Of a stretch of 64,000 nucleotides of DNA, positions 1-64,000 are shown one piece after another. Each line of letters opens with the position of its first letter. Within the stretch, counting starts at the first letter, position 1. Where the stretch lies: positions 1 to 64,000 of the forward strand of contig PUQB01000665.1 in NCBI GenBank assembly GCA_003024785.1, read 5' to 3'. The stretch comes from Selaginella tamariscina (Eukaryota > Streptophyta > Lycopodiopsida > Selaginellales > Selaginellaceae). The notes beneath the pieces are model-generated. The model searched no databases, was not told the origin of the DNA, and saw only the letters and a list, made by a program, of their open reading frames with translations. The translations under genes and the position numbers were made by a program.

Positions 1-204
1 GCCATATATCTCATGGGATGGTGCTCAGTGTTTGCACAAGTTTCTTACTTGTCTTTAAGAAATGGCATTGCATGATACAATGGTCTGGACGTTGCAACTC
101 GTGCATATTGGAGTATTCTTTCAAAGATCTTCAAACGTGCATTTGGGCACAGACGACTGTGACGATGCTTTTTAGCAGTTGCATGTATTCATCAAAAGCC
201 ATAT

Positions 205-545
205 GAGTCGGTGATGCATTTGGTGTTCGCTTTTGAAGCCTTTTGCTACATGCAAAACCTAACATGTCGGAACGAATCAAGTTAGGTATGTTGTGGCCAG
301 CACTTTGTCAAGACCTTATGGGGCTTGTGCATGCACTAGCTCCAGTGATTCTTGACGATGTTTTAAAGCTGGCACAACAATATGAGTCGTCACCTCTTCC
401 ACTTGCACCTTCACGTTCTCTTGTTCCAATTCATGTTGGGGATGGACCTGCTCCGATGTAGGTTGATGCTGTTGCTGCTCGTGTACTAGCACAAGGTTGG
501 GCCCATAGACGAGGATGTGACATGTAGTTCATTGTTGGGTGTGTG
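205..545 (+). pseudogene. gypsy gag-like fragment
   Basis: The open stretch at 243-461 has an alpha-helical gag-like reading (ERIKLGMLWPALCQDL, then LVHALAPVILDDVLKLAQQY) ending in a proline-rich tail. The minus-strand relic at 53898-54233 encodes a clearly related segment, which supports a once-coding gag. The zinc knuckle (CCHC) is not visible; the following text is frameshifted. It would have formed the virus-like particle shell of the retrotransposon. It is interrupted by a stop at 459-461. Confidence 0.55.
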
Positions 546-819
546 ATGAGGTTGGACACACGTATCGGCGCTGTGAATGGGTTTCCAATTGGTGTCCCCC
601 ATTTTTAGGGTGGAGGCCTTGGCTCCAATAACGTCCAATTGGTGCCATTGCAGTAGAAGGTCATGATGCGGTGGATCTTTTGGGAAATGACAAATCGCAC
701 AAGTAGGGGGTCCTTGTGCAAATAAATTAGTGATCCCTCCATCTTTCTTTTAGGAGTATCATCAAGGAAGTCACTCGGCACCAGTTTCACTTTTTAAGCT
801 CGATTTAATCACACGCCAC

Positions 820-1130
820 GTCCTATTTTCTTTTCAGTGTTGGTGGATACACATTTGAGTTTGTCCTTTATTTCTTAATCTGTGTGCTACATGTTGCAGC
901 CTTCATTTGCATCGTGTGGTAGAACCAATCTTCATTTTGTACGGCAACGGACACACTCATGCTTGTTCGCGGGATGAAGTTGACATTGTCGTTCTGTGGA
1001 TGATCGTGAGCTTGAGCTTCAATCTCTGCGGGTGGTGCTGAGTCAAGCTTTTCACCTTATTCTTGGTATGGATTGGTTGACTTGTAATCATGTCAAGTGT
1101 GATTTTGAAAAGTCTCCCCCTATTTGACTC
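820..1130 (+). pseudogene. gypsy aspartic protease fragment
   Basis: Position between gag and reverse transcriptase, together with similarity to the better-preserved protease of the minus-strand relic (53427-53750, which keeps a DTGSS active-site motif), identifies this as the decayed protease. The downstream Gly-Met-Asp-Trp-Leu-like segment with NHVKCDFE that usually ends the gypsy protease is recognisable near 1060-1115. The catalytic DTG itself cannot be read here without frameshifts. Confidence 0.5.
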
Positions 1131-1339
1131 TCTCTTATCTTCTTTCAATTTCTCTTACTTTTATTCCACTTTGTCCATTTACTTCCACCTTTGTTTGCAT
1201 CACTTTTTTTCACCTTTACTTCCAACCATCTTCCCTTCATGTTCCTCATTTCCCTCTTTAGATCCATCATATGATGTCGTGCTGCAGTCATTAATCAACT
1301 CAAGAAGAGTATGCTGATCTTTTCAACTTCGACTTGTCA

Positions 1340-2570
1340 TCTGAGGTTAAGATTGTGACACGCCACCCTATTCCAACTGGGGATGCTAGGTTGATCAAGG
1401 TACCTATTCGGCGCAAGGAGCTTAAGATCTTACAAGCGAATGTTAAGAAATATTGGAGAAAGATGTTATCCGAAAATTTTGAAGTCCTTATGCGTGCGAA
1501 CCTTATCTTATGACAAAGCCGAATGGGGGCATTCGATTCTGCATTGACTATCACCCATTAAATGATGTAACTATTTCAATGTGTACCCACTTCCTCATTT
1601 TGCAGATCTTTTGGATCGACTGGGCGGAGCCGTTGGTTTACCAAGTTAGATCTCGCTTTGGATATTGCAAGTTCCAATAACTAAAATGAACATTCCCAAA
1701 GCTGCTTTTCGGACACCATTTGGCCTGTATGAGTTCTTGTGATGCCTTTCGGTTTGAGCAATGCTCCAGCAACTTTCCAGCATATGATGGACGAGGTTCT
1801 TGCGATATGCCAGAGGTGACTGCTGACTTCATGATGATGTTTTGATCCATTCGGATGGAACGTGGAGGAGCATGTCGGTGATGTACCCAAGGTTTTGGTT
1901 GGCTGCAAGTTGGTTTGAAGTTGAAGCCATCTAAGTGGGGTTATCGCATTTCACGTGAAGGTTTGCAAGTCTTGACAAACTAGTTGCAGTTTTGAAGTTC
2001 CCTACGCCGAAGTGTGTGAATGATGTGCAACGCTTTCTTGGCAAGGTACAATATCTGGGTCGTTTTGTGGATCATCTTTCAGATCGTACTGCACCGTTGC
2101 GCGCGTTGTTGAAATCGTCAATGACTTCTTTTGTTTGGTCTAAGGATTGCAAGGGCATTTGCAGATCTCAAAGAGTTGTTGACGACTCCTCCAGTTTTGG
2201 CGTACCCGGATTACACTCGTCCTTTCATCTTGCGTGTAGATGCTTCTGACATCGGCCTCGGGGGCGTATTGATGCAGGAGAGTAAGTGTTCCTGGCCAAC
2301 GACATCCCATTGCATACATCAGCCGTACATTGCAGCCAGCAATTACTCCACGACAGAAAAGGAGTGTCTAGCAGCAGTTTGGGGTTTTGAGAAGCTCCAT
2401 GCCTACTTGCATGGTTCGCGGACGTTGTTGGAAGGTGATCATGCAGCAGTCACTTCGTTGTTGAAGCGAAGAATTTGATTGGGCGTACTGCTCGGTGGGC
2501 CTTGAAACTTCAAATTTACGACTTTGAAGTTGTTCATCGCCAGGAAGTTCCATGGCTGATGCTGATGCTC
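1340..2570 (+). pseudogene. gypsy reverse transcriptase and RNase H, broken
   Basis: Reverse transcriptase is recognised by the motif MPFGLSNAPATFQ at 1741-1785 and by the region leading into it (a FTKLDLA-like segment near 1635). The palm YVDD motif is not intact. The connection domain (KCVNDVQRFLGKVQYLG, 2007-2065) and RNase H (FADLKELLTTPPVLAYPDY, then FILRVDASDIGLGGVL, 2155-2275; then YSTTEKECLAAVW, 2344-2385) follow. Frameshifts near 2140 and 2290 and several stops break the reading frame. In the intact family this polyprotein copies the retrotransposon RNA to DNA and degrades the template RNA. Confidence 0.85.
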
Positions 2571-2829
2571 TTTCTCGGGCTCCTCTTCCACCTTCTCTCT
2601 CTTCTTTGCCCCAGAGGAACCAGTTGTTCCAGCTTCAGTGGACTTTTTGGACGAAGATTCCGTACCATCAGCAGTTGCTGTGCTTGACGTTCAGTGTCCG
2701 CAGAATGCAGAGTTAGATTTGCCGTTTTGGATGAGGTTCGGGAAGCTCAAAAGGTTGAGCCGTGGATTCGAAGGCTTCGTGATGGGTTTGAGAATCCTGC
2801 ATCACTTGCTGATGACTTGCCTTTCAGGC

Positions 2830-4085
2830 ATTTACATTCGCAAGTATCGCCTTCAGGATGACCTTCTTTATTTTGTGGGGACTGATCCAGATGATCCTTT
2901 GCGGTTGGTGGTGCCTTCAATCTTCATTCCACGCTTCCTCCATGCTTACCATGACTCTCCTATTCTTGGCGGGCACATGGGACATCGTCGGGTGATGGAG
3001 AAGCTGCGCAATCTTTCTATTGGCCGGAGTTGCGAGGAGATGTGATTCGGTATGTGCGTAGTTGTGTGTGGTGCCAAGCTCGCAATACTCCCCCATGTGC
3101 TTCGGAAGGACGGTTGGAGTCAATTGCAGTTTGAGTTGGTGGCATTTGATTTGATGGGACCTTTTCCGCGGTCAACTGCTGGTAACGAGTACGTTATTAT
3201 ATTGCTTCTGATTACCTAACTCGTTGGGTAGAAGTTGGTGCTCTTGCTAGTGCGACTGCTTCTGCTGTTGGTCAGTTTCTCCTTAATCGGGTCGTGTTTC
3301 AGCATTCTTGTCCGGAGCGAATTCTCTCGGATAATGGTCCGCATTTATGGCTGAGGCATTTCATGTTTTGACTCTCGATTAGGGATACGCCACACTTTCA
3401 CAAGTGCTTATCATCCTCAGACAGATGGTTTAGTGGAACGGCTCGTCAGAACCTTCAAGGGGATGATCGTGAAGTATGTGAACTTTCAACATTCAGATTG
3501 GGATGGTTATCTGCCGTCTCTCCGATATGCTTATGTCACTGGAGTTCAAAGTTCCATTGGTACTTCCCCATATAAGCTCTTGTATGGTCATGACCCGGTG
3601 TTGCCAACGGAGTTGGGTTTGTCGGTTACCGCGAGCTGCTGATGCTAGGTCATGGGATCGGTATCTGACGAGCATTCTTCCATTGGTTGTCATGGGATCG
3701 GTATTCAAGCATTCTTCCATTGGTTCGTGCGGAGTCAGAACACTTAGGCCGCGTACAAGTAGACAACAACAACACTACAACTGCATCATCGTCCTCTGCG
3801 GAGTACAAGGTTGATGAACTGGTGTTGGTTTGTTTTCCCAAGCTTATGGTACGTGGTTTAGTTAAGAGTCTCCTTCTCAGTGGAAAGGACCGTATCGAGT
3901 GCTATGGCAAGTAGGGCCACAAGTTATGAGGTTCTGCAGACATTCAACCCGATCCTCTGGAGATTGTACATGTGCAACAGTTGAAGTGTTTTGTGCAACG
4001 GGAACAAGTTGTGTTGCCTACAAATCCACTAGTGCCTCCTTCTAATGTTCCTCCAGATCCGAGCCCATCTACAAGAGAACCCTAA
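2830..4085 (+). pseudogene. gypsy integrase, broken, with C-terminal tail
   Basis: The zinc-binding H2C2 region reads HDSPILGGHMGHRR at about 2948-2990, followed by a CVWCQ-like segment near 3065 (RSCVWCQARN). The core includes a SDNGPH-like segment near 3330 and a well-preserved stretch at 3433-3630 (MERLVRTFKGMIVKYV, then TSPYKLLYGHDPVLPTEL). Stops and frameshifts divide the gene. The last part, to about 4085, is the poorly conserved C-terminal tail; I cannot make out a clear chromodomain. A local duplication at 3648-3725 (CATGGGATCGGTAT occurs twice) disrupts the frame. Confidence 0.85.
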
Positions 4086-4114
4086 CCAACGTACATCCTT
4101 TTGAGAGGAGGGGA

Positions 4115-4274
4115 TGATGTAAATCCATGTATATGGCTGCATGTGCACATACTATTATTAATGTAGTGGGTTTTGATAACCGTTGGATTTTTCAATTTGA
4201 ACCACTCACTCTTGTATATAAGTTAGGTTCTTAAACTAATGAATATACACATTTATATATTTCGAGTTCTCACA
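4115..4274 (+). repeat. Possible 3' LTR of the gypsy element
   Basis: Directly after the purine tract GAGAGGAGGGGA (4103-4114) comes a stretch that begins TG (TGATGTAAATCC) and could end in CA at 4274 (TTCTCACA). It contains a TATA-like TATATAAG near 4215. The length of about 160 bp is short for an LTR, and the partner 5' LTR is outside the window, so the right boundary is inferred. Confidence 0.4.
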
Positions 4275-4984
4275 TAAAATTTTTTAGTCATTTATTTAAA
4301 AACTCAGATAGCATTAATCAATGAAACAATTTCTTAAGATGTTCATAGATATTAAGCTAAAATAATTAAAACATTTACATAAGGTATATTCATGAATATA
4401 TTATTATTGATAGTGTTAATTCAAATTCAGACTTTTGACTTTAAATACATTTTTAATAGTAAACTCCATATCAATAATTTCATGCTAATATCTGGGAAAG
4501 CGGACTCTTTAATATTATCAAAATATTCAGATAATTATAAAATTAATCTTGTTAATTTTATAATTATTATTAATCGAGTTAATAAGACACTTGTACTATA
4601 ATGCAGTTGCCACGTATGAGTGGTGAGTACGGAAGAATATCCCATACCACAAATTCCATCTTTAATGGCAGCCAATGAGAATGAAGGACTCACTTGAGCA
4701 CAAAAATTTTCTGCCGTCATATATATGTATGTATGTATGTATTAAAATCATAATTCACCCTCCATAAGCTCCGTTTGTGGCGTTTTGTGGTCTGCATAAC
4801 ATAACCCAATCGTATTCATTCATTCTATGTGTGTGTGTGTGTGTGATGTAGACTATACTCTCTTGTTTAACAAACAACCAGTGATATTTTAATGAGATAT
4901 TTACCTTCTTCTGTTGTTGTTGATCGTTGAATCTGCTTCCCTGTCCTCCAGCCTCTGCAAAGAGAAATCCTATCATAAGTCAAA

Positions 4985-5330
4985 CAAAACACACGTACAC
5001 ACACATCTTATAACTCAAACAATCTAACACATAACACATACACACACACACACAATTAACACATAACATATACACACATTAAAAAGAGATGCAGGGTATA
5101 ACTCAAACAATCTAGCACATAACACATACGCACACGCGCACACAGTTAACACATAACATACACACACACACCTTATAACTGAAACATCTAACACATAACA
5201 CATACGCACACGCGCACACAGTAAACACATACAACACACCTTATAAGCGAAACAATCTAACACATAACACACATACGCACACTTTTAACACATAACATGT
5301 ACACACAATTAAAAAAGGATGCAGGGGAAG
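4985..5330. repeat. CA-rich minisatellite, unit about 60-70 bp
   Basis: About four to five imperfect units built on the theme ACTCAAACAATCTAACACAT followed by AACACATACGCACACGCG repeats occur here. The same array appears inverted at 57550-57890 as part of the duplicated block. Open reading frames rich in Cys, Val and Tyr on either strand are by-products of the repeat. Confidence 0.8.
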
Positions 5331-5675
5331 CCAGTCCGGTTATGTCTATGTTAATGTTTAACTCCCATATGTTATCCAAGTTTTAGTTAGTTCAAATACA
5401 CTGGATCAATCACCAGTCTTCCCTGCTCAGGCACTAATCCATGCTCACGAATCCCTATTTATACAGGCCATCCCGCAAAATCCCATGCATGTGGGATTTA
5501 AGAGTTTAATAATGCATGGAAAGACCTAAAGCATATTCCCATGCACTAAAAAGGATATTCCACACACGGCACAGAATATGCCGAGGGTATATGCATAGGA
5601 ACGGCCAGAATATTCCGAGCATAGGAAGATACATAAACACATACACAGGCGCCTGTGTGTGTGTGTGAGACGCAC

Positions 5676-5870
5676 CTCTGGCAGTAGGTCTTTGCGAGTA
5701 ATTATCCCCAGTATTTTTGAATTCCTCTCAAGTATGCTTGCTGTTCGTAAAATCCTTGATTAAATGCATCCCCAACAGCCTGCAATGTGAATATATGTAT
5801 ATAAATAAATGTGCGTTTATAGATAGAGAAAGAACCACCCAGAAGGGAAGCGGCTCCCAACAGAACAACA
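5676..5870 (-). pseudogene. CLC chloride channel/antiporter fragment, internally deleted
   Basis: On the minus strand, 5676-5779 encodes the same exon as 57092-57195 (AVGDAFNQGFYEQQAYLRGI), the stretch that leaves the last CLC membrane helix. At 5830-5870 only the start of the preceding exon survives (a LGAASFLGGS-like reading). It then breaks off in unrelated sequence where the other copy continues with MRMTVSLCVIM. This copy has therefore lost the helix-coding part of the exon and is non-functional. Confidence 0.75.
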
Positions 5871-6014
5871 GTATATATATTATAACATATATGTACAAAT
5901 ACATTATTACTATACGATCAACATCGATATATCTATGTGTATCAATGCTATATGTGTATATGCATACATTCACGCATGTCTATATGTATACATAATGTAT
6001 ATACGTATGTATAC

Positions 6015-6133
6015 CTAGAGAACCGAACTCTCTCCATCTTTGACAACATAATCCATATACAGAAACTAAAGAAACCGCAACTTTTGGTACAAAAAAGAAA
6101 ATAACTTCACCAATGTCTTTTAAAGGATTTAAT
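6015..6133 (-). pseudogene. Piezo-like N-terminal exon, duplicate copy
   Basis: This 119-bp exon-like block has an acceptor TGCAG and donor GTAT on the minus strand and matches 56492-56610. It reads LNPLKDIGEVIFFFVPKVAV and on to SLVSVYGLCCQRWREFG, a hydrophobic segment. See the fuller copy at 55224-56610 for the assignment. The upstream exons are absent in this arm, which ends at about 6318. Confidence 0.45.
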
Positions 6134-6318
6134 CTGCAAAATAAAACTATATATATATATATTAGATTAAGAAGATACTTAATATTGCTGTGTATGTTTA
6201 TTTATACACATACATACGTCTGTACATACGTTATATAAACATTCGTATGTAGAGATATGTATGTCTTTTAAATGTGTTACGTATATTTACATATATGGCG
6301 TATAATTTATATGTTTAG

Positions 6319-6860
6319 GGGAGAATGTTAAGGGATTAGAGGGGAAGACACAAGACAAAGTTGGGAGCGATGCTGATACATCTAAGCACTGGTGAGAGTG
6401 GTCGCCCAGGATTGAACAGGGTTGGTAGGAATTTAAAAGAGGGATCTGAGACAAAGTTAAGGGGTTCTTTGGACAGACAAATAATTACCAAGGATTTGAC
6501 AATAGTGGAGTTGACAAGAGCGTTCCAGAGAATGCGAAGAGTGGAGTTAAGAACATTAAGAAAGAATGTCAAAGGCAAAGGTTAAAGGGCTTGTTAAGGT
6601 TGACCAAGTGAAAAGGTTCAAGGGCTTCTAGGGAGAGATGCAAGAAACAAGAGTGGCATTGACGATGCAGGTGAGAATGCCAAGAACTTCATGGGCTTTG
6701 CTAAGAAGGTAACTTACGATTCCACACATAGATCTCTCTCTCTTTCTATATATATATATATGCGTATGTGTATACTATGTGCATACTAACGTTTGGTTTG
6801 TGATGTTTGCAGACGGAGAGGGTTCTTCTCGTGTACATATTTCCGAGATGTATAAATTTT
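6319..6860 (+). other. Unassigned exon-like segment between the repeat blocks
   Basis: An open stretch at 6361-6585 (75 codons, Arg/Lys/Glu-rich) is followed by an exon-like stretch ending in a good donor near 6708 (AAGAAG followed by GTAACT). A possible acceptor TTTGCAG lies at 6805-6811. The reading includes DDAGENAKNFMGFAKK before the donor. This resembles no family I can name with confidence. It lies between the inverted arm and the AT-rich direct repeat and has no counterpart on the right side of the window. Confidence 0.25.
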
Positions 6861-7046
6861 CCGGAAGTTTTATAATAATGCTTTTGTATCTTTTCTAATT
6901 AATTTATTTAAACATCAATCTCTAAAAATTGCATTGCTGTGTGTGTGTAGTGCATATGTGTGCATTTGTGCGGGGTGTATATTACCCTTACTGTCGAGAT
7001 TAACTACTTAATGGCACCAAAAAGCATATGCAAGTTCAAATTTAAA

Positions 7047-9455
7047 ATAAACAGGGGATCATCGACAATTTCCACTGTCTCTAATACATACTTATATTTA
7101 TCTTATAAATATAAATTTAAATATGTCTACATTATTGTATAAATTTGAAATGAAATATATAAACAAATAAATTATATATATGCATAAATGTAATTATGCT
7201 TATGTATAATATATATAATTTATTATAGTTGTAAATTATTAATTATTTTTAAATATTTATAGATATTAATGCAAATATTATGCATTGTTAAATGATAATG
7301 TCTATATGAAGGAGCTGTTATATGGACACCTACGTGCTGCTTAACCTAATTGCAACCTAATTTTATAATAAAATGTTATATAATATATTTTATAAACATT
7401 TTAAATTATAAATTTTAAATGAAAATATCAATATAAACTAAGTTTATATATACATTTAAAATTCATTATCTGTAATAGTTTGGAATTCTAGTTTAAATGA
7501 TTTTGAAAGTTTTAAATTTTTTAATTACAGATTTTATACAATAAATCACTATTAAAATAAATAAATTTTGATTTATATAAATTTAGAAGAAGATATTTAA
7601 AAAATAATAATTTCCTTTTTTTATACACGTGTACATAAATATATGTGTGTGTGTGTGTGTGTGCGCCGTTAGCTTATATGTATATATTTATGTTTATAAT
7701 TGATTTATCCTTGAATTTACTAAATATTCTAATTTTAAATATCCTTGTTAATTTATCTAAGAGAAAATTTCTTCAGAAATCCTTATTTTTTAAAATATTT
7801 TGACATTAACCCTTGCTTATTATCATATAAATTTTATTTTAAATTATGAAATGGATATAGAAATTTAAACAAATAATTTATTTAGTTTTCAACCATTACA
7901 TTAAATAAGAAGTCTTATTCTAAATTTATACAATAAAAAACACTATTGCTGCTTTAGTGAATGAGGATATTTAAGTTGATGAGTTAGTGAGACATTTAAA
8001 TTTAAGTTATGAGTTCAATTCTGGTGGACTATGAGATTGTGTGTCACAACAAATATATACACTTTATTTTCTTATAATTTTTCCTACTTTAAATTAAATA
8101 TATAAGTTTAAATTAATTAAATAATTATCCCATACCTTAAATGTTTATCCTATTTAAATATAATAATAATATTATATAAATAATATTTTAAAATAATAAA
8201 GCAAGGTTAATTATAATTTAAATCAATCTTAATTATTAACCATTGATCTATAATCTTAAATTTATTCTTTTATCTATAGTTTAAACTATTTTAATGATTC
8301 TTAACTAATTATTATTTTTAAGATGGTGAATTTATTTTTAATTTGGATTTTCTTAATTCTTTTTTTAAATTACTTTGTAATTGTGATAACTTAAATCTTT
8401 ATCTTAAATTATTATGCATAAGTGATAATTTAATTTTATCTTTCTCAAATTATTATGTATATTGAAAAATTAATTTTCTTCATTTCTTTAATACATTTAA
8501 AGAGTTTTATAATTTATGTTATTATGTGTAAGTGATAACACAAAATCTCTCTTTAAGTTATTATGTGTATATAATAATTTCTCTCTTAACTCTCTTAAGT
8601 TAATATGTATATGTTATAACTTAACTTTTTCTTTTTCAAATTAATATATCATATATATATATATATAAGTTATGTGTATATGTGATAACTTCTCTTTTTT
8701 AACTCTTTTTCTTATGGGGATTCATGACAGAATACACATATAAACTTATTATAAGGACTTTCTCTTTTAAGTTACTGTGTATACGATATTATATGAAATC
8801 TTTTTATTTATCTCTTAAGTGTATGTGATAAGTAAATCTTCATCCATTCTCTCTCTCAAATTACTATGTGTATATAATAATTTATTTTTTAGCTATTTAA
8901 TGGATTATATATTGTCCGACCACGTATGATTTACAACATAGACACACAAAATAAACTTATTATATAGGATTCTTTACTTTATATTATTTATCAAATAAAT
9001 TACTCACTTTTAATTAACTCTCTTATAATTATGATTACACAATGGCTTTAAAGGTAAAGTCGAACTTATTATCTATAAAAAAAATTTAAAAAAAATTTAA
9101 AAACAAAAGTTTAAAAAAAAAATGTGATGCATATGACGGTAGGATCTTGACATTTTCCCTTTTATGTTAGGATTTAAGAATTAACTTTAACCTTCTCATA
9201 AATGACAAGATCTAAGCCGTCCTCTTTTGTGTTAATTTATTTAACTTTAACCTTTTTATAATTGGCTAGATCTAGGTTTGAGTTAAGAATTATCTAGAAA
9301 TTTTAATTTCAACCCTTATATGTGACAATATTTGAGTTGTCCTTTTTATATTAGGATCATTTAAAAAATTTAAATTTAACCTTGTTAAATTGTAGTTAGC
9401 ATAATGGCCTTAAGAAAAAAAGGTAAGACACTCATCGTCCCTTTTTATATTAAAG
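7047..9455. repeat. AT-rich direct repeat, left copy (about 2.4 kb)
   Basis: This block is repeated in the same orientation at 60421-62885. Both start near GATCATCGACAATT and share landmarks such as GAAGGAGCTGTTATATGGAC, GAGTTCAATTCTGGTGGACT and the series of TTAAGTTATTATGTGTAT motifs at about 8380-8880. It holds no convincing ORF. Within it, about 50-bp degenerate units of CTTTTAAGTTATTATGTGTA form a weak tandem array. I do not recognise the repeat family. Confidence 0.8.
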
Positions 9456-11440
9456 TGTTTTAAAAAGTTTAAAGTGAGTCGTAGATTTGTGAGGGTAGGA
9501 TTTTCCATATCCTAGGTGGCGGGATTTAAGTCGTTCCCTTTGTTTAGGGTTATTTATGATAACTTAAAACGAAAAAAGAAAAAATCCTAAACTATCCAAT
9601 AAGAACAATTCAAATTCCGCAACTTTAGATTTAAAATTTCTGAACCGTCTAATAAGGTGAACACCATGCTTCTTTAAAACAAATAAACAAACAAATAAAT
9701 AAATCATATATATATGGCAAGCCTCTACAATACAAAAACAAAAGTTTTTTCAAAATTAAAACAATTGTATAAAAAGAGGATTACAAGGTTTCATAATAGT
9801 TTAAGATTCAAATTTCAAATAAATATATAACTAATTTAGTTTTCAGCATTAATTATAATTAACCATATTATAGATGCGGTTCTTCTTTTGGCTTGAGTCT
9901 ACTGCATATCAGACGTAAGTATGTGCAAGTTTATAAAATCTGCAAACATTAATTCAAATATATCTATTATAACTATTATTTATTTATTATACCACAGTAA
10001 GAGGTTTCTGCCTTTGCCTCCTCCACTTGGAGGTTTAGATGGTGGACGGCGCTTTGATGTAATGGCTAACGACGTTCAATCTAACTGACAGACTTGCCGG
10101 TGCTACTGCCTCTTTAGTATTTGCCCGCATGTCAGTGGCTGTCCTTCATGTAAATGGGTTTTTATACCTCAGAGTCTGTGTAAATCACTGTTTTGGGTTT
10201 TGGGTTTGTATATTTTGATCACTGTTTTGGGTTTTGAGTTTCTATACTTTGATCACTGTTTAGGTTTTGTGTTTAATTTTGTTACCGCTTGTTTTTAGAA
10301 ATGTAAATGGCCAATAACACAAATATATGCATGTTATACGTTGGAATGTTATAAGTTGATTTAAGGTGCAAAATACAACTGTATATCGAAACATAAAAAG
10401 GGATTTCATATAAACTTATATTTATTCCCATATTACTAATACCCAAACATCACTAAGTATCTGAAGAATAAAGTAATTGATTCATATTTTTATGGGTAGT
10501 CTATCGTTTGGATTGTATCGAGCTTCAATTTCTAAACCATAACTCACAAGTACACACCAAAAAGAATAAACAAAGACAAACTAAAGCCCAACCATTCTTT
10601 AACAAATGCCTTAAATAGTCCACGATACTCACTATAGCATACAACATACACATCCACCAAAATAAAAAATCAAATGCCAAGGATATGTTAACACACCTCA
10701 AAATGATCACTTATTACAGACACACAAAGCTTCTTAATAAATAATTACAACACACAAAGCTTCTTAGTAAATAAGAATCATGTTTGTATTGCCTTCTTAA
10801 AGATACCTATTGAACCTTAGCAATACTTGTCGAAAAGGAACGACACCTACCAAAATAATCATACTCGTTTTCAAGCATGGGCACGCTTGGGGGTGTGCTA
10901 GCCAATAACACAAACATATGCACGTTATGTATATACATCATGTCTGAGCATTCGTCTTGTACTATACACCAATTAATCCTTGTAGCTACTACTTCTTCTT
11001 TTGTTTTTCCCACCAATGTGTGTACAATTAAACACGTTGGTGTGTGTGTAGCTTAAGCAAGTGATTAGTTCCAATTGGTGAGGACACACACACAACAACA
11101 ACAACTTAATGTTATATATAAGATGTTCCTCTATAGCTTGGTGAATGTGCATGTGTGTGTGAGAGAGAGAGAGTGTGAGTAATATATTTCTTGTAGAGTT
11201 CGCTGCGTATGTCTTGCTTGCCAGCAAGACTTGTCACCACGGTGGAGTCCCTGTGGCATTTGCCACGTGGAACTTAACTCGAGCTGAATGGCTTGGTGAC
11301 TTTGCGGCAGGCTGCCTTGTCACTGCCCACCACAACATCATGTATTAATATATACTTATTATACACGATAATAAGGAACTTCAAATGTATAAAATGATCA
11401 CAATAATTCATATACATGTATATATCTGATAACAAAGTAT
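9456..11440. other. Non-coding or unassigned, with a few exon-like islands
   Basis: Islands of higher GC stand out at 9870-9915 (ends in donor GTAAGT), at 9996-10140 (after acceptor CCACAG; reads FLPLPPPLGGLDGGRRFDVM before a stop), and at 11190-11340. The last island reads LTRAEWLGDFAAGCL. They lie just upstream of the ceramide synthase relic but do not match that family as far as I can tell. The rest is AT-rich sequence with CA and GA runs. A GTTTTGGGTTTTG motif is repeated two to three times at 10190-10270. Confidence 0.3.
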
Positions 11441-11446
11441 TTGCAG

Positions 11447-12860
11447 CCTTGGCATACGGATTGTATATTACAGATGGGGATATATGTGTTCAGCATTCTT
11501 GCTCTCTACCTACTTGAAGCAAGGAGAAGAGATCACTATTTAATGTTGCTTCATCATTCTGTAGCACTTACCTTACTTTATATGTACGGTCTGTGGCAGG
11601 TTGGCATGGTAGTCATTGGTGTCTGACGTGCTTCTAGAAGTGTGCAAACCATAGTTACAAACACGAACACTGAACATTAACATGAGCCTCAGATTCCAAG
11701 AACCGACCACAAAACACGATCACGGCTCACGATGGCTCACGAATATTCTAGTGAATATTCTAGCTCGTACACAATCAATAATAAAATAAACCTTAATTAA
11801 TTAATAAATATAAAACTCAAAGAAATAATATGTATTTAAAGAAACATATACATGCCAAATTATAATAACATTAACCTTAAAAAGTATTTTTTATCATATA
11901 TAAGCTGGTTGTCAAAACCTTTCTTATAAATATGCTGCATTCTTCAAAAAAAAAATAAAATAAAAATAAATACATCATATACGTGTCTAGCTTATATAAG
12001 AATATATTTGGATATGTTGTACATATTATCTAAAACTCCACGTTTTTACATGTTGTAGTTTAAATTTTATATAAATATATATGTGTGTGTGTTTATAAGT
12101 ATTCTCATACATATATATGCAAATGTATATATACAAATGTACATGATATATATACAAAATTACCACTGTCGCGAAAAAGGATGCTTTCACAGTGTTGGAT
12201 TGCTGCGCCATGCTTGTTGTGCCTTGGATTGCTGCTGCTATTCCTGTGTGATGCCATGCGCCCTAAAAGAATATTCTACTAGTATATTCAATCAAGAATA
12301 TTCTAAATAATGTTTATGTTACAAACATGGACCGTGATCTCGGCTGTGGTCGCTGGTATCACGGCCGTGTTCGTAACATGACACATTGTTCACAAACACG
12401 GCCGTAGGAACACGACCCATGGCCATGTTCGTGAAACACGGTGAACACAGCCGGGATCCCGGCCGTGTCGTAACTATGGGGCAAACTCATCCACTTTGTA
12501 TATGCGACTACCTATGACTATGGCATGTTACACATTCTACGTCATCCAGTGGGTAGGGTTTCGAATCATAATGTTTTCGTGGTTCGTCCTCTCAATCTCC
12601 CTGTAAGTTTAATATTTAAACTCTATTTAAAACACGTGATAAACTAGTTAAAACACACTTCAAATATGTGCATGTATATAAACAGTAGTTATATCTTTTA
12701 TTATTGTAGCAATTTCAACAAATGAAGAGATTATCCATTCTTGTTTACGTTCTTTAATTACTTTCTTCTCATGCTTCTGACGGCGAGTTTTGTGTGGCAA
12801 TACTACATCCTTAAAGCTGCTCTCAAGTTTATTTCAAACAAACAATGGACAACTTAAAGT
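11447..12860 (+). pseudogene. LAG1-type ceramide synthase (TLC domain) relic, split by an insertion
   Basis: The exon starting after acceptor TTTGCAG at 11447 reads LQMGIYVFSILALYLLEARR then RDHYLMLLHHSVALTLLYMY. This is the TLC-domain core with its conserved His-His. It breaks at 11649 and resumes at 12487; removing the inserted element and one target copy gives SDVLLEVCKLIHFVYATT, the conserved post-HH segment. Later pieces (YVIQWVGFRIIMFSWFVL to donor GTAAGT at about 12603; FNYFLLMLLTASFVW from 12710) match the last TLC helices. In the intact family this ER membrane enzyme acylates sphingoid bases to ceramide. At least one frameshift and the insertion make it a pseudogene. Confidence 0.8.
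11650..12478. mobile_element. Non-autonomous hAT-like element inserted in the ceramide synthase exon
   Basis: The 829-bp insertion has short terminal inverted repeats (CATAGTTACA at the left, GTAACTATG at the right). It is flanked by an 8-bp duplication with one mismatch: GTGCAAAC at 11642-11649 and GGGCAAAC at 12479-12486. An 8-bp duplication is typical of hAT elements. The ends are rich in CACGGCC/GGCCGTG palindromes (12330-12470) and in GAATATTC motifs. There is no transposase ORF, so it would depend on one in trans. Removing it restores an uninterrupted reading across the exon. Confidence 0.8.
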
Positions 12861-13022
12861 TAAGTATCTAATTATTTACCTTCTTTTTCCAAATTGATCG
12901 ATCCTTGAGTAGGATCATGCGCATACATGTTTTTACTAATGTTTTCTTTTCCCAGACATATATTTTCATCCTGGACTTAATATCAAGTTTTACTTATTGA
13001 AAGGACTTGTGTGGGTCTCTAT

Positions 13023-14325
13023 GGGGCTATTCGCACTTAAACTTATCCTAATATTAAAGTCATTTTTAAGTGTTTTTTCTATTCGCACAAGCACTTTATT
13101 TTAAGTACACGTACTTACCCGTTTTTTAAAGTTTTTTTCTTAAGTATTCTAAGTTCGCACATCTGTACTTAAAATTTAGTACTTCCCTTAAATTTAAGTT
13201 TTTAGACCAATTTTTAAGTGACGGGGTGGGGGGGTCATTTTAATTTTAAGAATTCACTTCAAAAATATTCCAAAATGATTTTAATGAAATAAATTCGCAC
13301 CAAGTGTTGGCGCTCGCGGGAAATGTTTTTTAGCAAATTGCAGGATTTACAGGGATTTTTTGTGAAGTTTGAGGACCGCATTTATGGCGGACGATGGTAA
13401 TAAAAGAAGAGTGGAGAATTTAGAGAAGGAAGAAGAGAATTTTTTGGTAGGGTTTGCTGAATCACCAATGGCGCCTGGAAGATCAACCAACCCTTGGATT
13501 TGGGGGAACTTGTGGAGGCACAGGAGGGTGAGCTAGCGGCCCAAGAGCTAGGCTTGGAGCAAGCATCAATGCAGGCCGTGGATTTGAGTATGCTGGAGCT
13601 GGGTGTGGACCAAGTGCGGAGCTTGATGGTGCAGGTCGGGATCTCAACACGGTAGAGCTAGAGGAGGGCACGGAGCTCCACGACTTCAAAGACTCGGCTA
13701 TTTTCAGAACTTGTAAGTTTCATTTCTTTAGGGTAGAGGTTGCTTGAAGTTTGAGTCGTTAGGTGTTTGTTAGGATGTGGAGGACCAGGAAGATGATGAG
13801 GAGCTTCCTCGATGAAGAGGAAACACACTCGAGGGTGATGATGGTGGTGAGTTTGTGGATACCTCTAGGTTTTGTAACTGCTCCAGCAAAAAGAAGTCGA
13901 GGAAAAAACTGGAAATGGGAGGACACAGCGGTGCTGATTGACCTCATGAGGGAGGATTACTTAGCCAAGATCCAAGAGGATGCTAGGGACATCCAAGAGA
14001 ACCTCACCGACTTTCTCTGTTTGCGTTCTTATTGAATATTTCAAATACTCCCGGGAAATGAAAATTTGAATTTTAAGTTTTTTTATAAGTATGTAAATGT
14101 AAGTTGTTTATGCAAATGATAAGTACGTGATGTGTGAATGGACTTGTATTTTAGCTGAAAAATGTATGTTATAAAACTAAGGTACGTGGGAATAGAAAAC
14201 ATCTTAAATCTTTACTTAAATGTTTAAGTGTGCTTTTAAGTTTTATACGTGCGAACATGAAGTTCTTAAAATTTTAAGCGAGTAACTTTAAAATTTTAAG
14301 ATTAAGTTCATGTGCGAATAGCCCC
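13023..14325. mobile_element. PIF/Harbinger-like element with terminal inverted repeats
   Basis: The left end GGGGCTATTCGCAC (13023-13036) is inverted at 14312-14325 (GTGCGAATAGCCCC). Both flanks carry TAT, a possible 3-bp target duplication. Subterminal regions repeat TTCGCAC and ACTTAAA motifs in both orientations (13030-13220 and 14200-14310). A GGGGCT-type terminus, a 3-bp duplication and an internal MYB/SANT-like ORF all point to PIF/Harbinger, whose second ORF encodes such a protein. No DDE transposase is visible, so this is probably a deletion derivative. Confidence 0.7.
13384..14033 (+). pseudogene. MYB/SANT-like (trihelix-type) ORF of the Harbinger-like element
   Basis: An ATG at 13384 opens an acidic N-terminal stretch (MADDGNKRRVENLEKEEENF). 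The next part reads best after a frameshift as GELVEAQEGELAAQELGLEQ. Donor GTAAGT near 13711 and a second part from about 13773 give DVEDQEDDEELP. The final part, KRSRGKNWKWEDTAVLIDLM then REDYLAKIQED, looks like the first helix of a MYB/SANT-like domain, ending in a stop at 14033-14035. Only this start of the domain is preserved. The role in the family is to bind element ends and assist the transposase. Confidence 0.5.
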
Positions 14326-14851
14326 TATGTGTGTGTGTTTGAGAGAGAGAGAGAGAGAGAACAACAAATATATTTAAAAACTGAATATTATTGATCAGAT
14401 TTAAGTTCTTATTAATAGAGAGAAGAGAAATGGGAAAAGCCACGATAGCTTGCTTGCTAACAAAATCACTTATCCGTACCATAATGCCATACCAGCTTGC
14501 ATGGTTGTGCAATATTCAGCTCCAAGGACTTCTTAATATGCAGGGTTTAAAAGGCACACAGGTTCTCTACACAGAAAAGCATACTCTCTAGATAATCACC
14601 CAGCAACAGGTATGGGTCTCTCTCTCTACCTACCCCCCCCCCCCCCACCCCCACCATGTTTGTCAAGAAAATGCTGTGGATTCACATGCTGTGGTACCGC
14701 ACTCTTTGTTTGGGGCAAGTATAAAACCCAAGGTTGAGCATGCTTGATACAACACAGTGCTCCAGGCCGCTGCCCTCTATACATATACATGCATATAAGT
14801 GATCACACACACACACACAAGTTTTATGTGTGTATTGAGAGCTTGTTCTCA

Positions 14852-14996
14852 GGCAACAAACAAGTGAGTCAAAAGCACCAGTGAAGAAAATTCTACATTC
14901 ATTGCCACCAGAGAAGATTGAGATGTTCAAGTCCCTGGACAAGTGTGCAGAAAATAACATCCTCACATTTCTAAAGCCAGTAGAGAAATGTTGGCA
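14852..14996 (+). pseudogene. Stearoyl-ACP (acyl-ACP) desaturase exon fragment
   Basis: After acceptor TTCTCAG at 14845-14851 an open reading gives [20 protein letters not shown] followed by [12 protein letters not shown]. This is the highly conserved start of the mature plastid acyl-ACP desaturase (the PP-KIE-FKSL and [10 protein letters not shown] region). The diiron ligands lie further downstream in the family and are absent here. The reading runs into TA-repeat sequence at about 15000. No other exon is visible, so this is an isolated fragment. Confidence 0.75.
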
Positions 14997-15211
14997 AATA
15001 TATACATATATCATACATATGTGTGTGTGTGATTATAATATTTTGATTTTGTAACTTCATCTATACTATAAAAAGAATATTGAAAATTTGAACTGTAACA
15101 GGCACACACAATACACACATAGCTGCCTCTCACTTTCATTTTTGAACTAACCTAACCAAAAGAATATGCCAAGTATATTGTACTAATCTTAAGTATATTG
15201 TACTATAAATA

Positions 15212-16145
15212 ATGCTCAAGCATCTATTAGTACAAGAGGACGAAGTAATTAAAATTCCCTACCGAATCAGGTTGATGTGTGGAGTTGTTACTACTATAAA
15301 TTGTTTAGTTCGTAGGCTTGATCACACAATCAATAGGTGGTTAGTTGATGCTATGGAGCAGCAAGCTCTGATCCAAACAAGGATGGTATATGTTCCAAAG
15401 ACGTGGTTGTCTGCCGTGACAAGAATATCGGATCTATTACAAGAAGAATTGTTGTAGTGCACAATTCATTACTATGGTGGAGGATTTGCAGTTTTATCTC
15501 CAGACTTCATTAGCTATGATTTTTGTAAGAGATTGGCAGCCAAGGTTCCATGCGTGGTTGTTTCAGTAAACTATCGGCGTTCTCCAGAGTACAAGTACCC
15601 AACTGCTCATGAAGATAGTTATGAAGCCTTACAATGGATTCAGACTACTGACCAGCTTCTATATCGGCCAACCTGAATTGCTGCTTTTTATGTGGAGACA
15701 GTGCCGGGGTAACATTGTCCATCACGTAGGATTAAGGGCTTCATGATTCAAATTTGAAGATCACTATACGTGGACATATTCTTCTCTTTGGTAGAGAAGA
15801 AAGAACATGACAGAGATAATATGTATATTTATTTTAAATATTGCCTAAACTAGGTGAAGCTGAATAATGCACCCATTGTGACTATGGAGAATGCAGATTG
15901 ACATTGGGCAGCTTACCTACCAAAGGGAGAAAATCGAGATCACCCAGTTGCAAATGTGTTTGGACCGAGAGCAAAGAAAATCGATAAGGTGAAACTACCA
16001 CCTTCACTTGTTATTATAGGTGGGCTAGATATGTTAAGGGATTGGCAAGTGAGATATGTACAAGCTGCTCCAAGCTGGTAAACCATGCCAAATGCAGTTT
16101 TACAAGGAACCATTTCACACGATTCATCTATATCCATTTTGTGAT
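15212..16145 (+). pseudogene. Class III carboxylesterase (CXE/GID1-like alpha/beta hydrolase), broken
   Basis: The N-terminus (15212-15457) reads IPYRIRLMCGVVTTINCLVR and DHTINRWLVDAMEQ, like CXE18-type plant esterases. The oxyanion-hole motif appears as HYYGGGF at about 15464-15484, then VVVSVNYRRSPEYKYPTAHE. The nucleophile elbow GDSAG is present near 15698, followed by a 1-bp frameshift. A further part from 15856 gives NRDHPVANVFGP, PPSLVIIGGLDMLRDWQVRY (the catalytic Asp region) and a His-containing end. In-frame stops at about 15455, 15675, 15900 and 16080 and the frameshift disable it. It is more like CXE than the gibberellin receptor GID1. Confidence 0.8.
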
Positions 16146-16149
16146 AAGA

Positions 16150-17067
16150 TATCTGTTATTTTATTAATGGGTTAGACAAATAAATCATTTTATGATTTGG
16201 AATTTATCTTAATAAACATCGAGATTGTGGAGTCACATATAATAAATATTTAATAGAAATTTACATGATAAAGATGTTTATGAGATTGTTTCACTTAAGA
16301 AAATCACTTAAATATGTTTTAACCTATTTTATTTTTACTTTATATTAAAATTTATCATTAAAATTATTTAATTTTAGCTTATCAAAATCTGATTTAAATT
16401 TAAATATGTAAAATGTGTATTTAAAAATTTTGGGTGAAAATTTCAAATTAAATAAAATCAATATTTAATAAGAATAATAAATTTTGAATTTTATTAAACA
16501 GTAAATCTTAAACATATGTAATGCATAATTGTATATATAATTTAAACTTATGTGGATATATATAGAATATAGTTATATGTATTATCTTTTAAATGTAAAA
16601 ATTGTGAAATTTGGTATTATTCTTTTAAATTTATATTTAGATTTAAATTGTAACAGACAGCTATAGTAATTAGTATTTTAGTAATGCATTGAATTGTTTT
16701 AACTTCTTTCAACTAAAAAGTGGGTTTAATGTTACTTTATCTGATTATCAAGCGACAAGATAACCCGCCTTAAATAAATTTAAATACATCATATACATAA
16801 TATTTATCATACATATATGATTTATATTTCATTTCTCATTAATAATACTTTAATGATTTATATAAAAATATATACATATATCTTAAATTTATATTACAGT
16901 GAAACATAAAGCATGTTTAAATTAGGTTTAAGAACATTTAAAAGATATAACTGTACCCACACACACCACACACACGTGTATACATACTTACATACGCACT
17001 TCAAGACAGGTAATACTCCAGCTTACCAAGTTAATACCAACCAATCCGGACCTCTATACACTCAGGC
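16150..17067. other. AT-rich spacer without recognisable genes
   Basis: This is long A/T-rich sequence with poly-A/T patches and TATATA runs. No exon-like island, no repeat shared with other parts of the window and no RNA gene were seen. Confidence 0.6.
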
Positions 17068-17073
17068 AACATA

Positions 17074-17122
<49 letters not shown>

Positions 17123-17125
17123 ACT
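17068..17125. repeat. (CT)n-(CA)n compound microsatellite
   Basis: A run of CT dinucleotides passes directly into a run of CA dinucleotides. Similar compound runs occur at 14338-14360, 17786-17826, 18586-18640 and 18720-18745. They create Ser/Leu/His/Thr-rich spurious reading frames. Confidence 0.9.
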
Positions 17126-17486
17126 CTTTCCTCTTCATCATGGGGCTAATGCAAAGGTACACAGCTTCTGCATTGGCCTAACCAAAGTCTTGTCAGTGTT
17201 TAGTTAAAACTTCTCAATTTTTAACTTCAATATAATTATATGCCAGTGAAATTATTTTAAAAACATTCCTCAACTCAATAAAGGTTGATGTGCATTATAG
17301 TCGATTAGTTAATGTAATGTATTTTTGTTGCTGGTAGGCAGTTTAAAAATAAATTACATGGAATATATTAATATGGTCTGATATGCCAACACGCGCGCGC
17401 ACACACACACACTGTAGATGGAACTTAACAAATGCATATGTGAAGAGAAAAAAAAAGAAAAAATGTGACAAAGAAAAAGAAACTTT

Positions 17487-17680
17487 AGTCTACTAGACAG
17501 CTAAAGACTGAATACAAATAATGAAACCAACACTTGAGAGACTGCAAACTAATCCCAATCTCAGCCGCAAGCTGCTCCTGTCTCTCCTTTGGAACATTCC
17601 CAATTATCCAGTTTGCCTCCTTTGCAGCCGCTTCTAACAAATTGAACCAAAGTAAATAATGTTCTGTATAACAATTAAGG
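17487..17680 (-). pseudogene. Homeodomain-like helix-turn-helix fragment
   Basis: On the minus strand the reading LLEAAAKEANWIIGNVPKER then QEQLAAEIGISLQSLKCWF follows a homeodomain pattern. There is a helix, a Pro-containing loop, a second helix (Glu-Gln-Leu-Ala), a Gly-Ile-Ser turn, and a recognition helix with the near-invariant Trp-Phe. The usual Asn and basic residues after WF are absent (HYLYS), so DNA binding would be impaired. Flanking exons are not visible. It could also be another HTH family. Confidence 0.4.
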
Positions 17681-17689
17681 CCCATATCA

Positions 17690-18587
17690 CTATAGGCTTT
17701 GAAAGTTCTGTATAACATTCGAGGCCTTCTGGAAAGAACAAAGGACAACGGTGTTTTGTATAATATGTTATGAATACGTTATATACTCTCCCTCTCTCTT
17801 CTCTCTCTCTCTCACGCACACACACCCAAAGAAACTGGAACCAGTGAAACCATGGATGGAGAACAATGGAAGCAACCATTACCAGAGCACAACAGCGGTA
17901 CAGTTACGGAGGCTCCTCACCACAGCCAGTTACTATTACGTGCAATAAAGATATAATGTGTACTCATTTGTTAAGTGACAAGCGGAAAACAATGAAGCAT
18001 AGTACTAATTCAATGTATGCTAATGCAGTTAAGATTTCTATACATTGAAATTTTGTAATAATAAATAATTATTTTGGTTTTTATTAAGTAGCACTTAACA
18101 TAACGATTATAGGTTTCGAAAAACTTAATCAATTTCATATTTATTTCTTAAAATTATAAAATTTGATTATGATTTGTCACCAGAAATTAAAACTTTGATT
18201 CTTGCATTATGAAAAGATTTAAGGAAGCAATGTACATTACCTCTTGAACACATGCACCTGCAATAGACTGTGTGTGCGTGTGCGTGCGCACATGGGTGTG
18301 TGTGTGTGTGTGGTGTTTGTGTGTGTTTCATTGCATTTTAATACACATTCGAACCGACATACATATATAGGTACATTGCTCACGCACGCAGACACACTTA
18401 CCTCGCATATAAACGTACACAAACTCATTAATGCAAATCTCCAGCCAAAATATATATATACATATTAATCAACTAGATATTTCTTTGTACGTGTGTGAGA
18501 AAATTATCTGTATGTATGTTGTGAGAAAAAGAAATCTCTAATTCTCAGAAATTTAGAAGTTAGTTCATGTTGCGTACCTGTCCCTGT

Positions 18588-18636
<49 letters not shown>

Positions 18637-20545
18637 TAAACACCTTCCGGGTATATCACATAGTATCTGCACACTATAGACGATCTTTATACTTTCAAGT
18701 CCAATGTGCACGCAACGCACACGCGCGCGCGCACACACACACACAACACACCAACACCAGTAAGTACATATTACGTATGTTCTAGGGTGCGTGATTCTTA
18801 CCAGGTAGAAAGTCCAATTTGTCATCAACTTAAAAAGATCAAATTTTATACAACCATTGAGTTAATATGTTATTTTAATTTATTTAAGTTAGTTTTTTCT
18901 TTTATTTTTTAATATATAATGAAACAGAAGCCCAGGATGATTCCCATGGAAAACATTAAAATAAAACCATATTTTAAATTTTAATTTGTATTATGTGAGA
19001 AGTAACATGCTTGTATATTGTATATTGAAAAAATGATATATTTTATCTTGTATATTGCATATTTAAAATAATAAATACATCATTTCTTCAATTATATTCA
19101 ATAGAAAATTCAGTATTTTATTATTTTTAATAATTTAAATTTTTTCTAAACAGTGTTAACAAGGTAACAATATATAGTTTTCCTCGGTCCTTGAAGTTCT
19201 ATATATTCTTTATCATAGACAGGAGTATAATTTATAATGAATTTTTATAATAATAATTTATCATTCGTAAATAGCATCTAGCATTTAAATACTTATCAGA
19301 TTAAGTGTTATACTTTTTATCAGCTTCTCCTCTGGTGTTAAAGAGGTAATGTACATTGCTTCGTTAGATCAAAATTTATGATTTTCTAGAATCAAATTTT
19401 GAAATAAATATGAAATTGATTAAGTCTTGAAAAACCTCCAGTCATTATACTTAATAAAACTTGTTTGAATGAATTTTAGCTAACCAATCATTATCTTAAA
19501 AGAATAGTAAAAACTAAAAACTAAAAAATTATTTATTAATTTGAAATTTCAATGTACATGACAACCAGTTTAAATATTATAGATTCATATATTTATAATT
19601 TAGATTTTACAATGTACAATATTAAAGCTATTTAAACTGTGAAACTGTTCTTACATTTACATAGCTAATGAACCATAAATGTCCTTAGTCTTAATGCATT
19701 AATATTAAAATTCCAATGCATACTAATATAGAATTGTGTGTGTCCATTTACATTAATGCTAGTAATCACTCATATGGACGAGAAAGGGAAAAGCATCTAT
19801 AATATAAATTAAATATACACAAGTTATGGAGGTTTCTCACCACGGGCAGTTACTGTTGCTTGCAAAAAAGATATATAATAAAGCACACACATACGGACGT
19901 GTATACACACGGTGTGTATTCATTTTCAGGTTTTCATAGCCGAGGCATATCAACACACTGTCTCGTTTAGTACAGAGGGGATGGAACATGGTTTGCATAA
20001 AAAGCCTTTTGCCCCCTCACAAGCAACGTCATAACCTAGATAAAGACCTAGATAACATCACAAGTCTCATGCGCATTGGAATATTTTATGTGCTATAGAC
20101 TTAAAAATATTATTTATGAATTTATATCATATGTACAGAGTTTAAATATTATAAATAGAATTATAAATTATTAATTTAATGTGCATTTTGTGGTTACGTA
20201 CCTTATCTATAATATGTATAAATTTGAAGTTGCCGTGCATTATCTTATATTAATAAGTTTATTGTGTGTCTGTCTATCCTACTGTCACCCTAAATCTTAA
20301 CGCACGTGGCCTTCTCCAATGGTCACGTGACCTAGCCACTAAATCCATTTATATATATATTAGGTAAAGCAGGGATAAACTCAAGTGTCTATGTATAGTT
20401 CTATACACAGATATACACTATATATTAATAGAAAAGCATGTGTATATAAAAATTATGTATGAGAGAGATTAAAAGAAACCCGTAAGAGGGTTATGATTTG
20501 TGTGAGAAAGAGAGCACAAGTAAGATAATAACATTAATAAAAGGG
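17690..20545. other. AT-rich region with microsatellites, no supported gene
   Basis: Two short similar islands (17880-17950 and 19815-19875) share the text TCACCACAGCCAGTTACT/TCACCACGGGCAGTTACT and may be copies of one old exon or repeat. The CA/GT and GA runs at 18255-18330, 18586-18640 and 18700-18745 are prominent. A further island at 19930-20060 has moderate GC but no clear coding signature. Confidence 0.5.
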
Positions 20546-20760
20546 TCAGGACGATTGTGTGTGTGAAAGAGAGAGATGTATTATTACATATAGATGATTA
20601 GGCATTTGTGTATGTATGTGTGTGTAAGAGAAAGATATACATATAAATGATTAGGTAGCTGTGGGTGTGTGTGCAAGAGAGAGATGTATTACTGCATATA
20701 AATGATTAGGCAGTTGTGTATGTGTGTGTGTGGGAGAGAGATGTATCACACTCTTTAGAG
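20545..20760. repeat. Minisatellite, unit about 55-65 bp
   Basis: Three to four imperfect units each contain AAATGATTAGGCAGTTGTGT, a GT run, and a GAGAGAGATGTATTA segment. The reverse-strand open frame at 20651-20860 is a by-product. Confidence 0.75.
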
Positions 20761-21767
20761 AGGGAAGCGAGTAACACTGTACAACAATGTTAAGATGAGG
20801 GTCAAGATGATTAATAAGAAAGAGTGTAATAGCATTATTTATAACTTGATAAAAAGGCAATTTATTTATGAAAAGGCCATTATTCTATTCAATTAGGTGA
20901 CTTGTGATTTACTTAAGCCCAATATTCCATAAGCAACAACTATGATAGAAGTATAACATTGCAATACGTGTGTGTGTGAGAGAGCAGGTAATATTCAATA
21001 TAATGTTGATATGAGAGCCATGATAATTACATAACTATGTATGCGTGAGAATCATATTATATAATAACATGAATACATATATGTACATATATCAAATATT
21101 GAGAAGGGATAACTTAACAATTAGGAATGGTCCATTAAATAATTAAGCCTATCAACAGTGGGTATGTGTAATAATATTATAATATATTTTAAGAATATAT
21201 TAATATCTAATAAATAAATTAAATAGTTATTTTTACATTAAAACATATATAAACACACTAAAATAAGTTAACTAAATATAATGTGTTGTATAATATATAT
21301 AAGTTGTGTTTCTTTTACTAACTTTTATATTATATATTATATAAATGAATTATTTTAATACACAAGTAATCTTCAATTCTTTCATTATTTATTATGTTTT
21401 TTTTACAAAGAGAATAATAAATAAAATGCACTAAATGTAGGAGTCCTTTAACAAAGAAGTAACTATTTATCACCATTATAAAAAAGTTGTGTGTATATGC
21501 AATATTGTATGTGTTTTAAAATTTTAAATACATACAAGTATGAAACAATTACAAAAATTAATGCTAATGCACTAAGTTATAAAGCTCGTTGTTACAACAT
21601 GATATTTTCAAGTGGATTTACAACAATGGTAATTGATAAATTATTGATTTATGAGTAATGAATTTTTAAAAATTAACAATATTATTCATATTGATAAGTT
21701 TGAAACATTATTAAAAATATTATAATTTTAAAAATAACGATCACAGTTTAAAGATTCCAGTAGGTAC
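20761..21767. other. AT-rich spacer
   Basis: Nothing gene-like is visible here, only AT-rich sequence with short GT runs. It lies immediately 3' of the MADS-box copy 1 stop codon and probably includes its 3' untranslated region and terminator. I see no specific signal beyond AATAAA-like words. Confidence 0.4.
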
Positions 21768-23600
21768 CTACTTCCTCCACTGTCGGAATGTCTTCGACGT
21801 CGTTGCTTGTTGCATCCTATATGCATGTGGAGACTCGAGTTGCGTCATCCCTACGTCGGATGGGTATATTAATGGACTTGGTGAGATTGCACCACCAAAT
21901 TCCCTATATATGACGCACGTGTCAATCCACGTACATACATATGTATATATAACTCTTGATGTATGTGTACATAGAGGAATGCACTTGCAGGAATTATTAT
22001 CTACATTTGAAAGTACCAAAGGAAAATCTATGTGGTAATTCAAGTAACTTCTGAATATTATATAAGGAATTTCGACATCACCTTGTTTGAGGAAAGACCC
22101 TAAGCTCGTTGCATGATGAAGTTGGATCGCCATTGTCCCTGTACGTATGTTCCACGTCAATACATGTGTGTGTATACGTAAAGACAAAGAAAGAACAACC
22201 ACGAACATATACATCCAGAGTTTAATGCTGTTAACAAAGTCTTGTAGAAGGGCAGGCTTAACACTAACAACTCAAGTGTAAGGAATTTTGACAGTACCTT
22301 GATTGAGGAAAGAAACCAAGCTCGTTGGGATGGGAAGCACTGCCAGTCCCAGAAGGCAGTTCATCATTTGAGCCATTATGCACCATCGTAGGATACATCT
22401 GTAACACTCATATGCATGTATAAGATAACACACAGGAGAGAATCGCAAAGTAAAGTTATACGCTCGTTAGAGTTGACCATAAGGATTCGACCTTATATGA
22501 AAAATGCACAGGAATGAAATGAAAAAAATAAAAATTCTGCATGCTCACCTTCATGCCCCCCATTTGCAACTCTTGCTGTTGTCAAGGTTAACACGTTTTA
22601 GAGAAGAAGAACAGGAATTCTACACAAAAAACCACAAACTACATACCTTACGGAGCCGTATGTATTCTTCAAGCTGCTTCAGCCCCTCCATATCAAGCGC
22701 TCCAATATGCTCTTCGAAGAAACTGCAAGCAAAATATAAACTTTGCCACATCCATAAGACTTGGAGTCACCTACCGGCTTTTTTCAGGCCAAGCCTCCTT
22801 CTCCTTTTGGCTTTCTGTCACATCCCTATAATGCTCCTGGACATATAGAAAGGCTTCTAGCTACTCTTAACAGTAGTGAGACATCACTTATTATGTACCA
22901 GGCTGTCATAGTTGGAGTTGCTATCAAACAAAAACAACCAGTCAAGAACAACTTGAAGTGTCTATGTATGTTTCTATTTGCACACATGCAAACATGCATT
23001 CATTCTCTCTCTTTCTCTCTCTCGCGCGCACACAGCTTTATCAGTTTAATAAACTATACGAAACTCACCAAGATTCTTCTTCTTTAACCTCATGATCACT
23101 AGGACGTATCTTATTGAGGATCTGCAGTGGGAAACCAACACGTAATGGAGTTTAGCATGAAGACTAGGTAAATACAGCCGGACTTACTTTTTCGGATGCA
23201 ACCCGCCTGTAATCAAGAAAGACCATCGTAAGTGAAACACCAGCATATGTAAAAATGGAATTTTACCTCTTGTTTTTTTCATCCTGAGGCAGCGAAATGA
23301 AATTGGAAATGGTTTCCTCAAATCTGCAAGTATCAAGGATCTTGTATCATGAAAATGTATATAGTAAAATCATATCTGGGACGAATGGAGTACCTTCCGT
23401 CCGCAGGATAGATGGTGACCTCGCCAGCCGAAGAGGACGTGATCAAGGCAACATCCGTATCACACAGAGTAGAAAGATCCAAAGCCTCCTTCAGGAGCCC
23501 AGCTCTTATGTTGTTATAACAACGTTGGTGACATCCACGGTCTTCAATCTTTTTCCATTGTCAGCTTACGCCACCCCTTCTGTTTCTGTGTATCTGCACT
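21768..23600 (-). CDS. MIKC*-type MADS-box transcription factor, copy 1 (only copy with the 3' exons)
   Basis: Spliced minus-strand gene. Exons with GT-AG ends: about 23576-23394 (MADS box: KIEDRGCHQRCYNNIRAGLL then KEALDLSTLCDTDVALI), 23323-23267 (FEETISNFISLPQDEKNK), 23206-23188, 23121-23069, 22825-22775, 22722-22647 (K-like: HIGALDMEGLKQLEEYI), 22575-22549, 22398-22298, 22138-22082, 21903-21768 (ending FRQWRK, stop). The long I region in several small exons, with an EETISNF..LPQDEKNKR segment, is characteristic of MIKC*, regulators of the haploid generation. One extra A near 23550 shifts the frame just before KIED, and no MGR-type start is visible, so the 5' end is damaged, misassembled or on an unseen exon. 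Exon 6 and 7 phases agree here, unlike copies 2 and 3. Confidence 0.8.
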
Positions 23601-23869
23601 GACCCTCAACCAATAGAACACCAAGATGAACACTTTATAGATGACATCTTTAATAGATATTAATAAATATTAGAAAGGGAAAATGAAATCATCACATGCA
23701 TATGCGCAACCTGACAATGTTTCAGTATATATAATATCTGACTCACAATGTTTTAGAGTGAAATCTGACAATGTTTCAGAGCGAAATTCCCACAATTTTG
23801 AAGGGGCTCTCCGGATTGGGCGTCCCACAGCTGGCGCTAACCCTAGAAATCTCACCCAAGCATAACCCT

Positions 23870-26307
23870 AGAAATCCCGCCTAGGCGTACAAGAGATGCC
23901 GCTGTTTGCAGAGAAATGAAATGGTCGTAACCCTAGACTGTGGGGAAATATATATACTACCCACAGCACGAACATGACGTGTTACTCTGAACCGTCTATT
24001 TGTTTTATTCTCGTAGACTCTCAATCACGTGTAATATGTAACACGTAACACGTGTTGCGTCTTAATTTTAAAAATATAATTTCTAATTAATTAACACAAA
24101 ATTAATTTTTTTTATTTCATTTTAATATTCATATAAATACAAGTCTTAACTTATAATTAGAATTATTTCTCACACTGCATTAATCTTTATTTTTTGTTTT
24201 GATCGATGGACCAATACAGTAGAAAGAGTTTTTATGTAATTAACATAAAACTTATATAGCTTTTTTATTTAATTTTTAAAACTTTAAACAATAAGATATA
24301 TATTTTAACTTGTGAATACAGATAGATCCTATTTGAATAACTCTCCACATGCATTTGTCCCAGTTATAATCTCTCCGTAACATGTTGTATTTATTATATT
24401 AAAGTTAAAATTTATTTAATATTAAAACTTAAACAATAAATATATATTTTAACTTATAAATACAAATAGTTTTGATATAACTCTCCACATGCATTTGTTC
24501 CAATTAAAATCTCTACCGTAACATGTTTATTTATCATATTATTAGTTAAAACTATAAATTAATTAAGTAATACAAAAGTTAAGTTTTATTTAATTTTAAA
24601 AGTCTAATTTATAAATATAAATAGATAAGTCATAATTATAAATAAATAAGTCAGATCTTAACTTCTCATATAGCATTAATCCATGTTATTTTTGTTAATA
24701 AGACCAACTATATAAAACAATAATTATTATAAATTATAAAGAGTTTATTTATATTATTAAAATAAAAAATAATATATATTTTTTTTTTCAAGAATAAGAT
24801 ATATACTTAACTTGAGAAATAAATAATTAAGTTTTTAATAACTCTTCCCACACATTCATTCGTGTAATTTGAATTATAAATCTCTTAAGCACGTCAAACA
24901 TGTAAAGTGTGTTTTATTGTTATTAAGTTGAAACATTTAATTAATTAACATAAAAAATTTAAAAAATTATTTCATTCAAAAGCTAAAGAATAAGATATTA
25001 ATTTAACTTGTAAATATAAATAAATAAGCTATAAATATAAATGATAAGTCAAGTCTTAAGCACAAGATGCAACAGTTTAAAGAGAAAATGAAATGGTCAT
25101 AACCTTAATTAAACGAAACATATATTTAGACACACACACATGTGAGGTATCCACAACACTTGCACATTACATCACGTGAGGAAAGTGTGTTTTCATTATA
25201 TCTTTGTCATCTATTTGTATTTGTGTAATTTTTTCAATCATGTGTAACATGTAAAACGTGTTATAAATTAAAATTATAATTAATTAACACAAAAATGATT
25301 TCATACTAAGAGTTTCAAGAAATATATAATAATTTGTGAATATAAATAAATAATAAATACTATATAATAAATAAGCAGTCTTAAGTTATAATTAGAATTA
25401 TTTCTTTTTTTATTAATAGGACCAACTATATAAAACAAGGTTGGTATTGATATACATATATAATTTAAATAATAATAATTTCTATTTCATTTTAAAATTT
25501 TCAACAATATAATTTAACTTATGAATACAAATAGATAAGTTATGAATAACTCTCCACATGAGTTGTTTGCTAATCTAATTGTTCATTTTGCTAATTTGAA
25601 TTATATATTTCTATCTGACATATAAACATGTTGTATTTATCATGTTATTAAATTAAAATATAATATTAAATTAATTAACATACAAAAATTAATTTTTTAT
25701 TTAATTTTAAAATTTTAAAGAAAAATATATATAATTTAATTTGTAAATATAAAAAATAATTAAATCCTAAGTTCTCACTATATAAAACAACAAGGTTGTT
25801 ATTGATAGAAATCAAAAAGTTCATTTATATTAATAAAATACAAAATTTTATTTTATTTAAAAATCTAAAGAATAGGATACTTTAACTTGAGAATACAAAT
25901 AGATGAGTTTTGAATAACTTTCCACACGCATTCATTCATGTAAATTGAATTATAATCTCTTTGAGCACCTTTAACATGTAAAACATGTTTTATTTATCTT
26001 GTTATTAATTTAAAATATAATTTAAATTAATTAACATAAAAGTTAAACTTTTCAATTAATTTTCATTTAAAGTTAAAGAATAAGTTGTAATTAACTTTAT
26101 ATACTAATAAGCTATAAATATAAATAGATAAGTCAAGTCTTAAGTTCTTACATACATTAATGCTTGTTATTTTGTTAATAATAAAATAATAAATTGTTAT
26201 TGTAAAAATTGTAAGAATTTACTTAAATGGGTTCTTATTAAGAGGTTTAAAGAATTTAATATAAGTTTATGATTATTTAATTATTACAATCATGTCTTTA
26301 AGATTAT
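23870..26307. repeat. AT-rich spacer of tandem unit 1
   Basis: This spacer lies upstream of MADS copy 1 (minus strand) and is repeated after copies 2 and 3. It begins with a less AT-rich part (AACCCTAGAAATC, CACGTGTAATATGTAACACG) that may hold the promoter and 5' leader. It continues as about 2.3 kb of AT-rich sequence with many TTAATTAACA and CTCTCCACATGCATTTG words, themselves repeated two to four times in the spacer. The segment around ATGT at 24900-24903 is an empty insertion site for the 33429-47114 element. Confidence 0.8.
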
Positions 26308-29300
26308 TTGAGCCATTATGCACATCACCTTGTTTGAGGAAAGACCCTACGCTCTTGCATGATGAAGTTGCCCTGTACGTATGTTCCACGTCAATACATG
26401 TGTGTGTATACGTAAAGACAAAGAAAGAACAACCACGAACATATACATCCAGAGTTTAATGCTGTTAACAAAGTCTTGTAGAAGGGTAGGCTTAACACTA
26501 ACAACTCAAGTGTAAGGAATTTTGACAGTACCTTGATTGAGGAAAGAAACCAAGCTCGTTGGGATGGGAAGCACTGCCAGTCCCAGAAGGCAGTTCATCA
26601 TTTGAGCCATTATGCACCATCGTAGGATACATCTGTAACACTCATATGCATGTATAAGATAAAACACACAGGAGAGAATCGCAAAGTAAAGTTATACGCT
26701 CGTTAGAGTTGACCATAAGGATTCGACCTTATATGAAAAATGCACAGGAATGAAATGAAAGAAAATAAAAATTCTGCATGCTCACCTTCATGCCCCCCAT
26801 TTGCAACTCTTGCTGTTGTCAAGGTTAACACGTTTTAGAGAAGAAGAACAGGAATTCTACAAAAAAACCACAAACTACATACCTACGGAGCCGTATGTAT
26901 TCTTCAAGCTGCTTCAGCCCCTCATATCAAGCGCTCCAATATGCTCTTCGAAGAAACTGCAAGCAAAATATATAAACTTTGCCACATCCATAAGACTTGG
27001 AGTCACCTACCGGCTTTTTTCAGGCCAAGCCTCCTTCTCCTTTTGCTTTCTGTCACATCCCTATAATGCTCCTGGACATATAGAAAAGCTTCTAGCTACT
27101 CTTAACAGTAGTGAGACATCACTTATTATGTACCAGGCTGTCATAGTTGGAGTTGCTATCAAACAAAAACAACCAGTCAAGAACAACTTGAAGTGTCTAT
27201 GTATGTTTCTATTTGCACACATGCAAACATGCATTCATTCTCTCTCTTTCTCTCTCTCGCGCGCACACAGCTTTATCAGTTTAATAAACTATACGAAACT
27301 CACCAAGATTCTTCTTCTTTAACCTCATGATCACTAGGACGTATCTTATTGAGGATCTGCAGTGGGAAACCAACACGTAATGGAGTTTAGCATGAAGACT
27401 AGGTAAATACAGCCGGACTTACTTTTTCGGATGCAACCCGCCTGTAATCAGGAAAGACCATCGTAAGTGAAACACCAGCATATGTAAAAATGGAATTTTA
27501 CCTTCTTGTTTTTTTCATCCTGAGGCAGCGAAATGAAATTGGAAATGGTTTCCTCAAATCTGCAAGTATCAAGGATCTTGTATCATGAAAATGTATATAG
27601 TAAAATCATATCTGGGACGAATGGAGTACCTTCCGTCCGCAGGATAGATGGTGACCTCGCCAGCCGAAGAGGACGTGATCAAGGCAACATCCGTATCACA
27701 CAGAGTAGAAAGATCCAAAGCCTCCTTCAGGAGCCCAGCTCTTATGTTGTTATAACAACGTTGGTGACATCCACGGTCTTCAATCTTTTCCATTGTCACT
27801 TACACCCCCTTCTGTTTCTGTGTATCTGCACTGACCCTCAACCAATAGAACACCAAGATGAACACTTTATAGATGACATCTTTAATAGATATTAATAAAT
27901 TTAGTAAAAAAAAAATCATCACATGCATATGCGCAACCTGACAATGTTTCAGTATATATAATATCTGACTCACAATTTAGAGTGAAATCTGACAATGTTT
28001 CAGAGCGAAATTCCCACAATTTTGAAGGGGCTCTCCGGATTGGGCGTCCCACAGCTGGCGCTAACCCTAGAAATCTCACCCAAGCATAACCCTAGAAATC
28101 CCGCCTAGGCGTACAAGAGATGCCGCTGTTTGCAGAGAAATGAAATGGTCGTAACCCTAGACTGTGGGGAAATATATATACTACCCACAGCACGAACATG
28201 ACGTGTTACTCTGAACCGTCTATTTGTTTTATTCTCGTAGACTCTCAATCACGTGTAATATGTAACACGTAACACGTGTTGCGTCTTAATTTTAAAATAT
28301 AATTTCTAATTAATTAACACAAAATTAATTTTTTTTTATTTCATTTTAATATTCATATAAATACAAGTCTTAACTTATAATTAGAATTATTTCTCACACT
28401 GCATTAATCTTTATTTTTTTGTTTTGATCGATGGGACCAATACAGTAGAAGAGTTTGTTTTATGTTAATTAACATAAAACTTAATAGCTTTTTTATTTAA
28501 TTTTAAAACTTTAAACAATAAGATATATTTTAACTTGTGAATACAGATAGATCCTATTTGAATAACTCTCCACATGCATTTGTCCCAGTTATGAATCTCT
28601 ACCGTAACATGTTGTATTTATTATATTATTAAGTTAAAATTTATTTAATATTAAAACTTTAAACAAAAAATATATATTTTAACTTATAAATACAAATAGA
28701 TCTGATTTGAATAACTCTCCACATGCATTTGTTCCAATTATAAATCTCTACCGCAACATGTTGTATTTATCATATTATTATGTTAAAACTAAATTAATTA
28801 AAGTAATACAAAAGTTAAGTTTTATTTAATTTTAAAAGTCTTAATTTATAAATATAAATAGATAATCATAATTATAAATAAATAAGTCAGATCTTAACTT
28901 CTCATGTAGCATTAATCCATGTTATTTTTGTTAATAAGACCAACTATATAAAACAATAAGGTTATTATTATTAGAAATTATAAAGAGTTTATTTATATTA
29001 TTAAAATAAAAAAAATATAATTTTTTTTTTCAAGAATAAGATATATACTTTAACTTGAAAATAAATAATTAAGTTTTTAATAACTCTTCCCACACATTAT
29101 TGTGTAATTTGAATTATAAATCTCTGTAAGCACGTCAAACATGTAAAGTGTGTTTTATTTTTGTTATTAAGTTGAAACATAATTTTTAATTAATTAACAT
29201 AAAAAAATTTAAAAAATTATTTCATTTAAAAGCTAAAGAATAAGATATTAATTAACTTGTAAATATAAATAAATAAGCTATAAATATAAATAGATAAGTC

Positions 29301-30574
29301 AAGTCTTAAGCACAGATGCAACAGTTTAAAGAGAAAATGAAATGGTCATAACCTTAAATTATAACGAAACATATATTTAGACACACACATGTGAGGTATC
29401 ACAACACTTGCACATTACATCACGTGAGGAAAGTGTGTTTATTATATCTTTGTCATCTATTTTTATTGTGTAATGTAATTTTTTCAATCATATGTAACAT
29501 GTAAAACGTGTTATAAATTAAAATTATAATTAATTAACACAAAAATGATTTCATACTAAGAGTTTCAAGAAATATATATAATAATTTGTGAAATAAATAA
29601 ATAAATTATAACTATAAAATAAGTCAAGTCTTAAGTTATAATTAGAATTATTTCTGACGCTTTTTTTTTTATTAATAGGACCAACTATATAAAACAAGGT
29701 TGGTATTGATATACATATATAATTTACATAAAACTTAATAATTTCTATTTATTTTAAAATTTTCAACAATAAAACTTATGAATACAAATAGATAAGTTAT
29801 GAATAACTCTCCACATGAGTTGTTTGCTAATCTGAATTGTTCATTTTGCTAATTTAAATTATATATTTCTATCTGACATATAAACATGTTGTATTTATCA
29901 TGTTATTAAATTAAAATATAATATTAAATTAATTAACATACATAAAATTAATTTTTTATTTAATTTTAAAATTTTAAAGAAAAATATATATAATTTAATT
30001 TGTAAATATAAACAAATAATTAAATCCTAAGTTCTCACTATATAAAACAACAAGGTTGTTATTGATAGAAATCATAAAAGTTCATTATATATTAATAAAT
30101 AAAAACAAATTTTTTATTTTATTTTAAAAATCTAAAGAATAGGATACTTTAACTTGAGAATACAAATAGATGAGTTTTGAATAACTTTCCACACGCATTC
30201 ATTCATGTAAATTGAATTATAATCTCTTTGAGCACCTTTAACATGTAAAACATGTTTTATTTATCTTGTTATTAATTTAAAATATAATTTAAATTAATTA
30301 ACATAAAAGTTAAACTTTTCAATTAATTTTCATTTTAAATTAAAGAATAAGTTATTTAATTTAATATAACTAGATAAGCTATAAATATAAATAGATAAGT
30401 CAAGTCTTAAGTTCTTACATAACATTAATGCTTGTTATTTTGTTAATAATAAAATAATAAATTGTTATTGATAAAAATTGTAAGAATTTACTTAAATGGG
30501 TTCTTATTAAGAGGTTTAAAGAATTTAATATGAAGTTTATGATTATTTAATTATTACAATCATGTCTTTAAGAT
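26308..30574. repeat. Tandem unit 2 (about 4.27 kb): MADS copy 2 plus spacer
   Basis: Unit 2 runs from the junction near TTATTTGAGCCATTATGCAC (26300-26325) to the same junction at about 30570. It has the same order as unit 1 but the 3' part of the gene is missing. The junction fuses spacer sequence to a degraded penultimate exon. An empty insertion site (ATGT, 29141-29144) lies in its spacer. Confidence 0.85.
26532..27830 (-). pseudogene. MIKC*-type MADS-box gene, copy 2, 3'-truncated
   Basis: The exons match copy 1 from the MADS box (27799-27630) down to the exon at 26632-26532, with the same splice sites. The MADS frame is open here (MEKIEDRGCHQRC, LCDTDVALITSSS). The K-like exon has lost two bases relative to copy 1 (one near its donor and one within a CTCCATAT context), and the preceding exon lacks one G. 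The penultimate exon survives only as a deleted remnant at about 26326-26380 and the last exon is absent. It could make at most a truncated protein. Confidence 0.8.
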
Positions 30575-33428
30575 TATTTGAGCCATTATGCACATCACCT
30601 TGTTTGAGGAAAGACCCTACGCTCTTGCATGATGAAGTTGCCCTGTACGTATGTTCCACGTCAATACATGTGTGTGTATACGTAAAGACAAAGAAAGAAC
30701 AACCACGAACATATACATCCAGAGTTTAATGCTGTTAACAAAGTCTTGTAGAAGGGCAGGCTTAACACTAACAACTCAAGTGTAAGGAATTTTGACAGTA
30801 CCTTGATTGAGGAAAGAAACCAAGCTCGTTGGGATGGGAAGCACTGCCAGTCCCAGAAGGCAGTTCATCATTTGAGCCATTATGCACCATCGTAGGATAC
30901 ATCTGTAACACTCATATGCATGTATAAGATAAAACACACAGGAGAGAATCGCAAAGTAAAGTTATACGCTCGTTAGAGTTGACCATAAGGATTCGACCTT
31001 ATATGAAAAATGCACAGAATGAAATGAAACAAAATAAAAATTCTGCATGCTCACCTTCATGCCCCCATTTGCAACTCTTGCTGTTGTCAAGGTTAACACG
31101 TTTTAGAGAAGAAGAACAGGAATTCTACAAGAAAACCACAAACTACATACCTACGGAGCCGTATGTATTCTTCAAGCTGCTTCAGCCCCTCCATATCAAG
31201 CGCTCCAATATGCTCTTCGAAGAAACTGCAAGCAAAATATATAAACTTTGCCACATCCATAAGACTTGGAGTCACCTACCGGCTTTTTTCAGGCCAAGCC
31301 TCCTTCTCCTTTTGGTTTTCTGTCACATCCCTATAATGCTCCTGGACATATAGAAAAGCTTCTAGCTACTCTTAACAGTAGTGAGACATCACTTATTATG
31401 TACCAGGCTGTCATAGTTGGAGTTGCTATCAAACAAAAACAACCAGTCAAGAACAACTTGAAGTGTCTATGTATGTTTCTATTTGCACACATGCAAACAT
31501 GCATTCATTCTCTCTCTTTCTCTCTCTCGCGCGCACACAGCTTTATCAGTTTAATAAACTATACGAAACTCACCAAGATTCTTCTTCTTTAACCTCATGA
31601 TCACTAGGACGTATCTTATTGAGGATCTGCAGTGGGAAACCAACACGTAATGGAGTTTAGCATGAAGACTAGGTAAATACAGCCGGACTTACTTTTTCGG
31701 ATGCAACCCGCCTGTAATCAGAAAGACCATCGTAAGTGAAACACCAGCATATGTAAAAATGGAATTTTACCTCTTGTTTTTTTCATCCTGAGGCAGCGAA
31801 ATGAAATTGGAAATGGTTTCCTCAAATCTGCAAGTATCAAGGATCTTGTATCATGAAAATATATATAGTAAAATCATATCTGGGACGAATGGAGTACCTT
31901 CCGTCCGCAGGATAGATGGTGACCTCGCCAGCCGAAGAGGACGTGATCAAGGCAACATCCGTATCACACAGAGTAGAAAGATCCAAAGCCTCCTTCAGGA
32001 GCCCAGCTCTTATGTTGTTATAACAACGTTGGTGACATCCACGGTCTTCAATCTTTTCCATTGTCAGCTTACACCACCCCTTCTGTTTCTGTGTATCTGC
32101 ACTGACCCTCAACCAATAGAACACCAAGATGAACACTTTATAGATGACATCTTTAATAGATATTAATAAATATTAGTAAAGGGAAAATGAAATCATCACA
32201 TGCATATGCGCAACCTGACAATGTTTCAGTATATATAATATCTGACTCACAATGTTTTAGAGTGAAATCTGACAATGTTTCAGAGCGAAATTCCCACAAT
32301 TTTGAAAGGGGCTCTCCGGATTGGGCGTCCCACAGCTGGCGCTAACCCTAGAAATCTCACCCAAGCATAACCCTAGAAATCCCGCCTAGGCGTACAAGAG
32401 ATGCCGCTGTTTGCAGAGAAATGAAATGGTCGTAACCCTAGACTGTGGGGAAATATATATACTACCCACAGCACGAACATGACGTGTTACTCTGAACCGT
32501 CTATTTGTTTTATTCTTGTAGACTCTCAAACACGTGTAATATGTAACACGTAACACGTGTTGCGTCTTAATTTTAAAATATAATTTCTAATTAATTAACA
32601 CAAAATTAATTTTTTTTATTTCATTTTAATATTCATATAAATACAAGTCTTAACTTATAATTAGAATTATTTCTCACACTCCATTAATCTTTATTTTTTT
32701 GTTTTGATCGATGGGACCAATACAGTAGAAGAGTTTGTTTTATGTTAATTAACATAAAACTTAATAGCTTTTTTATTTAATTTTAAAACTTTAAACAATA
32801 AGATATATATTAACTTGTGAATACAGATAGATCCTATTTGAATAACTCTCCACATGCATTTGTCCCAGTTATGAATCTCTACCGTAACATGTTGTATTTA
32901 TCATATTATTAAGTTAAAATTTAATATTAAAACTTAAACAATAAAATATATATTTTAACTTATAAATACAAATAGATCTGATTTGAATAACTCTCCACAT
33001 GCATTTGTTCCAATTATAAATCTCTACCGTAACATGTTGTATTTATCATATTATTAAGTTAAAACTATAATATTAATTAAGTAATACAAAAGTTAAGTTT
33101 TATTTAATTTTAAAAGTCTTAATTTGTAAATATAAATAGATAATCATAATTATAAATAAATAAGTCAAATCTTAACTTCTCATAACATTAATCCATGTTA
33201 TTTTGTTAATAAGACCAACTATATAAAACAATAAGGTTGTTATTGTTAGAAATTATAAAGAGTTTATTTATATTATTAAAATAAAAATTAATATATAAAT
33301 TTCTTTTCAAGAATAAGATATATACTTTAACTTGAGAAACAAATAATTAAGTTTAACTCTTAATAACTCTTCCACACATTTATTTGTGTAATTTGAATTA
33401 TAAATCTCTGTAAGCACGTAAAACATGT
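30575..33428. repeat. Tandem unit 3, left part (interrupted by the large insertion)
   Basis: Same organisation as unit 2: junction, MADS copy 3, then spacer. The spacer is interrupted at 33428 by the 13.7 kb element and resumes at 47115, with ATGT present on both sides. The insertion therefore came after this unit existed. Confidence 0.85.
30802..32136 (-). pseudogene. MIKC*-type MADS-box gene, copy 3, 3'-truncated
   Basis: Exons: 32136 or later to 31898 (MADS box, open frame), 31827-31771, 31711-31693, 31626-31574, 31330-31280, 31225-31151 (K-like), about 31080-31055, and 30902-30802. An in-frame ATG at 32134-32136 lies 24 codons before MEKIED, giving an open extension MFILVFYWLRVSADTQKQKG that is probably leader sequence rather than true protein. 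The K-like exon lacks one base at its donor, so its phase no longer fits the next exon, which itself lacks one C. The last two exons are missing or remnant. The MADS domain could still be expressed as a truncated DNA-binding protein. Confidence 0.8.
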
Positions 33429-33455
33429 ATGCAAGTTGTAACTAAAATGGGCATG
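33429..33455 (+). repeat. Left terminal inverted repeat
   Basis: This is the 27-bp left end of the large element. Mismatches to the right end fall at positions 6, 14 and 19. Both ends are followed inward by AT-rich sequence of 900 bp (left) and about 270 bp (right) with no gene. Confidence 0.85.
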
Positions 33456-34350
33456 CCTATGGTCCCATTTCTTAATAATTAGCAATTTTAGCTATTTAAT
33501 TAGCATTTTTTAATATTAAAAAATATTCTTTAGAATATATGTTTGAAAACAGAATATTCTTTAGAACTTTAATTAATATAACATTCATTGAACAAAAATT
33601 AATAACATTATAAAAGTAGAAAGTATTAAATTATATAATATATTACTTAATATAACAATTAAAGAAGAGCATAAGAGGTACATTATATAAATATTGATGT
33701 TGTTATTAAAATATTAATATTTAAATATAACATTATTAATTAAAAATTTGTAGTAGCAATAATATATATATAATATACAAAATCCTATAATAATATAGTC
33801 AATCTTCCATATCGTTTTTAAAATTTATATAGTTAAGTAAATAATTTGGTACTATTATTAAAGAGTTTATTATAATTATAAATATTAAATATATAATATT
33901 TTATAATTTTTTAATTGCTTTAAGCTTCAGAAAACATACATTCCCTTGTAGTTTTGTTAATCGTGACTTTATCAATGCTTCTTGACATACACCTATATCG
34001 AATGGATTTAACATTTATAAAACATGCTATGTCTATTTAATTGGAAGACCATGTTTTCTCTAGGCATCCATTATATCTTTCGCTCTCCTTCTCGTGTTGT
34101 CTTTTTTATGGTTTGAACCATGCAACCTTAATAATATTATTTTTGTGATTACTTCAGGTGTGTCGATAATTTGATCCATCCAAATAGGCTGATTATACGA
34201 CGCATCTGGAGTAATGAGAACCATTATTAGTTTTTGAAGATCCTAGTAGCAATCAAAGTATGTTTTAAGTTTTTGGTTTCTTTGTTCAACAAAGTGTGGG
34301 GTTTGCACTTCCACATCACTACTGGCTTTTATGTCTATGTGCTAGTGATG

Positions 34351-36956
34351 TCATTTCAATCTCCTTTCGCCACCTTGTTTTAGGCCAAAAAGGGTGTTGC
34401 AATTCTGTACTTTTGACAATAGGCCCTTACAACTCTCGAACAACAGTCTCCCAATAGTGACCACATGCTTATATAGTTTTGAGTAACCAGTTGCCTTATC
34501 AGAATTCTTTGGCATCAATTTTTGAACCCATGCCACATATTTTTTAATGCCATCAATAATAACCTCTTGTTCCTTGAGCTGGGCACTCAATGGAATAGGT
34601 TTGGTTATCCTTCTGGGAAAAGTGGCTTTCCATTTTCTCCACTTTTGAAGAGCATTAACCCTCTTTTGGTAACCACTCATGCTCTGATGACCGTAACTTG
34701 TACTGCATAATAGGTATACCATCTCGTATGGAAAAAAGAATTGTAGCGACACAAGGTGACCAACTAAAGAATCACTCCCCTCTTTTATATACTCCTTGAG
34801 AAATTTTTGAAGTCTGGCACCTCAGTCATAGCAAAGCACAACTTTTTTTGGACATGCAGTTTTTAAAAAGATTCATCATATGCGGTAAGGTAAGTGCACT
34901 TGTCCTTTTTGTAGAGTTGGAGACCTTGCTGAAGAACGCATTAATATCTTCATGAGTGTGACCAACCATAAGAAAACTGAGCGTGATTGTCTCAAACACA
35001 CCTTTGGCAACAAGCATTGACAAGTATGCTAGCACTGCACAATTATCCATCTGTAAAAGCAAATGACGAGGAAGCTTATTTGATGTTGAGGACACATGTA
35101 TACTATTTGAGTTAGATCCCTCCACTGAATCTGAACTCTCAACAGGGCCATCTGTTTTTTGTGCAGGCTGTTGACAATGCCTCTCATATTCCCAAGTAGC
35201 CTCAAGTGCAGACGTGTTCATGAGAGCATTATGTAAAGGTTAAATGTGTTGTTTTTTCACTTTGAGATCACTAATAGGACGTGTCTGTGAGTGGGCTTCA
35301 AGGTTTCTGAAACACATGGCCAACGACCCAATAGTGAAATTGGAGTCGCTAGACCAATGTGGAAGTGAAAAGTGTGCATATGACTCACAACCGTGTCCAT
35401 GTGTTAGCACACATGTTAATAAAATCGGAAGTTTCATGACATTTCCAAGGCACTTTGGTGTTAACGAGCTTTGGAATGCTGGTCTTTGAATGATCCATCT
35501 TGTCATGGATCAAGCACAGTACTCTGGTGGGCGTGACACAGAAAGCATGCGGTGTGCATAGTACTGAGACCGGCAAGTTTGTTGTGCAATCATGTGGGCC
35601 TCCATCTTCTTTTGAATGGTAGTGATCTCCACTAAGGTTTTTGCACAACCTCTGTAGCCTTCAATGATGTACAAGTGTCACACTTGAAAAGCTAGAGTGT
35701 TTTGCAATCTCCACATCCTTAAAATGAGTATTCCATATGTTGTTGAAGGTACCAGTGCAGATTGCTTGCAGCCCCATCAAGCTGAGGCACTTGTTCACAT
35801 GTTCACACAGCTTCAATTGAGTGTAGATCGAAGACAAAACCTTGAGATTTTCTTGACCCCTGCATTTGTGGTTCGGCATTTGTGAGGCATCCTGTCTGCA
35901 TTTGCTTCCACAAAAGCCTTGAGTATTTATATGGCTACCATAATGTGAGAGCGAATTTGGACCAAGCAAGTGTTCCCATGTACTGAGGTTTGCGCTCCAT
36001 CTACCCACTCATCCCTCCGACGGTAGAACGTGGTCTTTGGGATCCGTATATGCTGTACCAAGCTTTGAAGCAGATGGCCACCTTATTAAATACCATGGAT
36101 GTACTCTGATAACCTGTGTCTGAGGTCATTCCATCAATACACCCAGTTAGTGCAACATATACAAACTCATGCCTTTGCTTTTGGGTGAGCGTACGAAAGA
36201 CATATCTACATTGGGTAATTTCATTCCGGTCTGCCATCTGACAACACTTCTTGCAGCAATCAATCATGGAAATGTTCATAACACTTTCAGAAGATGTAGG
36301 ATCCATTTCACCCTCTTGCTGAAACTTGCAGGGGAAGATCTGCAACCCATGAATCGCCTTTTTCTTACAATAGGACCAATGCAAGGAACCTCTTCAAATA
36401 TGAGTTGTTCTTCCGGGTTATTATTATTGAAATCCAACCCAGAATATGTTGAACCATCTTGCCGTCTTAATTCAGATGTTCGCCACCTCACGAGGGATCC
36501 AGGATGCAATGTGCCATTAGGTGAAACCTCTGTCACAATTACACCCACGAAGTCGGACCCTAGTTTCTCTTCTGACACTGCTTCCATTGGATTTATAACT
36601 GTGATGATGCCTCTCCCAACCTCAATCTTATGAAGAAAGAGAATCACCTCATCCATCACAGTAGGCAAGCCATCATTTAGAAAACTCGTGCTCATATTTG
36701 TTTGTGATTCTGTATATTCTGTGTCAGCCTTGACTTCATCCAAATTCCACAATACAGGAGAACCCTCCTCAAATTTCATTCTCGGAACCTCAACATGCTT
36801 GAAAATGGTGTTCACCCATATGTACACACAAGATCCTTGGGCAATATTGTGACATGATGCATTATCATCTCGAACTTCCACAGTTCCAGTGCCAACTATC
36901 TCGTTGTTCCGAAGAAGACATACTTTATTTCCAGTATTATACATATTGTCCTGCAC
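34351..36956 (-). pseudogene. DUF7869-like protein, candidate transposase of the large element
   Basis: Minus-strand open stretches form one gene of roughly 800 residues with several frameshifts (for example at an AAAAAGG run near 36360). Order: two repeats resembling a DUF8039/transposase-associated fold (NKVCLLRNNEIVGTGTVEV; EVGRGIITVINP), a Cys-rich stretch with CCKKCCQ (about 36250), SFSKCDTC (about 35690), DKMDHSKTSIPKL (about 35490), then LLLQMDNC and SFLMVGHTHEDINAFFSKV (about 35050-34915), then a C-terminal tail. The LQ-DNC and GHTHEDI motifs are the hallmark of DUF7869 proteins, which I know as repetitive, mobile-element-like genes in bryophytes, oomycetes and animals. The Asp and Glu/Asp residues could form an RNase H-type active site; that is inference. 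It is transcribed away from palindrome array 1. Confidence 0.65.
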
Positions 36957-37094
36957 ATAAATAATTGTATTATTTATGATATCTATTTATGCAATATTTT
37001 AAGAAATCAGAACTGCGGTTGTTTAATAAGATGCATGTGCAATAATACATAATTATGTATAGAGATAATATCTCATGCTTTATTAATACAACTG

Positions 37095-38160
37095 ATGGGG
37101 GGATTAATCCCGCCCATGACTCCCTTCGATGAGGAACGATGGGCGATGGCGCGCATTAATCCCACTGCCGACTGTACCCCTTTGGAGTGAACCGGCGAGA
37201 TTAATCCCGCTGACGAAGCTACCCCTTCGGAGAGAGTCGGCAGGATTAATCCCACCGACGACTCTACCCCATCGGAGAAAGTCAACGGGATTAATCCCGT
37301 CGCCAATTCCCTCTCGCGATGAAGAATTGGCAGAATTAATCCCGTCGCCAGATCTTCCTCGTCGGAGAGAGGCGGCGGGATTAATCTCGCCGCGGACTCC
37401 CTTCGACAAAGAAGAAGCGGCGGGATTAATCCCACCCCCAATCTTCCGCGTCGGAGAGGCGGCGGGATTAATTCTGCGTGGACTCCCTCGATGAGGAAGT
37501 ATCGGTGGATTAATCCCGTGCTAGATCTTCCTCGTCGGAGAGAGCGGCGGGATTAATCCCGCCGCGGACTCCCTCCGACGAGGAAGAAGCGGTGGGATTA
37601 ATCTCGCCCCGATCTTCCTTGTCGGAGAGACGGCGGGATTAATCCCGTCGTGGACTCTCTCTGACGAGGAAGTACCGGCGGGATTAATCCCGCCGCTGGA
37701 TCTTCCTGTCGGAGAGAGGCAGTAAGATTAATCCCGCCGCAAATCCCTCCGACGAGAAGAGGGGCGGGATTAATCCTGCCCACAACTCTGACGACGGGGA
37801 AAGGCCGGGATTAATCCGCCCACAACTCTCTCCAAAGCTATGATTTCAAAGAGATCTCGGGATGAATCCTGCCCACAAATATTTAAAACAGGGAAGTGGT
37901 GGCGAGATTAATCCCGCCACCCCTTCTCTCGCCTAAAATGGTTGGCGAGATTAATCCCATAAATAACTTTTCTAATAAATTCAAGTAACTCTTTATCAGT
38001 TGAGAGAGTTATCGGCGATTAATCCGCCGCTCTTTTTAAAAGCGGAGAAGCATTGCCCGACTAATTCTGCCATAGCTATAAAAGAGATGGTGGCGGGATT
38101 AATCCCGCCACCCTTCGAAGAGGCGAAAAAAAATGGCCGGATTAATCCCTGCCCCGGCTA
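37095..38160. repeat. Palindrome array 1 (GGCGGGATTAATCCCGCC), upstream of the DUF7869-like gene
   Basis: About two dozen copies of a perfect or near-perfect 18-bp palindrome occur at about 40-47 bp spacing. The linkers are themselves related in inverted orientation (CTCCCTCCGACGAGGAAG and ATCTTCCTCGTCGGAGAG alternate). Each palindrome is therefore separated by a second, alternating inverted motif, giving a strand-symmetric array. It is strongly GC-rich against AT-rich flanks and lies within about 140 bp upstream of the first ATG of the minus-strand gene. The spacing, often a multiple of three, produces long spurious frames such as repeated GLIPP. Confidence 0.9.
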
Positions 38161-40700
38161 ACCAAGAATATTAAGTTAGAAGTATATTTAAACGGGATAA
38201 ATCCTTAACAGAATATATTGTAATCCTAATGCATTCCTAAATCCTAAATTCTAAAATTTAAGAGAGAATGTAAGAGAGTGAATCTTTATAAATATATTTA
38301 AATTTGTTTATAATACTTACTTGTAAACAGTACTGAAGGCGCCGTGCTTTCTATAAACAATAGCGCACTCAATTTAATGTCGCTCTGAGCTGATCACTAA
38401 GAAAAAAAAAGAAAATCTGAAGAGTGAAAATAAAAAATGAAGAAACCCTTGCCGGAGAAAGAACAGATCTGAATTTGAGTGGGAAATTAAATGCATTTTC
38501 AAATTTACATGTCAGACTGACAATACTTATATTAGAAATTCGAAATTTTTGAAAATAACAGAAAAGAAAATTTAAAATGAGTTGAAACAAATAACCGACA
38601 GTCTAACATATATACTCTCCAATTCCAATGAGTGTTTTAAAATTGCATTTAATGTCATTCAAGTGATTCAAGCTGTTTAATATTACGAAATTTTTGTAAT
38701 TATTCTACATTCTTAATATTCAAGTATATATTATAAGTTATATATATATATATATATATATACACTAATACAATAAATAAATTGATATATTATTATGTAT
38801 CATTTAAAATATATTCATAGTCTGTTTATTATTATATTTTCTTAATTACTCGAGTAATTAATTTACATTTCCTACTATTAATGGGATATTCTTTATTATT
38901 TTCTTAATATTCGAAGAATATTTCAATATTAAACCTGATTATCATAATTAAATTAGTCTTATTTTAATTATCTTCAGTAATTATTCTACATTTGTATATA
39001 TTAATGGGATTTTCTCAATTAATTTGTTATTATTTCAAGAATATTCCTATGTTAAACCTTATTATCAATATTAAATTAATATATATTATTAAAACTATAT
39101 ATGACTATATATTAGATAAAATGATGTATTATTATGTATAATTTAAAATATGTTCATAGTGTGTATATTAATATCATTTTCTTAATTACTTGAGTAATTA
39201 ATCTTCTTTATATTAATGCGATATTCTTTATTATTTTCTTATTATTCCAAGAATATTTCAATATTAAACATGATTATCATAATTAATTTAGTTAATTATT
39301 TCAGTACTTGATCTACATTTGTATATATTAATGGGATTTTCTCAATTAATTTCTTATTATTTCAAGAATATTCTAATGTTAAACCTTATTATCAATATTA
39401 AATTAATATATATTATTAAAACTATATATGGCTATATATTAGATAAAATCATATATTATTATGTATAATTTAAAATATGTTCATAGTGTGTTATTAATAT
39501 TATTTTCTTAATTATTCGATGTTTGTTTTGCACACATATATAAACACAATCATAAATTTATATATACACGTGCACACGCATTAGAAGCACTTACAGAGAC
39601 ACATATGCACACACATGCACATTGCCCTAAACCAAACTTGAGAAATTATATGTTGCTTCTTTATTGAAAAACATCATGTTCAACGCATGTATGATCTATA
39701 TGTACTCATTTGTGTGTTGTAACACATTGAATTTACACATGTAATATATATGTATGTGTGTATACACGTGTGTATGTATATATGTGTACTAATATATGCA
39801 ATGTGTACGATTTTCATTTGTTAACACTCTCTCTTCTCTCATACATACACAGTGTCACCATGCATAATCCCTTCTCTCATACATACACACCATGCATGAT
39901 CATGATCCATAATATGTAGCCTTTCTCCTCTCTACATACACACATGCATGATCCATAATATGTACTGATGTTACAATATTATGTAATATGTATAATGTAT
40001 ATTTATGTATAATATGTGTATGTATATATGTGTACTAATATATGCAATACGTACAAAATTAATTTTTTAACACTCACTCCTCTCATACATACACACCATG
40101 CATGATCCATCCTAACCCTAAACCCTAAACCCTAAACCTATGTAACACATTGAATTTACACATGTATATATATGTATGTCTGTGTGTATACACGTGTGTA
40201 TGTATGTGTGTACTAATATATGCAATGTGTATGAATTTAATTTGTTAACACTCTCTCTTCTCTCATACATACACACCATGCATGATCCATAATATGTACT
40301 CTGTCTCTCTAATATTAATATGTACTAATATGTATGTATGTCTATATGTATAATATTATGTGTGTATATATGTATCGCACTTGAAACTTTAACACTTTCA
40401 TGGACACACACATGTTAAACCCCTATATGATTTTATTCTTGGGGTGTATGTGATACACCCACGCAAATAATATAATGAAAGAATATTCGTTTAGGGTGAA
40501 TCTATAATTTATTCTTTTTAGGGTTTAAGTATATTCTTAGAAGGAATATTCGATTAGGGTTAATCCTTTTAGGGTTTAGGTATATTCCTAAGGTTTCAAG
40601 AAGTAAGGTGGCGGCTGTGAGATCAGATCTCTCTCACACACAGGTGAGAATCTCTCTCACACACGCACACTCTTGAGTTTATTTATTTATTTTATTCACA
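38161..40700. other. AT-rich centre of the large element with internal repeats
   Basis: A duplicated segment of about 350 bp (38790-39120 and 39125-39480, both with ATTATGTAT.ATTTAAAATAT) is followed by three copies of a module. The module contains TGTATACACGTGTGTATG and TTGTTAACACTCTCTCTTC (about 39740-39860, 40010-40100, 40150-40290). A short telomere-like run CCCTAAACCCTAAACCCTAA lies at about 40117-40137. AGGGTTTA-type motifs recur at 40490-40590. No ORF is supported. Confidence 0.65.
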
Positions 40701-40779
40701 TATATATTTATATGTGTGTGTATCTTAATAATATAATTTAGATCTCTATCTCTCTCACACACACAACACTTGTATACAT

Positions 40780-40811
<32 letters not shown>

Positions 40812-41080
40812 TTGTGTGTGTTTGTGTTTGTGTATCTGTATAATTTTATTAATTTATTAATTTTATCTCTTGCACACGCACGCACACTCCTGTTTATCTG
40901 TATGATTTTATTTGTTTCGCTCACACACACATACTCACGATATACATACACACATACACACACACACACACACACATATATACCTATATACATATAATAT
41001 ACATACATATATTATGTGTACCAGTATCTGTATAATTCTATTTATTTATCTATCTCTCGCACACACACGCACACTCCTAT

Positions 41081-41122
<42 letters not shown>

Positions 41123-41584
41123 GTGTGTGTGTGTATTTGTATAATTTTATTGATTTGTTAATTGTATCTCTCGCATACACACACACACTCCTGTATATAT
41201 ATATATGTGTGTGTGTGTGTGTTTGTTTATCTGTATGATTTTATTTGTTTCACACACGCATACACACGATATACATATAACACACACATATATATACCTA
41301 TGTACATATATACATACATATATTATGTGTACCAGTATCTATATAATTTTATTTATTTATCTATCTCTCGCACACACACGCACACTCCTGTATATACATA
41401 TACATATACATATATATGTGTGTGTGTGTTGTATCTGTATAATTTAATTATTTAGCACACACATACGATATACATATACATATACATATGTGTGTGTATC
41501 AGTATAATTTTATTTGATTTGTCTATCTCTGGGACACACATGCACTCTCCTACACACACATATACATATAGATATATATATGTG
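40700..41584. repeat. CA/TA microsatellite-rich tandem modules
   Basis: Five to six modules of about 130-180 bp are built from a long CA run, TATATATA, TGTGTGTGTATCTGTATAAT and TTTTATTTATTTATCTATCTC. They are followed by CGCACACACACGCACACTCC and repeat head to tail. Long His/Thr/Tyr-rich reading frames on both strands are artefacts of this. The modules end where palindrome array 2 starts. Confidence 0.85.
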
Positions 41585-42385
41585 TGTAGCGGCGGGATTA
41601 ATCCCGCCGTTATATGGTTAGACTCTCGGCGGCGGGATTAATCCCACCGCCTTTCAGGCAGGCTATGGTTAGCCTCATGCGCAGGATTAATCCGCCGCCT
41701 ACATGCCCTGGCGGAATCGGCGGATTATCCGCCGCCATGGCCTGCCGAAGGGCTAGGCGGCGGGATTAATCCGCCGATTCCGCAGGGCATTGGCGTCCGG
41801 CGGGATTAATCCCGCCGCCAGGCTGAGTGGGCCTGGGGCGGGATTAATCCGCGCGTGCATGCCCTGCGAATCGGGCGGGATTATCCCCGCCAAAGGCCTG
41901 CCTAAGGGCCTAGGCGGCGGGATTAATCCCGCCCGATTCCGCACAGGATTGGCGTCCGGCGGGATTAATCCCGCCTAGGGACCGAGTGAAGGCCCTGGGC
42001 GGCGGATTAATCCCGCCGAGCCTTCAATGCCTGTTAGGGAATGAATCCCGCCACCCTTCCTTTTTCTTCATTGGTGAGTCGGACCAATCCCAAACGTTTC
42101 TGTCTGAGACGTAGAAGGTTTACAACATACCAATGGAGGACTGGGAAGGGTGGCGAGATTCATTTAACCATCCCTTACATGGTGGGCGAGATTAATCCCG
42201 CCTCCTTTCTGGAGTCACTGAAGGGTGTGCCAAATAAATCCTGCCAAGTTCTCTCTGAGACCGAGAAGGGTGGCAAGATTAATCCGCACTCCCGTTCAGG
42301 CCTCCAGAAAGGTGGCGAGATTAATCCCGCCCACTCTTTCAGGAGGCATTGAAGGGGTGGCGAGATTAATCCCGCCGCACCTTCC
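41585..42385. repeat. Palindrome array 2 (GGCGGGATTAATCCCGCC), upstream of the methyltransferase-like gene
   Basis: About fifteen copies of the palindrome found in array 1 sit here with different linkers (GCCCTGCGGAATCGG, AGGCCTGCCTAAGGGCCTAG and later CTTTCAGGAGGCATTGAAGG). It lies about 330 bp upstream of the ATG of the plus-strand gene. The palindrome is conserved between the arrays while the linkers are not, which points to selection or conversion on the palindrome itself, such as a binding site. Confidence 0.9.
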
Positions 42386-42490
42386 ATGTGAATATATATG
42401 TGTATTAGTATATATAAGTTGCATATCTCATTTTATTTACTTTTATCATCTTATCATAATATTTCGAGTAAAAGCTAGGAAACTATGTAA

Positions 42491-42577
42491 AACTGTCCAG
42501 AGCTCACATTTGTGGTGGTTCTAAAACGAAATGTTATCTTTCTTTTGCACTAGCACAAAGGTGAGCTTTGGACAGTT
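42491..42577 (+). ncRNA. Candidate microRNA-like hairpin in the leader of the methyltransferase-like gene
   Basis: The arms 42491-42514 (AACTGTCCAGAGCTCACATT and on) and 42554-42577 (CACAAAGGTGAGCTTTGGAC and on) pair over 24 nucleotides with two mismatches and no bulge. They are separated by a loop of about 39 nucleotides. This geometry fits a small plant MIRNA-type foldback or the residue of a small palindromic insertion. It lies between palindrome array 2 and the ATG at 42719. The sequence is not one I recognise as a known microRNA. Confidence 0.45.
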
Positions 42578-42718
42578 AATTCGTCCACTTCTCTCTGTGT
42601 ATTATTTTTGTATATTCGGGTTTATACAAGTGTGTGTGCGTTTTTATATGATTTGTATTCATAGTGTATTATTTTGCAGAAGGACGATTTAATTAAACAA
42701 GGAGATCGAGTCATTAGT

Positions 42719-45700
42719 ATGGAGTCGTCGTCAAATTCTGGGTAAGAATTAAAATAAAATCTGTTATACTCGGATATGTGCTTGAACTAATCATTTTTGT
42801 ATTCAGATGTGGAATTGAGGTGACATTAAAACGAGAGCAGGAGAAGAGATGGGCAGGGGGATTCTGGAATCAACTTGGCCATATTTCAAACTAAACGGGA
42901 AGCGCATTGGAACAACCATGGTTGCTGTCAAACTAACCTCTGTCACATCGCATGGACAAGCAAAACAATGGAAAGTGGGTGTGCTAGTCAAGCATCCGAA
43001 AGCATGCTGTGAACCCAGATTGAACGATGCTACACATATGCCTTGTTCCATCCAATGTCACGTTCTCGGATCCAGAGGTCGCCAGTTACAACATTAATTT
43101 CGGGTGGTTTTCGACTTGTGGATAATGACGTTCACGTGTTCACTAATGATGTTGACCGTGGAGTTCTTCTTCAACTCAACGAAAGCCCATCTATGGAGGG
43201 GATCCAACTGGATGTCTACTTCGAAGATCTTCAGACTCATCGAGTAGGTGTATTCAGGAGATATTGCTTCACAATACAGAAAATCACAAGTGGAGCAATC
43301 TCCCTCTTCACATTGAAGAAGAACACAGCGACATCATAAGGAGATTGAGAGGGTGGCTTGGTCTCAGGTTCTTTACAGATCACGTTCAATTTGCTTAGAA
43401 ATTTCGGGAGCTGGAAGAGTGTGCCGAGAACATTAGAACAGCATCAATCGGGGATCACACATGTTGATTCGGATCGTAGAAGAAAATCATTGTCGTTTTG
43501 TCAGCTGCACCTGTGGCATCCCATGCTGCAATAAGCCACAAGGAAATGATGTTGGATGATAGGATTTACGAGTGTAGGGTTAAGTATTGCAGCGTCAACC
43601 CAAACTTCAATTACAGGCCACTCAACAGGAACGTGTAGCTGAGCTCATGGAGAAGATGAAGGACGACAATTCTTACACCGTTCCACATAATGCTGTTTTG
43701 TGCCATACTACGAGAGAAACAAAGGCGCTGACAAAGTGTGGATCACAACACCAAAACAAATGAGGAAGATTCAGACGGAGAATAGATAAAGTACAGCCCA
43801 ATGACTTCTCGACGAACACAACAAAGGAACGATGGCAACAAAACTTTCCGAGCATACCCGTGAGAAGCTGACGAAAAGATCGGCGTTTTTAGCGAAGCCG
43901 AATCTCACAATCGAGCAGTACCATAAGTTATCGGCGGAATGGGACGCTGCAGACACCAACCACTACAACAGCAAAATATGGGAGAAGTTCAAACACACGC
44001 GAGCCGTGTGGGAATCTCTTCAGCGACCACAAAGAGCTACCGCAGGGAATACACAATCTGCGGACTACCGGGTAAGCAAATTGTTTGGGCGGGATTTATC
44101 TCGCCGGTATATTAATCTGTCTTTTTTTCAGAGAGTTGAAGAAATTGTAGCAGTTGATTTTGCCCAGGTGGGCGGGAAGGAAACATCCTTTTTGATGATG
44201 TTGATTTCTTGTCCCGAGGATAGGATCTTTGCCAAATGGTTGGGGATTATGGAATCCTTTGCAAAAGGAACACTGAAGAAGAAGCAGACAAGTGAAGGGA
44301 GCCCTCAGAGAAGTCTGCAAAGAAACCCAGTAAGACGCCGAAGGCTAAGTCTGTTCAATCTATAAAGGATGTAGACAACGATTTCAAGCTCACATGGTTG
44401 AAGCCTTTAAATGGAACAACGATGGAGGAGATGGAAGTCTTGGCTGATTTGGTGATTGATGGCAAATTACAGATTAACAACAGCAGCCCCACCTCTCCTT
44501 TTCATCTCAAGGCAATGGAGTTGAAGACGGTCAGGCACTTCAAGGAGTGGTTGGGAATACACTGCCACAAACTGGGTTGGACCTCGGCTTCAACATACGA
44601 AGAGGTCAAATATTTGCATGTGACAAATGATATGCTTGTCGAATGGGTGAATCAATCGGAAGATCTGGGCAAGAATCTATTGCACGCCAACGCCAAAAGG
44701 AGAACATTGCGATGACGCCTTCTCTTATGGCAGTCCTTCAGCAGCGGAGAACCGAGTTGAACCTTATAAAGGAGGATGCTACGAATCACGACAAGCCCTA
44801 CAGATGTTTGTTGTTGGATTCGGAGACTTTATGGGGTACCATCACTGCTTGTAGGAAACCGTTTCAATTGTTCGTGATGGATCGGCGGGTGTCAAAAAAT
44901 CCTTCGACAGACAGGACATAGAGGATTTGGTGGAGAAACTTAGCCGTGCAAGCATGTACAAAGAAGGTATTTATTATTGAATTCATACTTGCACTCTTGA
45001 CTGATATCTACGTTTTCAGGTATTTATTTCTTGATTCTTGCTCATGTCACCGATACCTTTGCCTTCGCCTTTGCCAAGAGGAATAAACATCGTTGGACAG
45101 GATTTTATATGAATGATGCTGATCCGAAGTGCATTGATTCGGTTGTTCACTTGGTTGTTAGGAATGCGCCAAACAATTTCAAACTTCCAAATGACTGGCC
45201 AGGCATCTGTTTGCACTCCAACGGCCCTGAACCTCCATCCGATACACCGATAGGAGAGTGACGTATTCGGCAATGTACGTTATCCAAACATCACAAGTCA
45301 AGCGGCACGGAGCATCGTCAACTTGATCAGGGGTCCTCACAGTGATGCGTGGGTTTTTGACTACTGCACTAGGGGGTCCGTCTTGAAGGAGTGTTACCTT
45401 CGGCATACATGTGTGCCGTTGAAAAGGATAAGACCATGGTTGAGGACCTGAACAAGTGGATAGATAGGTTCTCAACTGACTACCCCAACGAATCCATAAA
45501 GGAGTATTTGAGAAAGTTCCCTCCGATAAGTGCGATAGCTCTGAAGACGAATCTGGTTCAATGTCGGAGTCTGAGGACGAACTTCAATCAGATATTAGAC
45601 CGGAAGTTATCTCGAGGAGTACAGAACATTCACACTCCATTACCCATGGAAACATCAATAGAAGATACGAAGATCTTGAACCATCTCACAAGCGGCTTAG

Positions 45701-45770
45701 ACCTTCTTCGCCTCACTCAGAAGGTAATAGCGAAGAAGAATTGTTAATGAGTTCTTAGAGTGACGAATAG
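42719..45770 (+). pseudogene. Large unknown protein with C-terminal methyltransferase-like domain, frameshifted
   Basis: A start at 42719 (MESSSNSG) precedes a short intron (42742-42806, GTAAG to CAG). Coding-like stretches follow in shifting frames. They include TWPYFKLNGKRIGTTMVAVK (about 42870), LISGGFRLVDNDVHVF (43090), LSAAPVASHAAISHKEMM (43500), and MATKLSEHTREKLTKRSAFL with a helical repeat (43832-44070). After an intron at 44072-44131 come VEEIVAVDFAQVGGKETSF, then WLKPLNGTTMEEMEVLADLV (44395). From about 44790 to 45480 a methyltransferase-like domain is visible, annotated separately. The N-terminal two thirds match nothing I know. The gene diverges from the DUF7869-like gene across the two palindrome arrays. 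A possible end is near 45745-45770. Confidence 0.55.
44790..45480 (+). other. Beta-class (permuted) methyltransferase-like domain
   Basis: The order fits a permuted N6-adenine/N4-cytosine methyltransferase. A catalytic-motif-like CLLLDSETLWGTI (expected D-PP-W) comes first. It is followed by a helix plus strand QDIEDLVEKLSRASMYKEG then IYFLILAHVTDTFAFAFA, then FYMNDADPKCIDSVVHLVVR. The SAM-binding part comes last: YPNITSQAARSIVNLIRG, WVFDYCTRGSVLKEC (expected FD-F-G-GS), then a frameshift and VEKDKTMVEDLNKW, matching the acidic residue that ends the next strand. The catalytic motif is degenerate (no DPPW), and a short intron probably interrupts near 44970-45020. MTA70/METTL4-like relatives are the closest I can suggest; that is inference. 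Confidence 0.4.
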
Positions 45771-45929
45771 TTGTAAATGAGTGTAACATAAGGCATTTTT
45801 GTATATTTTTTTATATTTGTACAGAAAATAAATTCTCAAGGATTAATGAAGCTTTTAGTTCAAACATGGGTCACACATTAACAAGGTAAATAATATACCT
45901 TGATAATTTTAAGGTCAGCTAATTATCAT

Positions 45930-46842
45930 TTTGCAGATGTAATGAAACAATTGAGAACATGGATTTTCAGCATTGCATGAGGTAAGAGAGGGGTTTGGCG
46001 ACAATTTCTTGTGCCACATGTCAGAATGACAGAGTTCATGCAGGAAATGGATAATAATGCAGCTCAAAACATCGTTACCATGGGGGCCACTTCAGTTTTT
46101 TCATCATCATTTTTATTGGCTTCAGTTCCGAAATCAATTTCTTCAGCATGCAATATCTGAATCTTGTAAGGATGATGTACAATTAAATGATGAAAGGGAT
46201 AGGCAACGAGATAGTGTCAACGGATAAATGTGAAAGGGAGCAAACAAGTGATTTGCAAAGTATTCAAGAGGCAACGCTATCCCATGTTACTCATGCCATA
46301 TTGTGTTGGGGAGATCAATCGCTTAAGGATAATGAAGAACGCACAGATGTTAGTGGTAGACGACTCTCCTCAAAAGACTATGCTCAATCAAAACATTGCT
46401 TGTATTCATCTAATCACTTTCGACCCATATTCTGATACCGATATCATAGATGAGCTAGTGAACTACTTGGATACGTGCTTCAGAAAGAAGAATCTCGAAA
46501 ACTTTTGTGAGCAGTATCCACCGTATCAAACATTTCTTAAAGCTTTTCTTTTTCGTGATTTTGAATTTTATAAAATAAAGGATAGCAACCAGTGCTTTAT
46601 AATATTATTCTTAAGGAACGTCAATTTTTAGATGAGCCTTTATGCAGACCTTCTCTTATCACATCTTATGTATTAACAAGGATGACAACTCCAATTTCAT
46701 TCGTGAGAGTGTTAAGTGGTGGCAACAACATCAAAATATTGACCAAAATGATTCGATTAATCCAGAGAGTGATGATTTAGACAAAATGAGAAGATTTCTC
46801 TGTAAGATAAGAAAAAGTATTTATAAAAAATTAACATGTTGA
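45930..46842 (+). pseudogene. Unidentified ORF cluster in the large element
   Basis: Overlapping open stretches on the plus strand give an interrupted reading. It includes MLVVDDSPQKTMLNQNIACI, YSDTDIIDELVNYLDTCF, QYPPYQTFLKAFLFRDFEFY and NFIRESVKWWQQHQNIDQND, ending with a stop at 46840-46842. The three pieces appear to be one protein of about 250-300 residues with two frameshifts. It lies inside the terminal inverted repeats and downstream of the methyltransferase-like gene, in the same direction. No domain was recognised. Confidence 0.35.
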
Positions 46843-47087
46843 TAAGAAAATAATTTTATTGTAATTATGTTTGATAGTACTTCTTAATTATTGTAAAACT
46901 ATTTTTAAAATAATATAAATATTCTAAGATATTTTAGGAATATTTCTTACTAAGTAAGGTTATTGAAATATTAATTTATTAATTAATTAATATTTAAGGC
47001 TTAATTACATATTAATTAAATGATTAATTAATAATTAAAACTTAAGTATTAATTAGTAATTTATTTTATATTCTCATTTTCACGTAT

Positions 47088-47114
47088 CATGCCCACTTTA
47101 ATTACAACGTGCAT
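47088..47114 (-). repeat. Right terminal inverted repeat
   Basis: This is the 27-bp right end, inverted relative to 33429-33455 (CATGCCCAC to AACGTGCAT). It is followed by the duplicated ATGT target and the resumed spacer of tandem unit 3. Confidence 0.85.
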
Positions 47115-48375
47115 ATGTAAAGTGTGTTTTATTTATTGTTATTAAGTTGAAACATAATTTTTAATTAATTAACATAAAAAAAATTTAAAATTATTTCATT
47201 TAAAAGCTAAAGAATAAGATATTAATTTAACTTGTAAATATAAATAAATAAGCTTTAAATATAAATAGATAAGTCAAGTCTTAAGCACAAGATGTAACAG
47301 TTTAAAGAGAAAATGAAATGGTCATAACCTTAGATTGTAAGGAATATATATGTAGACACACACACATGTGAGGTATCCACAACACTTGCACATTACATCA
47401 CGTGAGGAAAGTGTGTTTCATTATATCTTTGTCATCTATTTTATATTTGTGTAATGTAATTTTTTCAATCATGTGTAACATGTAAAACGTGTTATAAATT
47501 AAAATTATAATTAATTAACACAAAAATGATTTCATACTAAGAGTTTCAAGAAATATATATAATATTTGTAAATATAAATAAATAAATTATAACTATAATA
47601 AATAAGCCAAGTCTTAAGTTATAATTAGAATTATTTCTCACGCTTTTTTTTATTTTTATTAATAGGACCAACTATATAAAACAAGGTTGGTATTGATATA
47701 CATATATAATTTAACATAAAACTTAATAATTTCTATTTCATTTTAAAATTTTAAAACATAAGATTTATAATTTAACTTATGAATACAAATAGATAAGTTA
47801 TGAATAACTCTCCACATGAGTTGGTTTTGCTAATCTTAATTGTTCATTTTGCTAATTTGAATTATATATTTCTATCTGACATATAAACATGTTGCATTTA
47901 TCATGTTATTAAATTAAAATATAATATTAAATTAATTAACATACATAAAAGTTAATTTTTATTTAATTTTAAAATTTTAAAGAAAATATATATAATTTAA
48001 TTTGTAAATATAAACAAATAATTCAAATCCTAAGTTCTCACTATATAAAACAACAAGGTTGTTATTGATAGAAATCATAAAAGTTCATTTATATTAATAA
48101 AATAGAAACAAATTTTTTTATTTTATTTTAAAAATCTAAAGAATAGGACGTACTTTAACTTGAGAATACAAATAGATAAGTTTTGAATAACTTTCCACAT
48201 GCATTCATTCATGTAAATTGAATTATAGATCTCTTTGAGCACCTTTAACATGTAAAACATGTTTTATTTATCTTGTTATTAATTTAAAATATAATTTAAA
48301 TTAATTAACATAAAAGTTAAACTTTTTAATAAATTTTCATTTAAAAGTTAATTTAACTTGTAAATATAACTAGAT
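47115..48375. repeat. Tandem unit 3 spacer, right part
   Basis: This resumes the AT-rich spacer exactly where it was broken at 33428 (AAAGTGTGTTTTATT after the duplicated ATGT) and follows the spacers of units 1 and 2 to about 48375 (AACTAGATAAGCT). There it breaks into decayed gypsy sequence. A full fourth unit therefore does not follow directly. Confidence 0.85.
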
Positions 48376-48379
48376 AAGC

Positions 48380-49075
48380 TGATTATAACATGTTATGGAA
48401 TTCCGAATGTAATAATTAGTGATAGATGAAAACATTTTATTAATGAAATAATTCAAACACTTATGGAGGAGTTTATTATAAAACATAAGAAATCTACATC
48501 TTATTATCTTCAATGAAATGGACAAGCTAAATTCATAAATAGTCCTTAAGAATGTCTTAAGAAAAGTGATTCAGGAAAATAAAAAAGACTGGGATGAAAA
48601 ACTTTCTGAAGTCTTATGGGCTTATAGGACAACTTATAAAGTTGTGAGATGAATGACACCTTTTAAGTTAGCTTATGGACTTGAGGTAATAACTCATGTG
48701 GAGTACATTATACCATCTTTAAGGATTGTGGTAAAGCATAATTTGGGAAAAAAGGAATCCTTGTAAAGTAGGCTACAAGAACTGAAAAAAAACTTGATGA
48801 GATAAGGCTATATGCCTTATGGATTGTGCAAGCAATCCAAAAAAAAAAAAGGAAAGCTTGATATAATAAGAAAAGGAAGAAGTGATATATAGGACGGTGA
48901 TTTGGTCATGTGGTATAGGGGAAGTGTGAAATAAATTAAAGATGAAATGGTTAACCCCATTTAGAGTTAAAGAAATAAATGAAGAAGGGGTTGTGCTTAT
49001 GAAAACCCTAAAAGGAGACATTATGCAGGAAAGGGTAAATATTAATAAATTAAGAAAATATGAAGTATCATTTAT
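48380..49075 (+). pseudogene. Decayed gypsy integrase fragment (different lineage)
   Basis: A reading through stops gives GIPNVIISDR, NEIIQTLMEEFIIKHKKSTS, a NGQAKFIN-like segment and a LWAYRTT-like segment. These are hallmarks of the gypsy integrase core. At 48942-49070 an open stretch, MKWLTPFRVKEINEEGVVLM then KTLKGDIMQERVNINKLRKY, resembles the post-integrase C-terminal domain of such elements. It differs in sequence from the relics at 1-4114 and 51270-54635, so it is another family. Confidence 0.65.
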
Positions 49076-49109
49076 AAATGTTGAGGCATATTTTAATTTA
49101 ATATGGAAG

Positions 49110-51245
49110 TATGTTCTATGTCCAAATCTATGGTTTGCAGTGGCTATGGCGGGGAAAGAACACGTTGGTGGTGAAGAATTGCCAATCCTTGCATAAGGCA
49201 GCAAAGAATCTAGCATGTGAGCATTTCACAATCATGGTGATGGGGTGGGAGATAGGCCCAAACCTTGCAAAAGCCTTGAAGGAGTTTGGGTTGGATTCAT
49301 ATGCCAATGTGTTAGGACATGTAAATCCTGACGCGCTTCAATGTTATCAATTTCGTGATGATGGTAGAGACGCTAGAGGAGCATGGAGACAAATTTTTGG
49401 CATATATAGAGGGTAGGAAGATGATCATCAATGAGTAGGTGATCCCAAAGGTGTTTCAGTTGCCATTGGAAAGGGAGTGCTAGAGAATAACAAAAAGAAC
49501 TTGGATCTATAATTAAAGGAAGGCTGCTAGTATAATAGTAAGCATGGCTTGTGATTGGTTGATTTGCAAGAGGAAGTAGAGCTTTTAATTAATTTCCTTG
49601 TAAACTCTTTTGAGTTTTGTCTTTCCTCTAGTACAACATCAAAGACAACAATGTCTTTATAGGAGGCATTGGAGGGAGGAAAGTGTTTAGGAGTGGTGAG
49701 GTATCTCCTAAGGAAACTAGGAAGTACATCTTCTCCACGCAAGAGAAGGAAATAAAGAGGAAGGAGTCTCCAATGATAGCTCTTGCGTGGATACAACCAT
49801 TGGTAAACCACATAATGGATTTTGGAGAGGAGGTGGATGAGGTGGAGTATGTCAGTAAGTTGCAGAAGGCACTTACTTTATAGGAAAAGTCGGAAGGAAA
49901 ACATGTTCATGAGGGAACCGGTGGTAGTAAGTGGCAGGACAGTGCTAGTAAGACTACTAAAATGCCATCATCAAAGAAGCAAAAGACTTCTCAGCTTATG
50001 CCTATGAGAAGGTCGGTGAGGAGAGGTAAGAAAAAGCTGGTTGTGGAGAGTATTTATGTGGATGATGAGGCTTCAAAAGGTGCGGAAGATGAAGAAGAGG
50101 AAGAGCATTTGGAAAAGGCCTTGGCCGTGAAGCTGCTTATGATGAGGGAGTCATGCAAGGAAACAAGAAATCCAGTGCATAAGACTTTGGAGGAACTAGG
50201 TGGTGGGAAGCCGTGTGAGCTGGTACTAGGAAGCCATGAGGAACAGACAGATGGTAGGATGCAAAAACATCTGTAGCAGGAACCACAAAGGAAACTGGAG
50301 GACTAGTCAGATGAGGTGTCACAACATGCACCAGAACTGCAAGAGACACTGCGAGAGAAGTTGCCAAGAAACAATGGAGAAGCTTGTGGAGCAGGTGCCA
50401 CATCAGTTAGGTCATCAACAAGAGATGATTCTTAAGGATATTCCCCCAGAAACAGCTTTATTGCAGTTGCCTCTCACCAAGGAACTCATTCACCAATGGG
50501 GCATGTTTCAGTAATAAGGCATCCATGGTTCAATTGGGGAGCTACATGGTACTCATCACAAGGACGAGGTATGTATGCGCAGGGAGGTTATCTTATGCAG
50601 TAGACATGTGTAGCAGCAAATCAGTGCTTTGAATTTGGAGTTGAGGAAATTCCAATGGAGTATATGGAGCCATGGGTGTCCATGGAGAGTGGCAAGCATC
50701 GGAAGCCTTTTTGACAGAAGGAAGTGTCAATAGGAGTTGAAGTTTAGTTGGCGCAGGCTTTGTCACAAATGCAACAGGAAATACTAGACAAGTTGGCTAA
50801 GGGGAGGTTTGCAACGCAAGATGTACCACATCTAGCTTCTTCATTGTACAACCAATTTGTGAACATGGGATACACGGTGAAGGATAGGGCAGACATCATG
50901 AGGCTTATTACAAAAGTGGTGGATGCAATGATAATGCCAAAGATGTAGGCAACGATTAGCAAGACGGGAGTACGACTAATGAAGGTGAGGACTCCTAATC
51001 CATCGATTCCAGAAGGTAAGCCTATGACTATAGTTGAACCCATGCCAATGGCTATGAAGATTACAAAGACTCATGAGGAACTCTGTCAGGGAGGAGCACT
51101 CCTAATAGTCTTAGGAGAGGAACTTCAGTGACTACAAATGGAGAATCAGAGTCTTCGTCTGCAAATGGCTTCCATGGCACATGAAACAAAGAAGGATATA
51201 GAACTAATATAAGGATACACTTTGACTGGGAAACGTATTATGTGT
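49110..51245 (+). other. Unidentified plus-strand coding-like region
   Basis: A run of open stretches has moderate GC. They include ALKEFGLDSYANVLGHVNPD (49240-49340), EVSPKETRKYIFSTQEKEIK then PMIALAWIQPLVNHIMDFGE (49700-49830), a basic and acidic stretch RRSVRRGKKKLVVES..EDEEEEEHLEKA (49990-50120), and LAQALSQMQQEILDKLAKGR to VKDRADIMRLITKVVDA (50748-50930). Stops separate them. The composition suggests one large decayed gene or a gag-like region of a retroelement. I do not recognise the family. Confidence 0.35.
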
Positions 51246-52197
51246 TCTGAATAGTGATTTTTGCTCACATGAAAGTTTATCCATATTAACAATTCTATTA
51301 AATCAAATACCACCAAATCAAATGGACGAGAAACTGCAATTGACTCTATCTCTGAATGCATTCAAACATTTTAAATTGTAGACATACACTTATTTAGAGA
51401 TTTGACTTATGAATCACATCTTCTCACAACTCTGGTTAATAAAAAGATCTACATAGCTTCTCAATCACATCACGATGTCCCATGTGTCCACCAAGAATAA
51501 GAGAGTTATGGTAAGTGTGAGGAAGCATGAAACAAAGATCGAAGGCACCACTAACCGCAAATGATCACTCAAATCAGTCTTCACACAATAAAGAAAGTCA
51601 TCTTGAAGGCGATATTATGAATGTAAGTGCCTGAAAGGCAAGTTATCAGCAAGCGATGTAAGATTCTCAAACGCATCATGAAGCTTTTGAATCCATGGCT
51701 CAACCTTTTGAACTTCTTGAACCTCATCCAAGGAAGACAAATTTAACTCTACACCTTATGAACATTGAATGTCAAACACAACAACTGTTGATGGTATCAA
51801 ATCCTCGTCTAAAAAATTCATTAATGTTGGAACAACTAGCTCTTGAGGAACAGAAGATGAGAGAGAAGTGGAAGAGGAGCTCGAGAAAGAGCGTTAGCAT
51901 CAACCATGAAACTCCAAGGGCGATGAACAACTTCAAAGTCATAAATTTAAAGCTTCAAGGCCCATCAAGCAATATGGCCAACCAAGTTTTTTTGCTTCAA
52001 CAACAAAGTGATTGTAGCATGATCACCTTCCAACAACGTTTAAGAATCATACAAGTAGGTATGGAGCTTTTTAAAACACCAAGCCGTTGCTAGATACTCC
52101 TTCTCTGTCATGGAGTAGTTCACCTCTATTGGTTATAACATACGACTAATGTATACAATGGGATGTTGTTGACCAAGCACACTTATACTTTTTTGCA

Positions 52198-53130
52198 TCA
52201 ACATGCCCCAAGACCAATGTTAAAAGCATCCACGTGCAAGATGAAGGAACGAGTGTAATTGAGGTATGCCAAAATTGGAGGATTCGTCAACAACTTCTTA
52301 AGACTTACAAACGCCTGTTCACGATCCTTATACCAAACAAGAGATGATGTTGACGACTTTAACAATGCAATATGATCTGAAAGATAATTCACAAAATGAC
52401 CAAGATATTGTACCTTGCTAAGAAAGTGTTGCACATCGTTCACACACTTTAGCGTAAGGAACTTCAAAACTGCAACAAGTTTGTCAAGATTGACTCACAA
52501 ATCTTCATGGGAAATGTGATAGCTATGATAAGTGGTGTCCTTGGATCTAAACACACACTTAGACCGCTTCAGTTTTAAACCAATTTCCTATAGCCAATCC
52601 AAAACTTTGCGTACATCATAGACATGCTCTTCCCATGTTCCTTCTGAGTGGATTAAACATCGTCGATGAAATTAGCAGTCACCTCCAACATATTATAAAA
52701 AACCTTGTTCATCATATGCTGAAAAGTTACTAGAGCATGCTCAAATCAAAAGGTATCACCAAGAACTCATACAAGCCAAATGGTGTCCAAAAAGTGGTCT
52801 TGAAAATGTTTATGTCAACCATCGAAACTTGCTAATATATTTAACTTGGTGAACCAACGGCTCCAACCTAGTCGATCTAGAAGATCTGTAGTATGAAAAA
52901 GTGGGTAACATCTGAAATAGTCACATTATTTAACGGGCAATAGTCAATGCAAAATTAAGTGCTCCCATCTAGCTTTATCATAAGATGAGGTTCACATGCC
53001 CAAGAACTTTGAGACTTCTGGATGACACCCTTTTTAACATCTCCTTAACATTTACCTGCATAATCTTGAGCTTCTTCGGTGATCAATGCTGAACAGGTAC
53101 CTTGATCGACTTAGCATCTCTAATTCGAAT
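52198..53130 (-). pseudogene. gypsy reverse transcriptase and connection/RNase H, broken
   Basis: The open stretch 52198-52467 reads KCVNDVQHFLSKVQYLGHFV, then KLLTNPPILAYLNYTRSF and ILHVDAFNIGLG, which matches the connection and RNase H start of the left element. Upstream (52640-53130) reverse transcriptase motifs such as FGLYEFLVIPF are visible between stops. It is not functional. Confidence 0.75.
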
Positions 53131-53426
53131 AGGGTGACATGTTGTAATTTTGGTTCCAAATGATAAGTCAAAGTCAAAGAGATTAGCATATTCCTTCTTG
53201 AGTTAATCAACGACTTCATTAAAAGGATCCAAATAGGGAATGGAAGAGAACAATAAGAAGTAAGGGTGAAACAAAAGTGATAAAAGCAAAGGTAAAAACA
53301 GATGGATGAAGTGAAATATAAGTAAGAGGAATAAAAGAAATATGAGAGAGAGTCAAATAAGGAGGAGACTTTTCAAAGTCATACTTGACATGATTACAAG
53401 TCAACCAATCCATACTCAAAATAAGG

Positions 53427-53750
53427 TTACAACACCACCTGCAAAGATTGAAGCTCAAGCTCACGATTGTTCACACGAAGAATGATGTTAATCTCATCCC
53501 ACGAACAAACATGCATGTGTCTATTGCCATAAAGAATAAAGATTGGTTCTACCGCACAGTGCAAATTAAGATTGCAATGTGTAACAACAGATTGTGGAAT
53601 AGAAGCCAAACTCGAACCTGTATCAACCAACACTAAAAAGAAAGTAGAATGTGTCGTGTTATTAAATTGAATTTGAAAAGTAAAGACCGAATGAATTGGT
53701 GCCAAGTGAACCCCTTGATGATACTCCCAAAAGAAAAACGGAGGGGTCAC
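53427..53750 (-). pseudogene. gypsy aspartic protease fragment with intact DTG motif
   Basis: A 107-codon open frame reads FFLVLVDTGSSLASIPQSVV. It contains the retropepsin catalytic triad Asp-Thr-Gly followed by Ser-Ser, in the hydrophobic setting usual for gypsy proteases. It lies between the gag-like frame (53898-54233) and reverse transcriptase. Confidence 0.75.
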
Positions 53751-53897
53751 TAACTAATACGCATGAGGACCTTCCTCTACTCATGCGATTCTTCGTTTCT
53801 TAAAAGATCCATTACATCAAGACCTTCCACTACATTGGCGCCTGGAAGATGCCAATCGGGTTAACATCGACATCACCAATACATGTGTCCAACCTCA

Positions 53898-54233
53898 TCA
53901 CATGCCCAACAATGGATTACGCATCCATGTCCACGACCCCAACCTTGTGCTGGTTGGTACACGAGTAGCAATAGCATCAACCTCCATCAAAGTAGGACCA
54001 TCCCTAACATAAAGTGGAACTAGAGAACGTGAAGCTGCAAGTGGGAGAGGCAATCTCTTATACCGTTGTGCCAGGTGCAGAACATCGTCAAGAGTCACTA
54101 GAGTCAGTGCATGGATAAGCCCCACAAGGTTTTGACAAAGTGTTGGCCACAACATACTTAACTTTATGCACTTCAACATGTTAAGCTTTGCATGCAGCAA
54201 AAGGTTTTGAAAGTAAACACCAAACTGCATCAC
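53898..54233 (-). pseudogene. gypsy gag-like fragment
   Basis: This 111-codon open frame (KLSMLWPTLCQNLVGLIHAL, then DVLHLAQRYKRLPLPLAASR) is clearly related to the frame at 243-461 of the left element. It continues into a segment before a DTG-type protease frame, as expected for gag-pol order. Confidence 0.65.
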
Positions 54234-55223
54234 TGACTCAAATAGCTCTTGACAAATACGATGAAACTATTAAAAGGCATTGTCACGATTGTTAACACAC
54301 TTGAAGATTGCTAAAAGAACTTCAATCCCCATTAGTTGTTGCGTCTAAATCATTCTATCATTACAACATATCCCTTGAAGACAAGTAGGAAACTCACACA
54401 AATATTGAACATCGTCCCATAAATGATATGTGGCGATATGGAACAAATCAAGATAATGAAAAAGTTAAATTTAAAAAAATAAGGAAGAAACATAAATCTG
54501 AACACTCCGTAAGAACACTTAGAGGTGCCCCTCATTTCCACTAATGTGAAAGCTCTAAATATAAAAAATGTCTACATCGTATTGACTTAGAACCTTAAGT
54601 TCAGATTGAAACCAATACCGCCGATATCAAACCCCCACTATGTTAATAATAATATGTGTGAATGCAGCGGTACACATGTATATTACACGTGCAATTTAAA
54701 AATTGTATTTAAATTTTTTATAGTTATGGTATATAACTCCATAAATATTGCAGTATAATATGGTTTTAAATTTTTTATAACATTTACATATTAATAATAC
54801 TGATAATTTAGTAATGATCACTTAATAAATTCATTTGGTATAATTAAATAAATTAATTATTGTAATTTAAAGATCAAACCACAACGAAGTTTTAAATTTT
54901 ATTTTAAAACGTAAATTTAAATAGAACGGGTTTTAAGTTTTAATCCCTGTTTTTTAGGGCTGAAGGTTTAGTTAGCTATGGAGTGATTGATGGGGTAGCT
55001 CGGCGGCATTCTCGAATTCAGGTGTGTACATGTCTCTGCGACTATGCGTGCGTGTGTGTGTATATATGTATGTTTATTTCTATATAAATTTTGGATTTTT
55101 ATTGAGAACACTGATATATGCGTGTGATGCGTGTATATTTCCTAATATAAATATCTACAAAAATGAGTGTATATATGTGCGATCTATATATTTTATTTTA
55201 TTTTATTTCAGATATTTACAAAA

Positions 55224-55801
55224 ATGAAAGTTTCATGGCTTGCTATCAGTCTCTCTATTGCTCTTCTCGCAGCTGCATATACAAATTGGGGCCTGACTTC
55301 TTTCACATTTCTAGCTATTTTTTATGTTCCAGTATGAAGGACGAGGTAAATACATTAGACTATATACATATATAATGTATATTAAATTTATAAGTTTAAG
55401 CTATTTAATATACTACGAGTAACGTTTCTAGCTATTTTCTTAATTTCAGTATGACGTTTGATCATATATATATATATATATAATATTATATATATAATAT
55501 ATATATAATATATGTAAAACTCCTGTTAACGTTTATAAGTTCAATACTAGCTACAATGTTCATTATATATATAATGTGTGTAAAACACACATATTGTATA
55601 TCATTTGACGATATCCAATATATATTTTAGATAAATTTATGCAAAAGTACATATATTAGAGAGAGAGGGAATAACGGTTTTGATATATATTGAAGATAAG
55701 TATATGTAAAGGTATATCTATTCAATATTTTTATAACTTATAATATAATATATAATAAATTCTAAATACATACATTAGAACTTGAATATATATATATATA
55801 T

Positions 55802-55841
<40 letters not shown>

Positions 55842-56442
55842 TGTATAAGTATATTGAAAGCTTATAGTTTCAGATACACTTATAACTATATCATTTAACT
55901 TAGAACTTAAGCTTTATATAAAAAATCCACGATCACTCACTGGTATATAATATATTAACTGATGCTACAGTTTTAAGTATAGAGTTACATGGTATAATGT
56001 ATCTATACTTGTAAGGTTTATTATGTTAATAGGATATAAAGTTTCATGTTACTGAAACGTATATATACATTTGTAATGAATATAATTAAAGTGCTTAATA
56101 CTGTTTATCTGCAACAGTTCAATCTGGCAAACCATGGTCATCATTGGGATTATTAGCAGTTTCATTATGTGCATCAGTACTGGGTTGTATCATTATAATT
56201 TTATCGACTATTACACGTGAAGATTCTCGAATCTGGGAATCTTCGTTTTTGAAAATTGCGGGACTTCCCAGGTATAATAGAATCTACACTATAAACATAT
56301 AAATTATACGCCATATATGTAAATATACGTAACACATTTAAAAGACATACATATCTCTACATACGAATGTTTATATAACGTATGTACAGACGTATGTATG
56401 TGTATAAATAAACATACACAGCAATATTAAGTATCTTCTTAA

Positions 56443-56480
<38 letters not shown>

Positions 56481-56610
56481 TTATTTTGCAGATTAAATCC
56501 TTTAAAAGATATTGGTGAAGTTATTTTCTTTTTTGTACCAAAAGTTGCGGTTTCTTTAGTTTCTGTATATGGATTATGTTGTCAAAGATGGAGAGAGTTC
56601 GGTTCTCTAG
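55224..56610 (+). pseudogene. Piezo-type mechanosensitive channel N-terminal fragment (tentative)
   Basis: Three spliced parts: 55224-55345 (MKVSWLAISLSIALLAAAYT then NWGLTSFTFLAIFY), 56118-56271 (WSSLGLLAVSLCASVLGCII, then EDSRIWESSFLKIAGLP), and 56492-56610 (LNPLKDIGEVIFFFVPKVAV, then SLVSVYGLCCQRWREFG). Acceptors and donors fit GT-AG. The opening LLAAA..NW.L.S pattern followed by several hydrophobic segments and a short W...(I/A)G segment resembles the N-terminus of plant Piezo channels. A 1-bp shift at the end of the first part gives a stop; read in the other frame it continues QYEGR. Only the first membrane blades would be encoded. A leader exon may end at about 55020 (AATTCAG, then GTGTGT). 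Confidence 0.45.
55791..55841. repeat. (TA)n-(GA)n microsatellite
   Basis: A TA run passes directly into about 18 GA units in an intron of the Piezo-like fragment. Other TA runs lie at 38737-38762, 55463-55485, 56446-56478 and 60586-60622. Confidence 0.9.
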
Positions 56611-56803
56611 GTATATACAACAATTAAAGCTAGTTATAACTTTTACCTCTCCTCTTTGCACATACGTATATACATTATGTATACATATAGACATGCGTGA
56701 ATGTATGCATATACACATATAGCATTGATACACATAGATATATCGATGTTGATCGTATAGTAATAATTTATTTGTACATATATGTTATAATATATATACT
56801 GTT

Positions 56804-57195
56804 GTTCTGTTGGGAGCCGCTTCCTTTCTGGGTGGTTCAATGCGGATGACGGTTTCACTTTGTGTAATCATGGTCGAAATTACGAACAACTTGCAATTGT
56901 TGCCATTGCTCATGTTGGTCCTTCTCATATCGAAGGTGTGTGTGTGCGTGTTCGTGCGTGTTTTACACGTATAATCCTTGATACATATAATAATCATATA
57001 TACATATATATCTATATACAATATTGTTCTATCCCCCTCCCCCCCCCATCTTTCTCGCACATTTATTGATATACATATATTCACATTGCAGGCTGTTGGG
57101 GATGCATTTAATCAAGGATTTTATGAACAGCAAGCATACTTGAGAGGAATTCAAAAATACTGGGGATAATTACTCGCAAAGACCTACTGCCAGAG
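56804..57195 (+). pseudogene. CLC-type chloride channel/antiporter fragment
   Basis: Part one (about 56804-56935) reads LGAASFLGGSMRMTVSLCVI then MVEITNNLQLLPLLMLVLLI. This is the strongly conserved CLC membrane segment with the R-M-T-V-S motif and the TNN-x-LLP turn. Donor GTGTGT follows ATCGAAG. Part two (57092-57195, acceptor GCAG) reads AVGDAFNQGFYEQQAYLRGI, the segment after the last helix, then runs into a stop (KYWG then TAA). The frame after this stop resembles the RP-T-AR region, which suggests a 1-bp frameshift. The selectivity-filter region and CBS domains are absent. The lack of a good acceptor before part one suggests a captured fragment. Confidence 0.75.
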
Positions 57196-57234
57196 GTGCG
57201 TCTCTCTCTCTCACACACACACAGGCGCCTGTGT

Positions 57235-57545
57235 ATCTTCCTATGCTCGGAATATTCTGGCCGTTCCTATGCATATACCCTCAGCATATTCTGTGCCGTG
57301 TGGAGAATATCCTTTTTAGTGCATGGGAATATTCTTTAGGTCTTTCCATGCATTTTTAAACTCTTAAATCCCACATGCATGGGATTTTGCGGGATGGCCT
57401 GTATAAATAGGGATTCATGAGCATGGATTAGTGCCTGAGCAGGGAAGACTGGTGATTGATCCAGTGTATTTGAACTAAAACTTGGATAACATATGGGAGT
57501 TAAACATTAACATAGACATAACCGGACTGGCTTCCCCTGCATCCT
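57235..57545. other. Promoter- or LTR-like unit with TATA box inside the duplicated arm
   Basis: This moderately GC-rich stretch contains the dyad ATATTCTGG/CCGTTCCTATGC, a TATA motif in GCCTGTATAAATAGGG (about 57398-57413), and a leader-like sequence to CCCCTGCATCC (57543). The inverted counterpart is at 5335-5640. It resembles the U3-TATA-R part of a small LTR or a class II promoter, but no matching second LTR was found. Confidence 0.3.
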
Positions 57546-57549
57546 TTTT

Positions 57550-57890
57550 TAATTGTGTGTACATGTTATGTGTTAAAAGTGTGTGCGTGTGCGTATGTGT
57601 GTTATGTGTTAGATTGTTTCGCTTATAAGGTGTGTTGTATGTGTTTACTGTGTGCGCGTGTGCGTATGTGTTATGTGTTAGATGTTTCAGTTATAAGGTG
57701 TGTGTGTGTATGTTATGTGTTAACTGTGTGCGCATGTGCGTATGTGTTATGTGCTAGATTGTTTGAGTTATACCCCTGCATCTCTTTTTAATGTGTGTAT
57801 ATGTTATGTGTTAATTGTGTGCGTGTGTGTATGTGTTATGTGTTAGATTGTTTGAGTTATAAGATGTGTGTGTGCGTGTGTTTTGTTTGA
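57550..57890. repeat. GT-rich minisatellite, inverted copy of 4985-5330
   Basis: Four to five units contain TATGTGTTATGTGTTAGATT, GTTTGAGTTATAAGG and GTGTGTGCGTATG. The order of units and their variants matches the left array in reverse complement. Confidence 0.8.
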
Positions 57891-58734
57891 GTTTCTCTTT
57901 GCAGAGGCTGGAGGACAGGGAAGCAGATTCAACGATCAACAACAACAGAAGAAGGTAAATATCTCATTAAAATATCACTGGTTGTTTGTTAAACAAGAGA
58001 GTTATAGTCTACATCACACACACACACACACACACACATAGAATGAATGAATACGATTGGGTTATGTTATGCAGACCACAAAACGCCACAAACGGAGCTT
58101 ATGGAAGGCGAATTATGATTTTAATACATACATACATACATATATATGACGGCAGAAAATTTTTGTGCTCAAGTGAGTCCATCAAGATTTAATTTGTGGT
58201 ATGGGATATTCCTTCCGTACTCGACCACTCATACGTGGCAACTGCATTATATTACAAGTGTCTTATTAACTCGACTAATAATAAACTTGATTCAAGATTA
58301 ATTTTATAATTATCTGAATATTTTGATAATATTAAAGAGTCCTCTTTCCCCAGATCTTAGCATGAATATTATTGGTATGGAGTTTACTATTAAAAAATTA
58401 AGCACAATTTAATTTTCTATATTTTTTTGAACATCATAAGGCTATATAGCAAGCGCACACACACGCATATTAACTACAATAACCATTATTATCATTAATT
58501 TGTAATCAATACATTTAAACAATACAATTGAGATTGCGTGTTATTAAATTAAATAGGTTATGAATCAATATATTATTCTGTATACTGTATGTATATTTTA
58601 TAAATGGACCAGTTAATAAAAGTTATTAATTTATACAGTATTATTTTATCTAGGTTGGATTTTGAAATGTTAAATTAAAAAGTATAATTTTATACATATA
58701 TAATAACTTCTGTTGACAGTCGTATGTAAATGTT

Positions 58735-60420
58735 CATGGTTGTTCTTTCTTTGTCTTTACGTATACACACACATGTATTGACGTGGAACATACGACAGAG
58801 CAACTTCATCATGCAACGAGAGTACGGTCTTTCCTCGAACAAGGAGATGTGCATAATGGCTCAAATAATCTTAAAGACACGATTGTAATAATTAAATAAT
58901 CATAAATTTTATATTAAATTCTTTAAACCTTTTAATAAGAACCCATTTAAGTAAATTCTTATAATTTTTATCAATAACAATTTTATTGTTTTATTATTCA
59001 CAAAAACAAAGCGTGAGAAATAATTCTAATTATAACTTAAGACTTGGCTTATCTATTATAGTTATAATTTATTTATTTATATCCACAAATTAATATATCT
59101 ATTTCTTGAAACTCTTAGTATGAAATCATTTTTGTGTTAATTAATTATAATTTTAATTTATAACACGTTTTACATGTTATACATGATTGAAAAAAAATTA
59201 CATTACACAAAAAGATGACAAAAATATAATGAAACACATTTTCCTCAGGTGATGTAATGTGCAAGTGTTGTGAATACCTCACAAGTGTGTGTGTGTTTAA
59301 ATATATATTTCCTTATAATCTAAGGTTATAATCATTTCATTTTCTCTTTAAATTGTTGCATCTTGTGTTTAAGACTTGACTTATCTATTTATATTTATAG
59401 CTTATTATTTATATTTATAAGTTAAATTAATATCTTATTCTTTAACTTTTAAATGAAATAATTTTAAATTTTTTTAATGTTAATTAATTAAAATTTATAT
59501 TTTAAACTTAATAATAATAAATAAAATACACTTTACATGTTTTACATGCTTAGAGAGATTTATAATTCAAATTACACAAATGAATGTGTGGGAAGAGTTA
59601 TTATAAACTTAATTATTTGTTTCTCAAGTTAAAGTATATATCTTATTCTTGAAAAAAAATTATATATTAATTTTTATTTTAATAATATAAATAAACTCTT
59701 ATAATTTTTAACAATAACAACCTTATGGTCTTATTAACAAAAATAATATGGATTAATGCTACATGAGAAGTTAAGATTTGACTTATTTATTTATAATTAT
59801 GACTTATCTATTTATATTTATAAATTAAGACTTTTAAAATTAAATAAAACTTAACTTTTGTATTATTTAATTAATATTATAGTTTTAACTTAATAATATG
59901 ATAAATACAACATGTTACAGTAGAGATTTATAACTGGAACAAATGCATATGGAGAGTTATTCAAATCGGATCTATCTGTATTCACAAGTTAAAATATATA
60001 TCTTATTGTTTAAAGTTTTAAAATTAAATAAAAGAAACTATTAAGTTTTATGTTAATTAATATAAAACAAACTCTTCTAATGTATTGGTCCCATCAATAA
60101 AAGAAAATAAGATTAATGTAGTGTGAGAAATAATTCTAATTATAACTTAAAACTTGTATTTATATGAATATTCTTGAATGTTTTAAAATGAAATAAAAGA
60201 AAATTAATTTTTGTTAATTAATTAAAATTATATTTTTAAAATTAATAACATGATAGACGCAACACGTGTTACGTGTTACATGTTACACGTGATTGAGAGT
60301 CTACAAGAATAAAACAAATAGACGGTTCAGATATAATGGGACACATTTCTTAGTAACACGTCATGTGCAGTATATATATTTCCCTACGGTCTAGGGTTAC
60401 GATCATTTCATTTCTCTGCA
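58735..60420 (-). repeat. Inverted fragment of the MADS-unit spacer with a remnant exon
   Basis: Its reverse complement follows the unit from the penultimate MADS exon (about 58790-58850 on the plus strand: CAACTTCATCATGCAACGAG and GTCTTTCCTCGAACAAGG) through the junction GTGCATAATGGCTCAAATAA. It continues across the AT-rich spacer to the leader-proximal part (TCTAGGGTTACGATCATTTC). It is about 0.8 kb shorter than the complete spacer. It includes an unoccupied target site (ACAT, 59535-59538) for the 13.7 kb element. Confidence 0.8.
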
Positions 60421-60584
60421 AACAGATCATCGACAATTTTATACTATATTCCACTGTCTCTAATACATACTTATATTTATCTTATAAATATAAATTTAAA
60501 TATGTATACATTATTGTATAAATTTGAAATGAAATCTATAAACAAATAAATTATATATATGCATAAATGTAATTATGCTTATGT

Positions 60585-60626
<42 letters not shown>

Positions 60627-62885
60627 TTAGTTGTAAATTATTAATTATTTTTAATATTTATAGATATATATGTACAAATTATATTGTTTATATATATAGT
60701 GTTTTACTTCTTGATTACTTATAATGCAAATATTATGCATTATTAAATAATAATGTCTATATGAAGGAGCTGTTATATGGACACCTAGCTGCTTAACCTA
60801 ATTGCAACCTAATTTTATAATAAAATGTTATATAATATATTTTATAAACATTTTAAATTATAAATTTTAAATAAAATATGAATATAAACTAAGTTTATAT
60901 ATACATTTAAAATTCATTATCTGTAATAGTTTGGAATTTTAGTTTAAATAATTTTGAAAGTTTTAAAATTTTTAATTACAGATTTTATACAATAAATCAC
61001 TATTAAAGTAAATAATAATTATTGAATTTATATAAATTTAGAAGAAGATATTTATAAAATAATAATTTCCTTTTTTGTGTACATAAATATATGTGTGTGT
61101 GTGTGTCGTTAGCTTATATGTATATATTTATGTTTATAATTGATTTATCCTTGAATTTACTAAATATTCTAATTTTTAAATATCCTTGTTAATTTATCTA
61201 AGAGAAAATTTCTTCAGAAATCCTTATTTTTAAAAATATTTTGACATTAACCCTTGCTTATTATCATATAAAATTTATTTAAAATTATCAAATGGATATA
61301 GAAATTTAAATAAATAATTTATTTATTTTTCAACCCTTACATTAAATAAAAAGTCTTATTCTAAATTTATACAATCAAAAACACTATTGCTGCTTTAGTG
61401 AATGAGGATATTAAAATTTAAGTTGCTGAGCAGTGAGAGCGAGGACATTTAAAGTTTAAGTTATGAGTTCAATTCTGGTGGACTATAAGATTGTGTGCCA
61501 CAATACACTTTATTTTCCTATAATTTTTTACTTTAAATTAAATATATAAGTTTAAATTAATTAAACAATTATCCCATACCTTAAATAATTATCCTATTTA
61601 AATATAATAATATATTTATCTACATAGTATTTTTAAAATAATAAAGCAAGATTAATTATAATTTAAATCAATCTTAAAAATTAACCATTGATCTATAATC
61701 TCTAAATATATATTTTTTTCTATAGTTTAAACTATTTTAATGGACTCTTAATTCAATTATTATTTATAATTTAAATTACTTTAATGAATTCTTAACTCAA
61801 TTATTATTTTTAACATGATGAATTTATCTCTAATTTAGATTTTCTTAATTCTTTTTCTCAAATTACTTTATAAATATGATAACTTAAATCTTTATTTCAA
61901 ATTATTATGCATAAGTGATAATTTAACTTTATCTTTTTCAAGTTACTATGTGTAAGTAATAACACAAAATTTCTCTTTTAAGTTATTATGTGTATGTAAT
62001 AATTTCTCTCTTTAACTTTCTTAAGTTAATATGTATAAGTCATAACTTAACTTTTTCTTTTTCAAATTAATATATCACATAGATACATACATATATATAA
62101 GTTATTGTGTATATGATAACTTCTCTTTTAACTCTTTTTATTTGATGGGGATTCATGATAAAATACACATAATAAATTTATTAGAAGGACTTTCTCTTTT
62201 GAAGTTATTGCGTGTATAAGATATCATATGGAATTTTTTTTATTTATCATTTAAGTGTGTGTGTTAAGTTAAATCTCCATCCATTCTTTCTCTTTCAAAT
62301 TATTGCGTGTATATAATAACTTATTTCTTAGCTATTTAATGGATTATATATTGTCGGACCAGGCATGATTTACAACATGGACACACAAATTATATAAAGA
62401 TTCTTTAGTTTATATTATTTACTAATAAATTACTCACTTTTATGATTAGCACAATGGCTTTAAAGGTAAAGTCCGGGTTGTGGATTCGATTATACTAGGG
62501 TAACTTATTATCTATATTATAAAATGGGGCATATGTTTGTTTGTGACTTAAGATCTAGACAATCTTAATCTGCCTTCTTCACATTTCCCTTTTATGTTAG
62601 GGTTTAAGAATTAACTTTAACCTTCTCGTAAATGACAAGATCTGAGCCGTCCTCTTTTGTGTTAATCTATTTAACTTTAACCTTTTAAAAAGTGGCGAGA
62701 TAGTTTGAGGTTATCGTTAGAGTTATCCAGAAAGTGTAATTTCAACCCTTATACGTGACAATATCTGAGTTGTCCTGTTGATATTAGGATCGTCTAAAAA
62801 AATTAAATTTAGCCTTGTTATAATCGCAGTTAGCACAATGGCCCTAAGAAAAAGTTAAAACACTCGTAAGTGTCATCCCTTTTAA
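60421..62885. repeat. AT-rich direct repeat, right copy
   Basis: This is the same-orientation copy of 7047-9455, with indels including a long TA run at 60586-60622 and a tRNA-promoter-like GGATTCGATTATACT near 62492. No coding potential was seen. It joins directly to the inverted MADS spacer on its left and to scrambled MADS leader pieces (62890-62970) on its right. Confidence 0.8.
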
Positions 62886-62964
62886 AACATTGTCAGTCAG
62901 ATATTATATATACTGAAACAAGTAAAGGGAAAATGAAATCATCACATGGATATGCGTATATATA

Positions 62965-64000
62965 ATATATTGCCAGTCCCAGAAGGCAGTTCATCATTTG
63001 AGCCATTATGCACCATCGTAAGATACATCTATAACACTCATATGCATGTATAAGATAAAACACACAGGAGAGAATCGCAAAGTAAAGTTATACGCTCGTT
63101 AGAGTTGACCATAAGGATTCGACCTTATATGAAAAATGCACAGGAATGAAATGAAAGAAAATAAAAATTCTGCATGCTCACCTTCATGCCCCCCATTTGC
63201 AACTCTTGCTGTTGTCAAGGTTAACACGTTTTAGAGAAGAACAGGAATTCTACAACAAAACCACAAACTACATACCTTACGGAGCCGTATGTATCTTCAA
63301 GCTGCTTCAGCCCCTCCATATCAAGCGCTCCAATATGCTCTTCGAAGAAACTGCAAGCAAAATATATAAACTTTGCCACATCCATAAGACTTGGAGTCAC
63401 CTACCGGCTTTTTTCAGCCAAGCCTCCTTCTCCTTTTGGCTTTCTGTCACATCCCTATAATGCTCCTGGACATATAGAAAAGCTTCTAGCTACTCTTAAC
63501 AGTAGTGAGACATCACTTATTATGTACCAGGCTGTCATAGTTGGAGTTGCTATCAAACAAAAACAACCAGTCAAGAACAACTTGAAGTGTCTATGTATGT
63601 TTCTATTTGCATGCACATGCAAACATGCATTCATTCTCTCTCTCTTTATCAGTTTAATAAACTATACGAAACTCACCAAGATTCTTCTTCTTTAACCTCA
63701 TGATCACTAGGACGTATCTTATTGAGGATCTGCAGTGGGAAACCAACACGTAATGGAGTTTAGCACGAAGACTAGGTAAATACAGCCGGACTTACTTTTT
63801 CGGATGCAACCCGCCTGTAATCAGGAAAGACCATCGTAAGTGAAACACCAGCATATGTAAAAATGGAATTTTACCTCTTGTTTTTTTCATCCTGAGGCAG
63901 CGAAATGAAATTGGAAATGGTTTCCTCAAATCTGCAAGTATCAAGGATCTTGTATCATGAAAATGTATATAGTAAAATCATATCTGGGACGAATGGAGTA
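62965..64000 (-). pseudogene. MIKC*-type MADS-box gene, copy 4, partial (continues past the window)
   Basis: From TGCCAGTCCCAGAAGGCAG on, this matches copies 1-3 through the same small exons up to the exon ending FEETISNF (about 63927) and the following intron. The MADS-box exon itself lies beyond the window. The K-like exon keeps the CTTACGG donor form seen in copy 1 but lacks one T internally, and the next exon upstream in gene order lacks one G. The 3' end is cut within the exon preceding the penultimate one. Just before it (62890-62965) are small scrambled pieces of the gene's leader region. Confidence 0.8.

What the first reader, a model, noticed from the sequence alone, without database searches (positions are those of the whole stretch)
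33429..47114. A 13.7 kb insertion with 27-bp TIRs and 4-bp target duplication, carrying several genes: candidate undescribed DNA transposon
Seen: inverted ends matching at 24 of 27 positions, ATGT duplicated on both sides, and exact interruption of a tandem repeat unit whose other copies give three empty sites (24900, 29141, 59535). The cargo has no recognisable DDE transposase of hAT, MULE, CACTA, PIF or Mariner type. Instead it carries a DUF7869-like gene, a methyltransferase-like gene and palindrome arrays. Inferred: it is one mobile unit and the DUF7869-like protein is its transposase.
Basis: partly seen in the sequence, partly recalled or inferred. Interest (0 to 1): 0.9.

Follow-up and report, generated by a model that had tools for sequence, protein, structure and literature searches.

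The report
Giant high-copy transposon with DUF7869 transposase
The 13.7 kb insert is a decayed copy of a very abundant jumping gene of about 14.6 kb that carries its own probable transposase, an unknown second protein and two arrays of short palindromes, and it suggests what a widespread unexplained protein family (DUF7869) does.

Summary
The unit (33429-47114) has ends matching at 24/27, an ATGT target duplication and three paralogous empty sites. In the window's own 300.7 Mb genome the left end occurs 1,409 times, the right end 1,543 times, and probes in genes 2 and 3 occur 1,551 and 1,919 times (reversed controls 0). Of 43 left/right pairs under 30 kb, 29 span 13.5-15.2 kb. Of 38 copies with both ends read, 20 have an exact 4-bp duplication (chance 0.6% each).

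The DUF7869 gene (1,021 aa, one intron) is open in other copies. Models of two relatives show an RNase-H-like core with conserved acidic residues in DDE/D positions, and the coding sequence is under purifying selection, so it is very probably the transposase. The window copy itself is dead. The "methyltransferase-like" label is not supported: gene 2 (976 aa) is an orphan with signs of constraint. A third gene is a NIF-type phosphatase. Two arrays of an 18-bp palindrome lie just upstream of the transposase gene and gene 2; they are probably binding sites for a self-encoded regulator or anti-silencer (inferred).

The superfamily is most likely Sola (4-bp duplications, DDD), but no Sola sequence was available to test this.

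The parts
33425..33428 (.). left copy of the 4-bp target duplication ATGT
   Evidence: single ATGT at the three empty sites
33429..33455 (+). left terminal inverted repeat (27 bp)
   Evidence: 1,409 left-end 45-mers in the genome
33920..36944 (-). DUF7869 transposase gene, pseudogene in this copy: frameshifts, and a 75-bp deletion that takes the intron and the residues just after the second conserved Asp
   Evidence: open two-exon gene of 1,021 codons in another copy
34826..35239 (-). piece that matches Pfam PF25273 (DUF7869), with QMDN and GHTHEDIN motifs
   Evidence: E=8.6e-27
37097..38152. palindrome array 1, 20 units of GGCGGGATTAATCCCGCC (by the criteria), mostly 41-45 bp apart, immediately upstream of the transposase start
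41591..42376. palindrome array 2, 11 units (by the criteria), upstream of gene 2
42719..42741 (+). gene 2, exon 1 (by homology)
42807..44071 (+). gene 2, exon 2 (by homology, with indels in this copy)
44132..44966 (+). gene 2, exon 3 (by homology)
46026..46823 (+). gene 3, NIF/FCP1-like phosphatase, with an internal deletion of about 350 bp in this copy
   Evidence: (PF03031, E=1.3e-12 in another copy)
47088..47114 (-). right terminal inverted repeat (27 bp)
   Evidence: 1,543 right-end 45-mers in the genome
47115..47118 (.). right copy of the 4-bp target duplication ATGT

Best explanation
A large cut-and-paste DNA transposon of about 14.6 kb. Shown: it is one unit with 27-bp inverted ends and 4-bp target duplications, with about 1,400-1,550 recognisable ends of each kind in the genome and a similar number of gene-2 probes; most end pairs found enclose a long copy. 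Inferred with high confidence: the DUF7869 protein is an RNase-H-fold DDE/D transposase that binds both ends, cuts them out and joins them to a target with a 4-bp stagger. Inferred with moderate confidence: the two palindrome arrays, one directly upstream of the transposase gene and one upstream of gene 2, are sites for a dimeric DNA-binding protein, most economically the element's own gene-2 product, which keeps both promoters active or unsilenced, as VANC proteins do for VANDAL elements. Gene 3 is probably a captured phosphatase with no demonstrated role. The window copy is an old, inactivated member.
Confidence: 0.85

Rival explanations
1. The DUF7869 protein is an accessory protein and the orphan gene 2 is the real transposase.
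For: Gene 2 shows constraint, often stands at a fixed place inside the right end (43 of 73) and is as frequent as the ends; its function is unknown.
Against: DUF7869 has conserved acids in an RNase-H-like order and transposase/integrase structural neighbours, and relatives in bryophytes, molluscs and a coral. Gene 2 gave no relative in two searches of about 5.8 billion proteins.
Confidence: 0.07
2. Gene 2 is a DNA methyltransferase, which marks the palindromes of its own element.
For: Only a motif impression by eye (FDYCTRGSVLKEC..FAVEKD, which resembles a methyltransferase motif I; recalled, from no call) and the presence of a repeated palindrome.
Against: No match in Pfam, NCBIfam or PDB, and only non-significant phrogs rows.
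Confidence: 0.15
3. The arrays are only tandem repeats without function.
For: Unit spacing is fairly regular (mostly 42-47 bp), and the tandem repeat finder reports arrays.
Against: In the same copy the palindrome cores are 93% alike pairwise while the 18 bp next to them are 31-33% alike; both arrays lie upstream of a gene and recur in 8 of 9 copies. Plain tandem duplication would copy the spacers as well.
Confidence: 0.12
4. The unit spread mainly by segmental duplication or recombination, not transposition.
For: 18 of 38 copies have no matching duplication; shared left flanks in two pairs.
Against: 20 of 38 exact 4-bp duplications with different sequences on many contigs, and clean empty sites in the window.
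Confidence: 0.03

Closest known systems
Sola superfamily (Sola1/2/3)
   Same: Per the passage read in PMC10741241: DDD transposase, 4-bp target duplications, TIRs of 11-1124 bp, mostly 2-9 kb but some over 15 kb, known from the moss Physcomitrella. A Physcomitrium patens DUF7869 protein is among the relatives found here.
   Different: No Sola protein could be compared, so kinship is untested. The second gene, the phosphatase gene and the palindrome arrays were not mentioned in that passage.
VANDAL elements with VANC anti-silencing proteins (Arabidopsis; PMC5735166, abstract and section list seen)
   Same: A transposon-encoded second protein, with target motifs that often form tandem repeats.
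   Different: VANDALs are Mutator-like (recalled). Gene 2 showed no relationship to any protein in the searches made; binding and demethylation are untested here.
DNA transposons that carry a TET/JBP dioxygenase in fungi (PMC12730594, abstract and section list seen)
   Same: Several lineages of DNA transposon carry an extra gene thought to counter silencing.
   Different: The extra gene here matches no dioxygenase model in Pfam, NCBIfam or phrogs.
Mos1/Metnase and other DDE(D) transposases and retroviral integrases
   Same: Predicted fold of the catalytic core and positions of the acids.
   Different: No sequence similarity (PDB sequence search empty); 4-bp, not TA, duplications.

Membership tests
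Sola superfamily | 4-bp target-site duplication | tested here: met
   20 of 38 copies; no copy shared more than 4 bp
Sola superfamily | DDD transposase | tested here: inconclusive
   D484/D487, D637 and E676/D677/D679 conserved, RNase-H-like order; which acid is the third catalytic one is not settled
Sola superfamily | terminal inverted repeats and size in the known range | tested here: met
   27-bp ends, about 14.6 kb; range from PMC10741241
Sola superfamily | transposase sequence groups with Sola1, Sola2 or Sola3 | not testable with these tools
   no library that I used names a Sola protein; the two key papers are not held
hAT, Mutator, Mariner, PIF/Harbinger, CACTA, Ginger | their Pfam transposase or integrase domains | tested here: not met
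   the 1,021-aa protein matches only DUF7869 at E up to 10
hAT, Mutator, Mariner | 8-bp, 7-12-bp and TA target duplications (hAT length recalled; the others) | tested here: not met
   where a duplication is found it is exactly 4 bp with varied sequence
piggyBac and Kolobok | TTAA target duplication (piggyBac: listing; Kolobok recalled) | tested here: not met
   none of the 20 duplications is TTAA
Polinton/Maverick | family B DNA polymerase and retroviral-like integrase (passage) | tested here: not met
   no such Pfam domain in the three gene products

The most novel reading that the evidence does not exclude
DUF7869 defines a DDE/D transposase superfamily of its own, from bryophytes to molluscs, and this giant member escapes silencing with a self-encoded orphan protein that binds promoter-proximal palindrome arrays. 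That would explain how a 14.6-kb element reached about 7% of a 300-Mb genome while copies with open reading frames persist.
Probability: 0.25. Interest if true: 0.85.

Novelty: new variant of a known kind. Interest (0 to 1): 0.62.

Why it matters
It gives a testable function (transposase) to DUF7869, a Pfam domain for which the one library search here found no paper. It shows a very large multi-gene cut-and-paste element that multiplied to roughly 21 Mb (about 1,450 copies of 14.6 kb, my estimate), with most of the end pairs seen enclosing long copies (29 of 43 at 13.5-15.2 kb). The orphan gene plus the conserved palindrome arrays at two promoters make transposon anti-silencing directly testable in a further system.

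Tried and rejected

Rows dropped: one search probed 19 copies, and 9 without a recognisable right end in the fetched stretch are not in the 38. Of 12 copies at the first stage (10 fetched loci, the window, e84) four (e366, e182a, e161, e2054) had no readable right end; e161 was later read with a right end 22 kb away and counted. The target duplication of e2368 was read by eye. Pairs were chosen for perfect left ends, for perfect right ends too, so they are biased to young copies. One search used the 100 left and 100 right places listed and 90 transcribed DUF7869 places on contigs up to C243 (one search lists only part of its 300 matches and scored 150 of 4,249 candidates). A first count of gene 2 against right ends (42 of 53) left out some listed gene-2 places on covered contigs; I recounted with all 73 places in range (43 of 73) and use only that. 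The N/S counts project 11 copies onto one reference frame column by column and skip insertions.

Full report
CHECK OF THE OBSERVATION. The two ends match at 24 of 27 positions, ATGT stands on both sides, and two random 27-mers of this composition would match so well with P=5.6e-11. When the flanks are joined minus one ATGT, the result aligns across the join to two tandem copies of the surrounding repeat (94.8% and 93.5%) and to an inverted copy (91.6%), and each of these three places carries a single ATGT. The insertion is therefore real and precisely bounded.

IT IS A LARGE FAMILY. The window lies in a 300.7-Mb assembly of 1,391 contigs that the tools leave unnamed. The 27-bp end occurs 4,089 times with at most 3 mismatches, a left-specific 45-mer 1,409 times, a right-specific 45-mer 1,543 times, a gene-2 probe 1,551 times and a gene-3 probe 1,919 times, with 0 matches for each reversed control. 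Of ten loci fetched around perfect left ends, six (e722, e2087, e182b, e2368, e113, e366) align with the window copy along the whole unit, e323 lacks a middle part and contains a run of N, and e182a, e161 and e2054 align only in part. Identity between fetched copies reaches 99.5% (2.9 kb around the transposase gene); to the window copy it is mostly 85-97%. Among 100 listed perfect left ends and 100 listed perfect right ends, 43 pairs lie under 30 kb apart, 29 of them at 13.5-15.2 kb, with a median of 14.6 kb over the 43. About 1,450 copies of 14.6 kb would be some 21 Mb, or 7% of the assembly (my estimate).

TARGET DUPLICATION. Of 38 copies with both ends read, 20 have an exact 4-bp duplication: 5 of 8 in the first set, 4 of 10 and 11 of 20. 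By chance 0.6% would, so P is about 1e-34. The 20 sequences vary (TCTA occurs twice) and are A/T-rich with no fixed motif. The other 18 have none. In two cases a left flank stands beside two copies, one with a correct duplication and one without (C46/C128 and two copies on C180). Recombination between near-identical copies, or misjoined contigs, explains this; I cannot tell which.

THE OTHER GENES. Gene 2 has four exons and 976 codons in an open copy. It has no Pfam, NCBIfam or PDB match and only non-significant phrogs rows, and no relative in two large protein searches. It shows constraint (shared variants 32:25, P=1e-3; window-only variants 28:44, P=4e-11), although singleton variants (47:19) are near neutral. 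Of 73 listed perfect gene-2 places within range of the right-end list, 43 have a listed perfect right end 1,988-2,644 bp downstream; at least four of the other 30 are fetched copies whose right end is imperfect or masked. The methyltransferase label found no support in any library searched. Gene 3 is a NIF/FCP1-like phosphatase (E=1.3e-12) without visible constraint (10:2, 23:9 and 17:7 against 3.4:1), so probably a captured passenger.

THE PALINDROME ARRAYS. GGCGGGATTAATCCCGCC recurs in two clusters: 15-20 units directly upstream of the transposase start, and 11-24 units upstream of gene 2, in the three copies measured. Palindromes are present in 9 of 9 copies and both clusters in 8 of 9; the shortest copy, e323, which contains a run of N, shows only the first cluster. 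Pairwise, the 18-bp cores are 93% alike in one copy while the 18 bp on either side are 31-33% alike; in the old window copy it is 83% against 29-32%. Spacing is mostly 42-47 bp. The core, not the spacer, is what is kept, as expected for protein-binding sites. That the gene-2 product is the binder, and that its role is anti-silencing as for VANC (PMC5735166, abstract), is inference. The genome-wide count of the palindrome did not complete, so I do not know whether it is confined to this element.

WHAT IT IS. It works like a DDE/D cut-and-paste transposon. Membership: superfamilies defined by a Pfam domain (hAT, Mutator, Mariner, PIF, CACTA, Ginger) have no domain match, and their duplication lengths do not fit where I could name them. 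Sola fits on 4-bp duplications, DDD, size and presence in a moss (PMC10741241, passage read), but no Sola protein was available, so I leave membership open at roughly 55-60% (partly from recalled motifs). Short ends, several genes and high copy number together, with the palindrome arrays, make it at least a new variant.

HOST. Unnamed. A telomere-like repeat of the plant type (type recalled) inside the element and the nearest named relatives being bryophytes at 33-34% (the closest relatives, up to 53%, are unnamed) suggest a land plant, but this is weak.

Noticed in passing
window 22075-33429, 47115-48380 and 58946-60449: A repeat unit of about 4.24 kb stands in tandem (96.6% identity) with an inverted, partly matching copy at 58946-60449; the transposon sits in the last tandem unit.
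   Followed up: partly
window 1-9433 against 51411-62865: Further large duplications: 1-3048 inverted to 51411-54434 (75%), 4450-5815 inverted to 57056-58396 (93%), 7070-9433 direct to 60449-62865 (81%).
   Followed up: no
window 40114-40138: A perfect plant-telomere-like run (AACCCTA, 3.6 copies) inside the transposon, amid CA/TG microsatellites.
   Followed up: no
L113/L114 and L115/L116: Two pairs of copies share the same left flank over at least 230-300 bp but have different right flanks; one of each pair has a correct 4-bp duplication, the other none.
   Followed up: partly
[not shown]
   Followed up: no
G000:C80:563731 and 563980; G000:C191:284284 and 284567: Doubled right end and doubled left end 249 and 283 bp apart, perhaps nested or end-duplicated copies.
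   Followed up: no
G000:C213:116965-120982: A 4.0-kb copy with both perfect ends, a 4-bp duplication (ACAG) and a DUF7869 match, too short for the full gene set: a possible short mobile derivative.
   Followed up: no
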